Both the position numbers and the translations under genes were made by a program. Shown here in pieces: positions 1 through 56,735 of a stretch of DNA of 56,735 nt. The DNA is taken from positions 1 through 56,735 of the IMG/VR virus record IMGVR_UViG_3300044547_000820. One strand, 5' to 3'. Numbering within the stretch: the first letter of the stretch is position 1; every line of letters starts with the position of its first letter. The notes beneath the pieces were generated by a model that saw nothing but the letters and a program-made list of their open reading frames with translations, ran no database searches and was not told the origin of the DNA. Source of the DNA: a virus.

Positions 1-428
1 GTTTGTTGAAAAATAGAATAGAAAGCATCTTTAACTTCTGGATCAGAAATTTCTTCAAAAGTATAAGCTCCGGGTTTTCCAATCTGCTTACGAATCTTAT
101 CGTAAGCTGGGGTATAGTAATCAATGTTTGCAGGCTGATGGTATCGCATACTCATCTCATTGAATGATGACCATCGATGACGCATCCATTCTCTTGTAAC
201 AAAAATTGGAGCCTTAATTCTGAACTTAAATACACAGTGTTCAAAAGGAGTTGCGTGCTTATTACGCATAAGATACTTAATTAAGCCAATTGAAGACTCA
301 TCTAACTCTTTAACATAAGTGGCAAAACTAACTTTTGCAGCATTAACGACATCAACATCTGATGCCATACAGTTGAGTAATTCAATTTCGCCATTGTCGA
401 GAATGTCGTAAACGGTAGTATAAGTCAT
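1..428 (-). CDS. thyX: FAD-dependent thymidylate synthase ThyX (3' end outside window)
   Basis: Reading the minus strand from the ATG at 428-426 gives 142 codons with no stop before the window edge, so the C-terminus is missing. The product contains the ThyX signature RHRWSSFNEMS (RHR-x7-S), followed by MRYHQPAN, and an upstream HATPFEHCVFKF segment typical of the family. ThyX methylates dUMP to dTMP using methylene-tetrahydrofolate and reduced FAD; in phages it supplies dTTP for replication. It is divergent from the gene at 602, and nrdJ nearby serves the same purpose. No Shine-Dalgarno precedes the ATG. A 21-nt palindrome lies 10 nt upstream of the start and may be its operator. Confidence 0.95.
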   Translation of the reverse strand, partial: MTYTTVYDILDNGEIELLNCMASDVDVVNAAKVSFATYVKELDESSIGLIKYLMRNKHATPFEHCVFKFRIKAPIFVTREWMRHRWSSFNEMSMRYHQPANIDYYTPAYDKIRKQIGKPGAYTFEEISDPEVKDAFYSIFQQ

Positions 429-437
429 TGATTCATG

Positions 438-458
438 TTATCAAAAAATTTTTGATAA
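438..458. promoter_or_regulatory. Perfect palindrome upstream of thyX, candidate operator
   Basis: Arms TTATCAAAAA and TTTTTGATAA (10 bp each) flank a single central A. The element begins 10 nt upstream of the thyX ATG in the divergent intergenic region. Its position suggests a repressor site for thyX. An AT-rich hairpin in the thyX leader is the alternative. Confidence 0.5.
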
Positions 459-491
459 TCCGCACATTACCCCAAAAAAGTTGATATGCTT

Positions 492-506
492 CGCATCTGG
501 GATGCG
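492..506. other. Small GC hairpin in the divergent intergenic region
   Basis: CGCATC (492-497) and GATGCG (501-506) are exact inverse complements around a 3-nt loop. There is no T tract on either side, so it does not look like a standard terminator. It separates the thyX control region from the repeats at 510-574. Confidence 0.4.
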
Positions 507-509
507 CCA

Positions 510-574
510 GTATACTTAGTATGCTAGTTATACAGGTATACTTATTGTTATATAAGTTTACTTAAGTATACTGA
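510..574 (+). repeat. Four GTATACTTA-type repeats, candidate operator cluster
   Basis: GTATACTTA occurs at 510-518 and 536-544, GTTTACTTA at 556-564 and GTATACTGA at 566-574. TAAGTATAC at 563-571 is an exact inverse of the repeat. The block sits just upstream of the leaderless promoter of the gene at 602. Such iterated sites usually bind a dimeric regulator. Confidence 0.5.
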
Positions 575-589
575 TAACACTGTGGATGG

Positions 590-595
590 TAAAAT
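590..595 (+). promoter_or_regulatory. Leaderless-type -10 element (TAAAAT) before 602
   Basis: TAAAAT ends 6 nt before the ATG at 602 and no good Shine-Dalgarno sits at the right distance, so transcription probably starts at or next to the start codon. The same geometry recurs at several other genes in the window. Confidence 0.45.
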
Positions 596-601
596 TTGGA
601 T

Positions 602-823
602 ATGAAAATTATTGCAATTGTTGAGTCGGATGAATGCGGACCCGCAGTCATTCTTGATTCCGATTGTATTGGGATAACTAAATTTGACGATTTCTATATT
701 GCTGCTGCAAGATGTGTTTATACTGATTTGCCAATAACTTGTGAAATTTCTGAAGAACACGCACTAATGTTGATTGAAAAGGGTGTAAACTGTTTATCAA
801 TCAGCTCTGAAAGCTTCAAGTAA
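602..823 (+). CDS. Small protein of unknown function
   Basis: 73 residues from the ATG at 602. An in-frame TTG at 596 is a possible alternative and has GGATGG 6 nt upstream. The protein starts MKIIAIVESDECGPAVILDS and looks like a compact alpha/beta protein with three Cys and no recognisable motif. I do not recognise the family. It is the first gene rightward from the divergent control region and is followed after 25 nt by the glycosyltransferase, so the two are probably co-transcribed. Confidence 0.65.
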   Translation: MKIIAIVESDECGPAVILDSDCIGITKFDDFYIAAARCVYTDLPITCEISEEHALMLIEKGVNCLSISSESFK

Positions 824-848
824 GCAGAAGAGTTATCCCAAGGAGAAT

Positions 849-1862
849 ATGAAGAAGATCAGCTGGTTCAGCTTGAGCAATGTTGATATTAGTGGCGAGC
901 TTTGGGCTAGTCAAGGATATGCCAATGCTGCTATCAGTACTATTAGAGCACTACAGGCTAAAAAAGTAGGTGTATTTTACAATAGAGCTGAGATACCCTT
1001 TCATATCAACTTTTGCCAACCTCATTATTATCAGTTAAATAATGACTATAAAGTAGGATATACCCCTTGGGAATCTACAAAGATTCCTTCTGGATGGAAA
1101 TACAATATGAGTCTCTGTAATGAGATCTGGGCTACCTCTAGTTTTGTTAAAGATGTATATGATAAAGCCAATGTCAATGAAAATGTATATGTCATTCCTC
1201 ACGGAATATCTGAAGAATTCCATCCTGTAGAAAGAGAACTATCTCAAACATTTAATTTCTTACATATAGGTGGAGACTCTAAGCGTAAGAATGCACAACT
1301 TGCTGTTGATGCTTTCCTAGAGTTATTTGACGGTAATATGGACTATAAGTTAATTCTTAAATATAATAACTTCTGTCACGCAGAAGTGTATATTGAAAGT
1401 AGATTAGTACCAGCTACTTCTCATCCTCAGATTATTGGCATCCCAGAATCTTATGATACAGATCAATTAGTTAATCTTTATCATAAGTGTCACTGCCTCA
1501 TTTATCCTACTAGCGGTGAAGGTTTTGGAATGATTCCTTTTGAAGCAATGGCAACAGGATTGCCTACAATCGTTACAGACTTAACAGGTTGCAAAGACTT
1601 CTCACATTACGGAATCCCATTGCCAGCTGAGTTTTCAGACGCAGAATACCATTCTCATCAGTATGGAACTGATACAGGTATGTGGGCAACTCCTGATTTT
1701 GAAGAGTTAGTTAATCTAATGACAAATGTAACAGACGAATATGAAGAATTCAAAAAATTTGCATTCCGTTCGGCAAAAACAATTCACGAAAAGCACTCAT
1801 GGGCTTCTGTCGCTGATATGATTCTAAATCGTTACGCCGAATTCGAAAAAAATTACATTTAG
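849..1862 (+). CDS. Glycosyltransferase, GT4 family
   Basis: 337 residues, with a Shine-Dalgarno AAGGAG just before the ATG. The C-terminal half carries the GT4 donor-binding signature EGFGMIPFEAMATGLP, with the E-x7-E pair near residues 224-232. Upstream are VIPHGIS and FLHIGGDSKRKN, both typical of the GT-B fold. It should transfer a sugar from a nucleotide-sugar donor; the acceptor is unknown. Encoded before the head genes, it could glycosylate phage DNA, virion protein or a host surface polymer. There is no signal peptide or membrane segment, so it is cytosolic. No base-modifying enzyme is visible nearby that would favour DNA as acceptor. Confidence 0.88.
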   Translation: MKKISWFSLSNVDISGELWASQGYANAAISTIRALQAKKVGVFYNRAEIPFHINFCQPHYYQLNNDYKVGYTPWESTKIPSGWKYNMSLCNEIWATSSFVKDVYDKANVNENVYVIPHGISEEFHPVERELSQTFNFLHIGGDSKRKNAQLAVDAFLELFDGNMDYKLILKYNNFCHAEVYIESRLVPATSHPQIIGIPESYDTDQLVNLYHKCHCLIYPTSGEGFGMIPFEAMATGLPTIVTDLTGCKDFSHYGIPLPAEFSDAEYHSHQYGTDTGMWATPDFEELVNLMTNVTDEYEEFKKFAFRSAKTIHEKHSWASVADMILNRYAEFEKNYI

Positions 1863-1933
1863 TCCTAAGCACTAATCGGTGCGGTGTAGCTCCCCAATTG
1901 ATAATATTAAAGCCTACTACTACAGGAGTCTCA

Positions 1934-4003
1934 ATGACCAATAATAATCCTAGGGAAGATTTTTTTTCCTTTAAACTAAGCGAAGATTTTGTTTCAACAT
2001 ATCGCACAAAGAAAGCGCCATTCGGATATCAGGATGCAGCAGGAAACTCTGTTGGAGAAATTACATTTCTTCGTACATATTCCCGAAAGAAACCAGATGG
2101 AACCAAAGAAACTTGGGTTGATGTTTGCGAGCGTGTGATTAACGGCATGTATTCCTTGCAAAAAGATCATTGCCGGAAGAATCGTCTTCCTTGGAATGGT
2201 GTAAAAGCTCAGTCAAGTGCTAAAGAAGCTTTTGACCGCCTGTTCAACCTTAAATGGACACCTCCCGGTCGTGGTCTTTGGATTATGGGAACAGAACTTG
2301 TAAATGTTCAGAGAAACTCTGCTGCTTTGCAAAATTGTGCCTTCGTATCTACTGCGGAAATGTCAAAGGACAATCCGGCGGAACCATTTGCGTTTCTGAT
2401 GGAAGCATCAATGCTCGGAGTGGGTGTTGGCTTTGACGACAAGGGTGCTGATAAAGATTTTACCATCCATGAATCAATTCGCCCAGTAATCACTCAGGTT
2501 ATTGATGACACTCGTGAAGGGTGGATGCAATCAACCGCTGACCTGATCAACTCTTATTTGAAACCAGAACAGAGTCCGATTGTTTTTGACTACTCAATGA
2601 TTCGCCCAGCAGGAGCACCTATTAAAACATTTGGTGGTACAGCTGCTGGTCATGAACCGCTCGAAAAGTTGCACAAATATATTCGTAAGATGTTCCTAGG
2701 TCGTGCAGGTCAAAAACTTACACGAGTTGATATTGCAGACATTGGCAACATGATTGGAGTTTGTGTTGTATCGGGCAATGTACGCCGTTCTGCTGAACTT
2801 CTAATCGGTAGACACAACGATGAGACCTTCTTGAATTTAAAGAACGCAGAAGCCTTCCCAGAGCGTAACTCTTATGATCCAGAGAATCAGGGATGGGCTT
2901 GGATGAGCAACAATTCTGTAGAAACAAATGTTGGCGAAGATCTATCTCACATTGTTGAAAGCATTGCTCTCAACGGAGAACCCGGAGTCATCTGGTTGGA
3001 TATGTCTCGTAAGTATGGTCGTCTAATTGATCCACCAAATAACAAGGACTGGCGTGTAGCTGGATACAACCCATGCGCAGAACAATCTCTTGAATCATAC
3101 GAGTGCTGCACCCTTGTTGAGACATATCTCAACCGCCATGAGTCTCTTGACGACTATAAGCGCACATTGAAATTCGCTTACCTTTACGCAAAGACCGTTA
3201 CTCTTCTTCCGACTCATTGGGAAAAGACAAATGCAATTATGCAGAGAAACCGCCGTATTGGAACATCAATGTCTGGCATCGCAAACTTTGCTGACAATCA
3301 TGGGGTTCCGACACTTCGTGAATGGATGGATCAGGGTTACGAGACAATTAAGCGTTACGACAATGTTTACTCAGAGTGGTTCGGTATCCGTGAATCAATC
3401 AAGATGACAACAGTTAAGCCTTCGGGAACTGTTTCTATTCTGGCAGGAGAATCTCCGGGAGTTCATTGGACTCCGGGTGGAGAATACTTCAATCGTGCAA
3501 TTCGTTTTGCAAATGATGACCCAATGCTTCCTCTGTTCAAAATGGCTAACTACCGTGTTGAGCCAGCTTCTGAATCTCCAGATACAACAAGTGTTGTTTT
3601 CTTCCCGATTAAATCAAATGCTAAGCGTTCTGAAAAGGATGTGACAATATTTGAGAAGATGGCGATTGCATCAGTAGCCCAGCGTTACTGGTCTGATAAC
3701 TCTGTATCGGTAACAATCTCATTTGATGCTGAAAAGGAAAAGGATCAAGTTGGAACTGTTCTTCATATGTACGATGGTCAGCTTAAAACTGTTTCGTTCC
3801 TACCTCAAGGCAACTTTACTTACCCACAAATGCCGTACACCCAGATTACAGAAAAAGAATATAAACAGGATGGTTTAGATAAACTATTCCCAATTGACTT
3901 TGCTGGTGTGTATGCAGGAATGGCTGCAGATGCAATCGGAGAAAGCTACTGCAGTACAGATTCTTGCGAAATCAAACTTATCAAAGACAACATTGCTCAT
4001 TAA
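1934..4003 (+). CDS. nrdJ: Adenosylcobalamin-dependent class II ribonucleotide reductase
   Basis: 689 residues from the ATG at 1934, chosen because AGGAG lies just upstream; the frame stays open back to 1898. It matches the monomeric B12-dependent ribonucleoside-triphosphate reductase type, which is about 740 residues in Lactobacillus. The redox pair and radical Cys are visible: C135 (LQNCAF), N379-P-C381-A-E383 and C392 (YECC), with the C-terminal shuttle pair C673-x4-C678 (YCSTDSC). The 11-residue C381-C392 spacing is the family value. It makes dNTPs for phage DNA synthesis without oxygen dependence, but needs host cobalamin. No B12 riboswitch is seen upstream. Confidence 0.96.
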   Translation: MTNNNPREDFFSFKLSEDFVSTYRTKKAPFGYQDAAGNSVGEITFLRTYSRKKPDGTKETWVDVCERVINGMYSLQKDHCRKNRLPWNGVKAQSSAKEAFDRLFNLKWTPPGRGLWIMGTELVNVQRNSAALQNCAFVSTAEMSKDNPAEPFAFLMEASMLGVGVGFDDKGADKDFTIHESIRPVITQVIDDTREGWMQSTADLINSYLKPEQSPIVFDYSMIRPAGAPIKTFGGTAAGHEPLEKLHKYIRKMFLGRAGQKLTRVDIADIGNMIGVCVVSGNVRRSAELLIGRHNDETFLNLKNAEAFPERNSYDPENQGWAWMSNNSVETNVGEDLSHIVESIALNGEPGVIWLDMSRKYGRLIDPPNNKDWRVAGYNPCAEQSLESYECCTLVETYLNRHESLDDYKRTLKFAYLYAKTVTLLPTHWEKTNAIMQRNRRIGTSMSGIANFADNHGVPTLREWMDQGYETIKRYDNVYSEWFGIRESIKMTTVKPSGTVSILAGESPGVHWTPGGEYFNRAIRFANDDPMLPLFKMANYRVEPASESPDTTSVVFFPIKSNAKRSEKDVTIFEKMAIASVAQRYWSDNSVSVTISFDAEKEKDQVGTVLHMYDGQLKTVSFLPQGNFTYPQMPYTQITEKEYKQDGLDKLFPIDFAGVYAGMAADAIGESYCSTDSCEIKLIKDNIAH

Positions 4004-4035
4004 TTGAATAAAACTGTCATCAATGTGTAGATAAT
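4004..4035 (+). promoter_or_regulatory. Candidate promoter before the head operon
   Basis: TTGAAT at 4004-4009 could be a -35, with the overlapping -10 candidates TAGATA (4028-4033, spacing 18) and GATAAT (4030-4035). It lies directly after nrdJ and before the portal operon, a sensible place for a late promoter. Support is from motif and position only. Confidence 0.35.
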
Positions 4036-4064
4036 TTAAAGAAAGTAATGTAGAATTGAATCAA

Positions 4065-4394
4065 ATGACTTCTGACATGATTAAAAGTAAAAATATGTGG
4101 GTTCCAGAGCGTGCTTATGGCATCTGTCTCTGGATTATGCCAGACGGTTTCCCATTATCCGATGGGGATGGTGTTCTTTGCGCAGAAGGAATGGTCGGTG
4201 ATGAAGCTCTTGAGCTTCGTGTTGCGGAAGTCGCAAAGTATTGGACAGGTTCTGATGCTGGAGTTATCCGTTGGGTTCCCGGTGCTAGAAAAGTTTCTTC
4301 CGATGAAAGAGATGACCAAGCAGAAAGACTTGCTGCTGGTTTAGTTGCTGACCCATTTGAAGATATGTACGACCAGCACTTTGGAGCAAAATAA
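4065..4394 (+). CDS. Conserved-looking phage protein upstream of portal, unknown function
   Basis: 109 residues from the ATG at 4065. A TTG at 4056 and an ATG at 4077 are alternative starts, and no strong Shine-Dalgarno separates them. The protein is acidic, with a Trp/Gly-rich first half (SGWVPERAYG-like region, LWIMPDGFPLSDGDG) and a charged C-terminus ending DMYDQHFGAK. It overlaps the portal start by one base (TAATG), so the two are translationally coupled. I do not recognise the family. The position just before a portal would suit a small terminase or a head accessory protein, but no HTH is obvious. Confidence 0.7.
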   Translation: MTSDMIKSKNMWVPERAYGICLWIMPDGFPLSDGDGVLCAEGMVGDEALELRVAEVAKYWTGSDAGVIRWVPGARKVSSDERDDQAERLAAGLVADPFEDMYDQHFGAK

Positions 4395-6034
4395 TGAACA
4401 ATAAAATGATACTGTCTGAGGACAGTGATGACTTCAATGAAGAGATTGATGATCTTTCTTATATTTCAGCCTTGTCCAAAGTTGAGTCCGTTGACCCTTT
4501 CTCGGAAGTAAAAATTTCAAGCCTTTCTCCAAAAATGAAAAGAAAAGCTCAGCGTCTTCAGAAGAGACATGAAGGCGAAGATGGTACTAAGTCTAAGTAT
4601 CTTGATCCAGAAGTTGTTAATGGATATTCCCTTTGGGACATTGTAAATCCACCATATGACTTGGACAACCTCGCTATCCTTTACGATCAAAGTGCCATTC
4701 ATTACGCAGCTATTAACGCAAGAGTGATGAATACGGTTGGTCTTGGTTTTGAATTTACTGAGACATTGAAATCAAGAAGGCGTATTGAGAAGTCTCAATC
4801 AGATCCCGCAAAGCTTGAAAAAACTCGGAAGGGTTTGCAAGATCTCCGAGAAGAACTAGAAGTTCTTTTTGAAGACTTCAATGTTGAAGAGACATTGATT
4901 GAAACAATGGTTCGTGTTTGGCAAGATTGCCTTACAGTTGGAAATGGCTATCTTGAAATTGGTCGGAATAACGAAGGAAAAGTTGGCTACATTGGTCACA
5001 TTCCTGCAACGATGGTTCGTGTAAGACGACACAGAGATGGTTTTGTTCAGCTTTCAAGAGCTAATAAAGTTCAAGCAATCTTCTTCAGAAACTTTCAAGA
5101 TTTGGAAATGGAGGATCCTATTAATGGAGACCCAAGCCCCAATGAAGTTATTCATTTCAAAATGTATTCTCCAAATAACACATACTACGGTATTCCCGCA
5201 GCAGTTTCTGCAGCAGCAGCTATTGTTGGGGATAAGTTTGCAAAAGAGTACAACATTGATTACTTTGAAAATAAAGCAATTCCTCGTTATGCAATTATTC
5301 TTAAAGGTGCGAAATTAAGTAATAAATCAAAAGCTGAACTTGTTAATTATTTCCGCAATGAGGTTAAAGGTCGAAACCACGGAACTCTTGTTATTCCTCT
5401 TCCAGCAAGTATCGGTTCTGATTCTGATATTAAATTTGAAAAACTTGAAGCCGGAGTTCAAGATGCTTCTTTTGACAAGTACCGCAAATCAAACCGTGAT
5501 GAAATCCTAGTAGCGAACAGAGTCCCCGCACCAAAAGTCGGCGTTTACGATAATGCAAACCTTGCTGTATCACGAGATGCGGATAAGACATTCAAGATGC
5601 AAGTTATTGGTCCAGACCAAGCAATCATCGAAAAGAAGATTAATAGACTTCTTGCGGAGTTCACAGACCTCCTTCAATTCAAGCTTAAGAAGATTGACTT
5701 GCTTGACGAAGACATGGAATCAAGAATTTATGACCGCTACCTTCGAACTGAAGTTATCAGTCCTAATGAGGTTAGAGGTAAAATTGGATTCCCAGAACGG
5801 AAGGATGGCGATGATGTTCTTCCTTTCCCAACAAAAATCAAACAAGAAAACGCAGGAGCACCAGTTGGAAATTCCAATAATGCTTCTTCTAATCCACCAA
5901 AATCTAGATCAGACAGTGGCGCAACACCAAGTGGTGTTCAAAGTTCTGGAGATCAAAAAGAAAGAGGTCAGAGTCAAGACTCTGGCGACAACATAGATAC
6001 CGTTAAGGTATTTGAAGGAGAAAATAATGAGTAG
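4394..6034 (+). CDS. Phage portal protein
   Basis: 546 residues. The core resembles PBSX/HK97-type portals: an N-terminal segment with PPYDLDNLAILYDQSAIHYA leads into INARVMNTVGLGFEF, then a long helical stem region, and it precedes the prohead protease and capsid genes. The C-terminal 60 or so residues are polar and low complexity (Asn, Ser, Gly, Asp), probably disordered. The dodecameric portal forms the DNA channel at one capsid vertex and binds terminase and connectors. It overlaps the upstream gene by one base and the next by eight. No large terminase gene is next to it, which is unusual. Confidence 0.88.
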   Translation: MNNKMILSEDSDDFNEEIDDLSYISALSKVESVDPFSEVKISSLSPKMKRKAQRLQKRHEGEDGTKSKYLDPEVVNGYSLWDIVNPPYDLDNLAILYDQSAIHYAAINARVMNTVGLGFEFTETLKSRRRIEKSQSDPAKLEKTRKGLQDLREELEVLFEDFNVEETLIETMVRVWQDCLTVGNGYLEIGRNNEGKVGYIGHIPATMVRVRRHRDGFVQLSRANKVQAIFFRNFQDLEMEDPINGDPSPNEVIHFKMYSPNNTYYGIPAAVSAAAAIVGDKFAKEYNIDYFENKAIPRYAIILKGAKLSNKSKAELVNYFRNEVKGRNHGTLVIPLPASIGSDSDIKFEKLEAGVQDASFDKYRKSNRDEILVANRVPAPKVGVYDNANLAVSRDADKTFKMQVIGPDQAIIEKKINRLLAEFTDLLQFKLKKIDLLDEDMESRIYDRYLRTEVISPNEVRGKIGFPERKDGDDVLPFPTKIKQENAGAPVGNSNNASSNPPKSRSDSGATPSGVQSSGDQKERGQSQDSGDNIDTVKVFEGENNE

Positions 6035-6287
6035 TATTGTATATACAACAACAGCTATCGCAAGCACAGACGGTGAAGTGTCAATTGGACACCATACTGA
6101 TTATCTGTTTGTATGGAATAAGAGCAACACAACAAGTGCGATTATTGAACTTAATGGAAGACACCAAGTTCTTATCCCGCATTCACCAGACGATGGCAGT
6201 CACACCTATCACAAAATTCCGGGTGACTATACAACAATCAAAATCGTTACAGCAGGCGTTAGCTTTTCAGCTTATGCAGTTGGGTGA
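6027..6287 (+). CDS. Small beta-rich structural protein, unknown role
   Basis: 86 residues from the ATG at 6027, with AAGGAG at 6015-6020. The frame is open from a TTG at 6012 but the Shine-Dalgarno decides the start. Alternating hydrophobic segments and many Ser/Thr/His suggest a small all-beta protein. Lying between portal and protease, it may be a head decoration protein. I do not recognise the family. Its stop codon overlaps the inverted repeat of the promoter at 6287-6310. Confidence 0.7.
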   Translation: MSSIVYTTTAIASTDGEVSIGHHTDYLFVWNKSNTTSAIIELNGRHQVLIPHSPDDGSHTYHKIPGDYTTIKIVTAGVSFSAYAVG

Positions 6288-6310
6288 TTATACACATAAT
6301 AGTGTATAAT
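6287..6310 (+). promoter_or_regulatory. Promoter with symmetric -10 / operator before prohead protease
   Basis: A consensus TATAAT at 6305-6310 lies in the right arm of a 9-bp inverted repeat, ATTATACAC (6287-6295) and GTGTATAAT (6302-6310), with a 6-nt spacer. The left arm read on the minus strand is also TATAAT. A start near 6317 would leave a short leader with the Shine-Dalgarno GAGG before the ATG at 6330. Confidence 0.55.
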
Positions 6311-6329
6311 TTAAAATTACGAGGTAATC

Positions 6330-7937
6330 ATGGAAAATTTTAATTTATCTTTCCCGATTGAAATGATCAAGAAAGAGCAGAGGATTATTAGCGGTATCGC
6401 TACAGCTGACAATGTTGACAAATCTGGTGATATTGTTGACTTTTCTGCATCTCTTGAGGCATTTAAAAACTGGGGAGGAAACATCCGTGAGATGCATTCT
6501 CCTGTTGCTGTTGGCAAGGCTGTCAACTTTGAACCTATCAAGATCAAAGGGGAGGATGGCGAAGAATACAACGCTATTCGTGTAGACGCTTATATTTCAA
6601 AGGGTGCCCAAGATACTTGGGAAAAGATCCTTGACGGAACCCTTCAGGCTTTTTCTATTGGAGGCAAGGTTCTTCAGAAGAGTGAGTCTGCAGAAAAGAT
6701 GTTCCGTGGTCGCCCAGTCAATGTTATTGAGAAATATGTTCTTGGTGAATTAAGTGTCGTTGATAATCCAGCCAACGCTCTGGCAACTGTCGATATCATC
6801 AAGAGAAGTGATGATGGCGGTCTTGACTATGTTCTTGACAAAGCCTCTCCTCTCAAAGACCCCAAGGGCGGTCTTACAGCAGCAGGTCGTAGACACTTCA
6901 AAGAAACAGAGGGTGCAAACCTTAAGCCGGGTGTGAGGGGTGCAGCAGACACACCAGAAAAGATGCGCAGAAAAGGTTCTTTCTTAACACGCTTCTTTAC
7001 AAATCCATCTGGTCCAATGAAGGACTCAAAAGGTAGACCAACAAGGCTTGCGCTTTCAGCAGCAGCTTGGGGGGAACCAGTTCCACAGAACGCACAAGAT
7101 GCAGCACAGCTTGCTGCAAAAGGTCGGAGGCTTCTTGAACGCTATCAGAATACTAAAGAAAAAGGTATGAAGAAAGAGGGAGAAGTCACAGCAGGCTCAA
7201 TGGGAGCCGGTATCAAGAATCCTACTCAAGGTAGTTATCAAGGTCCATTTCCCGGAAAGCCTAAGAAAAAGAAAAAGGAGTCTACTATGACAAACAAATT
7301 CGAAGATGATACATCTGAAGAATATGCAACTGACTCAATCGATGCATTGCTAACTTATGCGCTTGAAATGTCTGATAAATTAGACATAGACGCAGATTCA
7401 ATTAAAATGCAAGAGAGTGAATTGCAAAATGATGTAAATTATGATAAGGTCTTAGACATGAATGAACAGGAATCAAGATTATCGCTACTTAAGCGTATGG
7501 TCAATTGGCTTGTTCCAGATGTTCAAGAAAATGCTTCAATCCAAATTGAAGTAACTGAAAACACACAGGAGGAAATTATGGATCTAGAAATCCTTAAAGA
7601 TGCTCTTAGTGCTGTGGTTGACGAAAAACTGGCTGCCTTCGCTACTTCAATTAAAGAAGAGGTTGAAGCTTCGGTCCAAGAAAAAATCGACACCATCACC
7701 AAGGGATTTGAAGTTCAAGCAACTGAACTACAAGAAAAATTAGAAGCAACAGAGCAATCTCTGTCGGAACAAGAAGAGAAGGTTCAAGCCTTTGCTAAGT
7801 CCGGAGCTATCAAGAAAAGCGTTGACCCAGAAGATGACGAAGAGGGCGAAGAACTTACTAAGTCTGCTCCATCATCAATTTGGGACAATACATATTTGCC
7901 ACAAGGTTTAATTAACTCCTTGGGCTATAAGTCATAA
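6330..7937 (+). CDS. Prohead protease with inserted basic domain and C-terminal scaffold
   Basis: 535 residues in three parts. Residues 1 to about 160 look like an XkdF/HK97-type prohead serine protease: IISGIATADNVDKSGDIVD, candidate catalytic H56 (REMHSP) and S109 (LQAFSIGG), and LSVVDNPAN. Residues about 170-280 are a basic domain (DPKGGLTAAGRRHF, NLKPGVRGAADTPEKMRRKG, LALSAAAWGEPVP), which I recall as a domain of unknown function found in other phage proteases (possibly DUF6321). Residues from about 320 on are acidic and coiled-coil-like, as in scaffolds. The protease cleaves scaffold and capsid during maturation. Two internal in-frame starts with strong Shine-Dalgarno sites suggest that free scaffold is also made. 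Confidence 0.88.
   Translation: MENFNLSFPIEMIKKEQRIISGIATADNVDKSGDIVDFSASLEAFKNWGGNIREMHSPVAVGKAVNFEPIKIKGEDGEEYNAIRVDAYISKGAQDTWEKILDGTLQAFSIGGKVLQKSESAEKMFRGRPVNVIEKYVLGELSVVDNPANALATVDIIKRSDDGGLDYVLDKASPLKDPKGGLTAAGRRHFKETEGANLKPGVRGAADTPEKMRRKGSFLTRFFTNPSGPMKDSKGRPTRLALSAAAWGEPVPQNAQDAAQLAAKGRRLLERYQNTKEKGMKKEGEVTAGSMGAGIKNPTQGSYQGPFPGKPKKKKKESTMTNKFEDDTSEEYATDSIDALLTYALEMSDKLDIDADSIKMQESELQNDVNYDKVLDMNEQESRLSLLKRMVNWLVPDVQENASIQIEVTENTQEEIMDLEILKDALSAVVDEKLAAFATSIKEEVEASVQEKIDTITKGFEVQATELQEKLEATEQSLSEQEEKVQAFAKSGAIKKSVDPEDDEEGEELTKSAPSSIWDNTYLPQGLINSLGYKS
7287..7937 (+). CDS. Nested in-frame scaffold product (internal start)
   Basis: In frame with the protease, AAGGAG at 7275-7280 sits 6 nt before the ATG at 7287 (codon 320), giving a 216-residue acidic, coiled-coil-like protein. 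A second, stronger site AGGAGG at 7567-7572 sits 5 nt before the ATG at 7578 (codon 417), giving a 119-residue product. Nested scaffold genes inside the protease frame are known from lambda C/Nu3. The existence of the internal products is inferred from the ribosome binding sites and domain boundaries. Confidence 0.6.
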   Translation: MTNKFEDDTSEEYATDSIDALLTYALEMSDKLDIDADSIKMQESELQNDVNYDKVLDMNEQESRLSLLKRMVNWLVPDVQENASIQIEVTENTQEEIMDLEILKDALSAVVDEKLAAFATSIKEEVEASVQEKIDTITKGFEVQATELQEKLEATEQSLSEQEEKVQAFAKSGAIKKSVDPEDDEEGEELTKSAPSSIWDNTYLPQGLINSLGYKS

Positions 7938-7954
7938 TAGGAGGAAATAAAGAT

Positions 7955-8986
7955 ATGGCATCACAAGAAGAAATTCTATCAAAGGCTAATGAAGTAACAA
8001 CTGGGGTTGTAGGCAATGATTCGGGTGGTTTGATGAAACCAGCTCAGTCAAACCGCTTCCTTGATTTTGTTATTGATCAGTCTGTACTTATGCAGAACGC
8101 AAGAGTCGTTCGTATGCGTACACCACAAATGGAAATCGATAAGGTTTCTGTAGGCACCCGCTTGCTTTCAAAGGCAACCGAGGCAACAGATGACGGTGCA
8201 AATGCAGCCGTCACATTCAGCAAAGTTTCTTTGTCTACTGTCAAGCTTCGTCTTGACTGGGCACTGTCAACTGAGTCGTTGGAAGACAACATTGAGGGAG
8301 CTTCTTTGGAGGACCACATCGCACAGATGATGGCTCGCCAGACTGCAAACGACCTTGATGATCTCTTTATCAACGGTAACACAAGCTCCAACAACGGTCT
8401 TCTCAAGGCTCTTGATGGTTTTATTAAACTTGCTAAGACAAACGGTCGTGTAGTCGATGAAGCTGGTAATCAGGTTTCAAGAGCTACTTATGATCGCATT
8501 CTTCGCAATATGCCAACCAAGTATCTTCAGCGCAGAAATGAACTAAGATTCTTCTCTGGTTCAGGCAATGTTCAAGACACCATCTACAGCTTAGGTAATC
8601 CAAACGATGCAACCGCTGCAACTGCAGGTGCACCATCTCCCGGCTCATTGGTCGGCGATGTGGCATTCCTTCAGGGCACAATGCGTGGAAATGGTGGTCC
8701 GGGTTCAACTGGAATTTCACCATTCGGTATTCCTTTGCTTGAAGTTCCTTTGATGCCAGAAACGGCTACGGGTGACTACTCAGGTGCAACAGGATCACAT
8801 GGTCATATTGAACTAACATTCCCTAACAACCGTGTTATCGGTATTCACCGTGACATCACTGTGTACCGTCAGTTCAAGCCAAAGACAGACACCATTGAGT
8901 ACACTCAGTTCATGAGAGTAGCAAGTAACATTGAAAATGCTGATTCGTATGTAATCGGTAAGAATGTTAAGCTTCGTACACTGTAA
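7955..8986 (+). CDS. Major capsid protein, HK97-fold type
   Basis: 343 residues, start set by TAGGAGGAAATAAAG before the ATG. Position (portal, protease/scaffold, then this) and sequence fit a major capsid protein: PQMEIDKVSVGTRLLSKATE, an E-loop-like region, LTFPNNRVIGIHRDITVYR near the C-terminus, and a MARQTANDLDDLFINGN helix typical of phage capsids. It forms the icosahedral shell. No separate N-terminal delta domain is present, consistent with the scaffold being supplied by the upstream gene. A terminator-like hairpin follows it. Confidence 0.9.
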   Translation: MASQEEILSKANEVTTGVVGNDSGGLMKPAQSNRFLDFVIDQSVLMQNARVVRMRTPQMEIDKVSVGTRLLSKATEATDDGANAAVTFSKVSLSTVKLRLDWALSTESLEDNIEGASLEDHIAQMMARQTANDLDDLFINGNTSSNNGLLKALDGFIKLAKTNGRVVDEAGNQVSRATYDRILRNMPTKYLQRRNELRFFSGSGNVQDTIYSLGNPNDATAATAGAPSPGSLVGDVAFLQGTMRGNGGPGSTGISPFGIPLLEVPLMPETATGDYSGATGSHGHIELTFPNNRVIGIHRDITVYRQFKPKTDTIEYTQFMRVASNIENADSYVIGKNVKLRTL

Positions 8987-9011
8987 GTAATAATTAAAAA
9001 ATTTGTGATCG

Positions 9012-9038
9012 GGGGGGGGTGAAATATCCCCTCCCTTT
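9012..9038 (+). terminator. Terminator-like hairpin after the capsid gene
   Basis: The G run ending at 9019 pairs with CCCCTCCC at 9028-9035 (8 bp, one G-T wobble) around an 8-nt loop, followed by TTT. It lies 25 nt after the capsid stop and before the leaderless promoter of the next gene. The T tract is short, so read-through is likely. Confidence 0.55.
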
Positions 9039-9057
9039 CGCATTATTTAAGCAAGTG

Positions 9058-9066
9058 TGGTATTGT
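9058..9066 (+). promoter_or_regulatory. Leaderless extended -10 promoter before 9074
   Basis: TGG followed by TATTGT (9061-9066) is an extended -10, ending 7 nt before the ATG at 9074. No Shine-Dalgarno is present between it and the start. Confidence 0.5.
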
Positions 9067-9073
9067 ATTAACC

Positions 9074-9418
9074 ATGACTGATAATATCGTTACATCGAAA
9101 GCAACATCAGGTGAAGAAGCAAAGCCAGCAAAGAAGGCTCCGGCAAAAAAGGCTGCTGCAAAGCCAAAGGTTAAAGCAGAAATCACAGAAGATAGTGTTG
9201 AACAAAAACCAGCAAAAGTGTCTAAAAAATCAAATGCAATTAATTTGATTATTTTTGAAAGCGGAGCTTCGTATAGCTCTGGTAATCTTTTCTTTTCAAG
9301 AGAAGATTCCATGAAAGAAGTCTCAGACGAGGAATATGCATTCCTTTTGAGTCTTGAAAATTTTAGAAGAGCGGATCCTCACGAAATCGAAGAGTATCTC
9401 GCATCTAAGGAGGATTAA
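9074..9418 (+). CDS. Structural-module protein with Lys/Ala-rich tail
   Basis: 114 residues. Residues about 16-35 are a PAKKA-type Lys/Ala/Pro tract (KPAKKAPAKKAAAKPK) like the tails of histone H1 or actinobacterial HU. The C-terminal half is a small acidic domain (IIFESGASYSSGNLFFSRED, EEYAFLLSLENFRRADPHEIEEYL). The gene lies after the capsid, where head accessory proteins are found. The basic tail could contact packaged DNA or the capsid interior; this is inference. It has its own leaderless promoter rather than reading only from the capsid operon. Confidence 0.75.
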   Translation: MTDNIVTSKATSGEEAKPAKKAPAKKAAAKPKVKAEITEDSVEQKPAKVSKKSNAINLIIFESGASYSSGNLFFSREDSMKEVSDEEYAFLLSLENFRRADPHEIEEYLASKED

Positions 9419-9420
9419 TT

Positions 9421-9804
9421 ATGGCAGGTAATCTTAGTAATTACTTAGAGGACAAAGTTCTTGACCACATTTTGGGAACAACGGCATACACAATGCCATC
9501 GACTGTTTATGTAGCACTTTATACGGCTGCACCAAATGATACGGGTGGTGGAACACAGGTCAGTGGTGGTTCATACGCTCGTCAGACTGCTGCTTTTGAT
9601 GCTGCATCAAGTGGTGCAACCCAAAACACTGGGAACATTGACTTCACTAATATGCCAGCCTGTACGGTTGTCGCAATTGGTATTTTTGATGCTTTAACAA
9701 CAGGCAACTTGCTTGTGTGGGGAACTCTCGCAACAAGTAAAAGCCTTGATGCAGGCGATACATTGAGAATCGCAACAGGCGATCTTGACATCAGCCTTGA
9801 CTAA
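9421..9804 (+). CDS. Phage structural protein, tail-fibre/decoration family
   Basis: 127 residues. The start MAGNLSNYLEDKVLDHILGT, then TVYVALYTAAPNDTGGGTQV, YARQTAAFDAASSG and a C-terminal GDTLRIATGDLDISLD match a small protein family widespread in phage genomes and usually annotated as a fibre or virion protein. Its exact role is not established. It starts two bases after the previous stop with AAGGAGG just upstream, so it is in the same operon. Confidence 0.8.
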   Translation: MAGNLSNYLEDKVLDHILGTTAYTMPSTVYVALYTAAPNDTGGGTQVSGGSYARQTAAFDAASSGATQNTGNIDFTNMPACTVVAIGIFDALTTGNLLVWGTLATSKSLDAGDTLRIATGDLDISLD

Positions 9805-9814
9805 AGAGGTTTAA

Positions 9815-10159
9815 ATGGAAAGAAGAGAATTTGCTGGAGCTGTTTTAAGCACGACATTGCCAAGCAATGTCGCAAACTCAGCGTCATCTATTACCCTTGG
9901 TTCCGGTTCGTCTTTCCCCACAGGTGCCAACAATCCATTTGCAATCATTGTAAGTCGTGGTGAAGCAGCGGAAGAAAAAATGCTCGTGTCTTCTCGTTCA
10001 GGAGATGTTCTAACTATAAGCGTTAGAGGGTATGATGGTACTACAGCACAGAACCATTTAGCCGGGGCTGTTGTTGACCATGTTCTTGATTCAAATACGA
10101 TTCAAAGCATGAATACATATACATATGACACTGCTATCTTGCAGTGGATGGGGGTTTAA
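9815..10159 (+). CDS. Small virion protein, RGYDGT/H motif domain
   Basis: 114 residues, preceded by AGAGG. The core reads like a compact beta domain: SSITLGSGSSFP, EEKMLVSSRSGDVLTISVRG, then YDGT and H-x-A-G-A. The same arrangement appears twice inside the tail-tip protein at 39964-44199, so this looks like a stand-alone copy of a tail or appendage domain. The function is unknown; a virion appendage is likely. Confidence 0.75.
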   Translation: MERREFAGAVLSTTLPSNVANSASSITLGSGSSFPTGANNPFAIIVSRGEAAEEKMLVSSRSGDVLTISVRGYDGTTAQNHLAGAVVDHVLDSNTIQSMNTYTYDTAILQWMGV

Positions 10160-10495
10160 ATGGCAAACTTAACACCAAAGCTTCTGTATATCGGAGCTGA
10201 CACTGCAGCTAATGTTGTTACTATATCAAACAATGCTGGAAGCTATTCTATTGTTAAAAACATTAACTTGTGCAACTTCACATCAAGTGCAGCAACATGC
10301 AGTTTACATTTACTTGTGTCAGGTGTCTCAGCAGCTGCTAATAATAATGCAATTCTAAAATCATTTACTGTTGCACCAAACGAAACAGTTGCTTATAACG
10401 GAATTGTTGTTCTTCCTGCTAACTCCAATCTTTATCTTTCTCAAGCAAATGCAAGTATTACTCTGTCGATTAGTGGAGTTGAATACGCAACTTAA
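10160..10495 (+). CDS. Small beta-rich virion protein, paralogue of 15506-15865
   Basis: 111 residues, starting directly after the previous stop. It contains KNINLCNFTSSAATCSLHL and FTVAPNETVAYNGIVVLPAN, which parallel KQIVMCNTTASAKTVTIRL and FNINANETISFGCSIVLTN in the gene at 15506. Both look like one all-beta domain with an NET turn. A capsid or fibre decoration role is likely from context. I do not recognise a named family. Confidence 0.75.
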   Translation: MANLTPKLLYIGADTAANVVTISNNAGSYSIVKNINLCNFTSSAATCSLHLLVSGVSAAANNNAILKSFTVAPNETVAYNGIVVLPANSNLYLSQANASITLSISGVEYAT

Positions 10496-10507
10496 TTTTA
10501 ACTCATA

Positions 10508-10513
10508 TACAAT
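10508..10513 (+). promoter_or_regulatory. Leaderless -10 (TACAAT) before GTG at 10520
   Basis: TACAAT ends 6 nt before the GTG start codon with no Shine-Dalgarno. The gene would be transcribed separately from the head operon. Confidence 0.5.
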
Positions 10514-10519
10514 TGTTAT

Positions 10520-12193
10520 GTGAGAAAATTAAGATTTAATAAAAGTGCATGGATATTAATTCCTGCAATTATTCTCTCTCTTTTTGCATCTCCGGCTAAA
10601 GCTGAAAACTTAATAATCACAGAGCCAACAGATGTTTGGTTTGATTATAGTGAGACAACACAGTTTATAGCCCAAACCTACATGGTCACTGGGTACAACT
10701 CAGATCCAATGTTGTGGCTATATAACGAAGCCGGAACGCTTCTCTACAGCATTGATGATTCCATTGGTCTGCAGTCGTATATCTCAATGGAGGTGCCTGC
10801 TGGTCGTTATAGACTAAGGGCTGGTATTTGCTGTAACAACCCTGATGGTTGGCATACAAACCAAGGGTGGAACTTACAGTATGAACTGAGCTTCAATGGT
10901 GTTGGGTCTACTCAGACCACTTCCACAACATCCACGACAGTAGAATCAACCACAACCACCTCTACCACTGTAGAGCCAACCACGACAACTTCTACAACGA
11001 CCACCACAACAACCACAACCACAACGACAGTGGTGCCGACCACAACAACATCTTCATCTACAACAACTATAGCACCTGAGCCTGAACCGACTACAACGAC
11101 TGTTGAGGAAGTTGTTCCCCCTCCTGTTGAAACACTTCCAACAGAAAACACCACTGTTTCAATTCCCGAGTTGGACCAAACTCCAGTTTCTACTCCAGAA
11201 ATAGATACAACACCTGTTGAAATTCCTGAAGACCCAACGCCAACAATTGAAGTTCCCCAAGAGGTTCAAGAAACTATAGACGCAACGGTTGATGATATTT
11301 TCGATGCACCTATAACCAATGCAAACCTTGCAAATGCCGTTGATGACTTAGTAGCAGATGCCGGAACTCCTGAAGAACTTACGGCAGTGGTTAATTCTCT
11401 TCTTGGTCAAGATTTAACTGATTCGCAGTTTTCTACAGTTATTGATTCAGTGTTTGATGGTCCTATGTCTGACGAAAACTTCTCTGCTGCAGTGGAGGCT
11501 GTCTTTGACAATACATCTCAACTAAGTGCAGACCAATTTGAAGCTGCTGTCGATGCAGTCTTTTCTGAGCCGTTATCTGAAGAACAATTTTCTGCTGCCC
11601 TTGATTCTATTTTTGATGAGCCAATCTCGGATGAAAAATTTGCATCAGTTATTGACTCTGTATTAGATACGCCGTTGTCAGATGAACAATTTGAAGCGGT
11701 TGTTGGAATTTTAGAGTCAGATTCTGTTTCTGAAGAACAAGTGTCTAATGCTGTTGACAGTGTTTTGGAACTTGGTGTTACAGAAGACCAAGCAACCGAC
11801 CTTGCTACAAGTGCAAAGGTTTTGGAAAGTATTGACGCAGATCAGGCTACAGAAATCTTCCAAGAAATTGCTGTTGATAATCTTACTTTAGCGGAAGAAG
11901 CTGCTCTTGTTGAAACACTTACCGATGCCCCAACTGAAATCAAAGAAGCTTTTGAGGGAGAAATTGACATCTTCGGAGAAGGTCTTGACGACTATGTGCC
12001 TACAGGCTCTGGAATAGATGTAAAAGCGAGAAGAGCGCTCATTGCTGTAACAACAGCTTTAACAACGATTACAACGGCTCCTATGCCCTCTGGAGGCAGT
12101 TCTGCACCATCGGGTGGAGGAGCTGGAGGACCATCAGGAAGTGGTGGTTCCGGTAACACAGATCGGGGTAATAGCCGATCAAGGAGAAGATAA
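10520..12193 (+). CDS. Secreted Thr-rich, 17-residue-repeat protein
   Basis: 557 residues from a GTG start. Residues 1-28 form a signal peptide (basic n-region, ILIPAIILSLFAS core, probable cleavage after SPAKA). Next is a short folded domain with CCNNPDGWHTNQGW, then a Thr/Ser/Pro linker of about 60 residues. About eight to ten acidic 17-residue helical repeats follow, with consensus near LSDEQFSAAVDSVFDEP, and then a Gly/Ser-rich, basic C-terminus (RGNSRSRRR). I recall similar repeat proteins in aquatic actinobacteria but could not check. It may be a surface or envelope protein, an exclusion factor or a virion appendage; the signal peptide makes export likely. It sits immediately before the lysis genes. 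Confidence 0.85.
   Translation: MRKLRFNKSAWILIPAIILSLFASPAKAENLIITEPTDVWFDYSETTQFIAQTYMVTGYNSDPMLWLYNEAGTLLYSIDDSIGLQSYISMEVPAGRYRLRAGICCNNPDGWHTNQGWNLQYELSFNGVGSTQTTSTTSTTVESTTTTSTTVEPTTTTSTTTTTTTTTTTTVVPTTTTSSSTTTIAPEPEPTTTTVEEVVPPPVETLPTENTTVSIPELDQTPVSTPEIDTTPVEIPEDPTPTIEVPQEVQETIDATVDDIFDAPITNANLANAVDDLVADAGTPEELTAVVNSLLGQDLTDSQFSTVIDSVFDGPMSDENFSAAVEAVFDNTSQLSADQFEAAVDAVFSEPLSEEQFSAALDSIFDEPISDEKFASVIDSVLDTPLSDEQFEAVVGILESDSVSEEQVSNAVDSVLELGVTEDQATDLATSAKVLESIDADQATEIFQEIAVDNLTLAEEAALVETLTDAPTEIKEAFEGEIDIFGEGLDDYVPTGSGIDVKARRALIAVTTALTTITTAPMPSGGSSAPSGGGAGGPSGSGGSGNTDRGNSRSRRR
10908..11100 (+). repeat. ACN-repeat tract encoding Thr-rich linker
   Basis: Low-complexity ACA/ACC/ACG codons run through this segment of the secreted protein gene. 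Such tracts expand and contract by slippage. The long minus-strand ORF opposite is a by-product. Confidence 0.8.
11400..11830 (+). repeat. 51-bp protein-level tandem repeats
   Basis: Units of 17 codons with consensus [LIV]-S-[DE]-E-Q-F-x-A-A-V-D-S-V-F-D-E-P recur in tandem. The DNA has diverged but the residues are kept, implying selection on the protein and an old duplication. Confidence 0.75.
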
Positions 12194-12360
12194 TGTTTAA
12201 AAAAATATTAAAAGAACTCCATGCTTTGGCATGGACACTATCTGGAGGTGTAATTGTTCTAATTACATTATCCGGCAAAACACAAACTTATGGACTATGG
12301 CTAACCATTGCTGCCTTTACTGTTCACATGTTTGGAGTTTTAATTAAAAAGGAAGATTAA
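12193..12360 (+). CDS. Small two-TM membrane protein, holin candidate
   Basis: 55 residues, from MFKKILKELHALAW to GVLIKKED. Two hydrophobic helices (about 13-26 and 34-50) are flanked by charged ends. Its ATG overlaps the stop of the secreted protein (TAATG) and its stop overlaps the next ATG in the same way. Size, topology and place ahead of an endolysin suit a holin. No family is recognised. Confidence 0.65.
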   Translation: MFKKILKELHALAWTLSGGVIVLITLSGKTQTYGLWLTIAAFTVHMFGVLIKKED

Positions 12361-12608
12361 TGTCTAAAGTTAATAATATTTTATTAAGAATACTTGCTGT
12401 ATTCGGAGCATCTGGTCTTGGAGTAATTGGAGCTGGCGCTATCGCTGGAGTTAATCTCCCTCAAGCCATCTTTATGGCTGGGATTGGCGGAGTCGCTAAA
12501 GTTGTTGAGGGTCTAGCTAGTGCTTTCCTTGATGATGGCAAGCTTGATGATGATGAAATCTCTGCTGTCTTTGGCGGAGTAAAGACTCAGCCTAAAAATA
12601 ACGAGTAA
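12360..12608 (+). CDS. Membrane protein, holin candidate
   Basis: 82 residues. A Gly/Ala-rich hydrophobic stretch (ILAVFGASGLGVIGAGAIAG and AIFMAGIGGVAKVVEGLASA) suggests two membrane helices, followed by an acidic tail (DDGKLDDDEISAVFGG). It is coupled by one-base overlap to the preceding membrane protein. It may be the holin or its partner antiholin; which of the three small membrane proteins plays which part cannot be told from sequence. Confidence 0.7.
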   Translation: MSKVNNILLRILAVFGASGLGVIGAGAIAGVNLPQAIFMAGIGGVAKVVEGLASAFLDDGKLDDDEISAVFGGVKTQPKNNE

Positions 12609-12610
12609 GG

Positions 12611-12616
12611 TATAAT
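12611..12616 (+). promoter_or_regulatory. Consensus -10 (TATAAT) before the endolysin pair
   Basis: TATAAT sits 36 nt before the ATG at 12653, followed by a palindrome TGTTAACA (12616-12623) and a Shine-Dalgarno GAAGGAG. Unlike the leaderless promoters, it gives a leader with a ribosome binding site. Confidence 0.5.
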
Positions 12617-12652
12617 GTTAACATAGTGATTTAATGTCACGAAGGAGATTAT

Positions 12653-12844
12653 ATGATCAAAATTACAGAACAAAATAAGGCAATGCTTGCCTCTTACGCA
12701 AGAAGCGTACTCGGTGCAGGTGTTGCAACATATGTTGCAACCAGTGACATCAAATTGACAGCCAACGCTCTTTGGGCTGCAGCCCTTCCAGTGGTTTTGC
12801 GTTACCTAAATCCAAAAGACCAAGCATTCGGAAAGACCAAATAA
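12653..12844 (+). CDS. Small membrane protein of a phage family next to endolysins
   Basis: 63 residues, Shine-Dalgarno GAAGGAG. The sequence MLASYARSVLGAGVATYV, then ALWAAALPVVLRYLNPKDQAFG, resembles a short family I recall from many aquatic phages near lysis genes. One or two membrane helices are predicted by eye. It overlaps the endolysin start by one base (ATAATG), so it is a strong holin candidate by coupling. Confidence 0.75.
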   Translation: MIKITEQNKAMLASYARSVLGAGVATYVATSDIKLTANALWAAALPVVLRYLNPKDQAFGKTK

Positions 12845-13380
12845 TGGCTCGCAAGTACCCCTATTATCCCGCTTTTGACGGAAAAAAAGCAGGAGCTGGC
12901 GTTGAGTGGTTCGTTGGCGCTTGTGGTCGCCGTTGGAAGGCTACAAATCTAGGAATATATTCCGCAAGATTGATGAGAAACTCTCATACAGAAGGTAAGA
13001 AGATTGGTGATCCCGGAATGGAAAAGTGGCTTAGTGTTCACTCAACTGGAGCTGCATGCGATATTGGTTATTCAGATCGTAAAGTCGGTCTTGCTATGTG
13101 GGACTGGTTCCTTGCACATACGAAAGAATTAGGTATTGTTGAAATCCATGATTATGCATTTGATGCAAATGCTAAAGATGGAAAGCCCGGTTACGGAAGA
13201 GGTTATCGCTGCTCCCGTGGTGAAGGCTCGGACCCAAAGTCAGTCAAGATTTATGATTCAAAAGATAATGCAGGAAGTTTTGGGGGCAAGTGGTTGCACC
13301 TAGAATTTGAAGCTGAATTTGCAAAAGATGCAGCAAAGATGGAAGCAGCATGGAAGGCTTTGCCAAAGCCCGGTGCATGA
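12844..13380 (+). CDS. Endolysin, M15-family peptidase type
   Basis: 178 residues from the ATG that overlaps the previous stop. The M15/VanY zinc signature S-x-H-x6-D is seen as VHSTGAACD (H66, D73), with a second zinc ligand in GGKWLHLEFE (H152). These enzymes cut peptide bonds in peptidoglycan stem peptides (L-Ala-D-Glu or D-Ala-D-Ala type). There is no signal peptide, consistent with release through a holin. A short basic tail, rather than a separate cell-wall-binding domain, ends the protein. Its stop overlaps the Cys-rich peptide gene by four bases. Confidence 0.85.
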   Translation: MARKYPYYPAFDGKKAGAGVEWFVGACGRRWKATNLGIYSARLMRNSHTEGKKIGDPGMEKWLSVHSTGAACDIGYSDRKVGLAMWDWFLAHTKELGIVEIHDYAFDANAKDGKPGYGRGYRCSRGEGSDPKSVKIYDSKDNAGSFGGKWLHLEFEAEFAKDAAKMEAAWKALPKPGA

Positions 13381-13475
13381 TGAGTGAATTAGAAAAGTCA
13401 AGATCAAAAAGTTGTACCTGCGGTTGTGAATGCACTGACCAATGTACATGTGGCTGTGAAGACTGCGTTTGTTGA
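13377..13475 (+). CDS. Metallothionein-like Cys-rich peptide
   Basis: 32 codons from the ATG at 13377, which overlaps the endolysin stop as ATGA; an in-frame ATG at 13380 follows. After a short charged start (MSELEKSRSKS), the last 20 residues contain nine Cys in two related blocks, CTCGCEC and CTCGCEDCVC. Cys-x-Cys spacing and absence of aromatics are typical of metallothioneins, which bind Zn, Cd or Cu. It could scavenge metal during lysis, assist metal-dependent phage enzymes, or be a virion component. Its tail overlaps the -35 of the next promoter. Confidence 0.7.
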   Translation: MMSELEKSRSKSCTCGCECTDQCTCGCEDCVC

Positions 13476-13500
13476 TAACAAGCGTAATATCGTCTAAAAT
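13472..13500 (+). promoter_or_regulatory. Near-consensus promoter before 13510
   Basis: TTGATA (13472-13477) and TAAAAT (13495-13500) are 17 nt apart. The -10 ends 9 nt before the ATG at 13510, and no Shine-Dalgarno is present, so the mRNA is leaderless or nearly so. It would drive the fibre operon. Confidence 0.6.
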
Positions 13501-13509
13501 TTAAGTATC

Positions 13510-13848
13510 ATGGCTGGCGCAAGAGATATCGTTTTATATGCTGGTGATACATATGTTCATGAGCTTCGTTTAAGAAATAGTGCAAACGCTGTTATTAATA
13601 TCAGCTCACATAGCTACTCTGGTCAAATCAAGCTGGGTCGTACTGCAACGGACAATATTGTTTCGTTTACTTCTCAAATAACTGATGGAGCAAATGGGGT
13701 TGTTCAGTTCTCACTGGCTGCTAATGTAACATCTACAATAACCTCTGGAACTTATTACTATGACATCCAACAAACAAACGGTACAGTTGTAACCACCTTG
13801 CTCGCTGGTAAGGCGATTGTGCAAGGGGATGTTACTCGTGCCAGCTGA
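13510..13848 (+). CDS. Fibre-module protein, Ig/BppU-like N-domain type
   Basis: 112 residues. The pattern GARDIVLYAGDTYVHELRLR, then VQFSLAANVTSTITSGTYYY and DIQQTNG resembles the small beta-sandwich domains at the N-termini of phage baseplate or receptor-binding proteins. It is the first gene of the fibre operon and overlaps the next by 11 bases. A role in attaching fibres is likely but inferred from context. Confidence 0.7.
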   Translation: MAGARDIVLYAGDTYVHELRLRNSANAVINISSHSYSGQIKLGRTATDNIVSFTSQITDGANGVVQFSLAANVTSTITSGTYYYDIQQTNGTVVTTLLAGKAIVQGDVTRAS

Positions 13849-14113
13849 AATAACTACAGTACAGATTAATCAATCTGATATTACTCAATTAAGTATTAGT
13901 AATACAGATATAACAACTGTTAATGTGCAAAATAGTGATATCACTGTATTACAAAATGTTTCTGCTACAATTAATGCAGCGTCATTGAGTCTTTCTAGCG
14001 ATATTCCACAAGATATAGCAAGAACCGGGTCAGCTGGCACCAGTTCTGCAGTAAGCAGAGCGGATCATATCCACTCAATAGCAAATACATTACTAGACGG
14101 AGGTAATTACTAA
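13838..14113 (+). CDS. Short fibre protein with pentad-like repeats
   Basis: 91 residues from the GTG at 13838, chosen because AAGGGG at 13823-13828 sits 9 nt upstream. The first 60 residues alternate T/S/D/N with I/V/L (VQINQSDITQLSISNTDITT), as in a beta-helical shaft. It ends with the fibre motif SRADHIHS, common in phage tail fibres. It is probably a small fibre or adaptor. Confidence 0.7.
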   Translation: MPAEITTVQINQSDITQLSISNTDITTVNVQNSDITVLQNVSATINAASLSLSSDIPQDIARTGSAGTSSAVSRADHIHSIANTLLDGGNY

Positions 14114-14114
14114 A

Positions 14115-15203
14115 ATGGCTAATACAATTAGAATTAAAAGAAGGGCTTCTGGAGGAGCAGCTGGTGCGCCAGCCTCTTTGGAAAATGCAGAACTTGCATA
14201 TAATGAAGTAGATGATGTCCTCTACTACGGTAAGGGAACAGGTGGAGCAGGTGGAACTGCCACAACTGTTGAGGCAGTTGCTGGTTCAGGTGCCTACCTC
14301 ACACTTTCCGGGGTCCAGACGGTAACTGGTAATAAGACATTTAGTGGTGTTGTTATTGTCCCCACACCAACGGCAAACACGCATGCCACAACCAAGGCTT
14401 ATGTTGATGGTGCTATTGCTGGAGTTTCTCTTGGCAATACAGCAGTAACGGCTGGTTCTTATGGTGGTGCAGGAACAGTAGGTACCTTTACTGTTCAAGC
14501 GGATGGTCGTTTAACTGCTGCTGGCAATACAACAATCTCCATTACGGCTTCACAAGTTAGTGATAGAGCTACAAATCTTGTCACTGGTCTTACGGGTACT
14601 GCAAATCAAATCGCTGTTTCTAACTCAGGCGTTGGAGCGGTAACAATTAGTCTTCCAGCTGATGTTACAATATCTAATACTCTTACAATCACTGGAGATC
14701 TTGTTGTTAATGGTAATACAACAACTCTTAATACCGCAACTTTAACGGTTGAGGACAAGAATATTGTTCTTGCAAATGTTGATACACCAACAGACACGAC
14801 TGCAGACGGTGCCGGTTTCACAATTAAAGGTGCAACAGATAAGACTCTTAACTGGGTCGATGCAACAGATGCATGGACATCTTCTGAGCACTTCAACCTA
14901 GCCTCTGCTAAATCATATTATGTAAATGGAACCTCAGTTCTTTCAAATACCACTTTGGGTTCAGGAATCATAAACTCAAGTTTGACATCAGTTGGAACCA
15001 TTGCGACTGGTGTATGGAATGGTACATCTATCGGTACAGTTTATGGCGGTACTGGTCTTACCTCTTACACGACTGGTGATTTGATTTACGCATCAGCGAC
15101 AAACACCCTATCCAAGCGTGGTGTTGGAACAGAAGGTCAATTCCTCAAGATTGTATCAGGTGTTCCAAACTGGTCTGATACAGTAGATGGCGGAACCTTC
15201 TGA
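14115..15203 (+). CDS. Tail fibre protein
   Basis: 362 residues, with GAGGTAATT before the ATG. It starts MANTIRIKRRASGGAAGAPA followed by LENAELAYNEVDDVLYYGKG, the usual N-terminal attachment region of aquatic phage fibres. Further on are fibre-repeat signatures TVTGNKTFSGVVIVPTPTA, ATTKAYVDGA and Ser/Thr/Gly-rich shaft sequence. The N-terminal domain is shared with the short protein at 15216. It is likely the main side or tail fibre shaft; receptor specificity cannot be read. Confidence 0.82.
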   Translation: MANTIRIKRRASGGAAGAPASLENAELAYNEVDDVLYYGKGTGGAGGTATTVEAVAGSGAYLTLSGVQTVTGNKTFSGVVIVPTPTANTHATTKAYVDGAIAGVSLGNTAVTAGSYGGAGTVGTFTVQADGRLTAAGNTTISITASQVSDRATNLVTGLTGTANQIAVSNSGVGAVTISLPADVTISNTLTITGDLVVNGNTTTLNTATLTVEDKNIVLANVDTPTDTTADGAGFTIKGATDKTLNWVDATDAWTSSEHFNLASAKSYYVNGTSVLSNTTLGSGIINSSLTSVGTIATGVWNGTSIGTVYGGTGLTSYTTGDLIYASATNTLSKRGVGTEGQFLKIVSGVPNWSDTVDGGTF

Positions 15204-15215
15204 TAGGAGGAAGCA

Positions 15216-15506
15216 ATGGCTAATACCATTAAAATTAAAAACTCAGGAACAGCCTCGGCAGTCCCAGCCTCACTTGAGCATGGTGAGCTGGGGCTTAACT
15301 ATGCCGATGGAAAGATTTTTTACAAAAACGGTTCCAATACAATTGTCCAGTTTAGCAGCGGAGGCTCTGTAGATCTTGATGCTTTAACCGATGTCATTAT
15401 TACAACCCCAGCATTAGGGCAGATTTTAGAATATAATGGTAGTTCATGGGTGAATAAGAATACTGTTCGTGACAATATGATCAAATTCTATATGGAGGTT
15501 TTGTAG
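15216..15506 (+). CDS. Short fibre paralogue
   Basis: 96 residues, strong Shine-Dalgarno TAGGAGG. The start MANTIKIKNSGTASAVPASL, then GELGLNYADGKIFYKNGSN, mirrors the N-terminus of the 362-residue fibre, and DLDALTDVIITTPALGQILE is a common fibre element. It looks like the attachment domain without a long shaft, either a decay product of a duplication or an adaptor. Its stop overlaps the next GTG (TAGTG). Confidence 0.75.
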   Translation: MANTIKIKNSGTASAVPASLEHGELGLNYADGKIFYKNGSNTIVQFSSGGSVDLDALTDVIITTPALGQILEYNGSSWVNKNTVRDNMIKFYMEVL

Positions 15507-15865
15507 TGGCTATTAATCAGAAAAGACTGGCTGGACCTACCCAGATTACTACGGCTAACACTGTCCAATACACAACTCCATTAAGCACAACTTCAATTGT
15601 AAAACAAATTGTTATGTGCAACACAACAGCTTCTGCCAAAACTGTAACAATCAGACTCAAGCCAGCCGGAGTCGCAGAAGCCAATACTCAAGATTTTATG
15701 AGCGCATTCAACATCAATGCGAATGAAACAATTTCTTTTGGATGTTCAATTGTCCTTACTAATAATGGAAACACAGCAAATGCTACAAATAGCGATCAGC
15801 TTGTTGCTTTCACTTCCGCAAACTCTGCTGTGAATATCATGTTTATGGGTTTTGAGGAGGCATAA
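15506..15865 (+). CDS. Small beta-rich virion protein, paralogue of 10160-10495
   Basis: 119 residues from a GTG with GGAGG upstream. It shares with the gene at 10160 a VKQIVMCNTTAS strand, a NANETISFGCSIVL turn and a C-terminal hydrophobic strand. It is probably the same fold used in another appendage. It is tightly coupled to both neighbours by single-base overlaps. Confidence 0.72.
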   Translation: MAINQKRLAGPTQITTANTVQYTTPLSTTSIVKQIVMCNTTASAKTVTIRLKPAGVAEANTQDFMSAFNINANETISFGCSIVLTNNGNTANATNSDQLVAFTSANSAVNIMFMGFEEA

Positions 15866-16593
15866 TGGCTGGTCTTGAACGCTACCCCGCACTTAATGCT
15901 TTTGCTTCATTCGCTGATGCTGCCGACTCAGTTTACGGGACTGGTTCTGATGGATCGGTTACTATCTCTGCAAATACAACATTGACATCTGATCAGTTTT
16001 ACTACAATCTTTCTGTTGACTCAGATGTTGTTTTAAACACGGCTGGCTATCGTGTCTTTGTGAAGAACCTCCTTACTCTTAGTTCTAACTCAACAATCGG
16101 TGTTGGTACAGCAAACACATACACGATGAATACAGGATTTTCCGGTGTTGGAACAATCCAAGGCGGTGGAGGTATTTCCGGTGCTGTGACAAACAGTCTC
16201 GGTGGAAACAGTGCAACACAGACTGCAACTGTTCCATCAGTAGCTCAAGGCGGAACTGGGGATAAGACAACAACAAGTGGTTATTGGTATCAGCCAACTC
16301 AGTCTATTAAGGGCTATGTGCTTAATGCAAGCAATACAACCCCACTCTTCCTTAGAGGCGGAGCTGGAGGAGCAAACGGTGTAGGCGGTGGAGTTCTTAT
16401 AATTGGAGCAAGGTATATTTCAGCCACAAGTTCATTCTTAGACGCTGCTGGAGCAACTGGAGCAGGCGGAGGGGGAGGTGGAGTAATCATTCTGGTATCA
16501 ACATACGCAACAATGCCATCAGGAATCACAACAGATGTGACTGGCGGAACAAGCTGTGTTTCAGGTTCGGTAATCTACTCCCAATTGGTTTAA
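15865..16593 (+). CDS. Gly-rich fibre/appendage protein
   Basis: 242 residues. After MAGLERYPALNAFASFADAA, the segment SVYGTGSDGSVTISANTTLT and GYRVFVKNLLTL are shared with the next gene. The C-terminal half is strongly Gly-rich (GGAGGANGVGGGVLIIGARY, GATGAGGGGGG), as in phage fibre tips with polyglycine-like loops. It is probably a receptor-binding or fibre-tip protein. Tandem duplication with 16595 is evident. Confidence 0.78.
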   Translation: MAGLERYPALNAFASFADAADSVYGTGSDGSVTISANTTLTSDQFYYNLSVDSDVVLNTAGYRVFVKNLLTLSSNSTIGVGTANTYTMNTGFSGVGTIQGGGGISGAVTNSLGGNSATQTATVPSVAQGGTGDKTTTSGYWYQPTQSIKGYVLNASNTTPLFLRGGAGGANGVGGGVLIIGARYISATSSFLDAAGATGAGGGGGGVIILVSTYATMPSGITTDVTGGTSCVSGSVIYSQLV

Positions 16594-16594
16594 T

Positions 16595-18073
16595 ATGGCT
16601 GGCTTAGAGAAATTCGGTTCACCCGCAAAAGTACAGAGAATCGGTAATGACTCTGTTTACGGAACGGGGTCAGACGGCAACACAGTAATTGCTTCCAACA
16701 CATCACTGTCTAGAGATATGTATTATAACAATTTAACGGTTAATAATGGTGTTCATCTAAACACTAATGGTTATCGTGTATTTGTTAAGGGATCTTTGAC
16801 TCTTGATGGAAATATTGGAGTCATCCCACAACAACTTTATTTTAATTCGACCCTTGCAGAGCGTATGCTCCTTAGTTCTGGTAATATCGCAAAATCTCTC
16901 GGAGGAAACTCGGGTGGTAATACTTTCACAGCTTCTCAAATAACCGATTCGGATAAGAAAAATCTTGAATTATTAATATCTGGAATTGTAGTAGATACCG
17001 CAGGAACAGTGTCTGCAATAAGAGGCGGAGCCGGTGGTGTAACTGGGGCTAATGGAACCGTAACCCCTGCAACAGCAGGCGGTGCTGCTTCTCTTACAAG
17101 GAACCCTCTTGTTGCAGGTGGAGCCGGTACAGCCGGAACAACACCACCTGCGTCTGCTGGAGGAACTGGCGGAATCGGCGGGGGTATTGTCCTCATTGTT
17201 GCCAAGCAAATCACTGGATCAGGAACAATTTTGGCTCAAGGGCAAAATGCAAATGTTGGAGCAAATAGCTCAACAGGAAGTGCGGGTAGTGCTGCTCCTA
17301 ACCAAACACTAACTCACCTCGCTGACAACTCAGCTCACTATATAACTGGTGATGGAACAACTGGTCCTCATGCTTCAGTTGCAGCTCCAGCCCTTCCACA
17401 TGGAGGGCATGTTCCTGCTACGCAGAACAGATTGCATGGTTATACATATCGTTATGTACATGTAGGAAATGTTCATCATACTCATAATCAGGTGTATGGA
17501 AACTGGGATGCAGATCATGGCGGAAACGCAGCCGGTGGACCTTTTGCTCACCACTTTAGTGACTTTAATGATACGCCTCATGTTAATGGCTTAACAGGAA
17601 CCTATACTGCAATTAACGGCATTCCTCACAACCATTCCCATAGAAACCAGCCCGGAGTCGCTTACACATTTGAATATTCTCATTATAGTGGAAGCTATAA
17701 CCCAATTCATGATGTTCCCCATTTTAGTTTCCATGACCCCGCAGAGCTTCAGATATTCGGTAAAGGTCATTACCCCGCAGCGCATGGTCATCGTAATTAT
17801 CCCAGACACCATCATGACAATAACCACTCCCACTTCAGAGCTAGAAATGCTGGAACGGTTTCATCGCAAGGTAGTACCGTATATCCCGGAGGAGCAGCTG
17901 GTGTGGCAGGTTCTTCAACAGCAGGTGCTTCTGGCGTAACTGGTGGTGGTGGTGGTATAATTATCGTTACAGATTCAATCGCTAACACAGTAGCAACATC
18001 AGTGGTTGGTGGTACTGTATCTGGTGGTGGAACAGGTCAATCAGGCACTGTTCTTACTATATTGAATCAATAA
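16595..18073 (+). CDS. Gly-rich fibre protein with His-rich insert
   Basis: 492 residues, paralogue of the preceding gene over its N-terminal and Gly-rich parts (SVYGTGSDGNTVIASNTSL, GYRVFVKGSLTLDG, GGTGGIGGGIVLIVAKQITG). Residues about 235-420 are a separate segment with roughly 29 His, including HH, HHH and H-x-H pairs (VHHTH, PHNHSH, RHHHDNNHSH), with Tyr, Phe and Pro. H-x-H clusters bind metal along the axis of other phage spikes and fibre tips, such as T4 gp37. It ends with another Gly-rich block. The insert may be the metal-stabilised receptor-binding head; this is inference. Confidence 0.8.
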   Translation: MAGLEKFGSPAKVQRIGNDSVYGTGSDGNTVIASNTSLSRDMYYNNLTVNNGVHLNTNGYRVFVKGSLTLDGNIGVIPQQLYFNSTLAERMLLSSGNIAKSLGGNSGGNTFTASQITDSDKKNLELLISGIVVDTAGTVSAIRGGAGGVTGANGTVTPATAGGAASLTRNPLVAGGAGTAGTTPPASAGGTGGIGGGIVLIVAKQITGSGTILAQGQNANVGANSSTGSAGSAAPNQTLTHLADNSAHYITGDGTTGPHASVAAPALPHGGHVPATQNRLHGYTYRYVHVGNVHHTHNQVYGNWDADHGGNAAGGPFAHHFSDFNDTPHVNGLTGTYTAINGIPHNHSHRNQPGVAYTFEYSHYSGSYNPIHDVPHFSFHDPAELQIFGKGHYPAAHGHRNYPRHHHDNNHSHFRARNAGTVSSQGSTVYPGGAAGVAGSSTAGASGVTGGGGGIIIVTDSIANTVATSVVGGTVSGGGTGQSGTVLTILNQ

Positions 18074-18081
18074 GAGGACTT

Positions 18082-18315
18082 ATGGAATTTAGACTTTCAA
18101 ATGAAAAGAAAAAAGAAATGGCTCAACATGCGTTGGACACACTGGAGATGCATTACTACAGGGAAATCGTATTGCTAGGGGAGAACCCCGAAACCTTCGT
18201 TGTCCCCAGCCCTTCAGAAATAACAGACCCAGTTCAGGCTGCATCATATGCTCAAGTGAATATTCTTAGCGAGAAAATTGTAAATATTCAAAACATTATT
18301 GACTCGATTCAGTAA
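18082..18315 (+). CDS. Small helical protein, unknown function
   Basis: 77 residues, with AGAGGA before the ATG. It is polar and largely helical, with MEFRLSNEKKKEMAQHALDT at the start and an amphipathic C-terminal helix. Lying directly behind a fibre gene, it could be a fibre assembly chaperone, by analogy of size and position only. The next ATG begins one base after its stop codon. Confidence 0.65.
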   Translation: MEFRLSNEKKKEMAQHALDTLEMHYYREIVLLGENPETFVVPSPSEITDPVQAASYAQVNILSEKIVNIQNIIDSIQ

Positions 18316-18316
18316 T

Positions 18317-18718
18317 ATGGATAGGGTCATATATTGTCCATCTAGTGAATTTTTAGAAGAAGCTTCATCTCTCGCTAGAAAAACCTATCTGCAGATTATA
18401 GTTGGGGATAATGACCACACAGCGGATTTAGACTTTGATAGAGGAAAAGTATTGGTTGTTTCTGTGCCTCAAAACAAAGGTTATTTCTTTTTAAAATCCG
18501 TTAAAGAAGGTTTTCACCAAAATATTAAATATAAAAATGAATTTTGTGTTATAAAGAATAAAGTTGATTTGTTTATTAATAATGACCTAATAAAGCCTGT
18601 ATACGAAGAATCTCATGTTGCAAAATTCATACATCTCTGTAAAGATGTTGGTGATTATTCCTGTAGAATAGTCGTTGATCAAAAAATAGAAGAGGAGTTT
18701 TCTTTTGTTGTCAATTAA
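18317..18718 (+). CDS. Unknown protein of the oxygenase/halogenase cassette
   Basis: 133 residues from the ATG at 18317; the frame is open from 18299 but inside the preceding gene. It is mixed alpha/beta, Lys/Asp-rich, with YLQIIVGDNDHTADLDFDRG and a C-terminal EEEFSFVVN. No family is recognised. It overlaps the oxygenase gene by 14 bases, so the products are made together. Confidence 0.65.
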   Translation: MDRVIYCPSSEFLEEASSLARKTYLQIIVGDNDHTADLDFDRGKVLVVSVPQNKGYFFLKSVKEGFHQNIKYKNEFCVIKNKVDLFINNDLIKPVYEESHVAKFIHLCKDVGDYSCRIVVDQKIEEEFSFVVN

Positions 18719-19304
18719 AAAAGAGGAAAAAGCGCCTTGTATTTGGATTTACAAAGATGCTTTTGATAGTAAAAATTTTTGTGAATTAGTTGAGAAAGAG
18801 ACAGAAGAAGACTGGGCATTAATTGACTGGTCGTACTCAGCAACTGGGGATGGTGACCAAAAGCAAACTAGCGAATACCGTACATCTCTTGAAATGCCAA
18901 TGAATCCTTTTTTTTCTGAAACAATCAATGAAAAGTTAAAACCACTTCAAGATATTTTTATGAATGACATTTTTACTAAGATTGACGAATGTATATGGGA
19001 TTATAGAACATGTTTTGATTTGAATCTAAAAGCGGATTCAGGGTTCTCTCTTCTGAAATATATGGATGGAGGGGAATATCATATCCATCACGACCATAGC
19101 CCTGATAACTCAAGAGTTCTAAGTTTGGTTGCATGTCTTGGTGATAATTTTGAAGGCGGAGAGTTGGAGTTTAACAATTTTGACTTGACAGTGAAGCTAG
19201 AAAAAAATTCTTTGATCCTTTTCCCGTCTAATTTTCCATATACTCATATTGCTCATCCCGTCAAAAGCGGTGTAAAATATAGTCTGGTAACATGGTTCCG
19301 ATGA
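18705..19304 (+). CDS. 2OG-Fe(II) oxygenase, prolyl 4-hydroxylase type
   Basis: 199 residues from a TTG with AGGAG 7 nt upstream. The double-stranded beta-helix iron site is clear: GGEYHIHHDH gives H128-x-D130, with distal H181 in YTHIAHPVKSG and K191 taking the usual Arg place that binds 2-oxoglutarate (KYSLVTWF). GDNFEGGELEF is typical of P4H-like enzymes. It would hydroxylate a side chain, possibly Pro in a phage protein, using O2 and 2-oxoglutarate. Similar genes are common near fibre genes of marine phages. The four-base overlap (ATGA) with the next gene shows coupling. Confidence 0.88.
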   Translation: MLSIKKEEKAPCIWIYKDAFDSKNFCELVEKETEEDWALIDWSYSATGDGDQKQTSEYRTSLEMPMNPFFSETINEKLKPLQDIFMNDIFTKIDECIWDYRTCFDLNLKADSGFSLLKYMDGGEYHIHHDHSPDNSRVLSLVACLGDNFEGGELEFNNFDLTVKLEKNSLILFPSNFPYTHIAHPVKSGVKYSLVTWFR

Positions 19305-20368
19305 GTAGTTTAAGTAATATCGATATCAATGCTTATTCTTGGTTTGCATTTACTGACCAAAAACAGCCATTCAAAGCAGAGGTCCGGGTTGAATCGGGCT
19401 ATGTGGACTTCCTAGGGTGCGATTTCTTCGAAATAGATTCTGGCACTATTATTTGTTTTAGGAAAGAAACTTATGCTGGATTTCATGACTTAAAGATAAC
19501 GGGTCAAAAAGTTGATCTTGTCCAGATGACTTCTGATACAAAAGCCTTGAACTTTGTTTTAAATGAAACGACTCAAAGCGGATACAACTTTTACCTTTTC
19601 CTAGGGTCTAAGGTCCAAGAGAATAATTCTATTATTGATGAGTCTTATAATACAGAAGGTTTAGGCATTAGGGATGATTTTGTTCGATGTGATTATAGGA
19701 AGCTAGGAGGGGTATCTTTTTACGAGCCTCAAACTGGTTACGATATTGTAAGCATTTGCTATGTCCTGAGTGTTACTGGTGTCGGTCATGTTGTCAGGAT
19801 AGGGACCAGTAATACAGGGAACTTGAATGCGAATACCCGTGGTGAATATTGTGCAGCCAAAACCTTGACAGGTATGATGAAAGTGCTTCATGAGTGGTCT
19901 ATTGTTTCTGAAGAGCCTTTTAATAATCAAGAAGAAATCGCAAGCAGTGCAGTACTTTTCTTACAATCTTTAAACTTGGATGATGAGATAATGTCAGAAA
20001 TTATATCATCAACTGGCGATATGGCTTTAGCTAGATATATAAGGGGAGACCTTGAGAGGTCTAATGAGATTGAGAATAGAGGTAAGTATGAAATGCCAGA
20101 AAGTTTTTCTAACTACATTAAAAGACACTACTCTTATCCAAGCTTGTATGAGCTACAAGAATCCCTTGATTTAGATATATTCGATGATGCACTAATTGAT
20201 AATTATTTAAAACACTTTGAAGGATTATTGTTTGAATACTTCTTCGAGCATGACATAAAAGTTTCGTCTTCTGCAGACTTGGAAACAATTTACCAATCCG
20301 ATAATACACCGGGCTATATTAAGAAATATATAGCACAATATAAAAGAGTCAAGAACATCAATTCATGA
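19301..20368 (+). CDS. Unknown 355-residue protein of the cassette
   Basis: 355 residues from the ATG at 19301 (ATGA overlap); an upstream ATG at 19292 would add three residues. The N-terminal 120 residues look beta-rich. The middle contains CYVLSVTGVGHVVRIGTSN, and the C-terminal third is helical and acidic (SYPSLYELQESLDLDIFDDA). I recognise no catalytic motif. It is locked between the oxygenase and the halogenase by ATGA overlaps at both ends, so it may be a partner or substrate carrier. It could also be a virion protein that the enzymes modify. Confidence 0.7.
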   Translation: MSSLSNIDINAYSWFAFTDQKQPFKAEVRVESGYVDFLGCDFFEIDSGTIICFRKETYAGFHDLKITGQKVDLVQMTSDTKALNFVLNETTQSGYNFYLFLGSKVQENNSIIDESYNTEGLGIRDDFVRCDYRKLGGVSFYEPQTGYDIVSICYVLSVTGVGHVVRIGTSNTGNLNANTRGEYCAAKTLTGMMKVLHEWSIVSEEPFNNQEEIASSAVLFLQSLNLDDEIMSEIISSTGDMALARYIRGDLERSNEIENRGKYEMPESFSNYIKRHYSYPSLYELQESLDLDIFDDALIDNYLKHFEGLLFEYFFEHDIKVSSSADLETIYQSDNTPGYIKKYIAQYKRVKNINS

Positions 20369-21834
20369 TTGATATTGAAACAGCTATTATTGGAAGTGGA
20401 ACAGCTGGCTTGGTCGGGGCAATCATGTTACGGTCAGCTTTTCCCTTGATGAATATCACAGTGATATCATCATCTCAAGTAGGGATTATCGGTGTTGGTG
20501 AGGGATCAACAGAGCATTGGCGTATGTTTATGGATGCATGCAACATCTCTCTTGGAGAGCTTTTGAATGAAACAAAAGCAACGCATAAGAATGGGATTCG
20601 GTTTGAGAATTGGACAAGCCATACCCCCGATTACTTCCATAGCGTTAGCGATGCAAGCACTATCGGTTATTACAACTTTTACGGTTTATATAATGGTCTT
20701 ATTGAGAACAATAAAACATTAACTGAGAATATCTCATCAAGAGCGATGATAGAAAACAAAGTTCGCGCTAATGGACCACATGAGTCAGTGAATCAGTTCC
20801 ATTTTGATACTGTGCTTCTTAATAAGTATTTGACAAGATTATGTAAAGAAAGAAATATTCGTTTTATTGATAGCAAGATTGTTCAAACAAATTTGGATAA
20901 TGAGAATGGGCATATTGAATCAGTTCTATTGGAAAACGGGGATGTGCTTGAGGCGGGGTTTTGGATTGATGCATCAGGAATGAGTCGCATTCTTATATCA
21001 GAGGTGAGTGATGCTAAATGGAAGTCTTTCTCCAATCACCTGCAGATGAACTCGGCGATTCCTTTCCCGACTCAATCTGACCCTTCTGGGGAAATCAGAC
21101 CCTACACTCGGGCTAGGGCTATTCAGAATGGATGGGTTTGGGAGATTCCAACTCAGGAAAGACGGGGTAATGGGTATGTCTATTCCTCAAACTTCTGCTC
21201 TGACGATCAAGCTATTTCTGAAGTGTCAGCTCTGCTGGGATTCCAAGTTCAGCCAGTAAAGACTATTAAATTTGATCCCGGTCATCTTGAGAAAATGTGG
21301 GTAAAGAATTGCGTTGCAATTGGTCTGTCTTCTGCTTTTGTTGAACCAATCGAAGCGTCTTCTATTGGCGGGACAATTCAGCAAATGAGGTGTTTGGTGG
21401 AGAATCTGTCTTCATACAAGATTGGTCATACAGCTGTTCAGAATGAATACAACAAGAAGATGAACATCATGATGCAGAATATTTTATCAATGATCTATCT
21501 TCATTACATATCTGATAGAAGAGATAGTGAAATGTGGGTAAACCAAGCGAACACCCCAGTGCCGGAGTATTTACAGAACTTATTAGATTTATGGAGTGAA
21601 AGACCTCCATTCTATAATGACATACCAACAAGTAATTATGAGATGTTCCATGTCCCTCATTTTTATCATGTAGCTCAAGGGCAAAAGGTTCTTTCGCAAG
21701 AAGCTTCTTCATTGTCTATTTATCGTTTTAATATTCGAGATTCTGTAAAGACAGCAATGTATTCTGCTAAAATGAAACAATCAGACCATGCAAAGGTGGA
21801 CCATGCGCAATCGCTCAAAGAAATACAATTATAA
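20365..21834 (+). CDS. Flavin-dependent tryptophan-halogenase-like protein
   Basis: 489 residues. The FAD-binding GSGTAGLVGA (residues 10-19) and GVGEGSTEHW match flavin-dependent halogenases. K75 in HKNGIRFENW aligns with the essential Lys that carries the hypohalous acid adduct. The diagnostic W-x-W-x-I-P motif is seen as NGWVWEIP near residue 255. FVEPIEASSIGG near residue 327 carries the second catalytic Glu. It would need FADH2 and halide, and would halogenate Trp, an indole or another aromatic. No flavin reductase is encoded nearby, so the host would supply it. Such genes occur in some marine phages with unknown substrate. Confidence 0.9.
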   Translation: MIDIETAIIGSGTAGLVGAIMLRSAFPLMNITVISSSQVGIIGVGEGSTEHWRMFMDACNISLGELLNETKATHKNGIRFENWTSHTPDYFHSVSDASTIGYYNFYGLYNGLIENNKTLTENISSRAMIENKVRANGPHESVNQFHFDTVLLNKYLTRLCKERNIRFIDSKIVQTNLDNENGHIESVLLENGDVLEAGFWIDASGMSRILISEVSDAKWKSFSNHLQMNSAIPFPTQSDPSGEIRPYTRARAIQNGWVWEIPTQERRGNGYVYSSNFCSDDQAISEVSALLGFQVQPVKTIKFDPGHLEKMWVKNCVAIGLSSAFVEPIEASSIGGTIQQMRCLVENLSSYKIGHTAVQNEYNKKMNIMMQNILSMIYLHYISDRRDSEMWVNQANTPVPEYLQNLLDLWSERPPFYNDIPTSNYEMFHVPHFYHVAQGQKVLSQEASSLSIYRFNIRDSVKTAMYSAKMKQSDHAKVDHAQSLKEIQL

Positions 21835-22612
21835 AATTGCAATGTTCAGGGGGGATACCCCCAGACCAAAAAAGAATGAGGTTGTAATTGTCCCCAATGA
21901 CAATCGCTTGCTGGATATCGCCCCCTATGCTGCTCAAGGGAATCTGCCATCTTGGTGGAAGGATCTCCCTGTTAAAGATATGTCTCTAAGAAGGTGCAAC
22001 GGAACTTATGACTATCTCCAGTATGGTTTTATTATACCTATGTGGACAGATGTAACGGTTAGACCAGACGCTTCTGGTGTAAGATTTGAATATAAACTAG
22101 GAAACTATGGTGATGACTACGCTTTTCATGTAGATGGCTTTAGCACTGAAATGGCAAAAGGTTGTCCTTTTGGCGAAAATCGAAAATTAAAAAATTTTAA
22201 TTATCCAAAACTCGTGACTCCTTGGAGGTATTTTACACCAAAAGGTATTTCCTTGATGGCTTTGCCTATTCTCCATGAGCCAAACCCGAATTACACGGTT
22301 ATGCCCGGTATTGTTCATACAGATTATTACAATCAATTACATATTGTAATATCCGTTCTAACTGACAAAGAGTTCACAATTCCTGCCGGTACACCCATGC
22401 AGCATATGGTTCCCATCAAAAGAAATGAGAATATTAAAAAACTTGTTTTTGGGAATGAAAGCATGTCTAGATTTCACATTGGAAATGGAATGGGGAAAGA
22501 GATTGGTAAGGGTAGTCTTTCGCAACAGGATAATAGCCAGCTCTATAGAAGAATTAGAATGAAGTATGATCAAGATATTGAAAGAAAAAAATGGTATTCT
22601 TTAAGAAGATAA
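21803..22612 (+). CDS. Unknown protein downstream of halogenase
   Basis: 269 residues from the ATG at 21803 (AAGGTGG just upstream), inside the halogenase 3' end. ATGs at 21788 and 21842 are alternatives, the latter after TATAAA. It contains NLPSWWKDLPVKDM near residue 45, a Cys (KGCPFGENRK), then beta-rich IVHTDYYNQLHIVISVLTDK and FTIPAGTPMQHMVPIKR. I associate this pattern with an uncharacterised family beside marine-phage oxygenases and halogenases but cannot name it confidently. It is part of the same overlapping gene chain. Confidence 0.7.
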   Translation: MRNRSKKYNYKIAMFRGDTPRPKKNEVVIVPNDNRLLDIAPYAAQGNLPSWWKDLPVKDMSLRRCNGTYDYLQYGFIIPMWTDVTVRPDASGVRFEYKLGNYGDDYAFHVDGFSTEMAKGCPFGENRKLKNFNYPKLVTPWRYFTPKGISLMALPILHEPNPNYTVMPGIVHTDYYNQLHIVISVLTDKEFTIPAGTPMQHMVPIKRNENIKKLVFGNESMSRFHIGNGMGKEIGKGSLSQQDNSQLYRRIRMKYDQDIERKKWYSLRR

Positions 22613-22881
22613 TTGACGCAATCAAGACGATGAGTAGTCGTTCTTATTGGACAAGGGTTAACTCAGTGGAAGCTTGGGGTTTTGCAACAAAGATTGCAAT
22701 CATCTTTCCGGGTCTTCTTCTTGATAAACAATGGTGGTGGTTATATATCTTTGCCATCATCTCAAGCATAAGTCTTATCTGGACATCAACCCGCAAGACC
22801 TTGCCAACAATTATCCTTTTCAATGTGCTATGGGTAATCCTAGCCAGCTTGTCTATTCTAAAGCATTTTTGGTGGTTTTAG
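22591..22881 (+). CDS. Aromatic-rich three-TM membrane protein
   Basis: 96 residues from the ATG at 22591, which overlaps the previous gene by 22 bases. Three hydrophobic helices are evident (about 28-45, 47-65 and 74-92), rich in Trp and Ile (KQWWWLYIFAIISSISLIW, ILKHFWWF). It belongs to the cassette by overlap. It could anchor or export something, or act in lysis or exclusion; none of this is shown by sequence. Confidence 0.65.
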   Translation: MVFFKKIIDAIKTMSSRSYWTRVNSVEAWGFATKIAIIFPGLLLDKQWWWLYIFAIISSISLIWTSTRKTLPTIILFNVLWVILASLSILKHFWWF

Positions 22882-22884
22882 GAT

Positions 22885-22913
22885 TTACTGATTAAAACCA
22901 TATGCTGTATACT
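22885..22913 (+). promoter_or_regulatory. Leaderless promoter before 22923
   Basis: TATACT at 22908-22913 ends 9 nt before the ATG, with a weak -35 TTACTG 17 nt upstream. No Shine-Dalgarno. It would start the connector operon. Confidence 0.5.
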
Positions 22914-22922
22914 TAAAGCATA

Positions 22923-23849
22923 ATGGAAGATGTAAAAGTAAACACATCCAAGACCCTAACCCTCACTCTCCCCGCTGACCCCACTTCAAATCTGGTCAGT
23001 GTCTCTGTTTATCATGAGCTGGGAGACCTTGTACACGGTCCTGTGAGTGCCTCTAGAGCCTCTGCAGGCGTTTATACAATAACATTGGGACAGCAAGCGT
23101 CTGGTATCTATATTTTAAATGCAGCAGGCAGGCACCGTACAGAATTCACCTATACGGTTTCTGGGGTTTCATATACACAGGCTCAGTACATTAATGTCTA
23201 TACCCCCTACACTACTGCTGCTGATTTCTTCATTTCCTATCCGGAATTGCAAGAGTCTAAAGGGTCACTCTTTGACCGATACGAAAAGCGGGTCAGGGCA
23301 ATCATTGACACCTACTGCGGTCAGTCATTTGATTACTACCCAGACAAGTCCATTACAATTGATGGAAACAATCACGCAAACCTTCATCTCCCATACCCTG
23401 TTTATAATTTAACCAAAGTTACCCAAGATCCGGGTCGTACATACGAAGAGGTTCTGTTTGATGCAACCTTGCCAACAGTTAATAATGTTGAGAGAGTTAA
23501 GCAGCCTTTAAACTTTGAAGCTTCTTATTACATTCGTTTCAAATCAGATACGATTGATAAGAACGATACCCTGATTGTTCCCAACTCATGGAAAGCAAAA
23601 AGAGAGTACAAGATTGAAGGAGACTTCGGTTGGGGCTATGTACCTAACAATGTGAAGTTTGCAGCTGATCTCCTGATTGCTGACTTGATGAATGACGATT
23701 CTGAATACAGAAGGCATGGAATTCATAGCGTTGATATGGATGTTGTTAAGATGCAGATGAAACAGTCGTTCTATGAATCAACCGGGAATATTGAAGCTGA
23801 TGTCTACTTGATGGATTACACACTGTTTGTGATGGATTATGTGGTCTAA
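22923..23849 (+). CDS. Head-tail connector (adaptor) with N-terminal Ig-like domain
   Basis: 308 residues. Residues 1-90 look like an Ig/BppU-type beta domain (KTLTLTLPADPTSNLVSVSV). The remainder resembles head-tail connector proteins of the HK97 gp6 type: FFISYPELQESKGSLFDRYE, IDTYCGQSFDYYPDKSITID and GDFGWGYVPNNVKFAADLLI followed by a helix. It should bind beneath the portal. It leads a run of four overlapping neck and tail-completion genes. Adaptors of this class are usually about 100-200 residues, so the added N-domain is extra. Confidence 0.78.
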   Translation: MEDVKVNTSKTLTLTLPADPTSNLVSVSVYHELGDLVHGPVSASRASAGVYTITLGQQASGIYILNAAGRHRTEFTYTVSGVSYTQAQYINVYTPYTTAADFFISYPELQESKGSLFDRYEKRVRAIIDTYCGQSFDYYPDKSITIDGNNHANLHLPYPVYNLTKVTQDPGRTYEEVLFDATLPTVNNVERVKQPLNFEASYYIRFKSDTIDKNDTLIVPNSWKAKREYKIEGDFGWGYVPNNVKFAADLLIADLMNDDSEYRRHGIHSVDMDVVKMQMKQSFYESTGNIEADVYLMDYTLFVMDYVV

Positions 23850-24238
23850 TGGCATTCGGAACTTATTTACGGTTTAACCAAACCGCTGACATTTATCAGA
23901 AGGTAACAACTGTCAGTCCTGCTGGACAGAAGACATTCCAATATAACCTGATTAAAACGGCACCGATCTATATTCAATCCAGCAGTTCGGACACCAGTAA
24001 TGGTGGTAAAAGAATCGCCCCCTACCAAGATTATATTTCTATTCATCAGCTCTTTATTCCGGGTGAGTATTCTGACTATATTGATTATACAAACAGAGTC
24101 CAAAACATAAAAGACAAATATGGTGATGTTCTAGAGGCTGGTCCTTTTGAGATTATATCAATCCAGCCAAAATTTGGGTTCAATGGTCGTAAGTCTCATA
24201 TTCTAGCCGTTATCAGAAATGTGGTTGAACCATCATGA
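23849..24238 (+). CDS. Head closure / stopper protein candidate
   Basis: 129 residues. A small beta-barrel-like protein (TYLRFNQTADIYQKVTTVSP, FEIISIQPKFGFNGRKSHIL), second in the connector operon, the usual place for the head-closure protein. It overlaps the adaptor by one base and the next gene by four. Assigned from order, size and fold pattern. Confidence 0.65.
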   Translation: MAFGTYLRFNQTADIYQKVTTVSPAGQKTFQYNLIKTAPIYIQSSSSDTSNGGKRIAPYQDYISIHQLFIPGEYSDYIDYTNRVQNIKDKYGDVLEAGPFEIISIQPKFGFNGRKSHILAVIRNVVEPS

Positions 24239-24567
24239 TGACCGCAACGCATAACTTGGGTCAAATATTGGATGTGATTGGCAATATCCCTAATAATATA
24301 AAAGAAGCTGTTTCAAGAACATTTACAGAATCATATGAACCTTTAAAGTCAGAACTTGAGTCTAGATTTGGTGATGCCATAAGATATGCAGATTTCAATA
24401 TTTCCTTTTCTGGGGAAACTTTTTCAATCAATATAACCAATTTGAATGAATTTGTAACTCAAGCGCAGACTGGTGCCAGCGCTTCGGATATCGCATCATT
24501 TGCGGAATCGTATATTCATCAAAAATTAGTTGATTGTCTTAGGCAAGATATGATGGGAGGAATTTGA
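24235..24567 (+). CDS. Neck/tail completion protein candidate
   Basis: 110 residues, start at the ATGATG overlapping the upstream stop. A helical N-terminus (NNIKEAVSRTFTESYEPLKS) precedes a short beta part. Third gene in the connector operon, the position of HK97 gp10-like proteins. The motif evidence is weak; the call rests on order. Confidence 0.6.
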   Translation: MMTATHNLGQILDVIGNIPNNIKEAVSRTFTESYEPLKSELESRFGDAIRYADFNISFSGETFSINITNLNEFVTQAQTGASASDIASFAESYIHQKLVDCLRQDMMGGI

Positions 24568-24569
24568 TA

Positions 24570-24995
24570 ATGACGATATCAACCATTGCCGTTTACGACC
24601 TTAATGCTTTTCTAAAGGCTGACGCTACAATAACATCAATTGCAGGAAAGACTCTCAACTTCTTCCCAGTCGTGGCAACGGATTCTGAGCCAGCCCCATT
24701 CGTGGTGTATTTCTACAACCCAATGATTCCGGATGTTGAGGCTTATTGGATGAGATACGATGCAGTCAAATATTCTATTTTTGATACAAATGCAGATCGC
24801 CTATTCCGCCTATCGGAAAGGTTTGTTGAAATTCTGGGTCATGGCGACCAAATACAGACATCGGGTGGAGTCAACGGCACAGATACTCGCATCTTTTCCT
24901 GCTACCAAACAGGGTCTAATTTAATAGCTCCATTAGAAATTAATGGTTGGTATAGAATGAATTTAGATTTTAAATTGTGTTATGTATCAGAATAA
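24570..24995 (+). CDS. Tail terminator protein candidate
   Basis: 141 residues from the ATG at 24570 (GGGAGG 9 nt upstream; the in-frame TTG at 24564 is too close). YDLNAFLKADATITSIAGKT, FVVYFYNPMIPDVEAYWMRY and FEVCYVSE-like C-terminal strands resemble tail terminators (lambda gpU class). It caps the tail tube and joins it to the head. It lies just before the tail tube gene, as expected. Confidence 0.68.
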   Translation: MTISTIAVYDLNAFLKADATITSIAGKTLNFFPVVATDSEPAPFVVYFYNPMIPDVEAYWMRYDAVKYSIFDTNADRLFRLSERFVEILGHGDQIQTSGGVNGTDTRIFSCYQTGSNLIAPLEINGWYRMNLDFKLCYVSE

Positions 24996-25016
24996 ACAAT
25001 GTCAGTCTAGATAAAG

Positions 25017-25025
25017 TGGTACACT
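25017..25025 (+). promoter_or_regulatory. Leaderless extended -10 before 25034
   Basis: TGG followed by TACACT (25020-25025), ending 8 nt before the ATG at 25034. No Shine-Dalgarno. Confidence 0.5.
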
Positions 25026-25033
25026 AATAATAT

Positions 25034-25228
25034 ATGCAGTATACTACTATTACATATGTCGGGAAGACTCCCGGCTACATAGTCAGGGTAGGTCGAAATA
25101 CCTACGATTTTGAGTGGAATAAAGGACTCGGAATCGGCACAAGAGGTGGAGAAATCCGCCCTGATCATGTCAAGAAGATCGCTAAGTGGCGTGATAAAAA
25201 GGGCAAAAGAATATTTGTCCTTGAATAA
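25034..25228 (+). CDS. Small tail-module protein, unknown function
   Basis: 64 residues, basic, beta-rich (TTITYVGKTPGYIVRVGRNT) with HVKKIAKWRDKKGKRIFVLE at the end. The N-terminal part resembles small SH3-like barrels. It precedes the tail tube gene by 17 nt. No family recognised. Confidence 0.65.
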   Translation: MQYTTITYVGKTPGYIVRVGRNTYDFEWNKGLGIGTRGGEIRPDHVKKIAKWRDKKGKRIFVLE

Positions 25229-25245
25229 TTTAGGAGAAAATTAAA

Positions 25246-25821
25246 ATGGCAGTTAATGTTTCAAACATTGTAGTCGGAGAGGCAACTATTAAAGTTGGCG
25301 ACTCGGCTAACGCAACAACCATCAACGCAATGGATGGTTTCGATGACCTCGGTGCGACTCAGAACGGTGTAGAAATCTCATGGGAACCAGATATGGTCGA
25401 CATTGAAATTGATCAGTTCGGTGACGCAGCAAGAATCGTACAATCAAAGGTAAAAGTTATGGTCAAGACGACTATGGCAGAGGCAACCTTAAACAACCTC
25501 GCTCTCGCTTGGAACTACGACTCGGTTGGAACAACCGATGTTGTGGCTAACAACGATGGTGCAAATACCAAGACTTTCTTGTTCGGAGCGCAAACCGTGT
25601 TCCCATACGAAAAGGCACTTGTTATCCAAGGCTATGCTCCCGGCACAACCGCTGGCGCAACCAAGACTCGCAAGTTCTATACGAAGCGTGCAATTTCAAT
25701 GGAATCAACCACATTGACGATGAAGCGTGCAGAGGCATCCGTCTTTGCAGTCGGCTTCAGAATTCTACCAAAAGTTGAAGACACTGGTTACGAGTACGGA
25801 AAGATCATCGATCAAAGCTGA
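25246..25821 (+). CDS. Major tail tube protein
   Basis: 191 residues, Shine-Dalgarno TAGGAGA. It contains VVGEATIKVGDSANATTINA, a negatively charged central loop (WEPDMVDIEIDQFGDAARIV) and SKVKVMVKTTMAEATLNNLA, which together match phage tail tube subunits (gpV-like). It polymerises into the tail tube, whose length is set by the tape measure. It lies just upstream of the tail assembly chaperone as in most siphoviruses, and is followed by a terminator. Confidence 0.82.
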   Translation: MAVNVSNIVVGEATIKVGDSANATTINAMDGFDDLGATQNGVEISWEPDMVDIEIDQFGDAARIVQSKVKVMVKTTMAEATLNNLALAWNYDSVGTTDVVANNDGANTKTFLFGAQTVFPYEKALVIQGYAPGTTAGATKTRKFYTKRAISMESTTLTMKRAEASVFAVGFRILPKVEDTGYEYGKIIDQS

Positions 25822-25867
25822 ATAAGTAACAATTAAAAACTAATTAAAATCTAAATGATTGTCTGAG

Positions 25868-25911
25868 AATCCCTCAAGCCCTTGTGCTATACTTGGAACT
25901 TGAGGGATTTT
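25868..25911 (+). terminator. Terminator with an extended -10 in its loop
   Basis: AATCCCTCAAG (25868-25878) and CTTGAGGGATT (25899-25909) form an 11-bp stem with a T run to 25911. The 20-nt loop contains TGC-TATACT (25888-25893), an extended -10. It could end the abundant tail-tube transcript and restart a separate one for the chaperone. Confidence 0.7.
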
Positions 25912-25942
25912 CGAATCCCAAAACTCAAGGAGAAAATATAAT

Positions 25943-26245
25943 ATGACTGAAAAGAATGCTGACATTATCGGAGGAACGGATATCCTTTTTGCTGATGGTA
26001 AGACAAGAACAATTAAGCCACTCACAATCAGAAACCTTCGTAAGTTCATGAAGGTAATTAAAGACCTCAAGACTGATGACACACTTGAAGACGCTGATAT
26101 TGATATCATGGTGGAAGCTGCTGGGATTGCGCTTATCGCTGTGGATCCTGCACTTGCTGCTAATCAAGAAGCACTTGAAGATGCGCTTGACCTTCGCTGC
26201 TTTGGCGAACTGATGGGCGCAGCAATGGGTTCAGACCCTTCCTAA
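25943..26245 (+). CDS. Tail assembly chaperone, short form (gpG-like)
   Basis: 100 residues, AAGGAG upstream. It is acidic and helical after a beta start (TDILFADGKTRTIKPLTIRN), as in gpG-like chaperones that coat the tape measure before tail tube polymerisation. It ends at 26243-26245 (TAA), where a -1 shift would continue into a long open extension. It sits between tail tube and tape measure, the classical position. Confidence 0.8.
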   Translation: MTEKNADIIGGTDILFADGKTRTIKPLTIRNLRKFMKVIKDLKTDDTLEDADIDIMVEAAGIALIAVDPALAANQEALEDALDLRCFGELMGAAMGSDPS

Positions 26246-26559
26246 CAGGGGAGAGTGGAACAGGTGATCCCACAAGTTGGGAAGACATCCCTCTCCTCAA
26301 ATATGAATCAGAAATTTTTATACGAAGCGGTGCTTGGAAGAACATTGTAGAGCTAGAAGAGAGTCTCACGCTTGATGAGATGTTTCTTCTTTATCGTGCA
26401 TGTATGAATGAAAATTCAAATCAAATGAAGATGCTGGCTGCTTCACAAGGAGCAGATGTTGATATGAATGAAGATTGGTTCGATCCAGAACCACCAGAAG
26501 TAATTGGCTCTTCAAATATTGGTTCAATACCATTTGGATTGGGTTATGAACAACAATAA
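25943..26559 (+). CDS. Tail assembly chaperone, frameshifted long form (gpGT-like)
   Basis: The -1 frame is open from before the short-form stop to 26559 and reads through KYESEIFIRSGAWKNIVELE, LTLDEMFLLYRACMNEN and a C-terminal DPEPPEVIGSSNIGSIPFGL. It has no start codon in its first 130 bases and fills the gap before the tape measure. The candidate slip site is C-CCT-TCC at 26236-26242 just before the stop; slippage there gives join(25943..26242, 26242..26559), about 205 residues. Programmed -1 shifting of tail chaperones is conserved in long-tailed phages. The exact slip site is not certain, since the heptamer is not canonical. Confidence 0.72.
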
Positions 26560-26563
26560 TAAA

Positions 26564-26592
26564 TTGCTTTTATTGGCTCAATGCCTTATTAT
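26564..26592 (+). promoter_or_regulatory. Promoter before the tape measure gene
   Basis: TTGCTT (26564-26569) and TATTAT (26587-26592) are 17 nt apart. The start would lie within about 8 nt of the ATG at 26607, and there is no Shine-Dalgarno. Confidence 0.55.
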
Positions 26593-26606
26593 TAACTAAG
26601 ACAATC

Positions 26607-29600
26607 ATGAGTGACGCACAAGCCGAAATCCTAGTTAGAGCCGAAATGAATGACCGGCTTTCGGCTGCTCTTCAACGCATAAACGGTCAATTAAGCAACA
26701 CTGTTCGTTCTCTTAATGGTTTAAAAGCAACAAGTCAAAGTGCTGTTGGTGCAACCAATGCTGTTGGTGCAGCGATATCTAGACTTTCAAGAAACTCTAG
26801 TTCGCTGAATACATCTCTAAAAGGTAATGCGTTAAGTCAACACGCATTGTCAGCTTCTTTTCGAAATAGCCGTATACAGGCTGATGCTCTTAACTCACAA
26901 CTTGGTCGTCTGCAATCCGCCGGGTTAAATACTGTTCCTATCCGTGCATACATAACTCAATTGAGAGTTATGGACTCCATGCAAAAACAAATTGGAAACT
27001 CAATGCGAGCAATGAACTTCCAGCAAATGGGTTCTCAACTCAATGCATTCTCGCAAAGAATGACCAACGCTGGAACACGCATGTCTATGGGTCTCACCCT
27101 GCCACTTGTTGCTTTCTTCCGGATGGGGTTTTCATCATTCAGAGCGTTAGATAAACAAGTCATTCGTTCAACCAAACTAATGGCTGACTCTTTCGATGAT
27201 TCTGTCAAGAACACAGCTGGGGCTGCAAAAGGATATACCGACCTTCAGTATGCAGTAAAAACCCTTGGAGATGGTCTTGACAAAATCACAAGTAAATGGG
27301 GTGTATCAAGAGAACTTGTGCAGGGTCTTGCTGGAGATTTTGCTGAGCTTGGTATTTCTGCACCAGAGTCATTGGCGAGATTGACTGAATTAACTGTTGA
27401 ATTTGAAAAATTGGGTAATATTGACATTACACAAGCTCAATCAACAATTCAGGCTATGTTCCAAACTATTTCTAGAATTAGAACAGACAAGGGGTTGGAT
27501 GTAACGAGTGAAAAGTCGCTTAAGCAGATGACAGAAGAGATTAATGGAGCAATTGCTTTCTTCAACTTTGCTGAAAACAAAACAACGCTATCTCTTAATA
27601 ACATTGCAGAAGCCTTTCCTGAAGTAACCGCTGCTGCAACCTCTTTTGGTTTAAATATGCAAACAACAGCTGCATTGCTTGTACCAATGATTGGTGCATC
27701 ATTTCAGGTTGGAGCCTCAGCGAACTCCATTAAAGTTTCTTTGCAGAGAATGGTTGCAACAACCAAACAGAACAAAGACATGCTTAAAGATTTAAGCGAT
27801 ACTATTGGCAAGGAATTTGCTCCATCTCTTGGTTTGGGTGCAGGTGGACTTATGGATCTTATTACTAACTATGATTTGCTTAAGGCAAAACTTAGCAAAG
27901 CTGATCAATTAGTATTCTTCTCTAAATTGTTTGGTGTTCGTCAGGGTCCAAGAATGGAAGTTGCCATTGCTCAAATGAATAAATATGATAAGAGATTAAA
28001 AGCAGTTGGAACTCAAGAGCAAAAGATGGCAAAACAGGCTGAGGATGCTATAAATACTCAATTAAAAATTCGTGGATTTACCAAAAAAGAAGATGAAATA
28101 AAAATTGGGAATCTTCAAGAAATAGCCAATCTTACATCTGCAGCTCAAGAGATGGATGAAGATGGAAATTACAAAGCCAAAGCTTTAGCAATTCAGGCTG
28201 GACAAGAGGTAGCTCTTTTTAACCTTAGAAATGCAAATCAAGCTCTCCAAAAAAATGGAATAACTCAATATGAATACAGTGGAAAAGTTATGCTTGATAA
28301 TACAAAGAAGCAAGAAAGACAGAATAAACTCGGTAAAGAGTTTAATAATATTCAAACAGAATCAGGAAAACTTCTTACCGCTCAGTTGTATGGTAAGTCT
28401 TTAACCGAAGAAAATAAGAATGACGAATTAGAGCGTGTACGGAACTCTGTCGAAGTTCAATATGGTAAAGCAAGAGAGGCTGCTAAGTCGATTGCTCGTG
28501 AATTAACCTCTGTGTTTGGAGGAATTCTTGAACAGATTAACCCGATCATTGAAAGAATAGCTAAATTCTTTAGAGAACTTTCGGACCCAATTAAGAAAAT
28601 ACTGGGAGTAATGCTAATTCTATTGGCTCTTATTGGACCACTAATGAGAACTATTGGTGCAGTAGGACAGCTTGGTGCGATATTCAACAATGTTCGTGCT
28701 GGCGGTATCAAACGGTTTAAAGGAAATGTTGTTGAACTAAATCAGTCTCTCATGAAGACAAGCGACATTGCATTAAGAATTGGCGGTAACTTTAGGAAAT
28801 TTGGACAAGATGGAAAAATCTTTACCTCTAGAAAAGATGCAAAGAGACTTGAAAAACTTGCTCCAATTATTGCAAAGCAAGATCGGGGAGAAGAGCTTAC
28901 TGCTAAGGAGAAATCAAAGGGTGGTAAGTATATCAAGCAACTGGCTGGTCGTAAAGCCGTTCTAGATGGTACGGCTTTGCAATCGCAAAAGAATTTCTAC
29001 GGTCTTGATCAAGCAACAAAAGATTATGTAAGGTCATTAGATCCTATTTATCAAACAAACAAGATGGTGAATGAACTTCTTCAAGAGCAATCTAAAAAGA
29101 CAGCCAGCATTTTCAGAAAAGCAGCCCAAAAGTTTCTTAGAATCAGAGGAGCATCAAATAATGCGACAGGAGCGGGTATTGATCCTGCGACTGGTGGTGT
29201 CCGTGATGCTGCACCATACGGACCAGCAGTTCCGACTCCAGCCCCTATCACATCAGCAATTGGGGGTATTACAACACTTAGAGATATCCTTAGCCAAATT
29301 CTTTCCACTCTTCAAGCAATTCAAGCTTGTGTTTGTAATGCAAAAGCAGCAGCAACCGGAAGACCATCTCCTGCTGCAAGCGGTGCTCCAACCAATGCAC
29401 CGCCCGCAGGATTGTCAGGCGCTGTCGTAACTCCGGTAACACTTGGACAAAAGCCTACAACTGCAACAGGAACACCTTCTCCAACAGGTGCTGCTGCTAC
29501 AGCTGTGGACTTGTCAAATCTATCAGACGAAGAGCTTGCTGCTTCAAAAGCTAGACTTGAAAAAGAAGCAAAACAACTTGAGGCTGAGGCAAAAGAAACA

Positions 29601-32600
29601 GCTAAAATTCTTGCTAAAGCTGAAAAAGAAAAAAGAAAGCTTGCAGAAAAGCAATATAAAAATGCCTTAAAGAAAAAACTATTTTCTACGGAAAGCGTTG
29701 TTGGCGCTCTTAAGCCACAACTTAATGTAAGATCTGGACTTCCTGCAAACTTCATGAACCCAATGGCAATGATGAATGCCATGAAGCCCACGATGCCTGA
29801 GATACCTGCAGGTGGAGATATTCTCAAACCAGCAATTGATAAGGGAATGCATGCTGTTGCGGAAGCAGTCATGGTGTCTATCGGTAAGAAGCCAGTTGCC
29901 CCAGCAGCAAGCCCAATTCCTGCTGCAATTGAAGCAGCAACAGCCACTGCGGAAGAAACGGTTGCAACAGATGTCAAGCAGAAAGCAAAGAGAGGTCGTG
30001 GAAGACCAAAAGCTGCTGGACCAATCCCTGCTGCTATTGATATTGCCGTTGCAGAAGGCGAAAAAACCGTTGCAGAAGCGATTGTTGCTGACACAAAGAA
30101 GACTCGTGGAAGACCAAAGGGTACTACCAAGAAGCCAGCAGTCACTCCAGCAGTGAGTACGGCGCAACGAGATTACGCAGCGGTTGACGGATTTGGCAGA
30201 GCAGTTTCTGGTCCAAATAAAGCAACTGTTGATCTTGAGGCTGCTGGTGCGTCAATTAAAAAACTCCTCAATCTTGAGGGAACAGCAAAGAGTGCTATTC
30301 TAACAAAAGATTCACTAATTAAATTATTTACAATTCTCGGACAAGATGTTCCAGTGAAGTTGCGTCAACTTGATTCTCTTGTTAACAAAGAAGGAGAAGC
30401 TATCAAGGTGAATCTCAGCACCTTGGGCAAAATTGCTGGTGCTATTAAAACTGGTGTTGCTGGGAAAGCTCTTGCTCCTGATGCAAAAGTTGGGGCTGCA
30501 TTTACTGGAACATCAGCTAAAACAAGTCCATTTTATGCTAAAAATTTCAATGAGGCTGTTAGTTCATCAGTAGGAAATATAAAGTACAAACCTGTTACCG
30601 CAATTAAACCTGAAGATATTGCAGTTGCAAAAGAATCTGTTGCTCAAGTGACAGAATTTGAAAAAGAAAGACAAATCCTTAAAGATAAAATAAAGATTCT
30701 TGCCGATCAAGCAAGAGTTATTAAAGGAAAGATTGATGATCTTGTTGCTCAAGAATCTCGGGCAGCAAAGGTTGGAAACCTATCATTGGCTCGTGTTCTT
30801 CAGATTAAAATTCTTTCTGAAAAAAGAAAGATGTCTGATGTTCAGAGGGCTATTTCGGAGCTAAAAAGAACAACTGATTTGATAAACACTGAGCTTCAGA
30901 GCGTCAGGCAGTCTGCAAATTTAGCATTTAATAATGCACAACAACAAATCGCCTCCAGCGGTGGTGTACCTTTTGCCGGTGCGAAAGGTAAGGGGATGCC
31001 GTTCGGCAGTACTACTGCTAGAGCGAGAGCTAAGCGCACAGGCGAAAGATACACGGGTCTTGTTTATGGAGGAAGAGATTCTAAAGGTGATCCGACTGAG
31101 GAACTCAGGGAGAGAAGAGAGGTTACAAGACCCAGTTATAGCAGAAACGATCCAGAAGAAAAGGATCGTCAAGCAAGAAGGGTTGCTCTTAGACCAAAGA
31201 GAAAAGCTGGAATTGAACTTCTAAGACAAGCAGTCACTCAACAACCGGACTATATTGAAAGAGAAAAAAGAAGAGTTGCGCAAGCAGCAAGGGATGCTGA
31301 ATTTGCAGCAAAACAAGAGGCAGATCGTCTTGCGAAACAACAAGAAGCTGCTCTTAAGAAACTAGGCGTAAAGCCCGAAAAAGTCGAACCAGTACAATCC
31401 TCTCCTATAAAGAGGGGATTCATGTCTAAAGAGCAGTTCCTTGCGGGGCAAGCTGAGAATCTTCAATCTCTTAACGAACAGATTAAAGCAGCAAATGATA
31501 GTGCAAGAAGTGCAAAAAGAGCTGTCAAAAATTTAGAAACTCAGATTCAAGAAGTTACTGAGTCAAAGAAACGCATTCCGGGCGGTAAGAAAAATGCAAT
31601 TGATGAACTCACTACAAGACTAGAAGATGCCAAGAAGAAAGCGGAACAAGCCAAGGCTGCAGCAAAAGCAGCAAAAGATGATATAGCTCGCATCAATGCT
31701 TATGACCCAGCAAAGGGCGGGCTTCCTCCTAAGCCAGTCGCTCCAGATATCTCTGCTGCAGTAAGACCTAAATCATTGAGTGCTGGTGTACCAACTGGAG
31801 CAACAACTCTTGGAAATATTAACAGTCAACTCTCAGCAACATTGCAAATTCCGACTGCTGTTCTTGATCAGTTCTACCAGACACTCAAGATTCAAGGTAA
31901 GGGTCTTGCTGAAGTTGCATCCAATGCTGGTCTTCAAGCAACTGACGACTTGGCTCTTCTTAAACAGGAGCTTCTCAAGATTGGTCTTACTATTGAACAA
32001 GCACTTGCTAAACCAGCAGAAACGCTGAAGCAACTTCAGGCTGTTAAGTTTCAAGATAGCGGAGAGGTACAAGCTCTATTCCAGAGACTTGTTATGTTTG
32101 CCAGAGATGTTGCAAATAAAGGTGTTGAAAAAGCCTTCCAAGATACTATTGCAAGATTCCAGAACCTTAAGCCCGGAGCTGCTGTAAAGCCAGCATCTGC
32201 AAAACCAGCATCTGCACCAGCAAATAAAGCAGCGTATGGTTTTGGTCTTGAATCAGCTGACCAAAAAATTCTTGCTGAACAAATTAAGTCTCAAATTATT
32301 GCTCAAAATAAAGCTGCAATAGACTTTATGAAATTTGAAACCAAGACTCTTGAGTATATTGGTAGAGCCTTTGCGATTGAAGGAAGAGGTAAGGGCAAGA
32401 AAGAAGTTGTCGTTGCTAATCTAATAAAGAAACTTAAAGAAATGGGCATTGCTGTTGAAAAAGCAATTGTAACCGAAGCCATTGCTCCAATCAATGCTGC
32501 AAAAGATGCTGTTACAACAACAGCAGCAACCGCTGCCGGTGCAAGTGTTGGTAAACCTAAAGCACCAGTAACGGCACAACCCGGTAATGTCATCGGTAAT

Positions 32601-35600
32601 CTTGGAGCAACACAGATTCAAAATTTCATGTCTATTGCAAATTCCGTATCGGAAGATTCAGCAACCTTTGCTACACAAGTTAACAGATTGGCTCAAAAGG
32701 CTGGTCTTGAGGGTCAAGAGACATCTGTTATTATTCAAAAAATACTTAGCGCATTTGAAGTTTATTTAAAGAATAATGGACTCACAGAAGCTCAATTAAG
32801 ACAGGCTGATGCTTTACTGAGAGAAATTGCAACAGGGACAGCAAGACCTTTTTCTGTTGCAGCAAGTAAAGTTTACGAATCAGCAAGGGGTTCAAAAGAA
32901 GAGCCAAAAGCAAGCGGTCTCCGTGGGAAAGCTGTCGGTGCAACTGCTGACGAAACTGCAAAAGTTGTAGAAGCAGAAAAGAATCTGACTGTTGCTGTTG
33001 AAAAAACAATCGCAGATGCAGCTAAGGCGGTAACAATTTCAGCAAATGCTGCTGCGAACCCTCGTCTTGCAGCTATTGCTTCTGGAGTAAAACTTTCACC
33101 TCTTGCATCACCTACAACTGGAGTTGCTGGTCCAAAAGCAACAGACGCAACTCCAGCTGTTGCTGTCCGCACTCCTTACTCAATGCCATATATTAATGAA
33201 ATTAACTCTCAAGCTATTAACACTAAAGCAGTGGCAGATTCTATTGCTGAAAATATTAGATTAGCGTCATCAGGAACTGCTAAGAAAGTCCAATCCATGC
33301 TTTCTGGTATTCAGGAATTGGTAAGATCCGTTCATGGTGCCCAGATTGCAAAAGATTTTGCTTTCATAACCGGTGGAAATATTACAGATGCTCTGAAGTA
33401 TCTTGATCGTATCATCCAAGAAAAATTAGTAAAAGAAGCAGAAAAAGTAAAGGCTGTTGCAGATACAGTCAAGGTAGCCCCGGTTGCCCCTGCTCCACCA
33501 GTTGCTCCAAAACCACCTGTCGCAACTGCCCCTGTGTACCCTGCACCTCCTTCTAAACCAATGCTTATGCTCAATGCTGCTAAAGAAAGCCCAAGAAGGG
33601 CAGCTGCGCAGGCAAAAGCTGCTGCTGCTGCGGTTGGAACAGTTGGTACAACACCAATTGAAATGCCAAGAGCCAGAGTTAATCTCCGTGAAATGATTGC
33701 AGAAAGACTTGCAATAAAAGCAACAATGGAAGCTGAGACAGCAGCTATGGCGGAAAGAATTAGAAGCAATGTTGCATTAAGTCAAGCAATTCGTGAGCGT
33801 AGTAGAGCGATGGATGTAGCAAATAGGTCAGACAGAGTTCAGAAACTGATTGATGCAACACCTATTCCTCCAAGACCAAGCGCTGGTCGTAATAGAATCC
33901 CTCTAACGAGAGAAGAGTTTACTGGTCAAACTATTGCAAAGACAGCGAATGTTATGTTTAACCCAATTAAGCAAGTGAAGGTGATTGGTAGTGCATTAGG
34001 TTCAATTGGTGGTGCATTAGAGTCTGTTGCCAAGAGAGTGTCGCCAAAGAGGTTTGGTGATCAAAATGTCTATAAGGCAAGAGATTACATGGGCGAAGCT
34101 CGCCGTACAACTTTTGGTCGTATCGCTGATAGAAATCTTCAAGTAACAAGTCGTCAGTCTCGGATTGCGGAAAAAGATGCAAGAGTCATCGCTAAAGAGA
34201 CAAGAGCTACAGACAGACCAAATCGCAATATTGCAAGACTGACTCAAAGTCAATTGCCATCGCAATTTAGACAAGCCATTAATCCAAGTATTGATACTCT
34301 AAAGGCAATTGCTAAAACATACGGTCCACCGATTAAATCTGCAATGAATTTTGCAAAGAAAAAATCAATTGAAGGATTGAAGATTGCTGGTCAGGTAACT
34401 AGAGAGCTTACCCTCCTCCCTGTTAGAGTACCAATTGTATTTACAACTGGTCTGATTGAAGCTCACAAGTTTGCAATGAAGGGTGTTCGTGCTGGAATTG
34501 CAAAACTTGATAGCATTGCCTTCTTTAATACAACATACACAGGTGCTGCAATTATCACGCTTGCTATAACCCTTGAGAAGGGTTTAACGAAACTGGGAAG
34601 TGCTATGACAATGGGAGGTCAAGCCCTATTAACCTCTGGTCAGATTGCTGCAAAGTTTGTTCAAACTGCATTTACTAATCCAAAACAAGCTCTTGCGATG
34701 GCTTCAACTGGTCTTACCAACTCTAAGGATCTGTTGTTCAAGGCAGGTGCTGGTCTTGTTGCAGCAGCCTCTAGTATCAAAGTAGGCGCAATCAAGCTTG
34801 CACAGTCTGCAGGCTCAGCTGCAGTAGCTGGAGCGAAAATGGCTGGCGGAGCAATTGGAAAAGCAGCAATGGCTCCTGTTCGTGGAGTAAAAACAATGTT
34901 TGTCGGAGGAAGTACTTTTGTTCCTCAAGGAACAGATGCTGCTGGAAATGCTATTGCTACAAAGAAGGGCGGTCTCTTTAGAAGAAGCGTTACTCAAACA
35001 ACTGATGCGACAACCGGAATGATGACTGAGCAAAGAGGCAAGGGAATGTTCGGTAGAATGAAGGGCGGACTCGGAAAAGGCGTAATGGGCGGAATTCGTG
35101 GTCTTGGAACCGCTGCCGGGTCAATGTCTTCAATGATGCTCTATCAACTTGGTCCTGCTGGTATGGCTCTGCAGGGACCGTTGAATAAAGTGATTGGACT
35201 CTTGACTAAGACAAAGGGTGCATTCTTCGGAGTAACTATCCCAATTCTACTCGTTGTCGGAGCAATCTTCCTTTTGAAGAAGACATTCAGTGCATACGGT
35301 GATAAGACGACTGGTGTTGCAGAAAACTTTAAGAAAGCTTTTGCTGCAGTTATGGTTGTTGTCAATATGCTCAAGACAGCATTCTTTGACTTCTTTGCAT
35401 CATTATTTGGTGGAGCAGAAAGTAGCGGAGAAGCAACAGGCAATATTGCAACTGTTGTAACAAAGGTCGCCGAGGCTACTCGTAAGTTCGCAGTGGCTTT
35501 CCAAGCTTTCTTTACGAAATATATTCTTCCAGCTATTTATACAATGCTTTCTGGTTTTTCAATGATCATCAGAGCTATCTTTAGTTTTGTTTCAAACTTG

Positions 35601-38510
35601 GTTAAATTTGTCATGGCTATTGTCAGTTTCTTCCGTGGCGGTGGAGACAAAGCTAAAGAGGCAATGGTCAGTGCTATGAAGGGGATGCTCAAAGCTATAG
35701 TCAATGCGCTAAAGGGTCTTCTCAAGATGGTCCTCCCTATGCTTAGTTTATTAATTAAGGCTGTAACCAAGGTGGTTGAATTAATCGTTCAACTCTTTGA
35801 ATGGCTAGTAATTGGTGTCATCAATCTTATTCGTTACATGGTAAAAGGTGTCATCAATCTTGTTTTCACAATTGTAAAAGCTTATGTATTCATTATTGAT
35901 AAAATCATTGAACTTTTTGTTCTTCTTGAAACAACAGCAATAAAGATTGCTACAGAAATGGTTATTGCTGTTATTAAAATATTCTTTGGAATTGTCAAAG
36001 GTACCGTTGCTGTTGTGAAGGGAATCATCAGTATTTGGGCAAAACTTCCAGCAGGTGTTGGCAAGGGAATTGGAATGATTGGCTCATTAATTGCTGGTCT
36101 AATGCGTGGAATTGGCGACAAACTTGCTGGTCTATGGGGTATTGGTGGAAAACTCAAAGATGCTCTTTATAGCGTTGCTGATGGGTTTGAAAAAGCGAGC
36201 AATGCTGTAGAAGGTGTTGGCGGAGCAGCAACAGCAAAACTTGAAAGTGGAATTGATGCCATCTTTACCCCGCTTGAAAACGGAATTAGTGGTCTTCAAA
36301 ACAAAGCTGTTGGCTTAGTAAGGGGTATTAGTGGGGCACTTATTAAGGGCGTAAGCAGCCTGAATGGTGTTGGCGATGCTGTCATGAATGTTGTTCAGGG
36401 GATTCAAAATAAACTCCTTGGTTCTGTTGATATAGCTGCAGATACTGCAAATGCTTTCATTGGCGGGTTTAGTGATGCAATTGCAGGTGCTGGTAACGGC
36501 ATTGTAGATTGGCTTGCAGGTCTTGTTGATGGCAATGACATCAAGGAGAAGATTGGTGACTCACTCAAGGATGCTGTTAAAAATGTCGCTAAAGATCCAT
36601 CTGCAGCCAATGAAGCTGGAAGGGCAATTGCTGACGCTATTGGTGAAGGAATTAAGTCTCTTAAAGACAACTTCTACGACAAAGTTATTTCAAACCTTTC
36701 TGATTCGCTTGGAAAACTCAAAGATCAAATTACAAAAGCTCTTGAAAAGCAGAAAGACCAATCCCTCAAATTCTTTGATGACCAAATTGCAGCCATTGAT
36801 GCACTTGCTGCAGCAGATGCTGAACTCACCGCCGAGAAGCAAAAGCAAGAGGATGAAAGACTTCGTATTGCCGAAAGAGCGCTTCAGCGTGACTCCTATC
36901 TTAAGAATCGTGCTTTGGCAATCTATGAGGGTCGCATTGATGACGCTCGTACATTGGGGCTTGAAGAAGCAAAGAATCAACAAGAGTTCAATAAGGAAAC
37001 AGAAAAGAATGCAAAAGATGCACAGGCTGCAGCGAAGGCTAAGAATGTTGAAGCAGCCAAGAAGGTTATTGAAAACCAAAAGCAAGTTGCTTCTGATCAG
37101 TTTGATAAAGACCTTGAAGATTTCCAAACATTTATTGAAAACATTGGCAAGAATGGAACACTCACAGCAGCTGAACTTACAACTCAATTTAATGAGCTGA
37201 AGGCTAGAGCTGACCTCACATCATCTGGAATGCAAGCTGCTTTCCAAGGGTATTACAATGCCCTCCCAACATTAATCGCAAACAACACTGCTCCAACTGT
37301 TGGGTTCTTTACATCAAGCATGGATGCTCTTATTGCAGGTGCTGCTGCTAAATATGGTCTCGACACTGGAACAACCGACCCGGCAACGATGCTTGGTATC
37401 ACCAATGGAATGATGAGCAATCTTGGAACCGTTTACACAACAGGTTTCACGACCGTTGTGGCTCCTGCATACAATGATGGTCAAGAATTGCTTGCGGGTA
37501 TTGCAAGAGAGTTTGCCGACCCAAGTGCATCAAATCCAAAGAGCGCTGCGGGAATCTATGCATCAGCAATTGCTAACGCAACAGCAGCCGTTCGTGCTGA
37601 ATTCATGAAGATGAAGACTGATGCAAGCTCTGCATTTGCTGAAGTTGTGGCTGCAATTAATGATGAACTTAAAGGTTTGGCAATTACTAAGGCAATTGCT
37701 GACGCAGCGGAAGAGCTTAAGAATACAGGTGGAGGAACTGCTCCATCAGGTGGTTCGGCTACATCACCTGCAACAGGGGTAACTGGTCCGACAGCACCAA
37801 CAGGATTCGGTCCGCTCGGTCTCACTCAAACTGCATTTGAAGCATTAGCTGGCAAAGATAGATTATTTAAGCTTAATGACTCTAATGATTATATTAAATC
37901 CGCAAAAGCGGCTCTCGCTTTCTATGGCTATACAGGATTTGATGTTAATTCAACGAAAATGGGTACAGGAACAGTTGCTGCTCTGAAGAGCTTCCAAAAG
38001 AAATATCCTGTTGGCGGGAATAACGATGGAAACCTTGGACCATCCACAGCAAAAGCTCTCGGTCTATTCAGTGGTGTTGGTGTCCAGAAGAAGTTTATGG
38101 GCGGAATGATTAAGAGAGCTGTTGGCGGAGTTGTTCCCGGATATTCAACAGAGGGTGTTCCTGCAATCCTTCACGGTGGAGAATATGTAATTAGCTCAAA
38201 GGCTGTCCAGAATCTTGGTCTTGGTCTTCTTACTCAATTGAATGGTCTCAAGCATGGTGTCCCATCATTCAATGTTCCTAAGCCACAAATGCCAAGCGCT
38301 TCTGGTCTCAACATGAGCGTAACCAGTCATAGCCAGAGTGAAACTACTCAGAACTACAACTTCTATGTTGACAACTTTATCGGTGAAGACCAGTGGTTTG
38401 AATCAATGATGAAAGACTACAACATTAAGGTTGTCCCAAATAACCAAAAAGCTGCCGGTCTTGAATCAAGAGTCGTTAGAACTTATAATGGTATAAACAG
38501 GGGAATGTAA
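26607..38510 (+). CDS. Tail tape measure protein, 3967 residues
   Basis: One uninterrupted frame of 11.9 kb. Residues about 1-700 resemble a phage tape measure N-region (MNDRLSAALQRINGQLSNTV, FSQRMTNAGTRMSMGLTLPL) ending in a membrane-like helix (ILGVMLILLALIGPLM). A Pro/Ala-rich stretch (about 840-1170) holds a CVC and two AT-hooks. Coiled coils follow near 1618-1696 and 3365-3505. A dense hydrophobic block lies at about 2875-3150. Near 3748-3820 is a peptidoglycan-binding-like domain (GTGTVAALKSFQKKYPVGG). The end (EGVPAILHGGEYVISSKAV) is a common tape measure tail. It sets tail length and is ejected through the envelope. At roughly 0.15 nm per residue, the tail would be near 600 nm. Confidence 0.93.
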   Translation: MSDAQAEILVRAEMNDRLSAALQRINGQLSNTVRSLNGLKATSQSAVGATNAVGAAISRLSRNSSSLNTSLKGNALSQHALSASFRNSRIQADALNSQLGRLQSAGLNTVPIRAYITQLRVMDSMQKQIGNSMRAMNFQQMGSQLNAFSQRMTNAGTRMSMGLTLPLVAFFRMGFSSFRALDKQVIRSTKLMADSFDDSVKNTAGAAKGYTDLQYAVKTLGDGLDKITSKWGVSRELVQGLAGDFAELGISAPESLARLTELTVEFEKLGNIDITQAQSTIQAMFQTISRIRTDKGLDVTSEKSLKQMTEEINGAIAFFNFAENKTTLSLNNIAEAFPEVTAAATSFGLNMQTTAALLVPMIGASFQVGASANSIKVSLQRMVATTKQNKDMLKDLSDTIGKEFAPSLGLGAGGLMDLITNYDLLKAKLSKADQLVFFSKLFGVRQGPRMEVAIAQMNKYDKRLKAVGTQEQKMAKQAEDAINTQLKIRGFTKKEDEIKIGNLQEIANLTSAAQEMDEDGNYKAKALAIQAGQEVALFNLRNANQALQKNGITQYEYSGKVMLDNTKKQERQNKLGKEFNNIQTESGKLLTAQLYGKSLTEENKNDELERVRNSVEVQYGKAREAAKSIARELTSVFGGILEQINPIIERIAKFFRELSDPIKKILGVMLILLALIGPLMRTIGAVGQLGAIFNNVRAGGIKRFKGNVVELNQSLMKTSDIALRIGGNFRKFGQDGKIFTSRKDAKRLEKLAPIIAKQDRGEELTAKEKSKGGKYIKQLAGRKAVLDGTALQSQKNFYGLDQATKDYVRSLDPIYQTNKMVNELLQEQSKKTASIFRKAAQKFLRIRGASNNATGAGIDPATGGVRDAAPYGPAVPTPAPITSAIGGITTLRDILSQILSTLQAIQACVCNAKAAATGRPSPAASGAPTNAPPAGLSGAVVTPVTLGQKPTTATGTPSPTGAAATAVDLSNLSDEELAASKARLEKEAKQLEAEAKETAKILAKAEKEKRKLAEKQYKNALKKKLFSTESVVGALKPQLNVRSGLPANFMNPMAMMNAMKPTMPEIPAGGDILKPAIDKGMHAVAEAVMVSIGKKPVAPAASPIPAAIEAATATAEETVATDVKQKAKRGRGRPKAAGPIPAAIDIAVAEGEKTVAEAIVADTKKTRGRPKGTTKKPAVTPAVSTAQRDYAAVDGFGRAVSGPNKATVDLEAAGASIKKLLNLEGTAKSAILTKDSLIKLFTILGQDVPVKLRQLDSLVNKEGEAIKVNLSTLGKIAGAIKTGVAGKALAPDAKVGAAFTGTSAKTSPFYAKNFNEAVSSSVGNIKYKPVTAIKPEDIAVAKESVAQVTEFEKERQILKDKIKILADQARVIKGKIDDLVAQESRAAKVGNLSLARVLQIKILSEKRKMSDVQRAISELKRTTDLINTELQSVRQSANLAFNNAQQQIASSGGVPFAGAKGKGMPFGSTTARARAKRTGERYTGLVYGGRDSKGDPTEELRERREVTRPSYSRNDPEEKDRQARRVALRPKRKAGIELLRQAVTQQPDYIEREKRRVAQAARDAEFAAKQEADRLAKQQEAALKKLGVKPEKVEPVQSSPIKRGFMSKEQFLAGQAENLQSLNEQIKAANDSARSAKRAVKNLETQIQEVTESKKRIPGGKKNAIDELTTRLEDAKKKAEQAKAAAKAAKDDIARINAYDPAKGGLPPKPVAPDISAAVRPKSLSAGVPTGATTLGNINSQLSATLQIPTAVLDQFYQTLKIQGKGLAEVASNAGLQATDDLALLKQELLKIGLTIEQALAKPAETLKQLQAVKFQDSGEVQALFQRLVMFARDVANKGVEKAFQDTIARFQNLKPGAAVKPASAKPASAPANKAAYGFGLESADQKILAEQIKSQIIAQNKAAIDFMKFETKTLEYIGRAFAIEGRGKGKKEVVVANLIKKLKEMGIAVEKAIVTEAIAPINAAKDAVTTTAATAAGASVGKPKAPVTAQPGNVIGNLGATQIQNFMSIANSVSEDSATFATQVNRLAQKAGLEGQETSVIIQKILSAFEVYLKNNGLTEAQLRQADALLREIATGTARPFSVAASKVYESARGSKEEPKASGLRGKAVGATADETAKVVEAEKNLTVAVEKTIADAAKAVTISANAAANPRLAAIASGVKLSPLASPTTGVAGPKATDATPAVAVRTPYSMPYINEINSQAINTKAVADSIAENIRLASSGTAKKVQSMLSGIQELVRSVHGAQIAKDFAFITGGNITDALKYLDRIIQEKLVKEAEKVKAVADTVKVAPVAPAPPVAPKPPVATAPVYPAPPSKPMLMLNAAKESPRRAAAQAKAAAAAVGTVGTTPIEMPRARVNLREMIAERLAIKATMEAETAAMAERIRSNVALSQAIRERSRAMDVANRSDRVQKLIDATPIPPRPSAGRNRIPLTREEFTGQTIAKTANVMFNPIKQVKVIGSALGSIGGALESVAKRVSPKRFGDQNVYKARDYMGEARRTTFGRIADRNLQVTSRQSRIAEKDARVIAKETRATDRPNRNIARLTQSQLPSQFRQAINPSIDTLKAIAKTYGPPIKSAMNFAKKKSIEGLKIAGQVTRELTLLPVRVPIVFTTGLIEAHKFAMKGVRAGIAKLDSIAFFNTTYTGAAIITLAITLEKGLTKLGSAMTMGGQALLTSGQIAAKFVQTAFTNPKQALAMASTGLTNSKDLLFKAGAGLVAAASSIKVGAIKLAQSAGSAAVAGAKMAGGAIGKAAMAPVRGVKTMFVGGSTFVPQGTDAAGNAIATKKGGLFRRSVTQTTDATTGMMTEQRGKGMFGRMKGGLGKGVMGGIRGLGTAAGSMSSMMLYQLGPAGMALQGPLNKVIGLLTKTKGAFFGVTIPILLVVGAIFLLKKTFSAYGDKTTGVAENFKKAFAAVMVVVNMLKTAFFDFFASLFGGAESSGEATGNIATVVTKVAEATRKFAVAFQAFFTKYILPAIYTMLSGFSMIIRAIFSFVSNLVKFVMAIVSFFRGGGDKAKEAMVSAMKGMLKAIVNALKGLLKMVLPMLSLLIKAVTKVVELIVQLFEWLVIGVINLIRYMVKGVINLVFTIVKAYVFIIDKIIELFVLLETTAIKIATEMVIAVIKIFFGIVKGTVAVVKGIISIWAKLPAGVGKGIGMIGSLIAGLMRGIGDKLAGLWGIGGKLKDALYSVADGFEKASNAVEGVGGAATAKLESGIDAIFTPLENGISGLQNKAVGLVRGISGALIKGVSSLNGVGDAVMNVVQGIQNKLLGSVDIAADTANAFIGGFSDAIAGAGNGIVDWLAGLVDGNDIKEKIGDSLKDAVKNVAKDPSAANEAGRAIADAIGEGIKSLKDNFYDKVISNLSDSLGKLKDQITKALEKQKDQSLKFFDDQIAAIDALAAADAELTAEKQKQEDERLRIAERALQRDSYLKNRALAIYEGRIDDARTLGLEEAKNQQEFNKETEKNAKDAQAAAKAKNVEAAKKVIENQKQVASDQFDKDLEDFQTFIENIGKNGTLTAAELTTQFNELKARADLTSSGMQAAFQGYYNALPTLIANNTAPTVGFFTSSMDALIAGAAAKYGLDTGTTDPATMLGITNGMMSNLGTVYTTGFTTVVAPAYNDGQELLAGIAREFADPSASNPKSAAGIYASAIANATAAVRAEFMKMKTDASSAFAEVVAAINDELKGLAITKAIADAAEELKNTGGGTAPSGGSATSPATGVTGPTAPTGFGPLGLTQTAFEALAGKDRLFKLNDSNDYIKSAKAALAFYGYTGFDVNSTKMGTGTVAALKSFQKKYPVGGNNDGNLGPSTAKALGLFSGVGVQKKFMGGMIKRAVGGVVPGYSTEGVPAILHGGEYVISSKAVQNLGLGLLTQLNGLKHGVPSFNVPKPQMPSASGLNMSVTSHSQSETTQNYNFYVDNFIGEDQWFESMMKDYNIKVVPNNQKAAGLESRVVRTYNGINRGM
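29997..30118 (+). repeat. 14-bp direct repeat encoding paired AT-hooks
   Basis: CGTGGAAGACCAAA occurs at 29997-30010 and 30105-30118 inside the tape measure gene and encodes RGRPK in both. PIPAAI also recurs nearby, so the two copies derive from a local duplication of about 108 bp. Confidence 0.7.
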
Positions 38511-38906
38511 ATGAGTATTGTAAAACTATTGTCCCTAGACGGGGTTGAGATCACAGAGCATAGTCGTAAGTATTCAGGCAGTGAATCTATTGCTGCATCC
38601 GATGTTGAGCTTGATTCTGGTATCAATAAAAGATATATCAAGAAGAACAAGAAAACAATGTCCCTCTCTTTCTCTTACCTCCCGAGTCTTTCTATCCATA
38701 CAGTAGATGCTCGTGTTGGTCGCAACTATCTTCAGACGCTTGCAAATAAGCGGGGCAAGGTTGCTGTTTATATTCAGCTTGGTCCAGAAGAAGCACCACA
38801 GCAATATGACGCTTATGTTACAAGTTACTCAGAGACATTGATTAAAAGAGATGTTGCAAGTCAGTGTGCTTATTATGATGTCTCAATAGCGTTAGAGGAA
38901 GCGTAA
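38511..38906 (+). CDS. Distal-tail-like protein, short form
   Basis: 131 residues immediately after the tape measure, the distal tail (Dit) position. It contains KKTMSLSFSYLPSLSIHTVD, RVGRNYLQTLANKRGKVAVY and YVTSYSETLIKRD, which match the C-terminal part of the next gene. It probably forms a ring at the tail end. One-base overlap with the next gene. Confidence 0.72.
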   Translation: MSIVKLLSLDGVEITEHSRKYSGSESIAASDVELDSGINKRYIKKNKKTMSLSFSYLPSLSIHTVDARVGRNYLQTLANKRGKVAVYIQLGPEEAPQQYDAYVTSYSETLIKRDVASQCAYYDVSIALEEA

Positions 38907-39964
38907 TGCCCGGTTATATAACTCATATTACCGAGAACTTAAAACTCGGTATTGACTTCTTTGGTATTGCTGTTTCACAAACTGGTATTACTTTATCTGG
39001 AGATTTATCAGCCTCAGCTTCTGGAACAAGAATTCGGACCATTGCGGTAAGTATTGATATAACTTCTGACTTGTTAATTTCGGGCACAGAGTTCCAGTAC
39101 GAAAGAGTTGATATTCATGTCTACTCAAATGTTAATACTTCTGGCACAAAAATAGCGTTTACATCGTCTTCTCCTTCATTTGATCTTTCCGCAAGCCCCT
39201 CATCCATGAAGATTGCAAAAGCAGAGATATCCATCAGTGCAACCTCATCTGTATCAGCATCTGCTATTGAGATACAGAAGGCATTATCCGCTACATCTGG
39301 TGAATTATCAACAGCTGTCTCTAGTTTGGCAATCAAAAAAGCTGCTGCATCAATTAATGCCTCATTGGAAGTTTTGGCTGATTCCCATGAGATTGTAAAA
39401 GCAAGTGTTTCCATTAACGCCATGCTTACAACGGTATTAGTCGGTAAGAAAATTAACTTTGCAACGGCAAGCATCAGTACTTTAACACCAAGCCTATTTG
39501 TTAACATGATAAGGTTTAAAGCAAATGGGGCTATAGATACATCCAACTATCAAACATTATTCGTAATTGATGGCAGTCCATTAACAAACCAAGGTCGTAC
39601 ATTTAGTAGTGATTTATCTCAGGTTATTATTGAAAACAAGAATTGGAATAACGAGAAGTCAAGGTATTACAAGAGGTCGGGTTCAGCGGGCAGAAAAACA
39701 TTCACCTTGGCTTGGACATACCTTCCTAACTCCAGACAGGACACGATTGACAGAAGACATGCTAGAGACTTCCTGAAAGGTATTGCTAATGACCCTGATG
39801 TTCACACTCTCAAGATGATTAACGATGATTCAAACAACACAACTCCATACACTGAAACTCAATATCAGGTCTTTATAAAAGACTATTCAGAAACCCTGTT
39901 AAGGAGAGATTTGATTAATGGTGTATACTATTGGGACTGTAATATGACATTGGAAGAAGTGTAA
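38906..39964 (+). CDS. Distal-tail-like protein, long form
   Basis: 352 residues. The first 215 residues are Ser/Ala-rich repeats of the form SINASLEVLADSHEIVKASV, predicted beta. The C-terminal 135 (SRYYKRSGSAGRKTFTLAWT, YLPNSRQDTIDRRHARDFLK, YSETLLRRDLINGVYYWDC) are a clear paralogue of the whole preceding protein. It thus looks like a Dit-type domain extended by a repeat arm, possibly carrying fibres or evolved carbohydrate-binding modules. Confidence 0.72.
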   Translation: MPGYITHITENLKLGIDFFGIAVSQTGITLSGDLSASASGTRIRTIAVSIDITSDLLISGTEFQYERVDIHVYSNVNTSGTKIAFTSSSPSFDLSASPSSMKIAKAEISISATSSVSASAIEIQKALSATSGELSTAVSSLAIKKAAASINASLEVLADSHEIVKASVSINAMLTTVLVGKKINFATASISTLTPSLFVNMIRFKANGAIDTSNYQTLFVIDGSPLTNQGRTFSSDLSQVIIENKNWNNEKSRYYKRSGSAGRKTFTLAWTYLPNSRQDTIDRRHARDFLKGIANDPDVHTLKMINDDSNNTTPYTETQYQVFIKDYSETLLRRDLINGVYYWDCNMTLEEV

Positions 39965-42900
39965 TGCTAACTAAAGACATTTATGGGAAAACACTGTCTG
40001 ATTCTTTCAATACAGCTATTAGCGCATACGCTCAAAAAGTAAAACCTAGAGTTAAAATTCAATGGCTGGATAGCCGTCATATTGATAACTTAACAACAAC
40101 CACTAACTCAGCGAATGTTGCCGGAGAGAGAAGCTCTAGCTACTACTTCAGTCCACAAAATTCTATGAGTGGAAATGACAGACAAGGCTTCACTTGGGGT
40201 GTATGTGATTCCAAGGATGTTAATGGTCAAGTAATCACCGCTGATGGCACATGGTACACAATGCCAACAAATCTTGACGATCATTACAAGTACGGATGGT
40301 GGTCAACAAATAAAAGTCAGTCATCCGCATCGGGAACATACAATGGTTATGGTTTCGTTACTGAGCCATATGTTGAATATACTTTTACACAGAGAAAAGT
40401 AAACAGAATTAGGGTTGCAACATCTGAATTCAATGGTCGAATTAAAGATTATACTTTATATGTTTATAACTCAACATTAACATTGATTCTGCAAGAAGAT
40501 GGAACAATGCCTGATGATGCTTATTTTGTTGATCATTGGGTCTCAGCAGCCCTTGCTTCACAAGATGTTTATAGAATCAAAGTCCTTGTTCACTCAACAA
40601 AGAACCCTGTTGATAATGCAAGGATTCAAGAGGTGTCTCCTATTTATGAAACTGATTTGACAGATTATGTCATCTCTCATTCAGTTGATAGAACAAGGGA
40701 CTTGCATGATACAAGCTTGCCAATTGCTGGCACAGGTTCTTCTTCTGCATCCATTACGCTAGATAACACAAATAAAGAATTTAATATGTTCAGCTCTGGA
40801 TCAATATTTGGACCTTATATGAAAAAAGATTTAAAGATAACTATTGCTAATGGTTGGAGGATTAAGAAAACAGATGATGTCATTTCAACGACACAGCTTT
40901 TGAGTTCAATATCAAATTCCTCTTCAACAATCATGGTTAAAGATGGGGATATCTTTCCTGATGGTGGTGCAGGTAATTCTTTTGTAATCATTCTTTCCCC
41001 TAATACTCAGGATGAAGAATATGTTCTTGTCTCCAGTAAGTCTGGAACAAGACAATTGACAGTTGAATCTCGTGGTTATGGAAATACTGTTGCAAAAGCC
41101 CATTCAGCAAACGCTACTGTCACATTTGACCCATATGAGTATGTCCATGCCGGGACATTTTATGTTGATGAATGGTCAGGTTCTTCATCAATGCAGGTCT
41201 CCATTAAAGCTAATGACGCATCAAAGTTCTTGACAGAAAAGCAAATTACAAAAGGTTTCTTCTTGCAGACCACAACTGCTGGCGATGCTATTGGGAATCT
41301 ATTGATGATGGGTAATTTCCCACAAGCTGACTACAAACAACTTGTCCGTTACATTGATGAGCCAAAGAGGATTGGGGCAATTGCTCAGTATTCTTTTAAT
41401 GAACCAACAATTGATAGATCAGCCAATGTCGTTGTTCCATCAACAGGTTTGAGAGCAAGGTTCTGGGGTATTCCAAGCGGTAAAGAATATCTTGTAACAG
41501 ATATTGTTGCTGATGCAATGGATAAACAATTATCAGATATGGACAAAGCTCTTGGTCTCAAGGCATTCATCTCCCCCAGCTATGTTGCGCTATCAAAGGA
41601 TCTGGTTGATTCAAATGCGGGTGCAGCCGTATCTCTTGAAGATTACGAGTTCACATCTTTTGGGGGTGAGGTCAATGATATTTATTACAACGGTGTTATT
41701 GATGGATACTATATTCCAAGCGAATCTGGTGTTCAAGAGTTATTTATGAAAGTCAAGAATGGCGGTGTTCGCGTATTCTTTGATGAAAATTTAATTATTA
41801 ATGAATGGTTTAATCATGTTGGAGTATTAACTGATGTATCAAGCACTATATCCCAAAATCTTGATTTAGATGCTGGTATTCCTTACAAGATTAGAATCGA
41901 ATTCTTTCACACATTCAACACATCGGTATATCCGACATCCGGTGAGATTGTTGCAGCAGGTCTTCCCTCAACACTTTACGCAACATCTGCTTCGTTACAG
42001 ACAGCTGGTAACATAACTTTAACTAATAGACCTATTGTTGAAAATGATGATGGAACAGTAAGCACTCTTCGCTCAATAAGTTTTAATGATGGAGCCAATG
42101 AAGTTGTTATACCAACAGTTGTTAATGGAATTATTGTTGATAACACAACTGCAATTAATCACTACATTGCAACCGGTTTTCATCTTGGAAAGTTTGCAAC
42201 AGGTGCAACAACAGCAGCTTCAATTTATGCTGCAGCCCTTCATACAATCCAAGAAGCTTGGATTGATTTGGTTCAACCCTCAAAGTTTGATTTGGAATTC
42301 TGGAGATCAATTGGCGGTACTGACGAAATAGTTCCAGCTACAGACTGCGCAACCATCGTAGCCTTTGACGCAATAGGCTCTAGGGATGCTTCTCCTGTGA
42401 TTTCTAACAAGAATGCCAACCACCACAAGAATGATGCAATTTATAACAACCTTCCCCTTCTCGCTCAACCAACAGGGTTGGTCTCTGAACCGGACAATAA
42501 ATCTGTATCCTTGACCGGAACGAGCTATATAAGAATCCCCTACCACTCATCACTTGACATCGTAAATAGTGCTAGTGTGAATTATACTGGTCGTTGGTCA
42601 ATAGAGATTTTTGCAAAGTTTCCTAGCGTATTTGCTAGTGGCGGAGAATACTTGTCAAACTGGAATACGGGAGCTGTCTCCAATGGTTTTGCTTTCTTCA
42701 ATACATCATCATCTCATGGGTTTAAGATATATACAGCAACGGGGTTAGTCACGGTGTCTTCATCAACAGCTCTCTCAACCGCAAATTTCTCTCACCTTTT
42801 AGTTACATGTGATGGTTCTCGTGTTTATTACTATGTAGATGGTGTTCTTAAAAATTCTACTGCACTAGCATCTGCACCAATTACTTGGGCTTCAGATGAT

Positions 42901-44199
42901 ATTACAATTGGTGGTAGAGGTTCTTCTTATACGGAGTATGTTGATAATGTAACGCCTTATGGAGAGACTGCTCCATCTTCATACGCAAACTTTGTAATTG
43001 ATGAGTTTGCAATTTACAATACATTTTTAAGTCAAGAGCAAATAACTAATAGATACATTGCCACTAAGATTCAACCATTAACTGTGTTCCCTTTCTTGTA
43101 CGGTAATGATAATAGTATTAGAGAAATTATTGACACTATCTCTTTGGCTGATTTTGGTCGTATGTATATTGAAGAAACAGATAACTCAAGGTATGACCAC
43201 TTCAATAGATTCTTTGAGTCTTCAATTGATCAACACGCAAATGTCCAAGCGTCAATTTCTGGCGATACACACATCACATCCGCTGACTTCAGTGTTCAGC
43301 TTCAAGTTAACAAGGTAACGGTGAATATTGCCGGACTGACATCAATCCTTCAGGGTCGTCAAGGTCTTTGGAACGCAGAAGACCCAACAACTCTCGGTGT
43401 TGTCACACTGGCTGCAAACGCAACATCATCTTCAACAAGTATTATCGTTGATACAACCGACAATCCCCCATTCCCGAAGAACGGTTATTTAAAGATTGAT
43501 AGTGAGATTGTAAAATACACATCGATTACATCAAATTCTTTCAATGGTCTTGAGAGAGCGCAGTTTGACACAGTTGCTGCTGCACATACCACAGCAGCAA
43601 AAGTGCGGGAAGTTAAATATTACGACATCAAATATGACAAAGCTCCTGCCTTCGACATCCAAAGCCCCTTCATCAGTGCTATTCGCTATGAAGACCCAGA
43701 CCTTGTGGAAATTCACAGGTTCTTGCCAACGGCTTATGGTGCTGAGTTAATTATGGTCGCTTCAAACTCCGTTGAGGCAAATAGTTTTGCTTACCTTCAG
43801 GGAACAAACCCCCTTACAGGGGAAGTCCAATTGACATCAATTGCTGGTACACCGATTCTTACCACAGAACAGGCAAGTCAGGTTAAGACGCAGAGCGGAA
43901 CACTTGCTTCAGACATTAGAAAATACGGTCTAAAGGAAATTGTAATTGATAATCCTTATATTACAGATGCAGAACACGCTACAAAAATAGCTAATTTCAT
44001 GATTTCCAAATTGGCGGAACCTGTCCCTATTATCAATATCAACGCAATGGCTATGCCTAAACTACAATTGGGTGATAAGATTCGCATTACCTCTATGAAT
44101 TCACTTGATATAATTAATAGTGATTACTGGGTTGTCTCCCACAGCATGAGTGTTGGAGATTCCTTAGATCATTCAATTACATTAAGGAAGGTTGTCTAA
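39964..44199 (+). CDS. Tail tip / hub protein with PA14-like and LamG-like domains
   Basis: 1411 residues. The N-terminal part includes a discoidin-like beta segment (YVEYTFTQRKVNRIRVATSE) and a tail-hub segment with HSVDRTRDLHDTSLPI and ASITLDNTNKEFNMFSSG. A domain like the 9815 protein is found at about 314-395 and again at 1147-1215. A PA14-like module is near 577-655 (GVIDGYYIPSESGVQELFMK) and a LamG/concanavalin-like module near 856-1035 (WSIEIFAKFPSVF, NFSHLLVTCDGSRVYYYVDG). The C-terminus (HATKIANFMISKLAEPVPII, LQLGDKIRI) is typical of tail hub proteins. PA14 and LamG modules commonly bind carbohydrate, so it is a likely adhesin. Confidence 0.8.
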   Translation: MLTKDIYGKTLSDSFNTAISAYAQKVKPRVKIQWLDSRHIDNLTTTTNSANVAGERSSSYYFSPQNSMSGNDRQGFTWGVCDSKDVNGQVITADGTWYTMPTNLDDHYKYGWWSTNKSQSSASGTYNGYGFVTEPYVEYTFTQRKVNRIRVATSEFNGRIKDYTLYVYNSTLTLILQEDGTMPDDAYFVDHWVSAALASQDVYRIKVLVHSTKNPVDNARIQEVSPIYETDLTDYVISHSVDRTRDLHDTSLPIAGTGSSSASITLDNTNKEFNMFSSGSIFGPYMKKDLKITIANGWRIKKTDDVISTTQLLSSISNSSSTIMVKDGDIFPDGGAGNSFVIILSPNTQDEEYVLVSSKSGTRQLTVESRGYGNTVAKAHSANATVTFDPYEYVHAGTFYVDEWSGSSSMQVSIKANDASKFLTEKQITKGFFLQTTTAGDAIGNLLMMGNFPQADYKQLVRYIDEPKRIGAIAQYSFNEPTIDRSANVVVPSTGLRARFWGIPSGKEYLVTDIVADAMDKQLSDMDKALGLKAFISPSYVALSKDLVDSNAGAAVSLEDYEFTSFGGEVNDIYYNGVIDGYYIPSESGVQELFMKVKNGGVRVFFDENLIINEWFNHVGVLTDVSSTISQNLDLDAGIPYKIRIEFFHTFNTSVYPTSGEIVAAGLPSTLYATSASLQTAGNITLTNRPIVENDDGTVSTLRSISFNDGANEVVIPTVVNGIIVDNTTAINHYIATGFHLGKFATGATTAASIYAAALHTIQEAWIDLVQPSKFDLEFWRSIGGTDEIVPATDCATIVAFDAIGSRDASPVISNKNANHHKNDAIYNNLPLLAQPTGLVSEPDNKSVSLTGTSYIRIPYHSSLDIVNSASVNYTGRWSIEIFAKFPSVFASGGEYLSNWNTGAVSNGFAFFNTSSSHGFKIYTATGLVTVSSSTALSTANFSHLLVTCDGSRVYYYVDGVLKNSTALASAPITWASDDITIGGRGSSYTEYVDNVTPYGETAPSSYANFVIDEFAIYNTFLSQEQITNRYIATKIQPLTVFPFLYGNDNSIREIIDTISLADFGRMYIEETDNSRYDHFNRFFESSIDQHANVQASISGDTHITSADFSVQLQVNKVTVNIAGLTSILQGRQGLWNAEDPTTLGVVTLAANATSSSTSIIVDTTDNPPFPKNGYLKIDSEIVKYTSITSNSFNGLERAQFDTVAAAHTTAAKVREVKYYDIKYDKAPAFDIQSPFISAIRYEDPDLVEIHRFLPTAYGAELIMVASNSVEANSFAYLQGTNPLTGEVQLTSIAGTPILTTEQASQVKTQSGTLASDIRKYGLKEIVIDNPYITDAEHATKIANFMISKLAEPVPIININAMAMPKLQLGDKIRITSMNSLDIINSDYWVVSHSMSVGDSLDHSITLRKVV

Positions 44200-46031
44200 T
44201 GGCAAGAATTAGAATTGCTTCAACATCTGGTGCTTCTGAAAACACAATTGTATTCTCCCCTGCTGGTGGTCACTCTCATAACGGTAGAAACTCGTCATTA
44301 ATTGATTCAACTGCTTACTCAATTTATGATTTCTCTCCGACCTTTGTTGGAACAGAGGTAAATCCAGATAGATCTGTTCGTCAAGAGAATAACCGAATCG
44401 CATTTGAAGATTTAATTAAGAGGGTTGTTAATAACTCCGTTCTTGCACCTGCCGGTATCCGCCTAGAGCCGGGGTCATTGAATGGCTCATTAATCATTGC
44501 TAATACAATTACAGCAAATCAGCTTGCTGCTAACACAATTACTGCAGCTGAGATTTCTGCAGGAACAATTACTGCTAATGAGCTTTCATCAAACATTGTT
44601 CTGATCAACAATAGAATCACAAGTCAAAACTGGAATGGCATTATTGAGTCTAATGGATCAATTTCAAACATAGGAACAGTTGGTTGGGCTATAACAAGCG
44701 CAGGAGAGGCTGTTTTTGATTCATCAAAGATTCGTGGTTCGGTTGCTGCAAACTCTCTATTGACTCCGAACCTTACAATCTCAAATACTGGTGCAATAAG
44801 TAGCACCAGTTTTAATGTAACTGCTGGTGGAAATGTCACAGCAACTAACGCAAACATTACTGGAACAATTACATCGGGATCAGGAGCAATTGGTGGTTGG
44901 ACAATTGATACAGCAAGAATATATGGCGGTTCAACATATCTTTATTCCAATGGCAGTATGGCAATTGGAGCTACAACCATTGCTTCCAATGGTCAAATAA
45001 CCAATGGTGGTTACACACTTTCAGCAGCTGGAGCATTAACAGCAACTGGTGCAAATGTTACTGGAACAATTAACGCTGATTTCGGAAGAATTGGTGGTCT
45101 AGAGTTGAGCGGTTCTGACTTATTCGCTGGAGATTATGTTGGGGATAATTCGTATGGTCAGTATGTAAAGTTAGATTCTGTTGGTGAAATACAGGTTTAT
45201 AGAAAAGATTTTAATTACGGTATTGGTGAATACTATGTAAGAGTTGACATAATGGGTTCGGAACCGGGAATTAAAGTTCTGGGGACTGCAGATGGATCTT
45301 ATAATGAAACACGAATAGTATCAAGTTTTGTTTCAACCAAGGATGTGATTCTTAATGGAACATCCCTTATAACTAGATTGGCTGGTAAAGCCAATACTCA
45401 TTCACACCCCTATGCTTCGGATCCTCATAATCATAGCAACTATGTTGCTACAGCTGGAGACACAATGACAGGTACTCTATTTGGAACTAGTATTGATATG
45501 TCTAACAACCTTCGTTATGGGGGGCAGGTTTATTCTGATGCTGCAAATGGTTATGCCGAATTCGGAGCCGTTGGCGCACCGGGGAGTGTTGGTGCTTATG
45601 TTTTTAGAATTAATCAAGATGAAACCCTTTATAATAAACAAGTTACTAGAGTTTCTACTGATAGACCAATCTATATAAATGCTGCTGGAACTTTATTTAC
45701 TGGTCCAAACCATTCATCTTTGAAATATAAAGAGGGCGTTATTGACGCAAATATTGATGTAAATAATTTTCTTAATGTTGATGTTGTAAATTTTTACTAT
45801 AAAGATGAATATTGGAATTTTGAAGGTGCTCCAGAGAAAGAAAAGCAATTAGGTGTTATTGTTGAACAACTTGACAGCCTTGGTCTTACAGATCTTATTG
45901 ATTACTCCGATGGGGTTCCTAATGGGCTAAATAGTGAATTAATTCCTTTTTATCTATTGCAAACATGTAAAATTCAACAAGTCCAAATAGACGATTTAAA
46001 GGCTAGAATACAAGCCTTAGAAGGTGTATAA
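44199..46031 (+). CDS. Tail fibre with C-terminal S74-type chaperone domain
   Basis: 610 residues. The shaft consists of repeats such as NTITANQLAANTITAAEISA, NITGTITSGSGAIGGWTIDT and NVTGTINADFGRIGGLELSG. The C-terminal 100 residues match an intramolecular chaperone (peptidase S74 family): SSLKYKEGVIDANIDVNNFL, VVNFYYKDEYWNFEGAP, KQLGVIVEQLDSLGL, then a coiled coil (KIQQVQIDDLKARIQALEG). This domain trimerises the fibre and is often self-cleaved at Ser; cleavage here is not shown. It is probably the main central or receptor-binding fibre. Confidence 0.85.
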   Translation: MARIRIASTSGASENTIVFSPAGGHSHNGRNSSLIDSTAYSIYDFSPTFVGTEVNPDRSVRQENNRIAFEDLIKRVVNNSVLAPAGIRLEPGSLNGSLIIANTITANQLAANTITAAEISAGTITANELSSNIVLINNRITSQNWNGIIESNGSISNIGTVGWAITSAGEAVFDSSKIRGSVAANSLLTPNLTISNTGAISSTSFNVTAGGNVTATNANITGTITSGSGAIGGWTIDTARIYGGSTYLYSNGSMAIGATTIASNGQITNGGYTLSAAGALTATGANVTGTINADFGRIGGLELSGSDLFAGDYVGDNSYGQYVKLDSVGEIQVYRKDFNYGIGEYYVRVDIMGSEPGIKVLGTADGSYNETRIVSSFVSTKDVILNGTSLITRLAGKANTHSHPYASDPHNHSNYVATAGDTMTGTLFGTSIDMSNNLRYGGQVYSDAANGYAEFGAVGAPGSVGAYVFRINQDETLYNKQVTRVSTDRPIYINAAGTLFTGPNHSSLKYKEGVIDANIDVNNFLNVDVVNFYYKDEYWNFEGAPEKEKQLGVIVEQLDSLGLTDLIDYSDGVPNGLNSELIPFYLLQTCKIQQVQIDDLKARIQALEGV

Positions 46032-46032
46032 T
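46027..46032 (+). promoter_or_regulatory. Leaderless consensus -10 (TATAAT) before 46041
   Basis: TATAAT overlaps the fibre stop codon and ends 8 nt before the ATG at 46041. No Shine-Dalgarno between them. Confidence 0.55.
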
Positions 46033-46040
46033 AGGTAGAC

Positions 46041-46703
46041 ATGGCTTACGAAAACTATTCCTTTGTATCTTGGACACCGGGGACACCTATCTCAAGTGAC
46101 CGTCTGGGTCAGATGTCTACCAATATTGGTCAGGTTAAAGACGCTACCGATGACAACCCCAAGGGTATTATCAAGATCAAGACTATTTCTGGTACAACAT
46201 TCGGTCCTTACTCATCCTTCAATACGGAGCATGAGATTATTTCCTTGGAGAATGAGGGTGGTGCTGGTGTTAATAACCTTGTTAATGTTGGCGTTAACCG
46301 TTATTATAGACTTACTCTTTCATTCCCCGGAATCAGTATCCTGAATGCAGGTGCAGAGGATTCAACTTACTTAATCACACTAAACGAGGGCACAACAGCT
46401 GCTCCAGTGGTTCTTTCAACTTGGAAAGCAACAGCTGGTCCATTTACTTTTGTTGATACAAATACTGCTAATGCAAATATTGCAAATCATAAACTTAAAT
46501 CCTCTTCGTTTGCAACAAGAATTGGTGCAGGAACTTACTCAACAATTTTTGACAGTACAAGTTCTGGTATTACAAATAAAAGATACTATATTGGAATCAC
46601 AAGAGATGATGGTTCCACTCAGAACAATAACCCAACCTTTCAGATTCTCACTAGCGATGCCAGAATGCAGTTTTATGCAGAAGACATCGGAGGGTCTGTA
46701 TAA
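46041..46703 (+). CDS. Minor tail / appendage protein
   Basis: 220 residues. NYSFVSWTPGTPISSDRLGQMSTNIGQVKD at the start splits as the phage N-terminal element W-x-x-GTPI-x-SDRL followed by a helix, often seen in proteins that bind to the tail tip. The rest is beta-rich (RYYRLTLSFPGISILNAGAE, KRYYIGITRDDG). Likely a fibre tip or decoration; the family name is not certain. It has its own leaderless promoter. Confidence 0.7.
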   Translation: MAYENYSFVSWTPGTPISSDRLGQMSTNIGQVKDATDDNPKGIIKIKTISGTTFGPYSSFNTEHEIISLENEGGAGVNNLVNVGVNRYYRLTLSFPGISILNAGAEDSTYLITLNEGTTAAPVVLSTWKATAGPFTFVDTNTANANIANHKLKSSSFATRIGAGTYSTIFDSTSSGITNKRYYIGITRDDGSTQNNNPTFQILTSDARMQFYAEDIGGSV

Positions 46704-46706
46704 CAA

Positions 46707-47147
46707 ATGTCTTCAAGCCCGCTTGCCTCTCAGCGGAAAGACATTCCTTGGACAGATAGATCATCTGTCGGTGATTTAAACCCTAACTATGCAGGTGGAA
46801 AATACATAGACGATAAAGGTTATGTCCGAGTTTTAATGCCGGAACATCCTTCCAATATTAAAGGCTATATCTATGAGCATCGTGCAGTCATTGAACACTA
46901 CCTCCGTAGATTCCTTAATCCGTGGGAAACAGTTCATCACATTAATGAAATTAAAAGTGATAATCGTGTAGAGAATTTGTTTCTTTGTACACACCCTGAA
47001 CATAGTGCAATTCATAGAGAAGGAAAGCGCCCAACTCAGGATCATCGTGATAAGCTACGAGCCAATATGAAACAAAGAAAAAAGGTTGTAAAGAAGAGCT
47101 TGAAACCTCGTTTTGATGCCCGACCAAAAAAAAACAATTTTGAGTGA
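46707..47147 (+). CDS. HNH endonuclease
   Basis: 146 residues. The HNH signature runs through YEHRAVIEHYLRRFLNPWE, VHHIN (H77-H78, N80), SDNRVENLFLC (N90) and PEHSAIH (H103). It is the free-standing phage type that nicks or cuts DNA. The C-terminus is strongly basic (KQRKKVVKKSLKPRFDARPKK). There is no Shine-Dalgarno. It is inserted between the tail genes and the replication genes, and may be a homing-type mobile gene or work in packaging; with no terminase visible here the latter cannot be tested. Confidence 0.88.
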   Translation: MSSSPLASQRKDIPWTDRSSVGDLNPNYAGGKYIDDKGYVRVLMPEHPSNIKGYIYEHRAVIEHYLRRFLNPWETVHHINEIKSDNRVENLFLCTHPEHSAIHREGKRPTQDHRDKLRANMKQRKKVVKKSLKPRFDARPKKNNFE

Positions 47148-47150
47148 AAA

Positions 47151-47172
47151 ACGCATTCTTTGCGTGTACAAT
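47151..47172 (+). promoter_or_regulatory. Hairpin plus leaderless -10 before 47180
   Basis: ACGCA (47151-47155) and TGCGT (47161-47165) form a short inverted repeat. It is followed directly by TACAAT (47167-47172), which ends 7 nt before the ATG at 47180. The symmetry may be an operator. Confidence 0.5.
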
Positions 47173-47179
47173 TATCCTT

Positions 47180-48373
47180 ATGAAAATTTGTGAAACCGAA
47201 GGATGCCCATTGGAGTTTGAACCCAATACGGCAAATCAAAAGTATGCAGACGCATCGTGTAGAAAATCAATCGACACAATGGGTCTTTGTAAATATAGAA
47301 AAGAGAATGGATTAGTTCCAATGCCTAAAGATGCATTAACAGGGGGGGAACCCCAAACAGAAACAGAATTGAAGATTAGCTATACGAAGCTTCTTCAGGA
47401 ATATGAGAAGATTAAGACAAAGGAAGATCATCTTGCCAATGCCGTGTTCAGAGCGGTTAAAGAAGGATTGTCTGACTACAAGTATGTCCCTATTCCAAAA
47501 CCCCCTGCTGACCGTAGGAAGGGCACTGAGGAGGTTGCAGTCGCTGTCATCGCAGACTGGCAATTGGCTAAGGTTACTCCTGACTATAACACTGAAGTCT
47601 GTGAACGCAGAATTGACCAGTACGCAGACAAGATTATTCACCTCACTGAGATTCAAAGACAAGACCATCCTGTGCGTGAAATTCGCATTTGGGCACTGGG
47701 AGACATTGTTGAGGGTGAGCTAATCTTTCCCGGACAAAGCTTCCTTGTAGATGGTGGTTTGTATCGTCAAATTACTGTTGATGGTCCAAGAATCATGAAG
47801 AACTTTATTACGAAGATGCTTGCCAACTTTGAGAAGGTTACATTTGTCGGGGTCATTGGTAATCATGGTTCCATTGGTGGTCGTGCAAGGCGTGATCATG
47901 ACCCAGAAACCAATGCTGACAGAATGCTTTATCGTATTGTTGAACTGATGTTTGACGGAGAAAAGCGTATCTCTTTTAATATTCCGGATGGTCGTGGTGA
48001 ACGCCATTGGTATGCGATTGATTCAATTGGCAAGTATAAGTCATTGCTTATACATGGAGATCAGTTCGGTAGTCTTTCGTCATTCTATTCTTTTCAGAAG
48101 AAAGTTTATGGATGGAAGATTGGAGGAATTGAACGCAAAGATAATGATGGGAATCTTATTGATGAGTTCAATGATGTTTACTTTGGACACTTCCATACTC
48201 CAACAAAGATGACATTTAATACAGTGCAGTGTCGTATTTCTGGTAGTCCAGAATCAACTAACACTTATGCTATTGAGGTTCTAGGAGCTGTTGGTCAAGC
48301 TTCACAGCCTTTGATGTTTGTTCACCCCGAGAAGGGTATTGTCACAGCAGAGTACACTTGCTGGTTGGATTGA
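47180..48373 (+). CDS. Calcineurin-like metallophosphoesterase with N-terminal zinc-ribbon
   Basis: 397 residues from the ATG at 47180. The frame is open from a GTG at 47144, but the leaderless promoter favours 47180. Residues 1-35 have Cys in pairs (ICETEGCPLEF, DASCRK), like a small zinc finger. The metal-binding motifs follow in order: VIADWQ (near 125), WALGDIVEGE, GVIGNHGS (near 228), LLIHGDQFG (near 292) and YFGHFHTP (near 337). Phage members are usually treated as SbcD-like nucleases or phosphoesterases; a DNA end-processing role fits the adjacent replication genes. Confidence 0.85.
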   Translation: MKICETEGCPLEFEPNTANQKYADASCRKSIDTMGLCKYRKENGLVPMPKDALTGGEPQTETELKISYTKLLQEYEKIKTKEDHLANAVFRAVKEGLSDYKYVPIPKPPADRRKGTEEVAVAVIADWQLAKVTPDYNTEVCERRIDQYADKIIHLTEIQRQDHPVREIRIWALGDIVEGELIFPGQSFLVDGGLYRQITVDGPRIMKNFITKMLANFEKVTFVGVIGNHGSIGGRARRDHDPETNADRMLYRIVELMFDGEKRISFNIPDGRGERHWYAIDSIGKYKSLLIHGDQFGSLSSFYSFQKKVYGWKIGGIERKDNDGNLIDEFNDVYFGHFHTPTKMTFNTVQCRISGSPESTNTYAIEVLGAVGQASQPLMFVHPEKGIVTAEYTCWLD

Positions 48374-48410
48374 TAATTAAGTTTATAGAAATGAATATAG
48401 AGAGTAAGAG

Positions 48411-48869
48411 ATGCTAACAGCAAAACTGATTCAAAATAAATTCTATTTGTATTCCGGGACTATCGTTAAAATCAAGAAAATAAATAAATCTGTAAATAAG
48501 ATTTATGTTGAAAAGCTTATTGATGATTCTAGGGTTGTTATTCCATTCCAACAAAATGAGCTTCTTTTAAAGCGTATTTATACTGTTGGTGAAGTTGCTA
48601 AGATTGTTGAAAGAAGACCCGATACAATACGGAAGTACGAAAAGAGAGGGTTGATACCAAGTGCAGAAAAATTTGGTTCTGAATACGGTGCGTATTCCTC
48701 TTGGCGGTACTATAATGAAGACGATGTTTATCAGATGGTGGAGTTTTTTAGCTCCAGAAATCCGGGTAGACCAACGAACGATGCTGGTATCAGCATTGAT
48801 AATAAAATAAAAACACTAAACAATAAAGTTAAGTTAACAACAAAGGAGCGTTATGTCTCAGGAAAATGA
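48411..48869 (+). CDS. MerR-type helix-turn-helix protein
   Basis: 152 residues from the ATG at 48411. Residues about 62-125 read as a MerR-like DNA-binding domain: RIYTVGEVAKIVERRPDTIR, KYEKRGLIP, then WRYYNEDDVYQMVEFF. The first 60 residues are a small basic beta domain of unknown type. It lacks the usual long dimerisation helix and effector domain. It is probably a regulator of phage genes and starts the regulatory/replication operon. It overlaps the next gene by 17 bases. Confidence 0.78.
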   Translation: MLTAKLIQNKFYLYSGTIVKIKKINKSVNKIYVEKLIDDSRVVIPFQQNELLLKRIYTVGEVAKIVERRPDTIRKYEKRGLIPSAEKFGSEYGAYSSWRYYNEDDVYQMVEFFSSRNPGRPTNDAGISIDNKIKTLNNKVKLTTKERYVSGK

Positions 48870-49059
48870 AATTGAAATTTGGGCATCTATCGGTGTTACC
48901 AAAAATCTTGGCAACTACGAATCACTTAGGCTAGATGCCGGTGCAAGAACCAAAGCTTCATCCACAGAGGATGAGAAGGCTTGGGAGAAACTATGGGCAT
49001 CCATTGATGCTCAGATTGAAGCGAAACTCCAAGAACTGGATAATGGCACTAGCAAGTAA
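48853..49059 (+). CDS. Small acidic helical protein, unknown
   Basis: 68 residues, with the strong Shine-Dalgarno AAAGGAG at 48842-48848. It is acidic and helical (DEKAWEKLWASIDAQIEAKL). It overlaps the MerR-like gene and the WhiB-like gene at its two ends. No family recognised; it may be a regulator partner. Confidence 0.65.
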   Translation: MSQENEIEIWASIGVTKNLGNYESLRLDAGARTKASSTEDEKAWEKLWASIDAQIEAKLQELDNGTSK

Positions 49060-49342
49060 CTGGAAGAGAAATGCACTCTGTGCGAGCGATCCTAAACAGT
49101 ACACTTGGTGGTCTTATGATAAAGACGACATTGCTTATGCAAAACAAGGTTGTTCTCGTTGCTCGGTTCGTAGAGAGTGCTTTCTTTCAGCTTGGGAATC
49201 GGATGAATTCTATGGTATCAATGGTGGAATCTCAGAGTTTGAGTTTCTGTTAAAGACATGGAAGAAGTCCAAAAAGGAATCCAATGTTAACTGGAAAAGA
49301 ACTGATAGAGATCTTCAAAGAATCATGCGAGAAATCGCATAA
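49043..49342 (+). CDS. WhiB-like [4Fe-4S] regulator
   Basis: 99 residues from the ATG at 49043. Four Cys at 13, 37, 40 and 46 (C-x23-C-x2-C-x5-C; LCASDP, GCSRCSVRRECF) and the turn YGINGGIS reproduce the WhiB family pattern. WhiB proteins bind a [4Fe-4S] cluster and the principal sigma factor region 4, acting as redox- or NO-sensitive regulators. The family is confined to Actinobacteria and their phages, so this is the best host marker in the window. It overlaps the next gene by 59 bases, which is unusually long. Confidence 0.9.
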   Translation: MALASNWKRNALCASDPKQYTWWSYDKDDIAYAKQGCSRCSVRRECFLSAWESDEFYGINGGISEFEFLLKTWKKSKKESNVNWKRTDRDLQRIMREIA

Positions 49343-49592
49343 GCTTTTTATACCAGACTCTCCAAGGCAAGAATCCGTTGCGGATGCCTTGGCAAAACAT
49401 TATGATAGTGAAATACTTGAAAAAGCCGTTAACTATTATATTAAAAAAAATCACGGTCCATTTTTAATCTTTGACTTTGCCATTGAATCACGCACAGTGT
49501 TTGATAAGGTAAAGTTTGAAGAGGAAGCAAAAAACCGTTTCCGCAACTTAGTAAAAGAAACCCACGACAGATTGGCATCTGATGAACTATGA
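49284..49592 (+). CDS. Small protein preceding helicase, possible loader
   Basis: 102 residues, with AAGGA upstream of the ATG at 49284. It is helical and charged (MLTGKELIEIFKESCEKSHK, VDALAKHYDSEILEKAVNYY-like region, FEEEAKNRFRNLVKETHDRL). Its stop overlaps the helicase gene by 11 bases. Helicase loaders are often encoded in this place, but there is no ATPase motif, so it could only be a non-ATPase loader or adaptor. Function not shown. Confidence 0.65.
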   Translation: MLTGKELIEIFKESCEKSHKLFIPDSPRQESVADALAKHYDSEILEKAVNYYIKKNHGPFLIFDFAIESRTVFDKVKFEEEAKNRFRNLVKETHDRLASDEL

Positions 49593-50799
49593 AGTTCGAC
49601 TTCTTAATTCCATTATTGACACAAAAGATTTCGCATCTGCGGTTAATGGTGGTGTTGAGAATATGTTTATTGAATATCGTGATGTATGGAACTTTGTTGT
49701 TTCGCATTATGACCAACACAAGAAAGTACCATCCAAAGAAACTGTAAAGCAGCACCATCCAGAATTTGAATTCTTTGCTACTCCAGAGCCATTATCCTAT
49801 TATCTTGAGGAAGCTAAAAAGGAATCACTGTCTTATCAGACAAGAGTGATTGTTTCCAAAGCTAATTCAATCCTTAATGACTCTGGACCGAAAGAATCAC
49901 TTTCGTATTTAATGGAAAGCACATCTAAGCTTTACAAGTACGCAAGTAATCTTAAAGACACAGACCTTGCTGGCGAGTGGCGTGATAGATACGAAGACTT
50001 GAAGGAGCGGTCAATCAAGGGTGCTGGAGAACTACAAGGTATTCCTAGTGGTATTGGTGTAATTGATAAATCGTTTGGTGGTTGGCAACCCGGAGACTTT
50101 ATTGTTCTTCTCGGTTGGACAGGTGTTGGTAAGTCATTCATCGCTAGATTGTTTGCGGTTAACGCTTGGAAAGCTGGCTACAGACCACTGATCATCTCTC
50201 TTGAAATGAATAAACAACAAGAGGGTCAGCGTCTTGACACACTATTGAACAATGGTGAAGGTCACTTTACTAACACAGACTTGGTTCGTGCTAACCCTAA
50301 TGTTGTTGATGGTTATGAGAAGTGGGCAGAGGAAACCTTTGCGGGTAAGCATGCTATCCATCTTGTTACATCAGAGGGGCTGGAGACAGCTGACCAGAAC
50401 ATGGTGCAAGCAAAGATTGACCAGTATCAACCGGACATTGTAATCCTTGACTATCACGGTCTATTTGACGACTCAAGCGGTGCGAAGAATGAAACAGAGA
50501 AGGCTAAGAACCTTTCTAAGGCATTCAAACGCATGGCTGTTAAGAACGGGGTGCCAATCATTGATGTGGCAGCAGTAACTATGAATGATGGTCACTCAGA
50601 GCGACCACCAGAATTAGAAGAAGTCGCTTGGAGTAAGCAGTTGGCATATGATGCTGACTTAGTGTTGGCAATCCATCGTGATTACAACTCTGACTTATTC
50701 CAAGTGGTATCAAGGAAGGTAAGGCGGTCAACTCATTTTGGTTTTCTCCTTCGTTGGAATTTAGACACAGGAAAGTGGGCAGAAGAATGGGATCTGTAA
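49582..50799 (+). CDS. Replicative DNA helicase, DnaB type
   Basis: 405 residues. Walker A GWTGVGKS at residues 178-185, Walker B in DIVILDYHGLFDD near 287, and IISLEMNKQQEGQRL mark a RecA-fold SF4 helicase; the N-terminal 150 residues are helical like the DnaB N-domain. A C-terminal RKVRRSTHFGFLLRWNLDTG is typical. It unwinds DNA 5' to 3' and interacts with the primase encoded next but one downstream. The Walker A Lys and Thr/Ser are intact. Confidence 0.9.
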   Translation: MNYEVRLLNSIIDTKDFASAVNGGVENMFIEYRDVWNFVVSHYDQHKKVPSKETVKQHHPEFEFFATPEPLSYYLEEAKKESLSYQTRVIVSKANSILNDSGPKESLSYLMESTSKLYKYASNLKDTDLAGEWRDRYEDLKERSIKGAGELQGIPSGIGVIDKSFGGWQPGDFIVLLGWTGVGKSFIARLFAVNAWKAGYRPLIISLEMNKQQEGQRLDTLLNNGEGHFTNTDLVRANPNVVDGYEKWAEETFAGKHAIHLVTSEGLETADQNMVQAKIDQYQPDIVILDYHGLFDDSSGAKNETEKAKNLSKAFKRMAVKNGVPIIDVAAVTMNDGHSERPPELEEVAWSKQLAYDADLVLAIHRDYNSDLFQVVSRKVRRSTHFGFLLRWNLDTGKWAEEWDL

Positions 50800-50981
50800 A
50801 GAATAAGAAAAAGAATGTTCTCTACGGGGAAGCTCAAGACATTGAGACAATCATTAGGCTAAGACCTTGGATTGAGGATGAATGTCGTAAGAAATACGGA
50901 GACTTTAGAAAGAGTGATCTTGTAACAGATTATGATGCAAAGACAGACATTTTCAAGTTCAAGCTCTTCTTTCACAAGTAA
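50787..50981 (+). CDS. Small basic protein between helicase and primase
   Basis: 64 residues from the ATG at 50787, overlapping the helicase by 13 bases; upstream in-frame starts would run deeper into the helicase. It is basic and charged (MGSVKNKKKNVLYGEAQDIE, WIEDECRKKYGDFRKSDLV). No family recognised. Its place suggests a replisome accessory. Confidence 0.6.
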   Translation: MGSVKNKKKNVLYGEAQDIETIIRLRPWIEDECRKKYGDFRKSDLVTDYDAKTDIFKFKLFFHK

Positions 50982-50982
50982 G

Positions 50983-51876
50983 ATGGAAGATGAAATTCGT
51001 AAGCTATTTGATAGTTACAACATTGATGTAGCCTCAGATAGTGGTAATGAATTTAATATCTACTGTCCATTTCACAAGAACCTCCATAGTCCAGCTTTCT
51101 TTATCAACAGGAAAACTGGGCTGTGGCAGTGTTTCAACCCCTCTTGCGCTAAGCGAGGAAACTTTAGACAGCTTTATCGTCAGATAACAGGCAAGCCATA
51201 CGGCAAGAGCATAACTCTTGACTCGGCTGCTCTGACTAATGAAATTGAAAGAGGATTCCGGGGCAAGGTTATCTCAAATGAGATTGATATTGATTCTGTC
51301 GCTGTTGATTATGACAACAACGATGAAACAATGTTACTGTCTAAGTTCCTTGATAGAGGTTTATCCCTTGACACGATGGACCATTTTGAGATTGGCTTCT
51401 CCAGAGTTAAGGAGAGAATTGTTATTCCAGTAAGAGACCCCAACTACAAGCTGGTTGGTTTTATTGGGAGAGCAACGACTGATGAACAAGAGCCTAGATA
51501 CTTATACAATAAAGGATTCAAGCGAGCTGATGTGTTATTCAATATTCAGAATGCAAAGAAACACCCTAGTTGTATAATTACAGAAGGCAGTGTTGACGCA
51601 ATGATGGTTCACCAAGCTGGCTACCCTAATGTTGTGTCAACACTCGGTGCTCAAGTTAGCAAAAATCAAATAAAAATGCTCAAAAGGTATTTTGACGAAT
51701 TAATTATATTTTCCGACAACGATGACGCAGGAATCGCCATGAAGAATGATATAATAAACCTCTGCCGAGGCAAAGTTCTTTCCGAGGCAAAGATAGCTGA
51801 TGGTTGTAAAGACCCCGGCGAAATGAAAAAAGAACAAATCACACACAGTATTGAAAACAAAATTTCAATCATATAA
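50983..51876 (+). CDS. DNA primase, CHC2 zinc finger plus TOPRIM
   Basis: 297 residues from the ATG at 50983, one base after the preceding stop (an upstream ATG at 50932 would lie in it). The CHC2 zinc finger is C28-x2-H31-x18-C50-x4-C55 (IYCPFH, LWQCFNPSCAKRG). The TOPRIM motifs are ITEGSVDAMM near 200 and IIFSDNDDAG near 243. It makes RNA primers. It is short, lacking the long C-terminal helicase-binding domain of bacterial DnaG (about 600 residues), as in many phages. Confidence 0.9.
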   Translation: MEDEIRKLFDSYNIDVASDSGNEFNIYCPFHKNLHSPAFFINRKTGLWQCFNPSCAKRGNFRQLYRQITGKPYGKSITLDSAALTNEIERGFRGKVISNEIDIDSVAVDYDNNDETMLLSKFLDRGLSLDTMDHFEIGFSRVKERIVIPVRDPNYKLVGFIGRATTDEQEPRYLYNKGFKRADVLFNIQNAKKHPSCIITEGSVDAMMVHQAGYPNVVSTLGAQVSKNQIKMLKRYFDELIIFSDNDDAGIAMKNDIINLCRGKVLSEAKIADGCKDPGEMKKEQITHSIENKISII

Positions 51877-51891
51877 CAAAAGGAAAACAAC

Positions 51892-52542
51892 ATGACATTT
51901 GCAAGTATTAAATCACTTCAAGACCTCGAAAAGAGCGTCACACCTACACAAAACAAACAAGGAACTGGAATCAAGAAGTATTTCAGCCTTTCATCAGGAG
52001 ATTCATTTAAGATTCGTTTCCGTCAGGAACTTACTGAAGATGCATCATTCTTTGATGAAGAGGTTGGTACAGGAATCACTGTTCCTGTTGTAACATCACC
52101 TATTAACTGGAAATGGCGAGCAGCTTCTACTTCCTCACTAGAGAAGTTTAACTATCGTTGTTGGGCAACCGAACAGGCTGTCCATGACAAGGCTTGGAAG
52201 CCAAAGCCCCATTTGCTTATCAACATCGCTGTTGAGATTGAACCCGGAGTTTGGGAGCCTCGTGTCCTAGATACGACATTCAACCAGCGCCATATCGGTA
52301 TGATTCTTATTGAATATGCAAAGGAATTCGGAACGATTACTGACCGTTACTACAAGTATTCACGCACAGGATCATCTGCATCAGATACAAACTACAGTTT
52401 GATTCCTCTTTCGCAAGGAGAGATGCCATCTGAAATTACTGAATTGCCGATGCATCAGCTTGATAGCATGTACCTCACTCTCTCTTATGATAAGCAAGAG
52501 AAGTTCTTTACTACTGGAGAAATTGCCAAAGATTCTTGGTGA
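51892..52542 (+). CDS. Putative single-stranded DNA-binding protein
   Basis: 216 residues, with AAAAGGAAAAC upstream. MTFASIKSLQDLEKSVTPTQ precedes a beta-rich core with FKIRFRQELTEDASFF, WKPKPHLLINIAVEIEPGVW and RYYKYSRTGSS. Conserved aromatic and basic residues and its place between primase and polymerase suggest an OB-fold ssDNA-binding protein. The call is mainly contextual. A strong terminator follows. Confidence 0.5.
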   Translation: MTFASIKSLQDLEKSVTPTQNKQGTGIKKYFSLSSGDSFKIRFRQELTEDASFFDEEVGTGITVPVVTSPINWKWRAASTSSLEKFNYRCWATEQAVHDKAWKPKPHLLINIAVEIEPGVWEPRVLDTTFNQRHIGMILIEYAKEFGTITDRYYKYSRTGSSASDTNYSLIPLSQGEMPSEITELPMHQLDSMYLTLSYDKQEKFFTTGEIAKDSW

Positions 52543-52560
52543 TTAATTAACTGCTACGGT

Positions 52561-52590
52561 AAAGCCCCGCCTACAAAGCGGGGCTTTATT
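52561..52590 (+). terminator. Strong rho-independent terminator
   Basis: AAAGCCCCGC (52561-52570) and GCGGGGCTTT (52578-52587) form a perfect 10-bp stem with a 7-nt loop, followed by ATTCG. Located 18 nt after the ssDNA-binding gene, it separates that operon from the polymerase genes. Confidence 0.88.
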
Positions 52591-52605
52591 CGTATGAAGG
52601 CATAA

Positions 52606-53136
52606 ATGAAAAACAAAAATATTGTTCTTGACCTTGATGGTGTTATTGCTGATATTGCTTCGTCAATTGATGAGTATATTACATTTACTGGTGTAAAAGA
52701 GCGTTACGACTATACACATTGGTTAACATCTGATCATGATGATGAAGAAGCAATGAAGCTATTTAATGATCCTATGTTCTGGAAGAACTTAAAGCCGTAT
52801 GAAGATGCTTGGCATCAAGTTAATAAGTGGTTTAGTGATGGAATCGATGTCCATATTGTTACTGCAAGAAGATGTGATGCTGCAATCAAGAACACATCTC
52901 CTTGGCTTGATGGATGGAGGATTGCAACGCTTGAACCTGTGTTCACAGGAATCCATGAAAAATACAAAGTAATCAAAGATATCAATCCACAATTTGTTGT
53001 TGAGGATAATCCCAACGAAGTTCAAATTTTAATTGATAACGGAGTGAACGCTTTTCTCAGAAAGCAGTGGTACAATGAGCCATACTGGGAAACCTTACCG
53101 ACCATAGAAACCTTATACGATATAGATTGGAACTAA
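52606..53136 (+). CDS. HAD-family 5'-deoxyribonucleotidase-like protein
   Basis: 176 residues, GAAGG upstream. Motif I DLDGVIAD (nucleophile D9, D11), motif II VTARR and motif IV VVEDNPNE mark the HAD phosphatase superfamily, NT5C-like type. It would remove phosphate from deoxynucleoside monophosphates or repair dNTP pools. It directly precedes the polymerase gene, which starts at the next base. Confidence 0.8.
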   Translation: MKNKNIVLDLDGVIADIASSIDEYITFTGVKERYDYTHWLTSDHDDEEAMKLFNDPMFWKNLKPYEDAWHQVNKWFSDGIDVHIVTARRCDAAIKNTSPWLDGWRIATLEPVFTGIHEKYKVIKDINPQFVVEDNPNEVQILIDNGVNAFLRKQWYNEPYWETLPTIETLYDIDWN

Positions 53137-56100
53137 GTGACTGATTTCGTACACTTACACTGTCATTCCGAGTACTCACTCCTTGATGGAATGTCAACCC
53201 CCACAGAGATTGCAAAAATCTCTAGCACGAATGGTCAATATGCTGCTGCAATTACTGACCACGGCACGATGGGCGGTGTCTTGAAGTTTCAAGATGCTTG
53301 CAATAAGCAGAGCGTAAAACCAATCTTTGGTGTTGAAGCTTATTTTGTTCCGTCTATCAACACAGATGCTCAGACAAAGTATGAGAGATTTCATTTGATT
53401 CTTCTTGCGAAGAACAACACTGGTCTTCAAAAGCTTTTTAGAATCTCACAAACTGGTTGGACAGATAACTTCTACTACAAGCCTCGTATTGATTTCAATC
53501 TTCTTGAAGACATGGTTGATGATGACATCATTGCATTGTCCGGTTGCATGGGCGGTCCAATTTCAAAAGCTATTGAGGCTGGCAACTATTCACGAGCAGA
53601 AGAATTATCTGAACGGTTTATCAAGATCTTCAAGGATGACTTCTATTACGAAGTACAGGCTTGGAATCCAAAGAACCTAAACGACTCACTTATCAATCTT
53701 GCTAGTACCTATGGTAAAAAAGTTGTAGCAACTGCTGATTGCCACTTCCCTACACACGATGACCGTGGACCAGAAGAAGTTCTCCTAATGGTTTCTCAAT
53801 ACCCAAGTTTAAATGCGGGTGATATTCGTGTTGCTCAGCAGAATCTTCATGTCATCCATGATGAGAACGCAAGTGTCATTGACAAGATGAACGCTATGTA
53901 CCCAGAACGCTTCTTGCGGTTTGACCACATCAATCCATACATTGCTAAAGCTGATGTTGTTCAGTCATGGTTCAAGGATGCTGGTTACGATAATATTGAA
54001 TACCTTGAGAACACAATGGAAGTCGCTGATAAATGCACAGCGACAATTGCGACTAAGAGAAACCTTCTCCCAAAGTATTCCAAGGTTCTTGATTCAAACT
54101 TCTATCTGAGAGAGATTGCTGAGTTTGCAATTCAGACAAACAAGCTTGGTGCTGAGTATCAGGAAAGACTTAATGAAGAACTTGGAATCATTGAACAACT
54201 TGGCTTCTCTGATTATTTCTTGATTGTATGGGATTTGGTTAAGTGGGCTGATGAGAACGATATTGGTCGTGGTACAGGGCGAGGTTCTGTTGGTGGTTCT
54301 GTGCTTGCTTATCTTCTTGATATCTCAAAGGTTGACCCATTGAAATATGGACTCCTCTTCTCACGATTCATTAATCCAGAACGAAATGACTATCCGGACA
54401 TTGACTTGGACTTTGAGGACAAGCGCAGAGGGGAAGTACGAAACTACCTCCGTGATAGATGGGGTCATGACAATGTTGCTGCTATTTCAACATATGGTGG
54501 ATTCAAACCTAAGTCTGTAATTAAAGATATCTCTCGTGTCTATCAAGTTCCATTTGCTGAGATTAACAACATCACTCCATACTTTGAAACATTGCAGGAA
54601 CTTGAAACATCACCTAAAGGCAAGATCTTCTGTAGTAAGTACCCAGATATCATTAAGCTTGCAAAGAAACTTGAGGGTCGTATTCGTAACTCAGGAATCC
54701 ATGCTGCTGGCATGGTTGTTTCATCAATCCCTCTAAGCGATGTTTGCCCTGTTGAGACAAAGAAAGATACAAGTGGAGAAGGTCGTTCTATTGTTACTGC
54801 TTTTGACATGGAAGATGCAGAGGCAGTTGGTCTGATTAAAATCGATGTTCTCGGTCTAAAGACCGTTTCTGTTATTAAAGATTGCATCGCAAAGATTAAA
54901 GAAAATCGGGGCATTGATGTTAGTCAGCTTTCATTAGAATTAGATGACCCAGAAGTATTTAAGAACTTCAATGATGGAAATACAGTAGGTATCTTCCAAA
55001 CAGATGCTGCTGCTTATCGTAACTTGATTGAAAGAATGGGTATTGATAACTTCAATGACCTTGTTGTATCTAACGCACTTGTAAGACCGGGAGCCTTGTT
55101 ATCGCAGGGTCAGGTTTATATTGACTGTAAGAAGGGGATAAATGCTCCAAAGTATCCACACCCTATTGTTAAAGATATCCTTGAGGAAACATACGGAACG
55201 GTTATCTTTCAGGAACAGTTAATGCAAATGGCTGTACTCCTTGCTGACTTCACATGGTCAGAGGCTGACAAGCTTCGTAAGATCATTGGTAAGAAGAGAG
55301 ATGCTGCTGGATTTGATGAGTACAAAGAAAAGTTTGTTAACAATAAATATATTAAGAAAGCAGCAGCTGAGAAAATCTGGGCGGAATTTGAACTAGCAGC
55401 CTTGTATATGTTTAACAAGTCTCACGCTGTTGCTTACTCCATGCTTTCTTATCAGACCATGTGGTTGAAGATTCATTACCCAATTGAATTCATTTGGTCA
55501 CTTCTATTTAATGAATCAGCAGGTGACAAGATTACGGCTTATTTGATGGAAGCGCAAAGGGTGGGCGTAAAGATACTAGCACCTGATGTGAATCACTCGG
55601 ATGAATATTTTTCGGTAAGCATCAAGGGCGAGGAGGAGTCAATTCAGTTCGGATTGTCTAATGTTGCCGGATGTGGTAACTCAGCTATCAAGGAGATTTT
55701 TGAAAAGCGACCATTTGATTCGTATGAGGAGTTTACTAACAAATGCAGAAAGTCTGCGGTGAAGGTAACTGTAAGAGAAAATCTAGAGAAGGTAGGGGCA
55801 TTTAAATCTTTGGGTCATGTCTCGGCTTACGATCACGAGAAGTATTATCTTCCTGTATTGGGTTTCTCACTTAACACTAATGGTGAACAGAATGAAATGG
55901 ATGAGTTTGTCGGGAAGCTTGCAGACTTCCACGAAATCACCTCTCCATTGACGCTGGTGAAGGCTGTGGTGCGTTCTACAAAGAAAACGCCTCAGTACCT
56001 CCGTATTGAGTTTGAAGACCATTCTGGCTCGTCTACGGTGTTTGCTGAGCGTAATACCGAACTTGCCACACGGGACTATATTTATGCTCTTATCGGGGAT

Positions 56101-56538
56101 AGAACATTGCACGACTTCTGTGATGCATATGAGTATTACGATTCAAGCTTGTATAACTTCATGATGCTACGGGCAAAGGGACATGACCACGATTACGGCT
56201 GGTTGCATAAGACGGGTCTTGGAACTGCTGAGCAGGAAAAGACGCTGATGTATATCTTCCATATGCGCAAATTCATTACATCCACCGAGAAGGAAATGGC
56301 GAACCTCTACTGCTGGGATGGGGAGAAGATTTTCAAGGTCGTGGTGTTCCCGAACACGCTAAAGAAGATTAAAGGTATTCTTCAGACCAAGACATGGTTT
56401 GCAGCGAGGTTGGAAAAGATTGAAGACCAAAAGACACTGACACGACTTGACTCTTACAAGGTTGAGAGTGACAGTGGTATTATCTCTATTGAGAATTATA
56501 TCGAAAGAAAAGGAATAAAGAGGGAAAGCTATGTTTGA
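53137..56538 (+). CDS. dnaE: DNA polymerase III alpha subunit (C family)
   Basis: 1133 residues from a GTG. The N-terminal PHP domain begins HLHCHSEYSLLDG; ITDHGTMGG follows. The catalytic palm has IGRGTGRGSVGGSVLAYLL near 378 and YPDIDLDFEDKRRG with the catalytic Asp pair near 419-424. SGIHAAGMVV and KSHAVAYSMLSYQTMWLKIH are further family blocks. It makes the phage replicase, unlike the family A or B enzymes of most phages. Its C-terminus overlaps the next gene by 8 bases. No beta clamp or proofreading subunit is visible in this window. Confidence 0.95.
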   Translation: MTDFVHLHCHSEYSLLDGMSTPTEIAKISSTNGQYAAAITDHGTMGGVLKFQDACNKQSVKPIFGVEAYFVPSINTDAQTKYERFHLILLAKNNTGLQKLFRISQTGWTDNFYYKPRIDFNLLEDMVDDDIIALSGCMGGPISKAIEAGNYSRAEELSERFIKIFKDDFYYEVQAWNPKNLNDSLINLASTYGKKVVATADCHFPTHDDRGPEEVLLMVSQYPSLNAGDIRVAQQNLHVIHDENASVIDKMNAMYPERFLRFDHINPYIAKADVVQSWFKDAGYDNIEYLENTMEVADKCTATIATKRNLLPKYSKVLDSNFYLREIAEFAIQTNKLGAEYQERLNEELGIIEQLGFSDYFLIVWDLVKWADENDIGRGTGRGSVGGSVLAYLLDISKVDPLKYGLLFSRFINPERNDYPDIDLDFEDKRRGEVRNYLRDRWGHDNVAAISTYGGFKPKSVIKDISRVYQVPFAEINNITPYFETLQELETSPKGKIFCSKYPDIIKLAKKLEGRIRNSGIHAAGMVVSSIPLSDVCPVETKKDTSGEGRSIVTAFDMEDAEAVGLIKIDVLGLKTVSVIKDCIAKIKENRGIDVSQLSLELDDPEVFKNFNDGNTVGIFQTDAAAYRNLIERMGIDNFNDLVVSNALVRPGALLSQGQVYIDCKKGINAPKYPHPIVKDILEETYGTVIFQEQLMQMAVLLADFTWSEADKLRKIIGKKRDAAGFDEYKEKFVNNKYIKKAAAEKIWAEFELAALYMFNKSHAVAYSMLSYQTMWLKIHYPIEFIWSLLFNESAGDKITAYLMEAQRVGVKILAPDVNHSDEYFSVSIKGEEESIQFGLSNVAGCGNSAIKEIFEKRPFDSYEEFTNKCRKSAVKVTVRENLEKVGAFKSLGHVSAYDHEKYYLPVLGFSLNTNGEQNEMDEFVGKLADFHEITSPLTLVKAVVRSTKKTPQYLRIEFEDHSGSSTVFAERNTELATRDYIYALIGDRTLHDFCDAYEYYDSSLYNFMMLRAKGHDHDYGWLHKTGLGTAEQEKTLMYIFHMRKFITSTEKEMANLYCWDGEKIFKVVVFPNTLKKIKGILQTKTWFAARLEKIEDQKTLTRLDSYKVESDSGIISIENYIERKGIKRESYV

Positions 56539-56735
56539 TGATATTATTAAGAATTCCAAGTGGTCTGAATCTCATGGCACAGTGGGGAATCATGCTGGAA
56601 TGGGGATTTTTTACTATGCACTTCCTTATTCTTTGAGGGCGAGTAGCATTGTTTGCTTGGGTTCCGGTGCTGGTTTTGTACCAAAGTTGGCTGTTGAATC
56701 ACAAAAGTCTTTAATTAAAGAAGGTCTACTTGGTC
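56531..56735 (+). CDS. Methyltransferase-like protein (5' end only)
   Basis: 68 codons are present before the window ends. The N-terminus MFDDIIKNSKWSESHGTVGN is followed by SSIVCLGSGAGFVPKLAVES, which resembles the SAM-binding motif I (G-x-G-x-G) of class I methyltransferases. Substrate cannot be told. It is coupled to dnaE by overlap. Confidence 0.55.
   Translation, partial: MFDDIIKNSKWSESHGTVGNHAGMGIFYYALPYSLRASSIVCLGSGAGFVPKLAVESQKSLIKEGLLG

Follow-up and report, generated by a model that had tools for sequence, protein, structure and literature searches.

Directly at the end of a predicted endolysin gene in an uncultured phage, a 32-codon open reading frame rich in cysteine raises the question of whether so short a frame is a gene and, if it is, whether its product binds metal and serves the lysin beside it. 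The locus lies in the first quarter of the 56,735 nucleotides taken from IMG/VR virus record IMGVR_UViG_3300044547_000820, which we refer to as the window. An earlier note had read the frame as an easily missed metallothionein-like gene coupled to a zinc-dependent lysin. The lysin and the micro-ORF are laid out as follows.

12844..13380, + strand: endolysin, predicted LAS/M15-type zinc peptidase, 178 aa (fold match, invariant residues)
13377..13475, + strand: micro-ORF from the first ATG, 32 aa, MMSELEKSRSKSCTCGCECTDQCTCGCEDCVC (the version of the earlier note; ATGA overlap with the lysin stop)
13380..13475, + strand: micro-gene from the preferred start, 31 aa, MSELEKSRSKSCTCGCECTDQCTCGCEDCVC, plus stop (conserved start, nine invariant Cys in 36 haplotypes)
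13413..13472, + strand: nine-Cys core C-x-C-G-C-x-C-x3-C-x-C-G-C-[ED]-x-C-x-C (Cys register invariant in 64 copies)

The frame is present as had been described, with codons running from ATG at 13377 to 13472 and a TGA stop at 13473-13475. Translation confirmed nine Cys within the C-terminal 20 residues, which fall in two similar blocks, CTCGCEC and CTCGCEDCVC. The lysin ORF stops at TGA 13378-13380, giving an ATGA overlap with the first ATG of the micro-ORF and a TGATG overlap, with one base shared, with the second ATG at 13380. The second ATG is the likelier start, because it is retained in relatives in which the first is replaced by GTG (L159), ATA (L349 and L370), or GTA (L221 and L352), and the window peptide more likely has 31 residues than 32. 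Peptides of the family have 25–32 residues, with MRTKSCSCGCECGEHCDCGCDECTC as a natural 25-mer. They carry no signal sequence and pack nine Cys into 20 residues with six CxC steps; aromatic residues are absent from the window peptide and rare (Y or F) in relatives.

Cysteine density by itself is no proof of a gene. When the window was simulated 40 times with a Markov-1 model, the richest 20-residue stretch contained 5 to 7 Cys, but the real window has an antisense open stretch (reverse-strand offset 45683, about 11.0 kb), opposite the Thr-repeat gene, that likewise reaches nine. Conservation was more informative. A lysin search led to 80 related loci, which were fetched, and a peptide profile and then a register-specific DNA pattern were applied. 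A generic nine-Cys DNA pattern was dropped, as it found mainly poly-Cys frames of low-complexity repeats, and a CGC-specific register was used instead. This pattern matched 62 IMG/VR contigs; adding the window and a variant contig brought the total to 64 copies, representing 36 nucleotide haplotypes and 35 distinct peptides. Their common form is [RK]-x-K-x-C-x-C-[GD]-C-x-C-x3-C-x-C-G-C-[ED]-x-C-x-C, and in all copies the ninth Cys is the last residue before the stop codon, which leaves the micro-peptide little more than a metal-site core. Loss of Cys in relatives had been named in the earlier note as evidence that would count against the gene. Each of the nine positions is Cys in 36 of 36 haplotypes, with switching between TGT and TGC at every one; the overlap with the lysin, the other trait singled out for comparison, does not hold throughout, as some copies are non-overlapping. 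Over the 36 haplotypes, mean pS is 0.83 and mean pN 0.17 (pN/pS 0.21), and the four virus records searched whole contain one copy each. The conserved Cys register across the haplotypes identifies the micro-ORF as a real gene.

The haplotypes form two groups with different neighbours, group 1 with 23 (the window included) and group 2 with 13. In group 1 the usual order is a Thr-rich secreted protein, small membrane-type proteins, the lysin, the micro-gene, an LtfC-like protein, and tail proteins, with the LtfC-like gene directly 3' of the micro-gene in all haplotypes. In group 2 the micro-gene is immediately 5' of a head-tail connector homologue. The corresponding features of the window are listed below.

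12609..12617, + strand: promoter-like -10 element GGTATAATG (exact match), upstream of the putative holin-lysin-micro-gene operon
12653..12844, + strand: small protein, possible holin, 63 aa (weak PHROG holin match, E 0.095; synteny conserved)
13510..13848, + strand: LtfC-like beta-sandwich protein, 112 aa (constant downstream neighbour in group 1)
22923..23849, + strand: head-tail connector homologue, 308 aa (its counterpart directly follows the micro-gene in group 2)

The LtfC-like protein matches phrog_1084 (E 9e-20), phrog_3304, annotated as L-shaped tail fibre assembly (E 9e-8), and PF23926 at an E value (1e-4) short of the curated cutoff. The N terminus of the window connector homologue, MEDVKVNTSKTLTLTLPADPTSN, matches that of group 2, MDDVKINTSKTLTLTLPSDADSN; a connector role is suggested by its position, which is as in Streptomyces phage Annadreamy, where the connector protein comes after the capsid genes. 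With the window counterpart at 22923, this order places the micro-gene at the border of a lysis/fibre island between the capsid and connector genes. In all haplotypes the downstream gene is one of the two structural-type genes, and its start lies between 7 bases ahead of the micro-gene stop and 34 bases past it, whereas the upstream gene varies.

Judged by the portal protein, the closest relatives among sequenced phages are Streptomyces phages of the Stanwilliamsviridae (about 41% identity), which suggests, without proving, an actinobacterial host. Among other genes of the window, a B12-dependent (class II) ribonucleotide reductase is encoded at 1898-4003, and a 2OG-Fe(II) oxygenase at 18705-19304 lies amid tail and fibre genes. 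The lysis genes are directly preceded by a 557-aa protein (10520-12193) that is conserved in relatives; its N terminus resembles a signal peptide, and it contains long Thr/Ser repeats as well as acidic ones. The product of 12360-12608 matches phrog_26427 (E 4e-21), which is labelled nuclease; by its sequence, however, the product resembles a small membrane protein or a holin, and the label may be wrong.

Signals for expression differ among the copies. The window micro-gene apparently belongs to a holin-lysin operon. The element at 12609..12617 is suggestive only as the promoter of this putative operon, as elements of its type at one mismatch occur 12 times in the window against 11.2 expected by chance, which is no excess. 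In the 63 bases upstream of the micro-gene, a TATAAT is present in 9 of the 13 group-2 haplotypes, where a little over one would be expected, and in none of the 23 of group 1, so that some copies look independently transcribed. Copies that overlap the lysin have no clear Shine-Dalgarno sequence, in keeping with re-initiation at the end of the lysin gene, and most non-overlapping copies have an AGGAG-type site before the ATG. The micro-gene is a coding gene under purifying selection, with an invariant Cys register, conserved synteny, and translation signals; it is lineage-bound and probably late.

What would such a peptide do? The explanation that we favour, with some reserve, is a phage-encoded metallothionein-like micro-protein that acts as a late buffer of metal. 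Its translation, probably late in infection, would depend on re-initiation at the lysin stop in the window; relatives would use a Shine-Dalgarno sequence belonging to the micro-gene, in some cases together with a promoter-like site of its own. The product, a cytosolic peptide of 25 to 32 residues, would use its nine thiolates to fold about soft metal ions such as Zn(II) or Cu(I), with a single three-metal, nine-cysteine cluster as the simplest arrangement, and would buffer or sequester metal, and perhaps oxidants, during virion assembly and host dismantling. Metallothioneins commonly contain a Zn3Cys9 cluster, and the structure of M3Cys9 domains is known (PMC10612145); among bacterial metallothioneins, nine Cys can be joined by His, as in the Zn3Cys9His of a Pseudomonas protein (PMC7387436). 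The metallothionein-like reading of the earlier note is supported by the composition and by the nine Cys, which equal the ligand count of Zn3Cys9. A basic [RK]-x-K lead precedes the nine-thiolate site, and a His just before the fifth Cys in 11 of the 13 group-2 haplotypes is a possible extra ligand. The odd number of Cys and the lack of a signal sequence argue against a purely disulfide-bonded product.

Against a metal buffer stands the constant neighbour of the micro-gene, a structural-type gene, which would also fit a role in the virion or its assembly. This is the main rival: a zinc knot that binds metal but serves the virion together with the downstream product, either the LtfC-like tail protein or the connector homologue. 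In its favour, every haplotype has one of these two genes 3' of the micro-gene, although the upstream gene changes. However, the two downstream proteins differ, and each also occurs without an adjacent micro-gene, the connector in the window itself and LtfC in a set of sister phages (L408-L417), where no micro-peptide is found upstream of it (the L415 contig ends there). The micro-gene therefore looks like an insertion at a module border rather than one half of a partnership, and we consider the zinc knot unlikely. A tie to LtfC alone was also rejected, given that group 2 has the connector instead and that these sister phages have LtfC alone.

Decidedly improbable, in our estimate, is a role in host takeover or counter-defence, in which the peptide would take zinc or copper away from a metalloprotein of the host, or act as a thiol redox agent, and so block a host function. 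The gene is small, lineage-specific, optional, and placed at a variable module border, all of which is typical of accessory phage genes, but the late lysis and structural genes next to it point to action late in infection, not early.

The earlier note had instead proposed that the peptide delivers metal to the zinc endolysin or protects it. A zinc lysin is indeed predicted. Although neither Pfam nor PHROG gave a match, its predicted model (mean pLDDT 81.5) aligned with the C-terminal domain of VldE (VIA-align; Z 10.4, rmsd 2.5 over 104 residues), with Hedgehog N-domains (Z about 5), and with other LAS folds; Foldseek alone gave no significant placement (at best E 0.014, to LdcB). Relatives of this lysin are encoded in about 205 viral contig stretches, and H66, D73, W150, H152, and E154 are invariant in the 32 lysins compared. 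The VldE match and the invariant H66, D73, W150, and H152 make a LAS/M15-type zinc peptidase likely, with H66, D73, and H152 as predicted ligands. The overlap of the micro-gene with the stop of such a lysin, and the finding that most micro-gene copies lie within one gene of a lysin, would suit a zinc chaperone.

Support for the coupling nevertheless fails in both directions. The micro-gene adjoins the lysin in only 17 of the 80 fetched relatives, all 17 with LtfC downstream, while the other 63 (the incomplete contig L051 among them) have no micro-gene beside the lysin, even where the lysins are 92–93% identical (L006-L008), and no micro-gene-less lysin contig is among the 62 that the register pattern matched anywhere. 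The lysins of L408-L417 that were read are VanY-type zinc lysins, so zinc lysins in sister phages also do without the micro-gene; this VanY-type lysin has two domains, the C-terminal one peptidoglycan-binding-like. Conversely, the gene preceding the micro-gene encodes a VanY lysin in L352 and L383, an Rv2525c-like glycoside-hydrolase lysin in L135, a nuclease-like protein in L155, L345, and L372, a small membrane-type protein in L373 and L376, and products other than lysin enzymes in L355 and L384; the last four contigs have no lysin catalytic gene directly upstream. Several copies also have their own TATAAT and Shine-Dalgarno. The nuclease-like gene of L155 (3355-3732; also in L345 and L372, part of the connector group) is thermonuclease-like, with the motif VxDGDTIDLxxDLGF, and lies between the lysin and the micro-gene. 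We therefore reject the idea that the micro-peptide travels with the window-type lysin, as either occurs without the other among the relatives, and regard metal delivery to the lysin as highly improbable as the selected function.

Scarcely credible, finally, is an Fe-S cluster or other metal-cofactor peptide working in electron transfer or regulation rather than as a metal buffer, since short CxC-rich peptides can hold Fe-S clusters in vitro but nine Cys in CxC runs and no CxxCxxC ferredoxin motif fit a multimetal thiolate cluster better.

With the late metal buffer as the preferred reading, the uncultured phages of these two related groups probably produce a metal sponge of their own in the late phase of infection. 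Whether they define an undescribed minimal phage metallothionein family, with 25–32 residues, one predicted M3Cys9 cluster, and a late metal-buffering function in two environmental phage groups, is in our judgement evenly balanced. If they do, selection in these viruses acts on how metal is handled during lysis or assembly, and a conserved nine-Cys phage peptide indicates that the metal homeostasis of the infected cell may merit a dedicated viral gene. The gene is indeed easy to miss, as an ORF of 25 to 32 codons would be skipped by gene callers at their usual length cut-offs; the register pattern offers a means of searching virome data for further copies, and a natural peptide that is metallothionein-like and very small is now at hand for in vitro work.

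How the micro-peptide relates to known proteins was addressed with several searches, for which short low-complexity peptides are hard targets, whether by profile or by sequence match. The micro-peptide had no match in Pfam or PHROGs, and nine family members searched against Pfam and NCBIfam at E up to 10 matched no family, although HMMER filters may hide weak matches. A profile search of PDB sequences found none, and tblastn against sequenced phages and plasmids gave nothing beyond a chance match. The register pattern was absent from 396 Actinomycetota genomes, and no micro-gene was found in cellular genome contigs among the matches listed (tblastn-confirmed). The literature searched for phage metallothioneins held nothing relevant, so that neither it nor the family libraries contain a phage metallothionein. 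As far as sequence can say, the micro-peptide is metallothionein-like but belongs to no described metallothionein family.

The comparison with individual families bears this out. SmtA-type metallothioneins have about 50 residues or more, roughly twice the length of the micro-peptide, with a zinc-finger-like fold and His ligands, whereas the micro-peptides have 25–32 residues, and where His occurs in them it mostly precedes the fifth Cys, in one of the two groups. MymT, the copper metallothionein of Mycobacterium tuberculosis, is longer than the micro-peptide and has other Cys spacing. It is chromosomal, with a role in copper detoxification, but is likewise a small Cys-rich protein of Actinobacteria (named in PMC7387436). 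SmtA and the Pseudomonas metallothionein share with the micro-peptide a bacterial setting, nine Cys, and sometimes a His ligand (PMC7387436), yet no curated prokaryotic metallothionein profile, SmtA-type included, matched it. Compared with metallothioneins that have M3Cys9 domains (PMC10612145), the micro-peptide is phage-encoded, orders its Cys as CxCxCxCx3CxCxCx2CxC in 25–32 residues, has predicted metal binding, and matches no curated metallothionein model by sequence. What it shares with them is the very short, Cys-rich chain with CxC steps, nine Cys, few aromatic residues, and no signal sequence.

Follow-up and report, generated by a model that had tools for sequence, protein, structure and literature searches.

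Organization of the cassette and the upstream tip genes

Six open reading frames, designated A to F, lie on the plus strand at positions 18317–22881 of the window, the 56,735-base stretch of IMG/VR virus record IMGVR_UViG_3300044547_000820 analyzed here. All six are open and each overlaps its neighbor, by 14 nt (A/B), 4 nt (B/C), 4 nt (C/D), 32 nt (D/E) and 22 nt (E/F) given the chosen starts; for A, C and E the start codon is a matter of choice, and B starts with TTG. The run of six co-directional overlapping genes described in the initial annotation is thus confirmed, as is its position between fiber genes and connectors, with fiber-type genes upstream and head–tail adaptor and tail genes downstream. 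Matches to portal, protease, capsid, head–tail adaptor and major tail proteins in the window place the cassette within the virion gene region. At its two ends stand gene A (18317–18718, 133 aa), for which Pfam and PHROG profile searches gave no credible family, and gene F (22591–22881, 96 aa), which is hydrophobic and probably a short membrane protein.

The conserved unit reaches further upstream than the cassette, to Gly-rich tip genes on the same strand (15506–18315). It is headed by h119 (15506–15865), a small protein of PHROG 20100 (function unknown), followed by tip1 (15865–16593), a 242-aa, Gly-rich, fiber-tip-like protein in which His is almost absent, and by tip2 (16595–18073, 492 aa), a Gly-rich fiber tip and the proposed substrate. 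A small protein without a family match, x77 (18082–18315), separates tip2 from the cassette, and an ORF of about 75–80 aa occupies its place in many relatives. Alignment reveals an N-terminal domain common to tip1 and tip2. In tip2 this domain is followed by Gly-rich segments that hold a variable and strikingly low-complexity insert between them, His/Tyr/Asn/Pro-rich in the window and exemplified in relatives by HHHTPGGHHHTPGGHHHTPNGHAHPH (locus L019) and NPDASDHHHDSEQNHHTNPDASDHHH (locus L036). The insert of a third relative, L162, contains 50 His, zero Trp and zero Tyr, so that an enzyme acting on this insert would meet His as the sole aromatic residue besides Phe. Gene position and Gly-rich sequence, on which the assignment is based, suggest that tip2 is the receptor-binding tip.

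Enzymes and companion proteins of the cassette

Gene D (20365–21834) encodes a flavin-dependent halogenase, residues 7–449 of which align to positions 3–451 of the 458-position family profile PF04820 (E = 7e-103). Its GxGxxG motif, K75, WVWEIP motif and E327 are intact; G10/G12/G15, K75, W257 and E327 are invariant in 94/94 sequences of its family, and P262, I261 and W259 recur in 93, 90 and 81 of these, respectively. No flavin reductase gene was recognized in the cassette, and a host flavin reductase is therefore assumed. Gene B (18705–19304) encodes a 2OG-Fe(II) oxygenase that matches PF13640 (E = 4e-14) and PHROG 61, with H128/D130/H181 and K191 intact; among about 186 family sequences, H128 is kept in 180, D130 in 175, H181 in 179 and K/R191 in 185. 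The catalytic residues initially read as retained (H128/D130/H181 in B; K75 and W-x-W-x-I-P in D) are thus present and conserved across both families, and the names given to the two enzymes hold in part. D is indeed a PF04820 halogenase, but the term "tryptophan halogenase" only denotes its family, the adjoining tips being His-rich rather than Trp-rich. B is likewise a 2OG-Fe(II) oxygenase, but the label "prolyl-hydroxylase-type" is weak, since its best PDB matches, bacterial P4H enzymes, reach only E of about 0.006 and span 63 residues only.

Structure prediction had been proposed for the two unknowns starting at 21803 and 19301; for E it gave a dUTPase-like fold that lacks the catalytic Asp, and for C it matched no solved fold. 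Gene C (19301–20368, 355 aa) is modeled (pLDDT 82.7) with a β-rich N-terminal part and a helical C-terminal part, and carries invariant RCD (residues 129–131) and EW (residues 198–199) motifs. It has no relatives by sequence in Pfam, PHROG, NCBIfam or PDB and no fold match among the solved structures of the PDB, and in BFVD it retrieves three uncharacterized phage proteins (E = 7e-20 to 3e-8). Weak matches to Fam20C and PHROG 25476 were discarded.

Gene E (21803–22612) is a PHROG 7084/DUF6065-like protein whose family matches are weak. Among 35 family members, 4 match DUF6065 (PF19541; best 9e-9) and 8 match dUTPase (PF00692); the window E has no match to the PF19541 profile and scores 18.1 bits against PF00692, under the cut-off of 22. 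The E profile aligns with dUTPases at motif 3 and beyond, and the predicted structure (pLDDT 85.6) resembles dUTPases in Foldseek at E = 4e-5 with probability 1.00, but with a TM-score by query length of only about 0.3. The Asp of dUTPase motif 3 is the catalytic base. At the aligned position, E carries His in 22/35 members (His172 in the window), Asn in 7/35 and Asp in 5/35, and E is probably not a dUTPase but a relative that binds a ligand or a protein.

The dUTPase-like predicted fold also raises the reading that nucleotides or viral DNA are the target of the cassette, with E binding a nucleotide and the oxygenase or halogenase modifying bases; genes for thymidylate synthase or ribonucleotide reductase do lie close to homologues of E in haloviruses and S-RIM4. 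We regard this as very improbable: the motif-3 catalytic Asp is replaced by His or Asn in 29/35 E members, B matches the oxygenases of PF13640 and PHROG 61, and the cassette is linked to fiber genes rather than to replication genes.

Recurrence of the cassette and its association with tip inserts

Searching viral contigs with D yielded 68 distinct loci, the surroundings of which were searched with iteratively built profiles for the six families. B and E, and often A, C and F, were found around D in most of these loci with their order reshuffled, and the cassette is present in dozens of phage contigs; this recurrence beside the halogenase indicates that the arrangement is not due to chance. In the 44 distinct loci that hold both halogenase and tip and have sufficient flanking sequence, E is always present; B occurs in 43 of them, A in 36, F in 28 and C in 23. 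Co-occurrence elsewhere had been set beforehand as the point on which the proposal of one coupled pathway could fail; the families do co-occur elsewhere, and the set does so in many phages sharing few other window genes, which supports the proposal. Within the same 44 loci, C and a second oxygenase gene exclude each other: 23 loci have C with fewer than two copies of B, 17 have at least two copies of B without C, 4 have neither C nor a second B, and none has both (Fisher p = 9e-9, uncorrected for the relatedness of the loci).

The link to the tip genes is equally regular. Short fiber-type and small proteins aside, the most widely common non-cassette window genes are h119, tip1 and tip2 (46/68 loci), in contrast to the downstream connector genes, which are common to only 15/68 halogenase loci. 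The order fiber–h119–tip1–tip2–small ORF–cassette is kept in many loci, and the median distance from tip2 to the nearest cassette gene is 245 nt, with 55 of the 63 distinct halogenase loci within 400 nt. A reverse search of viral contigs, run three times with profiles of the tip N-terminal domain alone and therefore blind to the enzymes, found the cassette behind nearly all complete tips. When tips from the reverse search and the halogenase loci are pooled, 63 distinct tips have a halogenase next to them, 40 have B and E but no halogenase, 8 have enough downstream sequence and no cassette, and 17 are truncated; some of the 63 had been retrieved with D, and the reverse searches alone give the same pattern. 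Scanning bacterial genomes with the tip profile retrieved eight MAG contigs, two of which (L301 and L302) carry the cassette; they are labelled Gammaproteobacteria but may be stray phage contigs.

Analysis of the tips reveals three states. In the first, a His-rich insert accompanies the halogenase: 58 of the 63 halogenase loci reach at least 10 His per 60 aa, and the 5 exceptions have tips below this value. In the second, a Tyr/Asn- or Pro-rich insert accompanies oxygenases and E without a halogenase, and 39/40 tips fall below 10 His per 60 aa; the repeats are Tyr/Asn-rich (SYGYSYPGNN, NPTNYGSN) or Pro/Thr/Asn-rich, often with two or three copies of E. In the third, comprising 8 loci, there is neither an insert, as judged from the tips that were read, nor any cassette gene. 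Specifically, comparison of the 39 halogenase and 32 non-halogenase tips that could be parsed gives a median insert His content of 14.4% versus 5.1%, with Tyr at 4.0% versus 13.2% and Asn at 6.8% versus 16.1%, respectively. Trp content is equal with and without the halogenase, and Trp was for this reason rejected as a common target in this tip family, although the tip of phage S-SRM01, described below, has a Trp-rich loop.

In a tree of tip1, which does not include the insert, tips with and without a halogenase fall on two sides of one deep branch. The match between His and halogenase is accordingly a single change rather than a set of phylogenetically independent ones; it constitutes one evolutionary contrast and may reflect lineage or habitat. 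As a lead from insert composition across this one contrast, His is the candidate halogenated residue.

Fiber regions are recombination hot spots, and the enzymes might instead be host-takeover or auxiliary metabolic genes hitchhiking in a mobile host-range module. Such a history would fit the recombination-prone setting, the single event on the tree and the reshuffled gene order within the cassette. It is nonetheless quite unlikely in our judgment, given that insert-less tip homologues lack every cassette gene, that the core of B and E is kept in nearly every halogenase locus and also in insert-bearing loci without a halogenase, and that a similar layout surrounds a different kind of tip in cyanophage Syn10.

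Proposed tailoring of the fiber tip and comparison with known systems

The initial annotation left the target open between fiber proteins and a small metabolite. The cassette is tied to one tip family and changes with its insert, and modification of the fiber is therefore favored over a small metabolite. We consider it reasonably probable that the six genes form a cassette that tailors the fiber tip by hydroxylation and halogenation, the tip as substrate, the residues changed and the benefit being what we infer. Under this proposal, tip1 and tip2 would form the distal, receptor-facing end of the fiber, and the substrate would be the low-complexity insert that the Gly-rich segments of tip2 enclose. 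B, which is present with nearly every insert type and is joined by a second oxygenase in some relatives or by C in others, would hydroxylate insert side chains such as those of Asn, Pro, Asp or His. D, using reduced flavin supplied by the host, would halogenate aromatic side chains, most likely His in the tip family of the window and otherwise the few Tyr or Trp; it is present with the His-rich insert type. E may act as a binding or scaffolding component, and A, C and x77 as chaperones or partners. The modification would alter how the tip binds its receptor, how stable it is or how it binds metal.

A small-molecule product is an alternative: the cassette would make or modify a compound such as an aromatic bearing halogen or hydroxyl groups, with effects on the host or on competitors. 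PF04820 halogenases with solved structures mostly carry the name of tryptophan halogenases, which are enzymes of small-molecule pathways, and most isolate cyanophage halogenases lie apart from tip genes. The viral halogenase VirX1 of cyanophage Syn10, moreover, halogenates many small aromatics in vitro (PMC8407142). Set against these points are the constant linkage to one fiber-tip family, the dependence on its insert, and the failure of Pfam and PHROG searches to recognize any scaffold-making or partner gene in the cassette, and we hold this alternative to be unlikely.

Each of the enzyme families is already known, and phage enzymes that modify virion proteins are also known, for instance through glycosylation. 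The literature searched, with partial coverage, described no low-complexity fiber tip linked to a cassette in which a dUTPase-like protein accompanies a halogenase and oxygenases, and nothing on point for a tip/halogenase/oxygenase link or for DUF6065. Fiber-tip tailoring offers a concrete, testable candidate substrate for VirX1, as well as for many phage 2OG oxygenases that are at present classed as auxiliary metabolic genes. If it is true, phages chemically modify the tips with which they bind receptors after these have been translated, host recognition includes a layer invisible to sequence-based host-range prediction, and the cassettes could supply enzymes for halogenating or hydroxylating protein side chains. 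More tentatively, and as a possibility that we would not yet call probable, there may be a class of phages whose low-complexity His-rich (or Tyr/Asn-rich) receptor-binding tips are matured by oxygenases dedicated to the task, together with a halogenase and a dUTPase fold put to a new use, yielding hydroxylated and halogenated His on the virion; enzyme content would follow insert type, and this would be the native role of VirX1-like viral halogenases.

Among known systems, the closest solved relative of D is not VirX1 but 6frl, a tryptophan halogenase superfamily protein (E = 3e-56) that we take to be BrvH. It is a bacterial enzyme for which no natural substrate is known, and we know of no link between it and a phage fiber. 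The gp38-type adhesins of T-even-like phages resemble tip2 in alternating Gly-rich segments with variable loops and in lying at the end of the fiber cluster; they differ in sequence, tip2 having no detectable match in the PDB at E up to 0.1, solved gp38 included. To our knowledge, a low-complexity His/Tyr/Asn-rich insert with linked enzymes is not part of the gp38 system.

Isolate phages show that the tip link is not universal for viral halogenases, since most of the other isolate halogenases that were examined lack a neighboring tip gene. Those of P-SSM2, S-PM2, Syn1, S-RIM44, S-MbCM6, Sf-CH3, S-SCSM2R and HTVC008M adjoin neither a His-rich nor a clear tip gene. S-SRM01 does offer a parallel: its halogenase lies between fiber genes and a gene annotated as gp37–gp38 adhesin tip complex, which has a Trp- and Cys-rich loop.

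VirX1 (PDB 6QGM) aligns with residues 2–421 of D at E = 8e-40. It has been treated as a small-molecule halogenase, is reported in a review to be a trimeric enzyme of broad substrate range whose active site is large and accessible, and is listed there without a biosynthetic gene cluster (PMC8407142). The trimer, the large open active site and the absence of a listed gene cluster would together suit a large substrate. In Syn10, two Gly-rich tips with His loops, CPUG_00134 and CPUG_00135, lie a few hundred bases upstream of VirX1, and one of them matches Gly_rich_2; downstream follow a second halogenase-like gene, an E homologue and a run of small genes, several of the 2OG/JmjC type. One JmjC_2 protein near VirX1 finds its best solved matches in the histidyl-hydroxylases NO66/MINA (E = 3e-6), ribosomal oxygenases that provide a precedent for His hydroxylation in proteins; this likeness belongs to the Syn10 gene and not to B of the window, which is of the PF13640 type in a cassette where no JmjC gene was recognized. 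The VirX1 locus differs from the window in its two halogenase-like genes, its many more oxygenases and its tips, which are Gly_rich_2 proteins. It shares with the window the Gly/His-rich tips upstream and the E homologue and oxygenases beside the halogenase, and Syn10 thereby provides a partly independent parallel to the window cassette.

Composition and architecture of the fibre tips

In phage S-SRM01, a loop of the adhesin tip adjoining the halogenase (locus L291, 9482-10570) is rich in Trp and Cys rather than in His (CWGGGECGRRQVCNWWGNCWWEASQW). The tips of loci L154, L207, L209, L217, L219, L232 and L234 are free of His and contain Pro/Thr/Asn/Tyr repeats (e.g., NPNNAPTYTFTAG); each is adjoined by two to three copies of the dUTPase-like-fold gene E and one to two copies of the 2OG-Fe(II) oxygenase gene B, without a halogenase. 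Absence of the halogenase D seems to be accompanied by a higher E copy number.

Some tip2 proteins, the Gly-rich fibre-tip proteins upstream of the cassette, possess an additional N-terminal domain of ~180 aa (pattern GDIGPGGGIIF...W..PS..EL), which is putatively of the DUF1566 type (L005, 3694-5700; L007, 3680-5668; L008, 3579-5690; L015, 3667-5697).

Genomic setting

Two MAG contigs labelled Gammaproteobacteria, L301 and L302, harbor a full A-B-B-D-E cassette downstream of a tip, with A encoding the 133-aa protein without a family; they may be phage contigs gone astray, or they may hint at the host. Within the window, the portal gene is directly preceded by glycosyltransferase and B12-dependent-type ribonucleotide reductase genes (849-1862 and 1898-4003), and the tape-measure position is occupied by a very long ORF of 3967 aa (26607-38510) with extended low-complexity Ala/Pro/Lys-rich stretches.

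Oxygenase annotations and structural relatives

The name 'DNA endonuclease V' (locus L289, 9425-9916; PHROGs 274 and 2297) looks misleading for some 2OG oxygenases, because window B matches both PHROGs and genes adjoining the S-H38 halogenase carry this name. In cyanophage Syn10, CPUG_00124 (locus L083, 9394-10104), annotated as hypothetical, is a JmjC_2 protein encoded close to the gene for the characterised flavin-dependent halogenase VirX1; its nearest PDB relatives are the histidyl-hydroxylases NO66/MINA.
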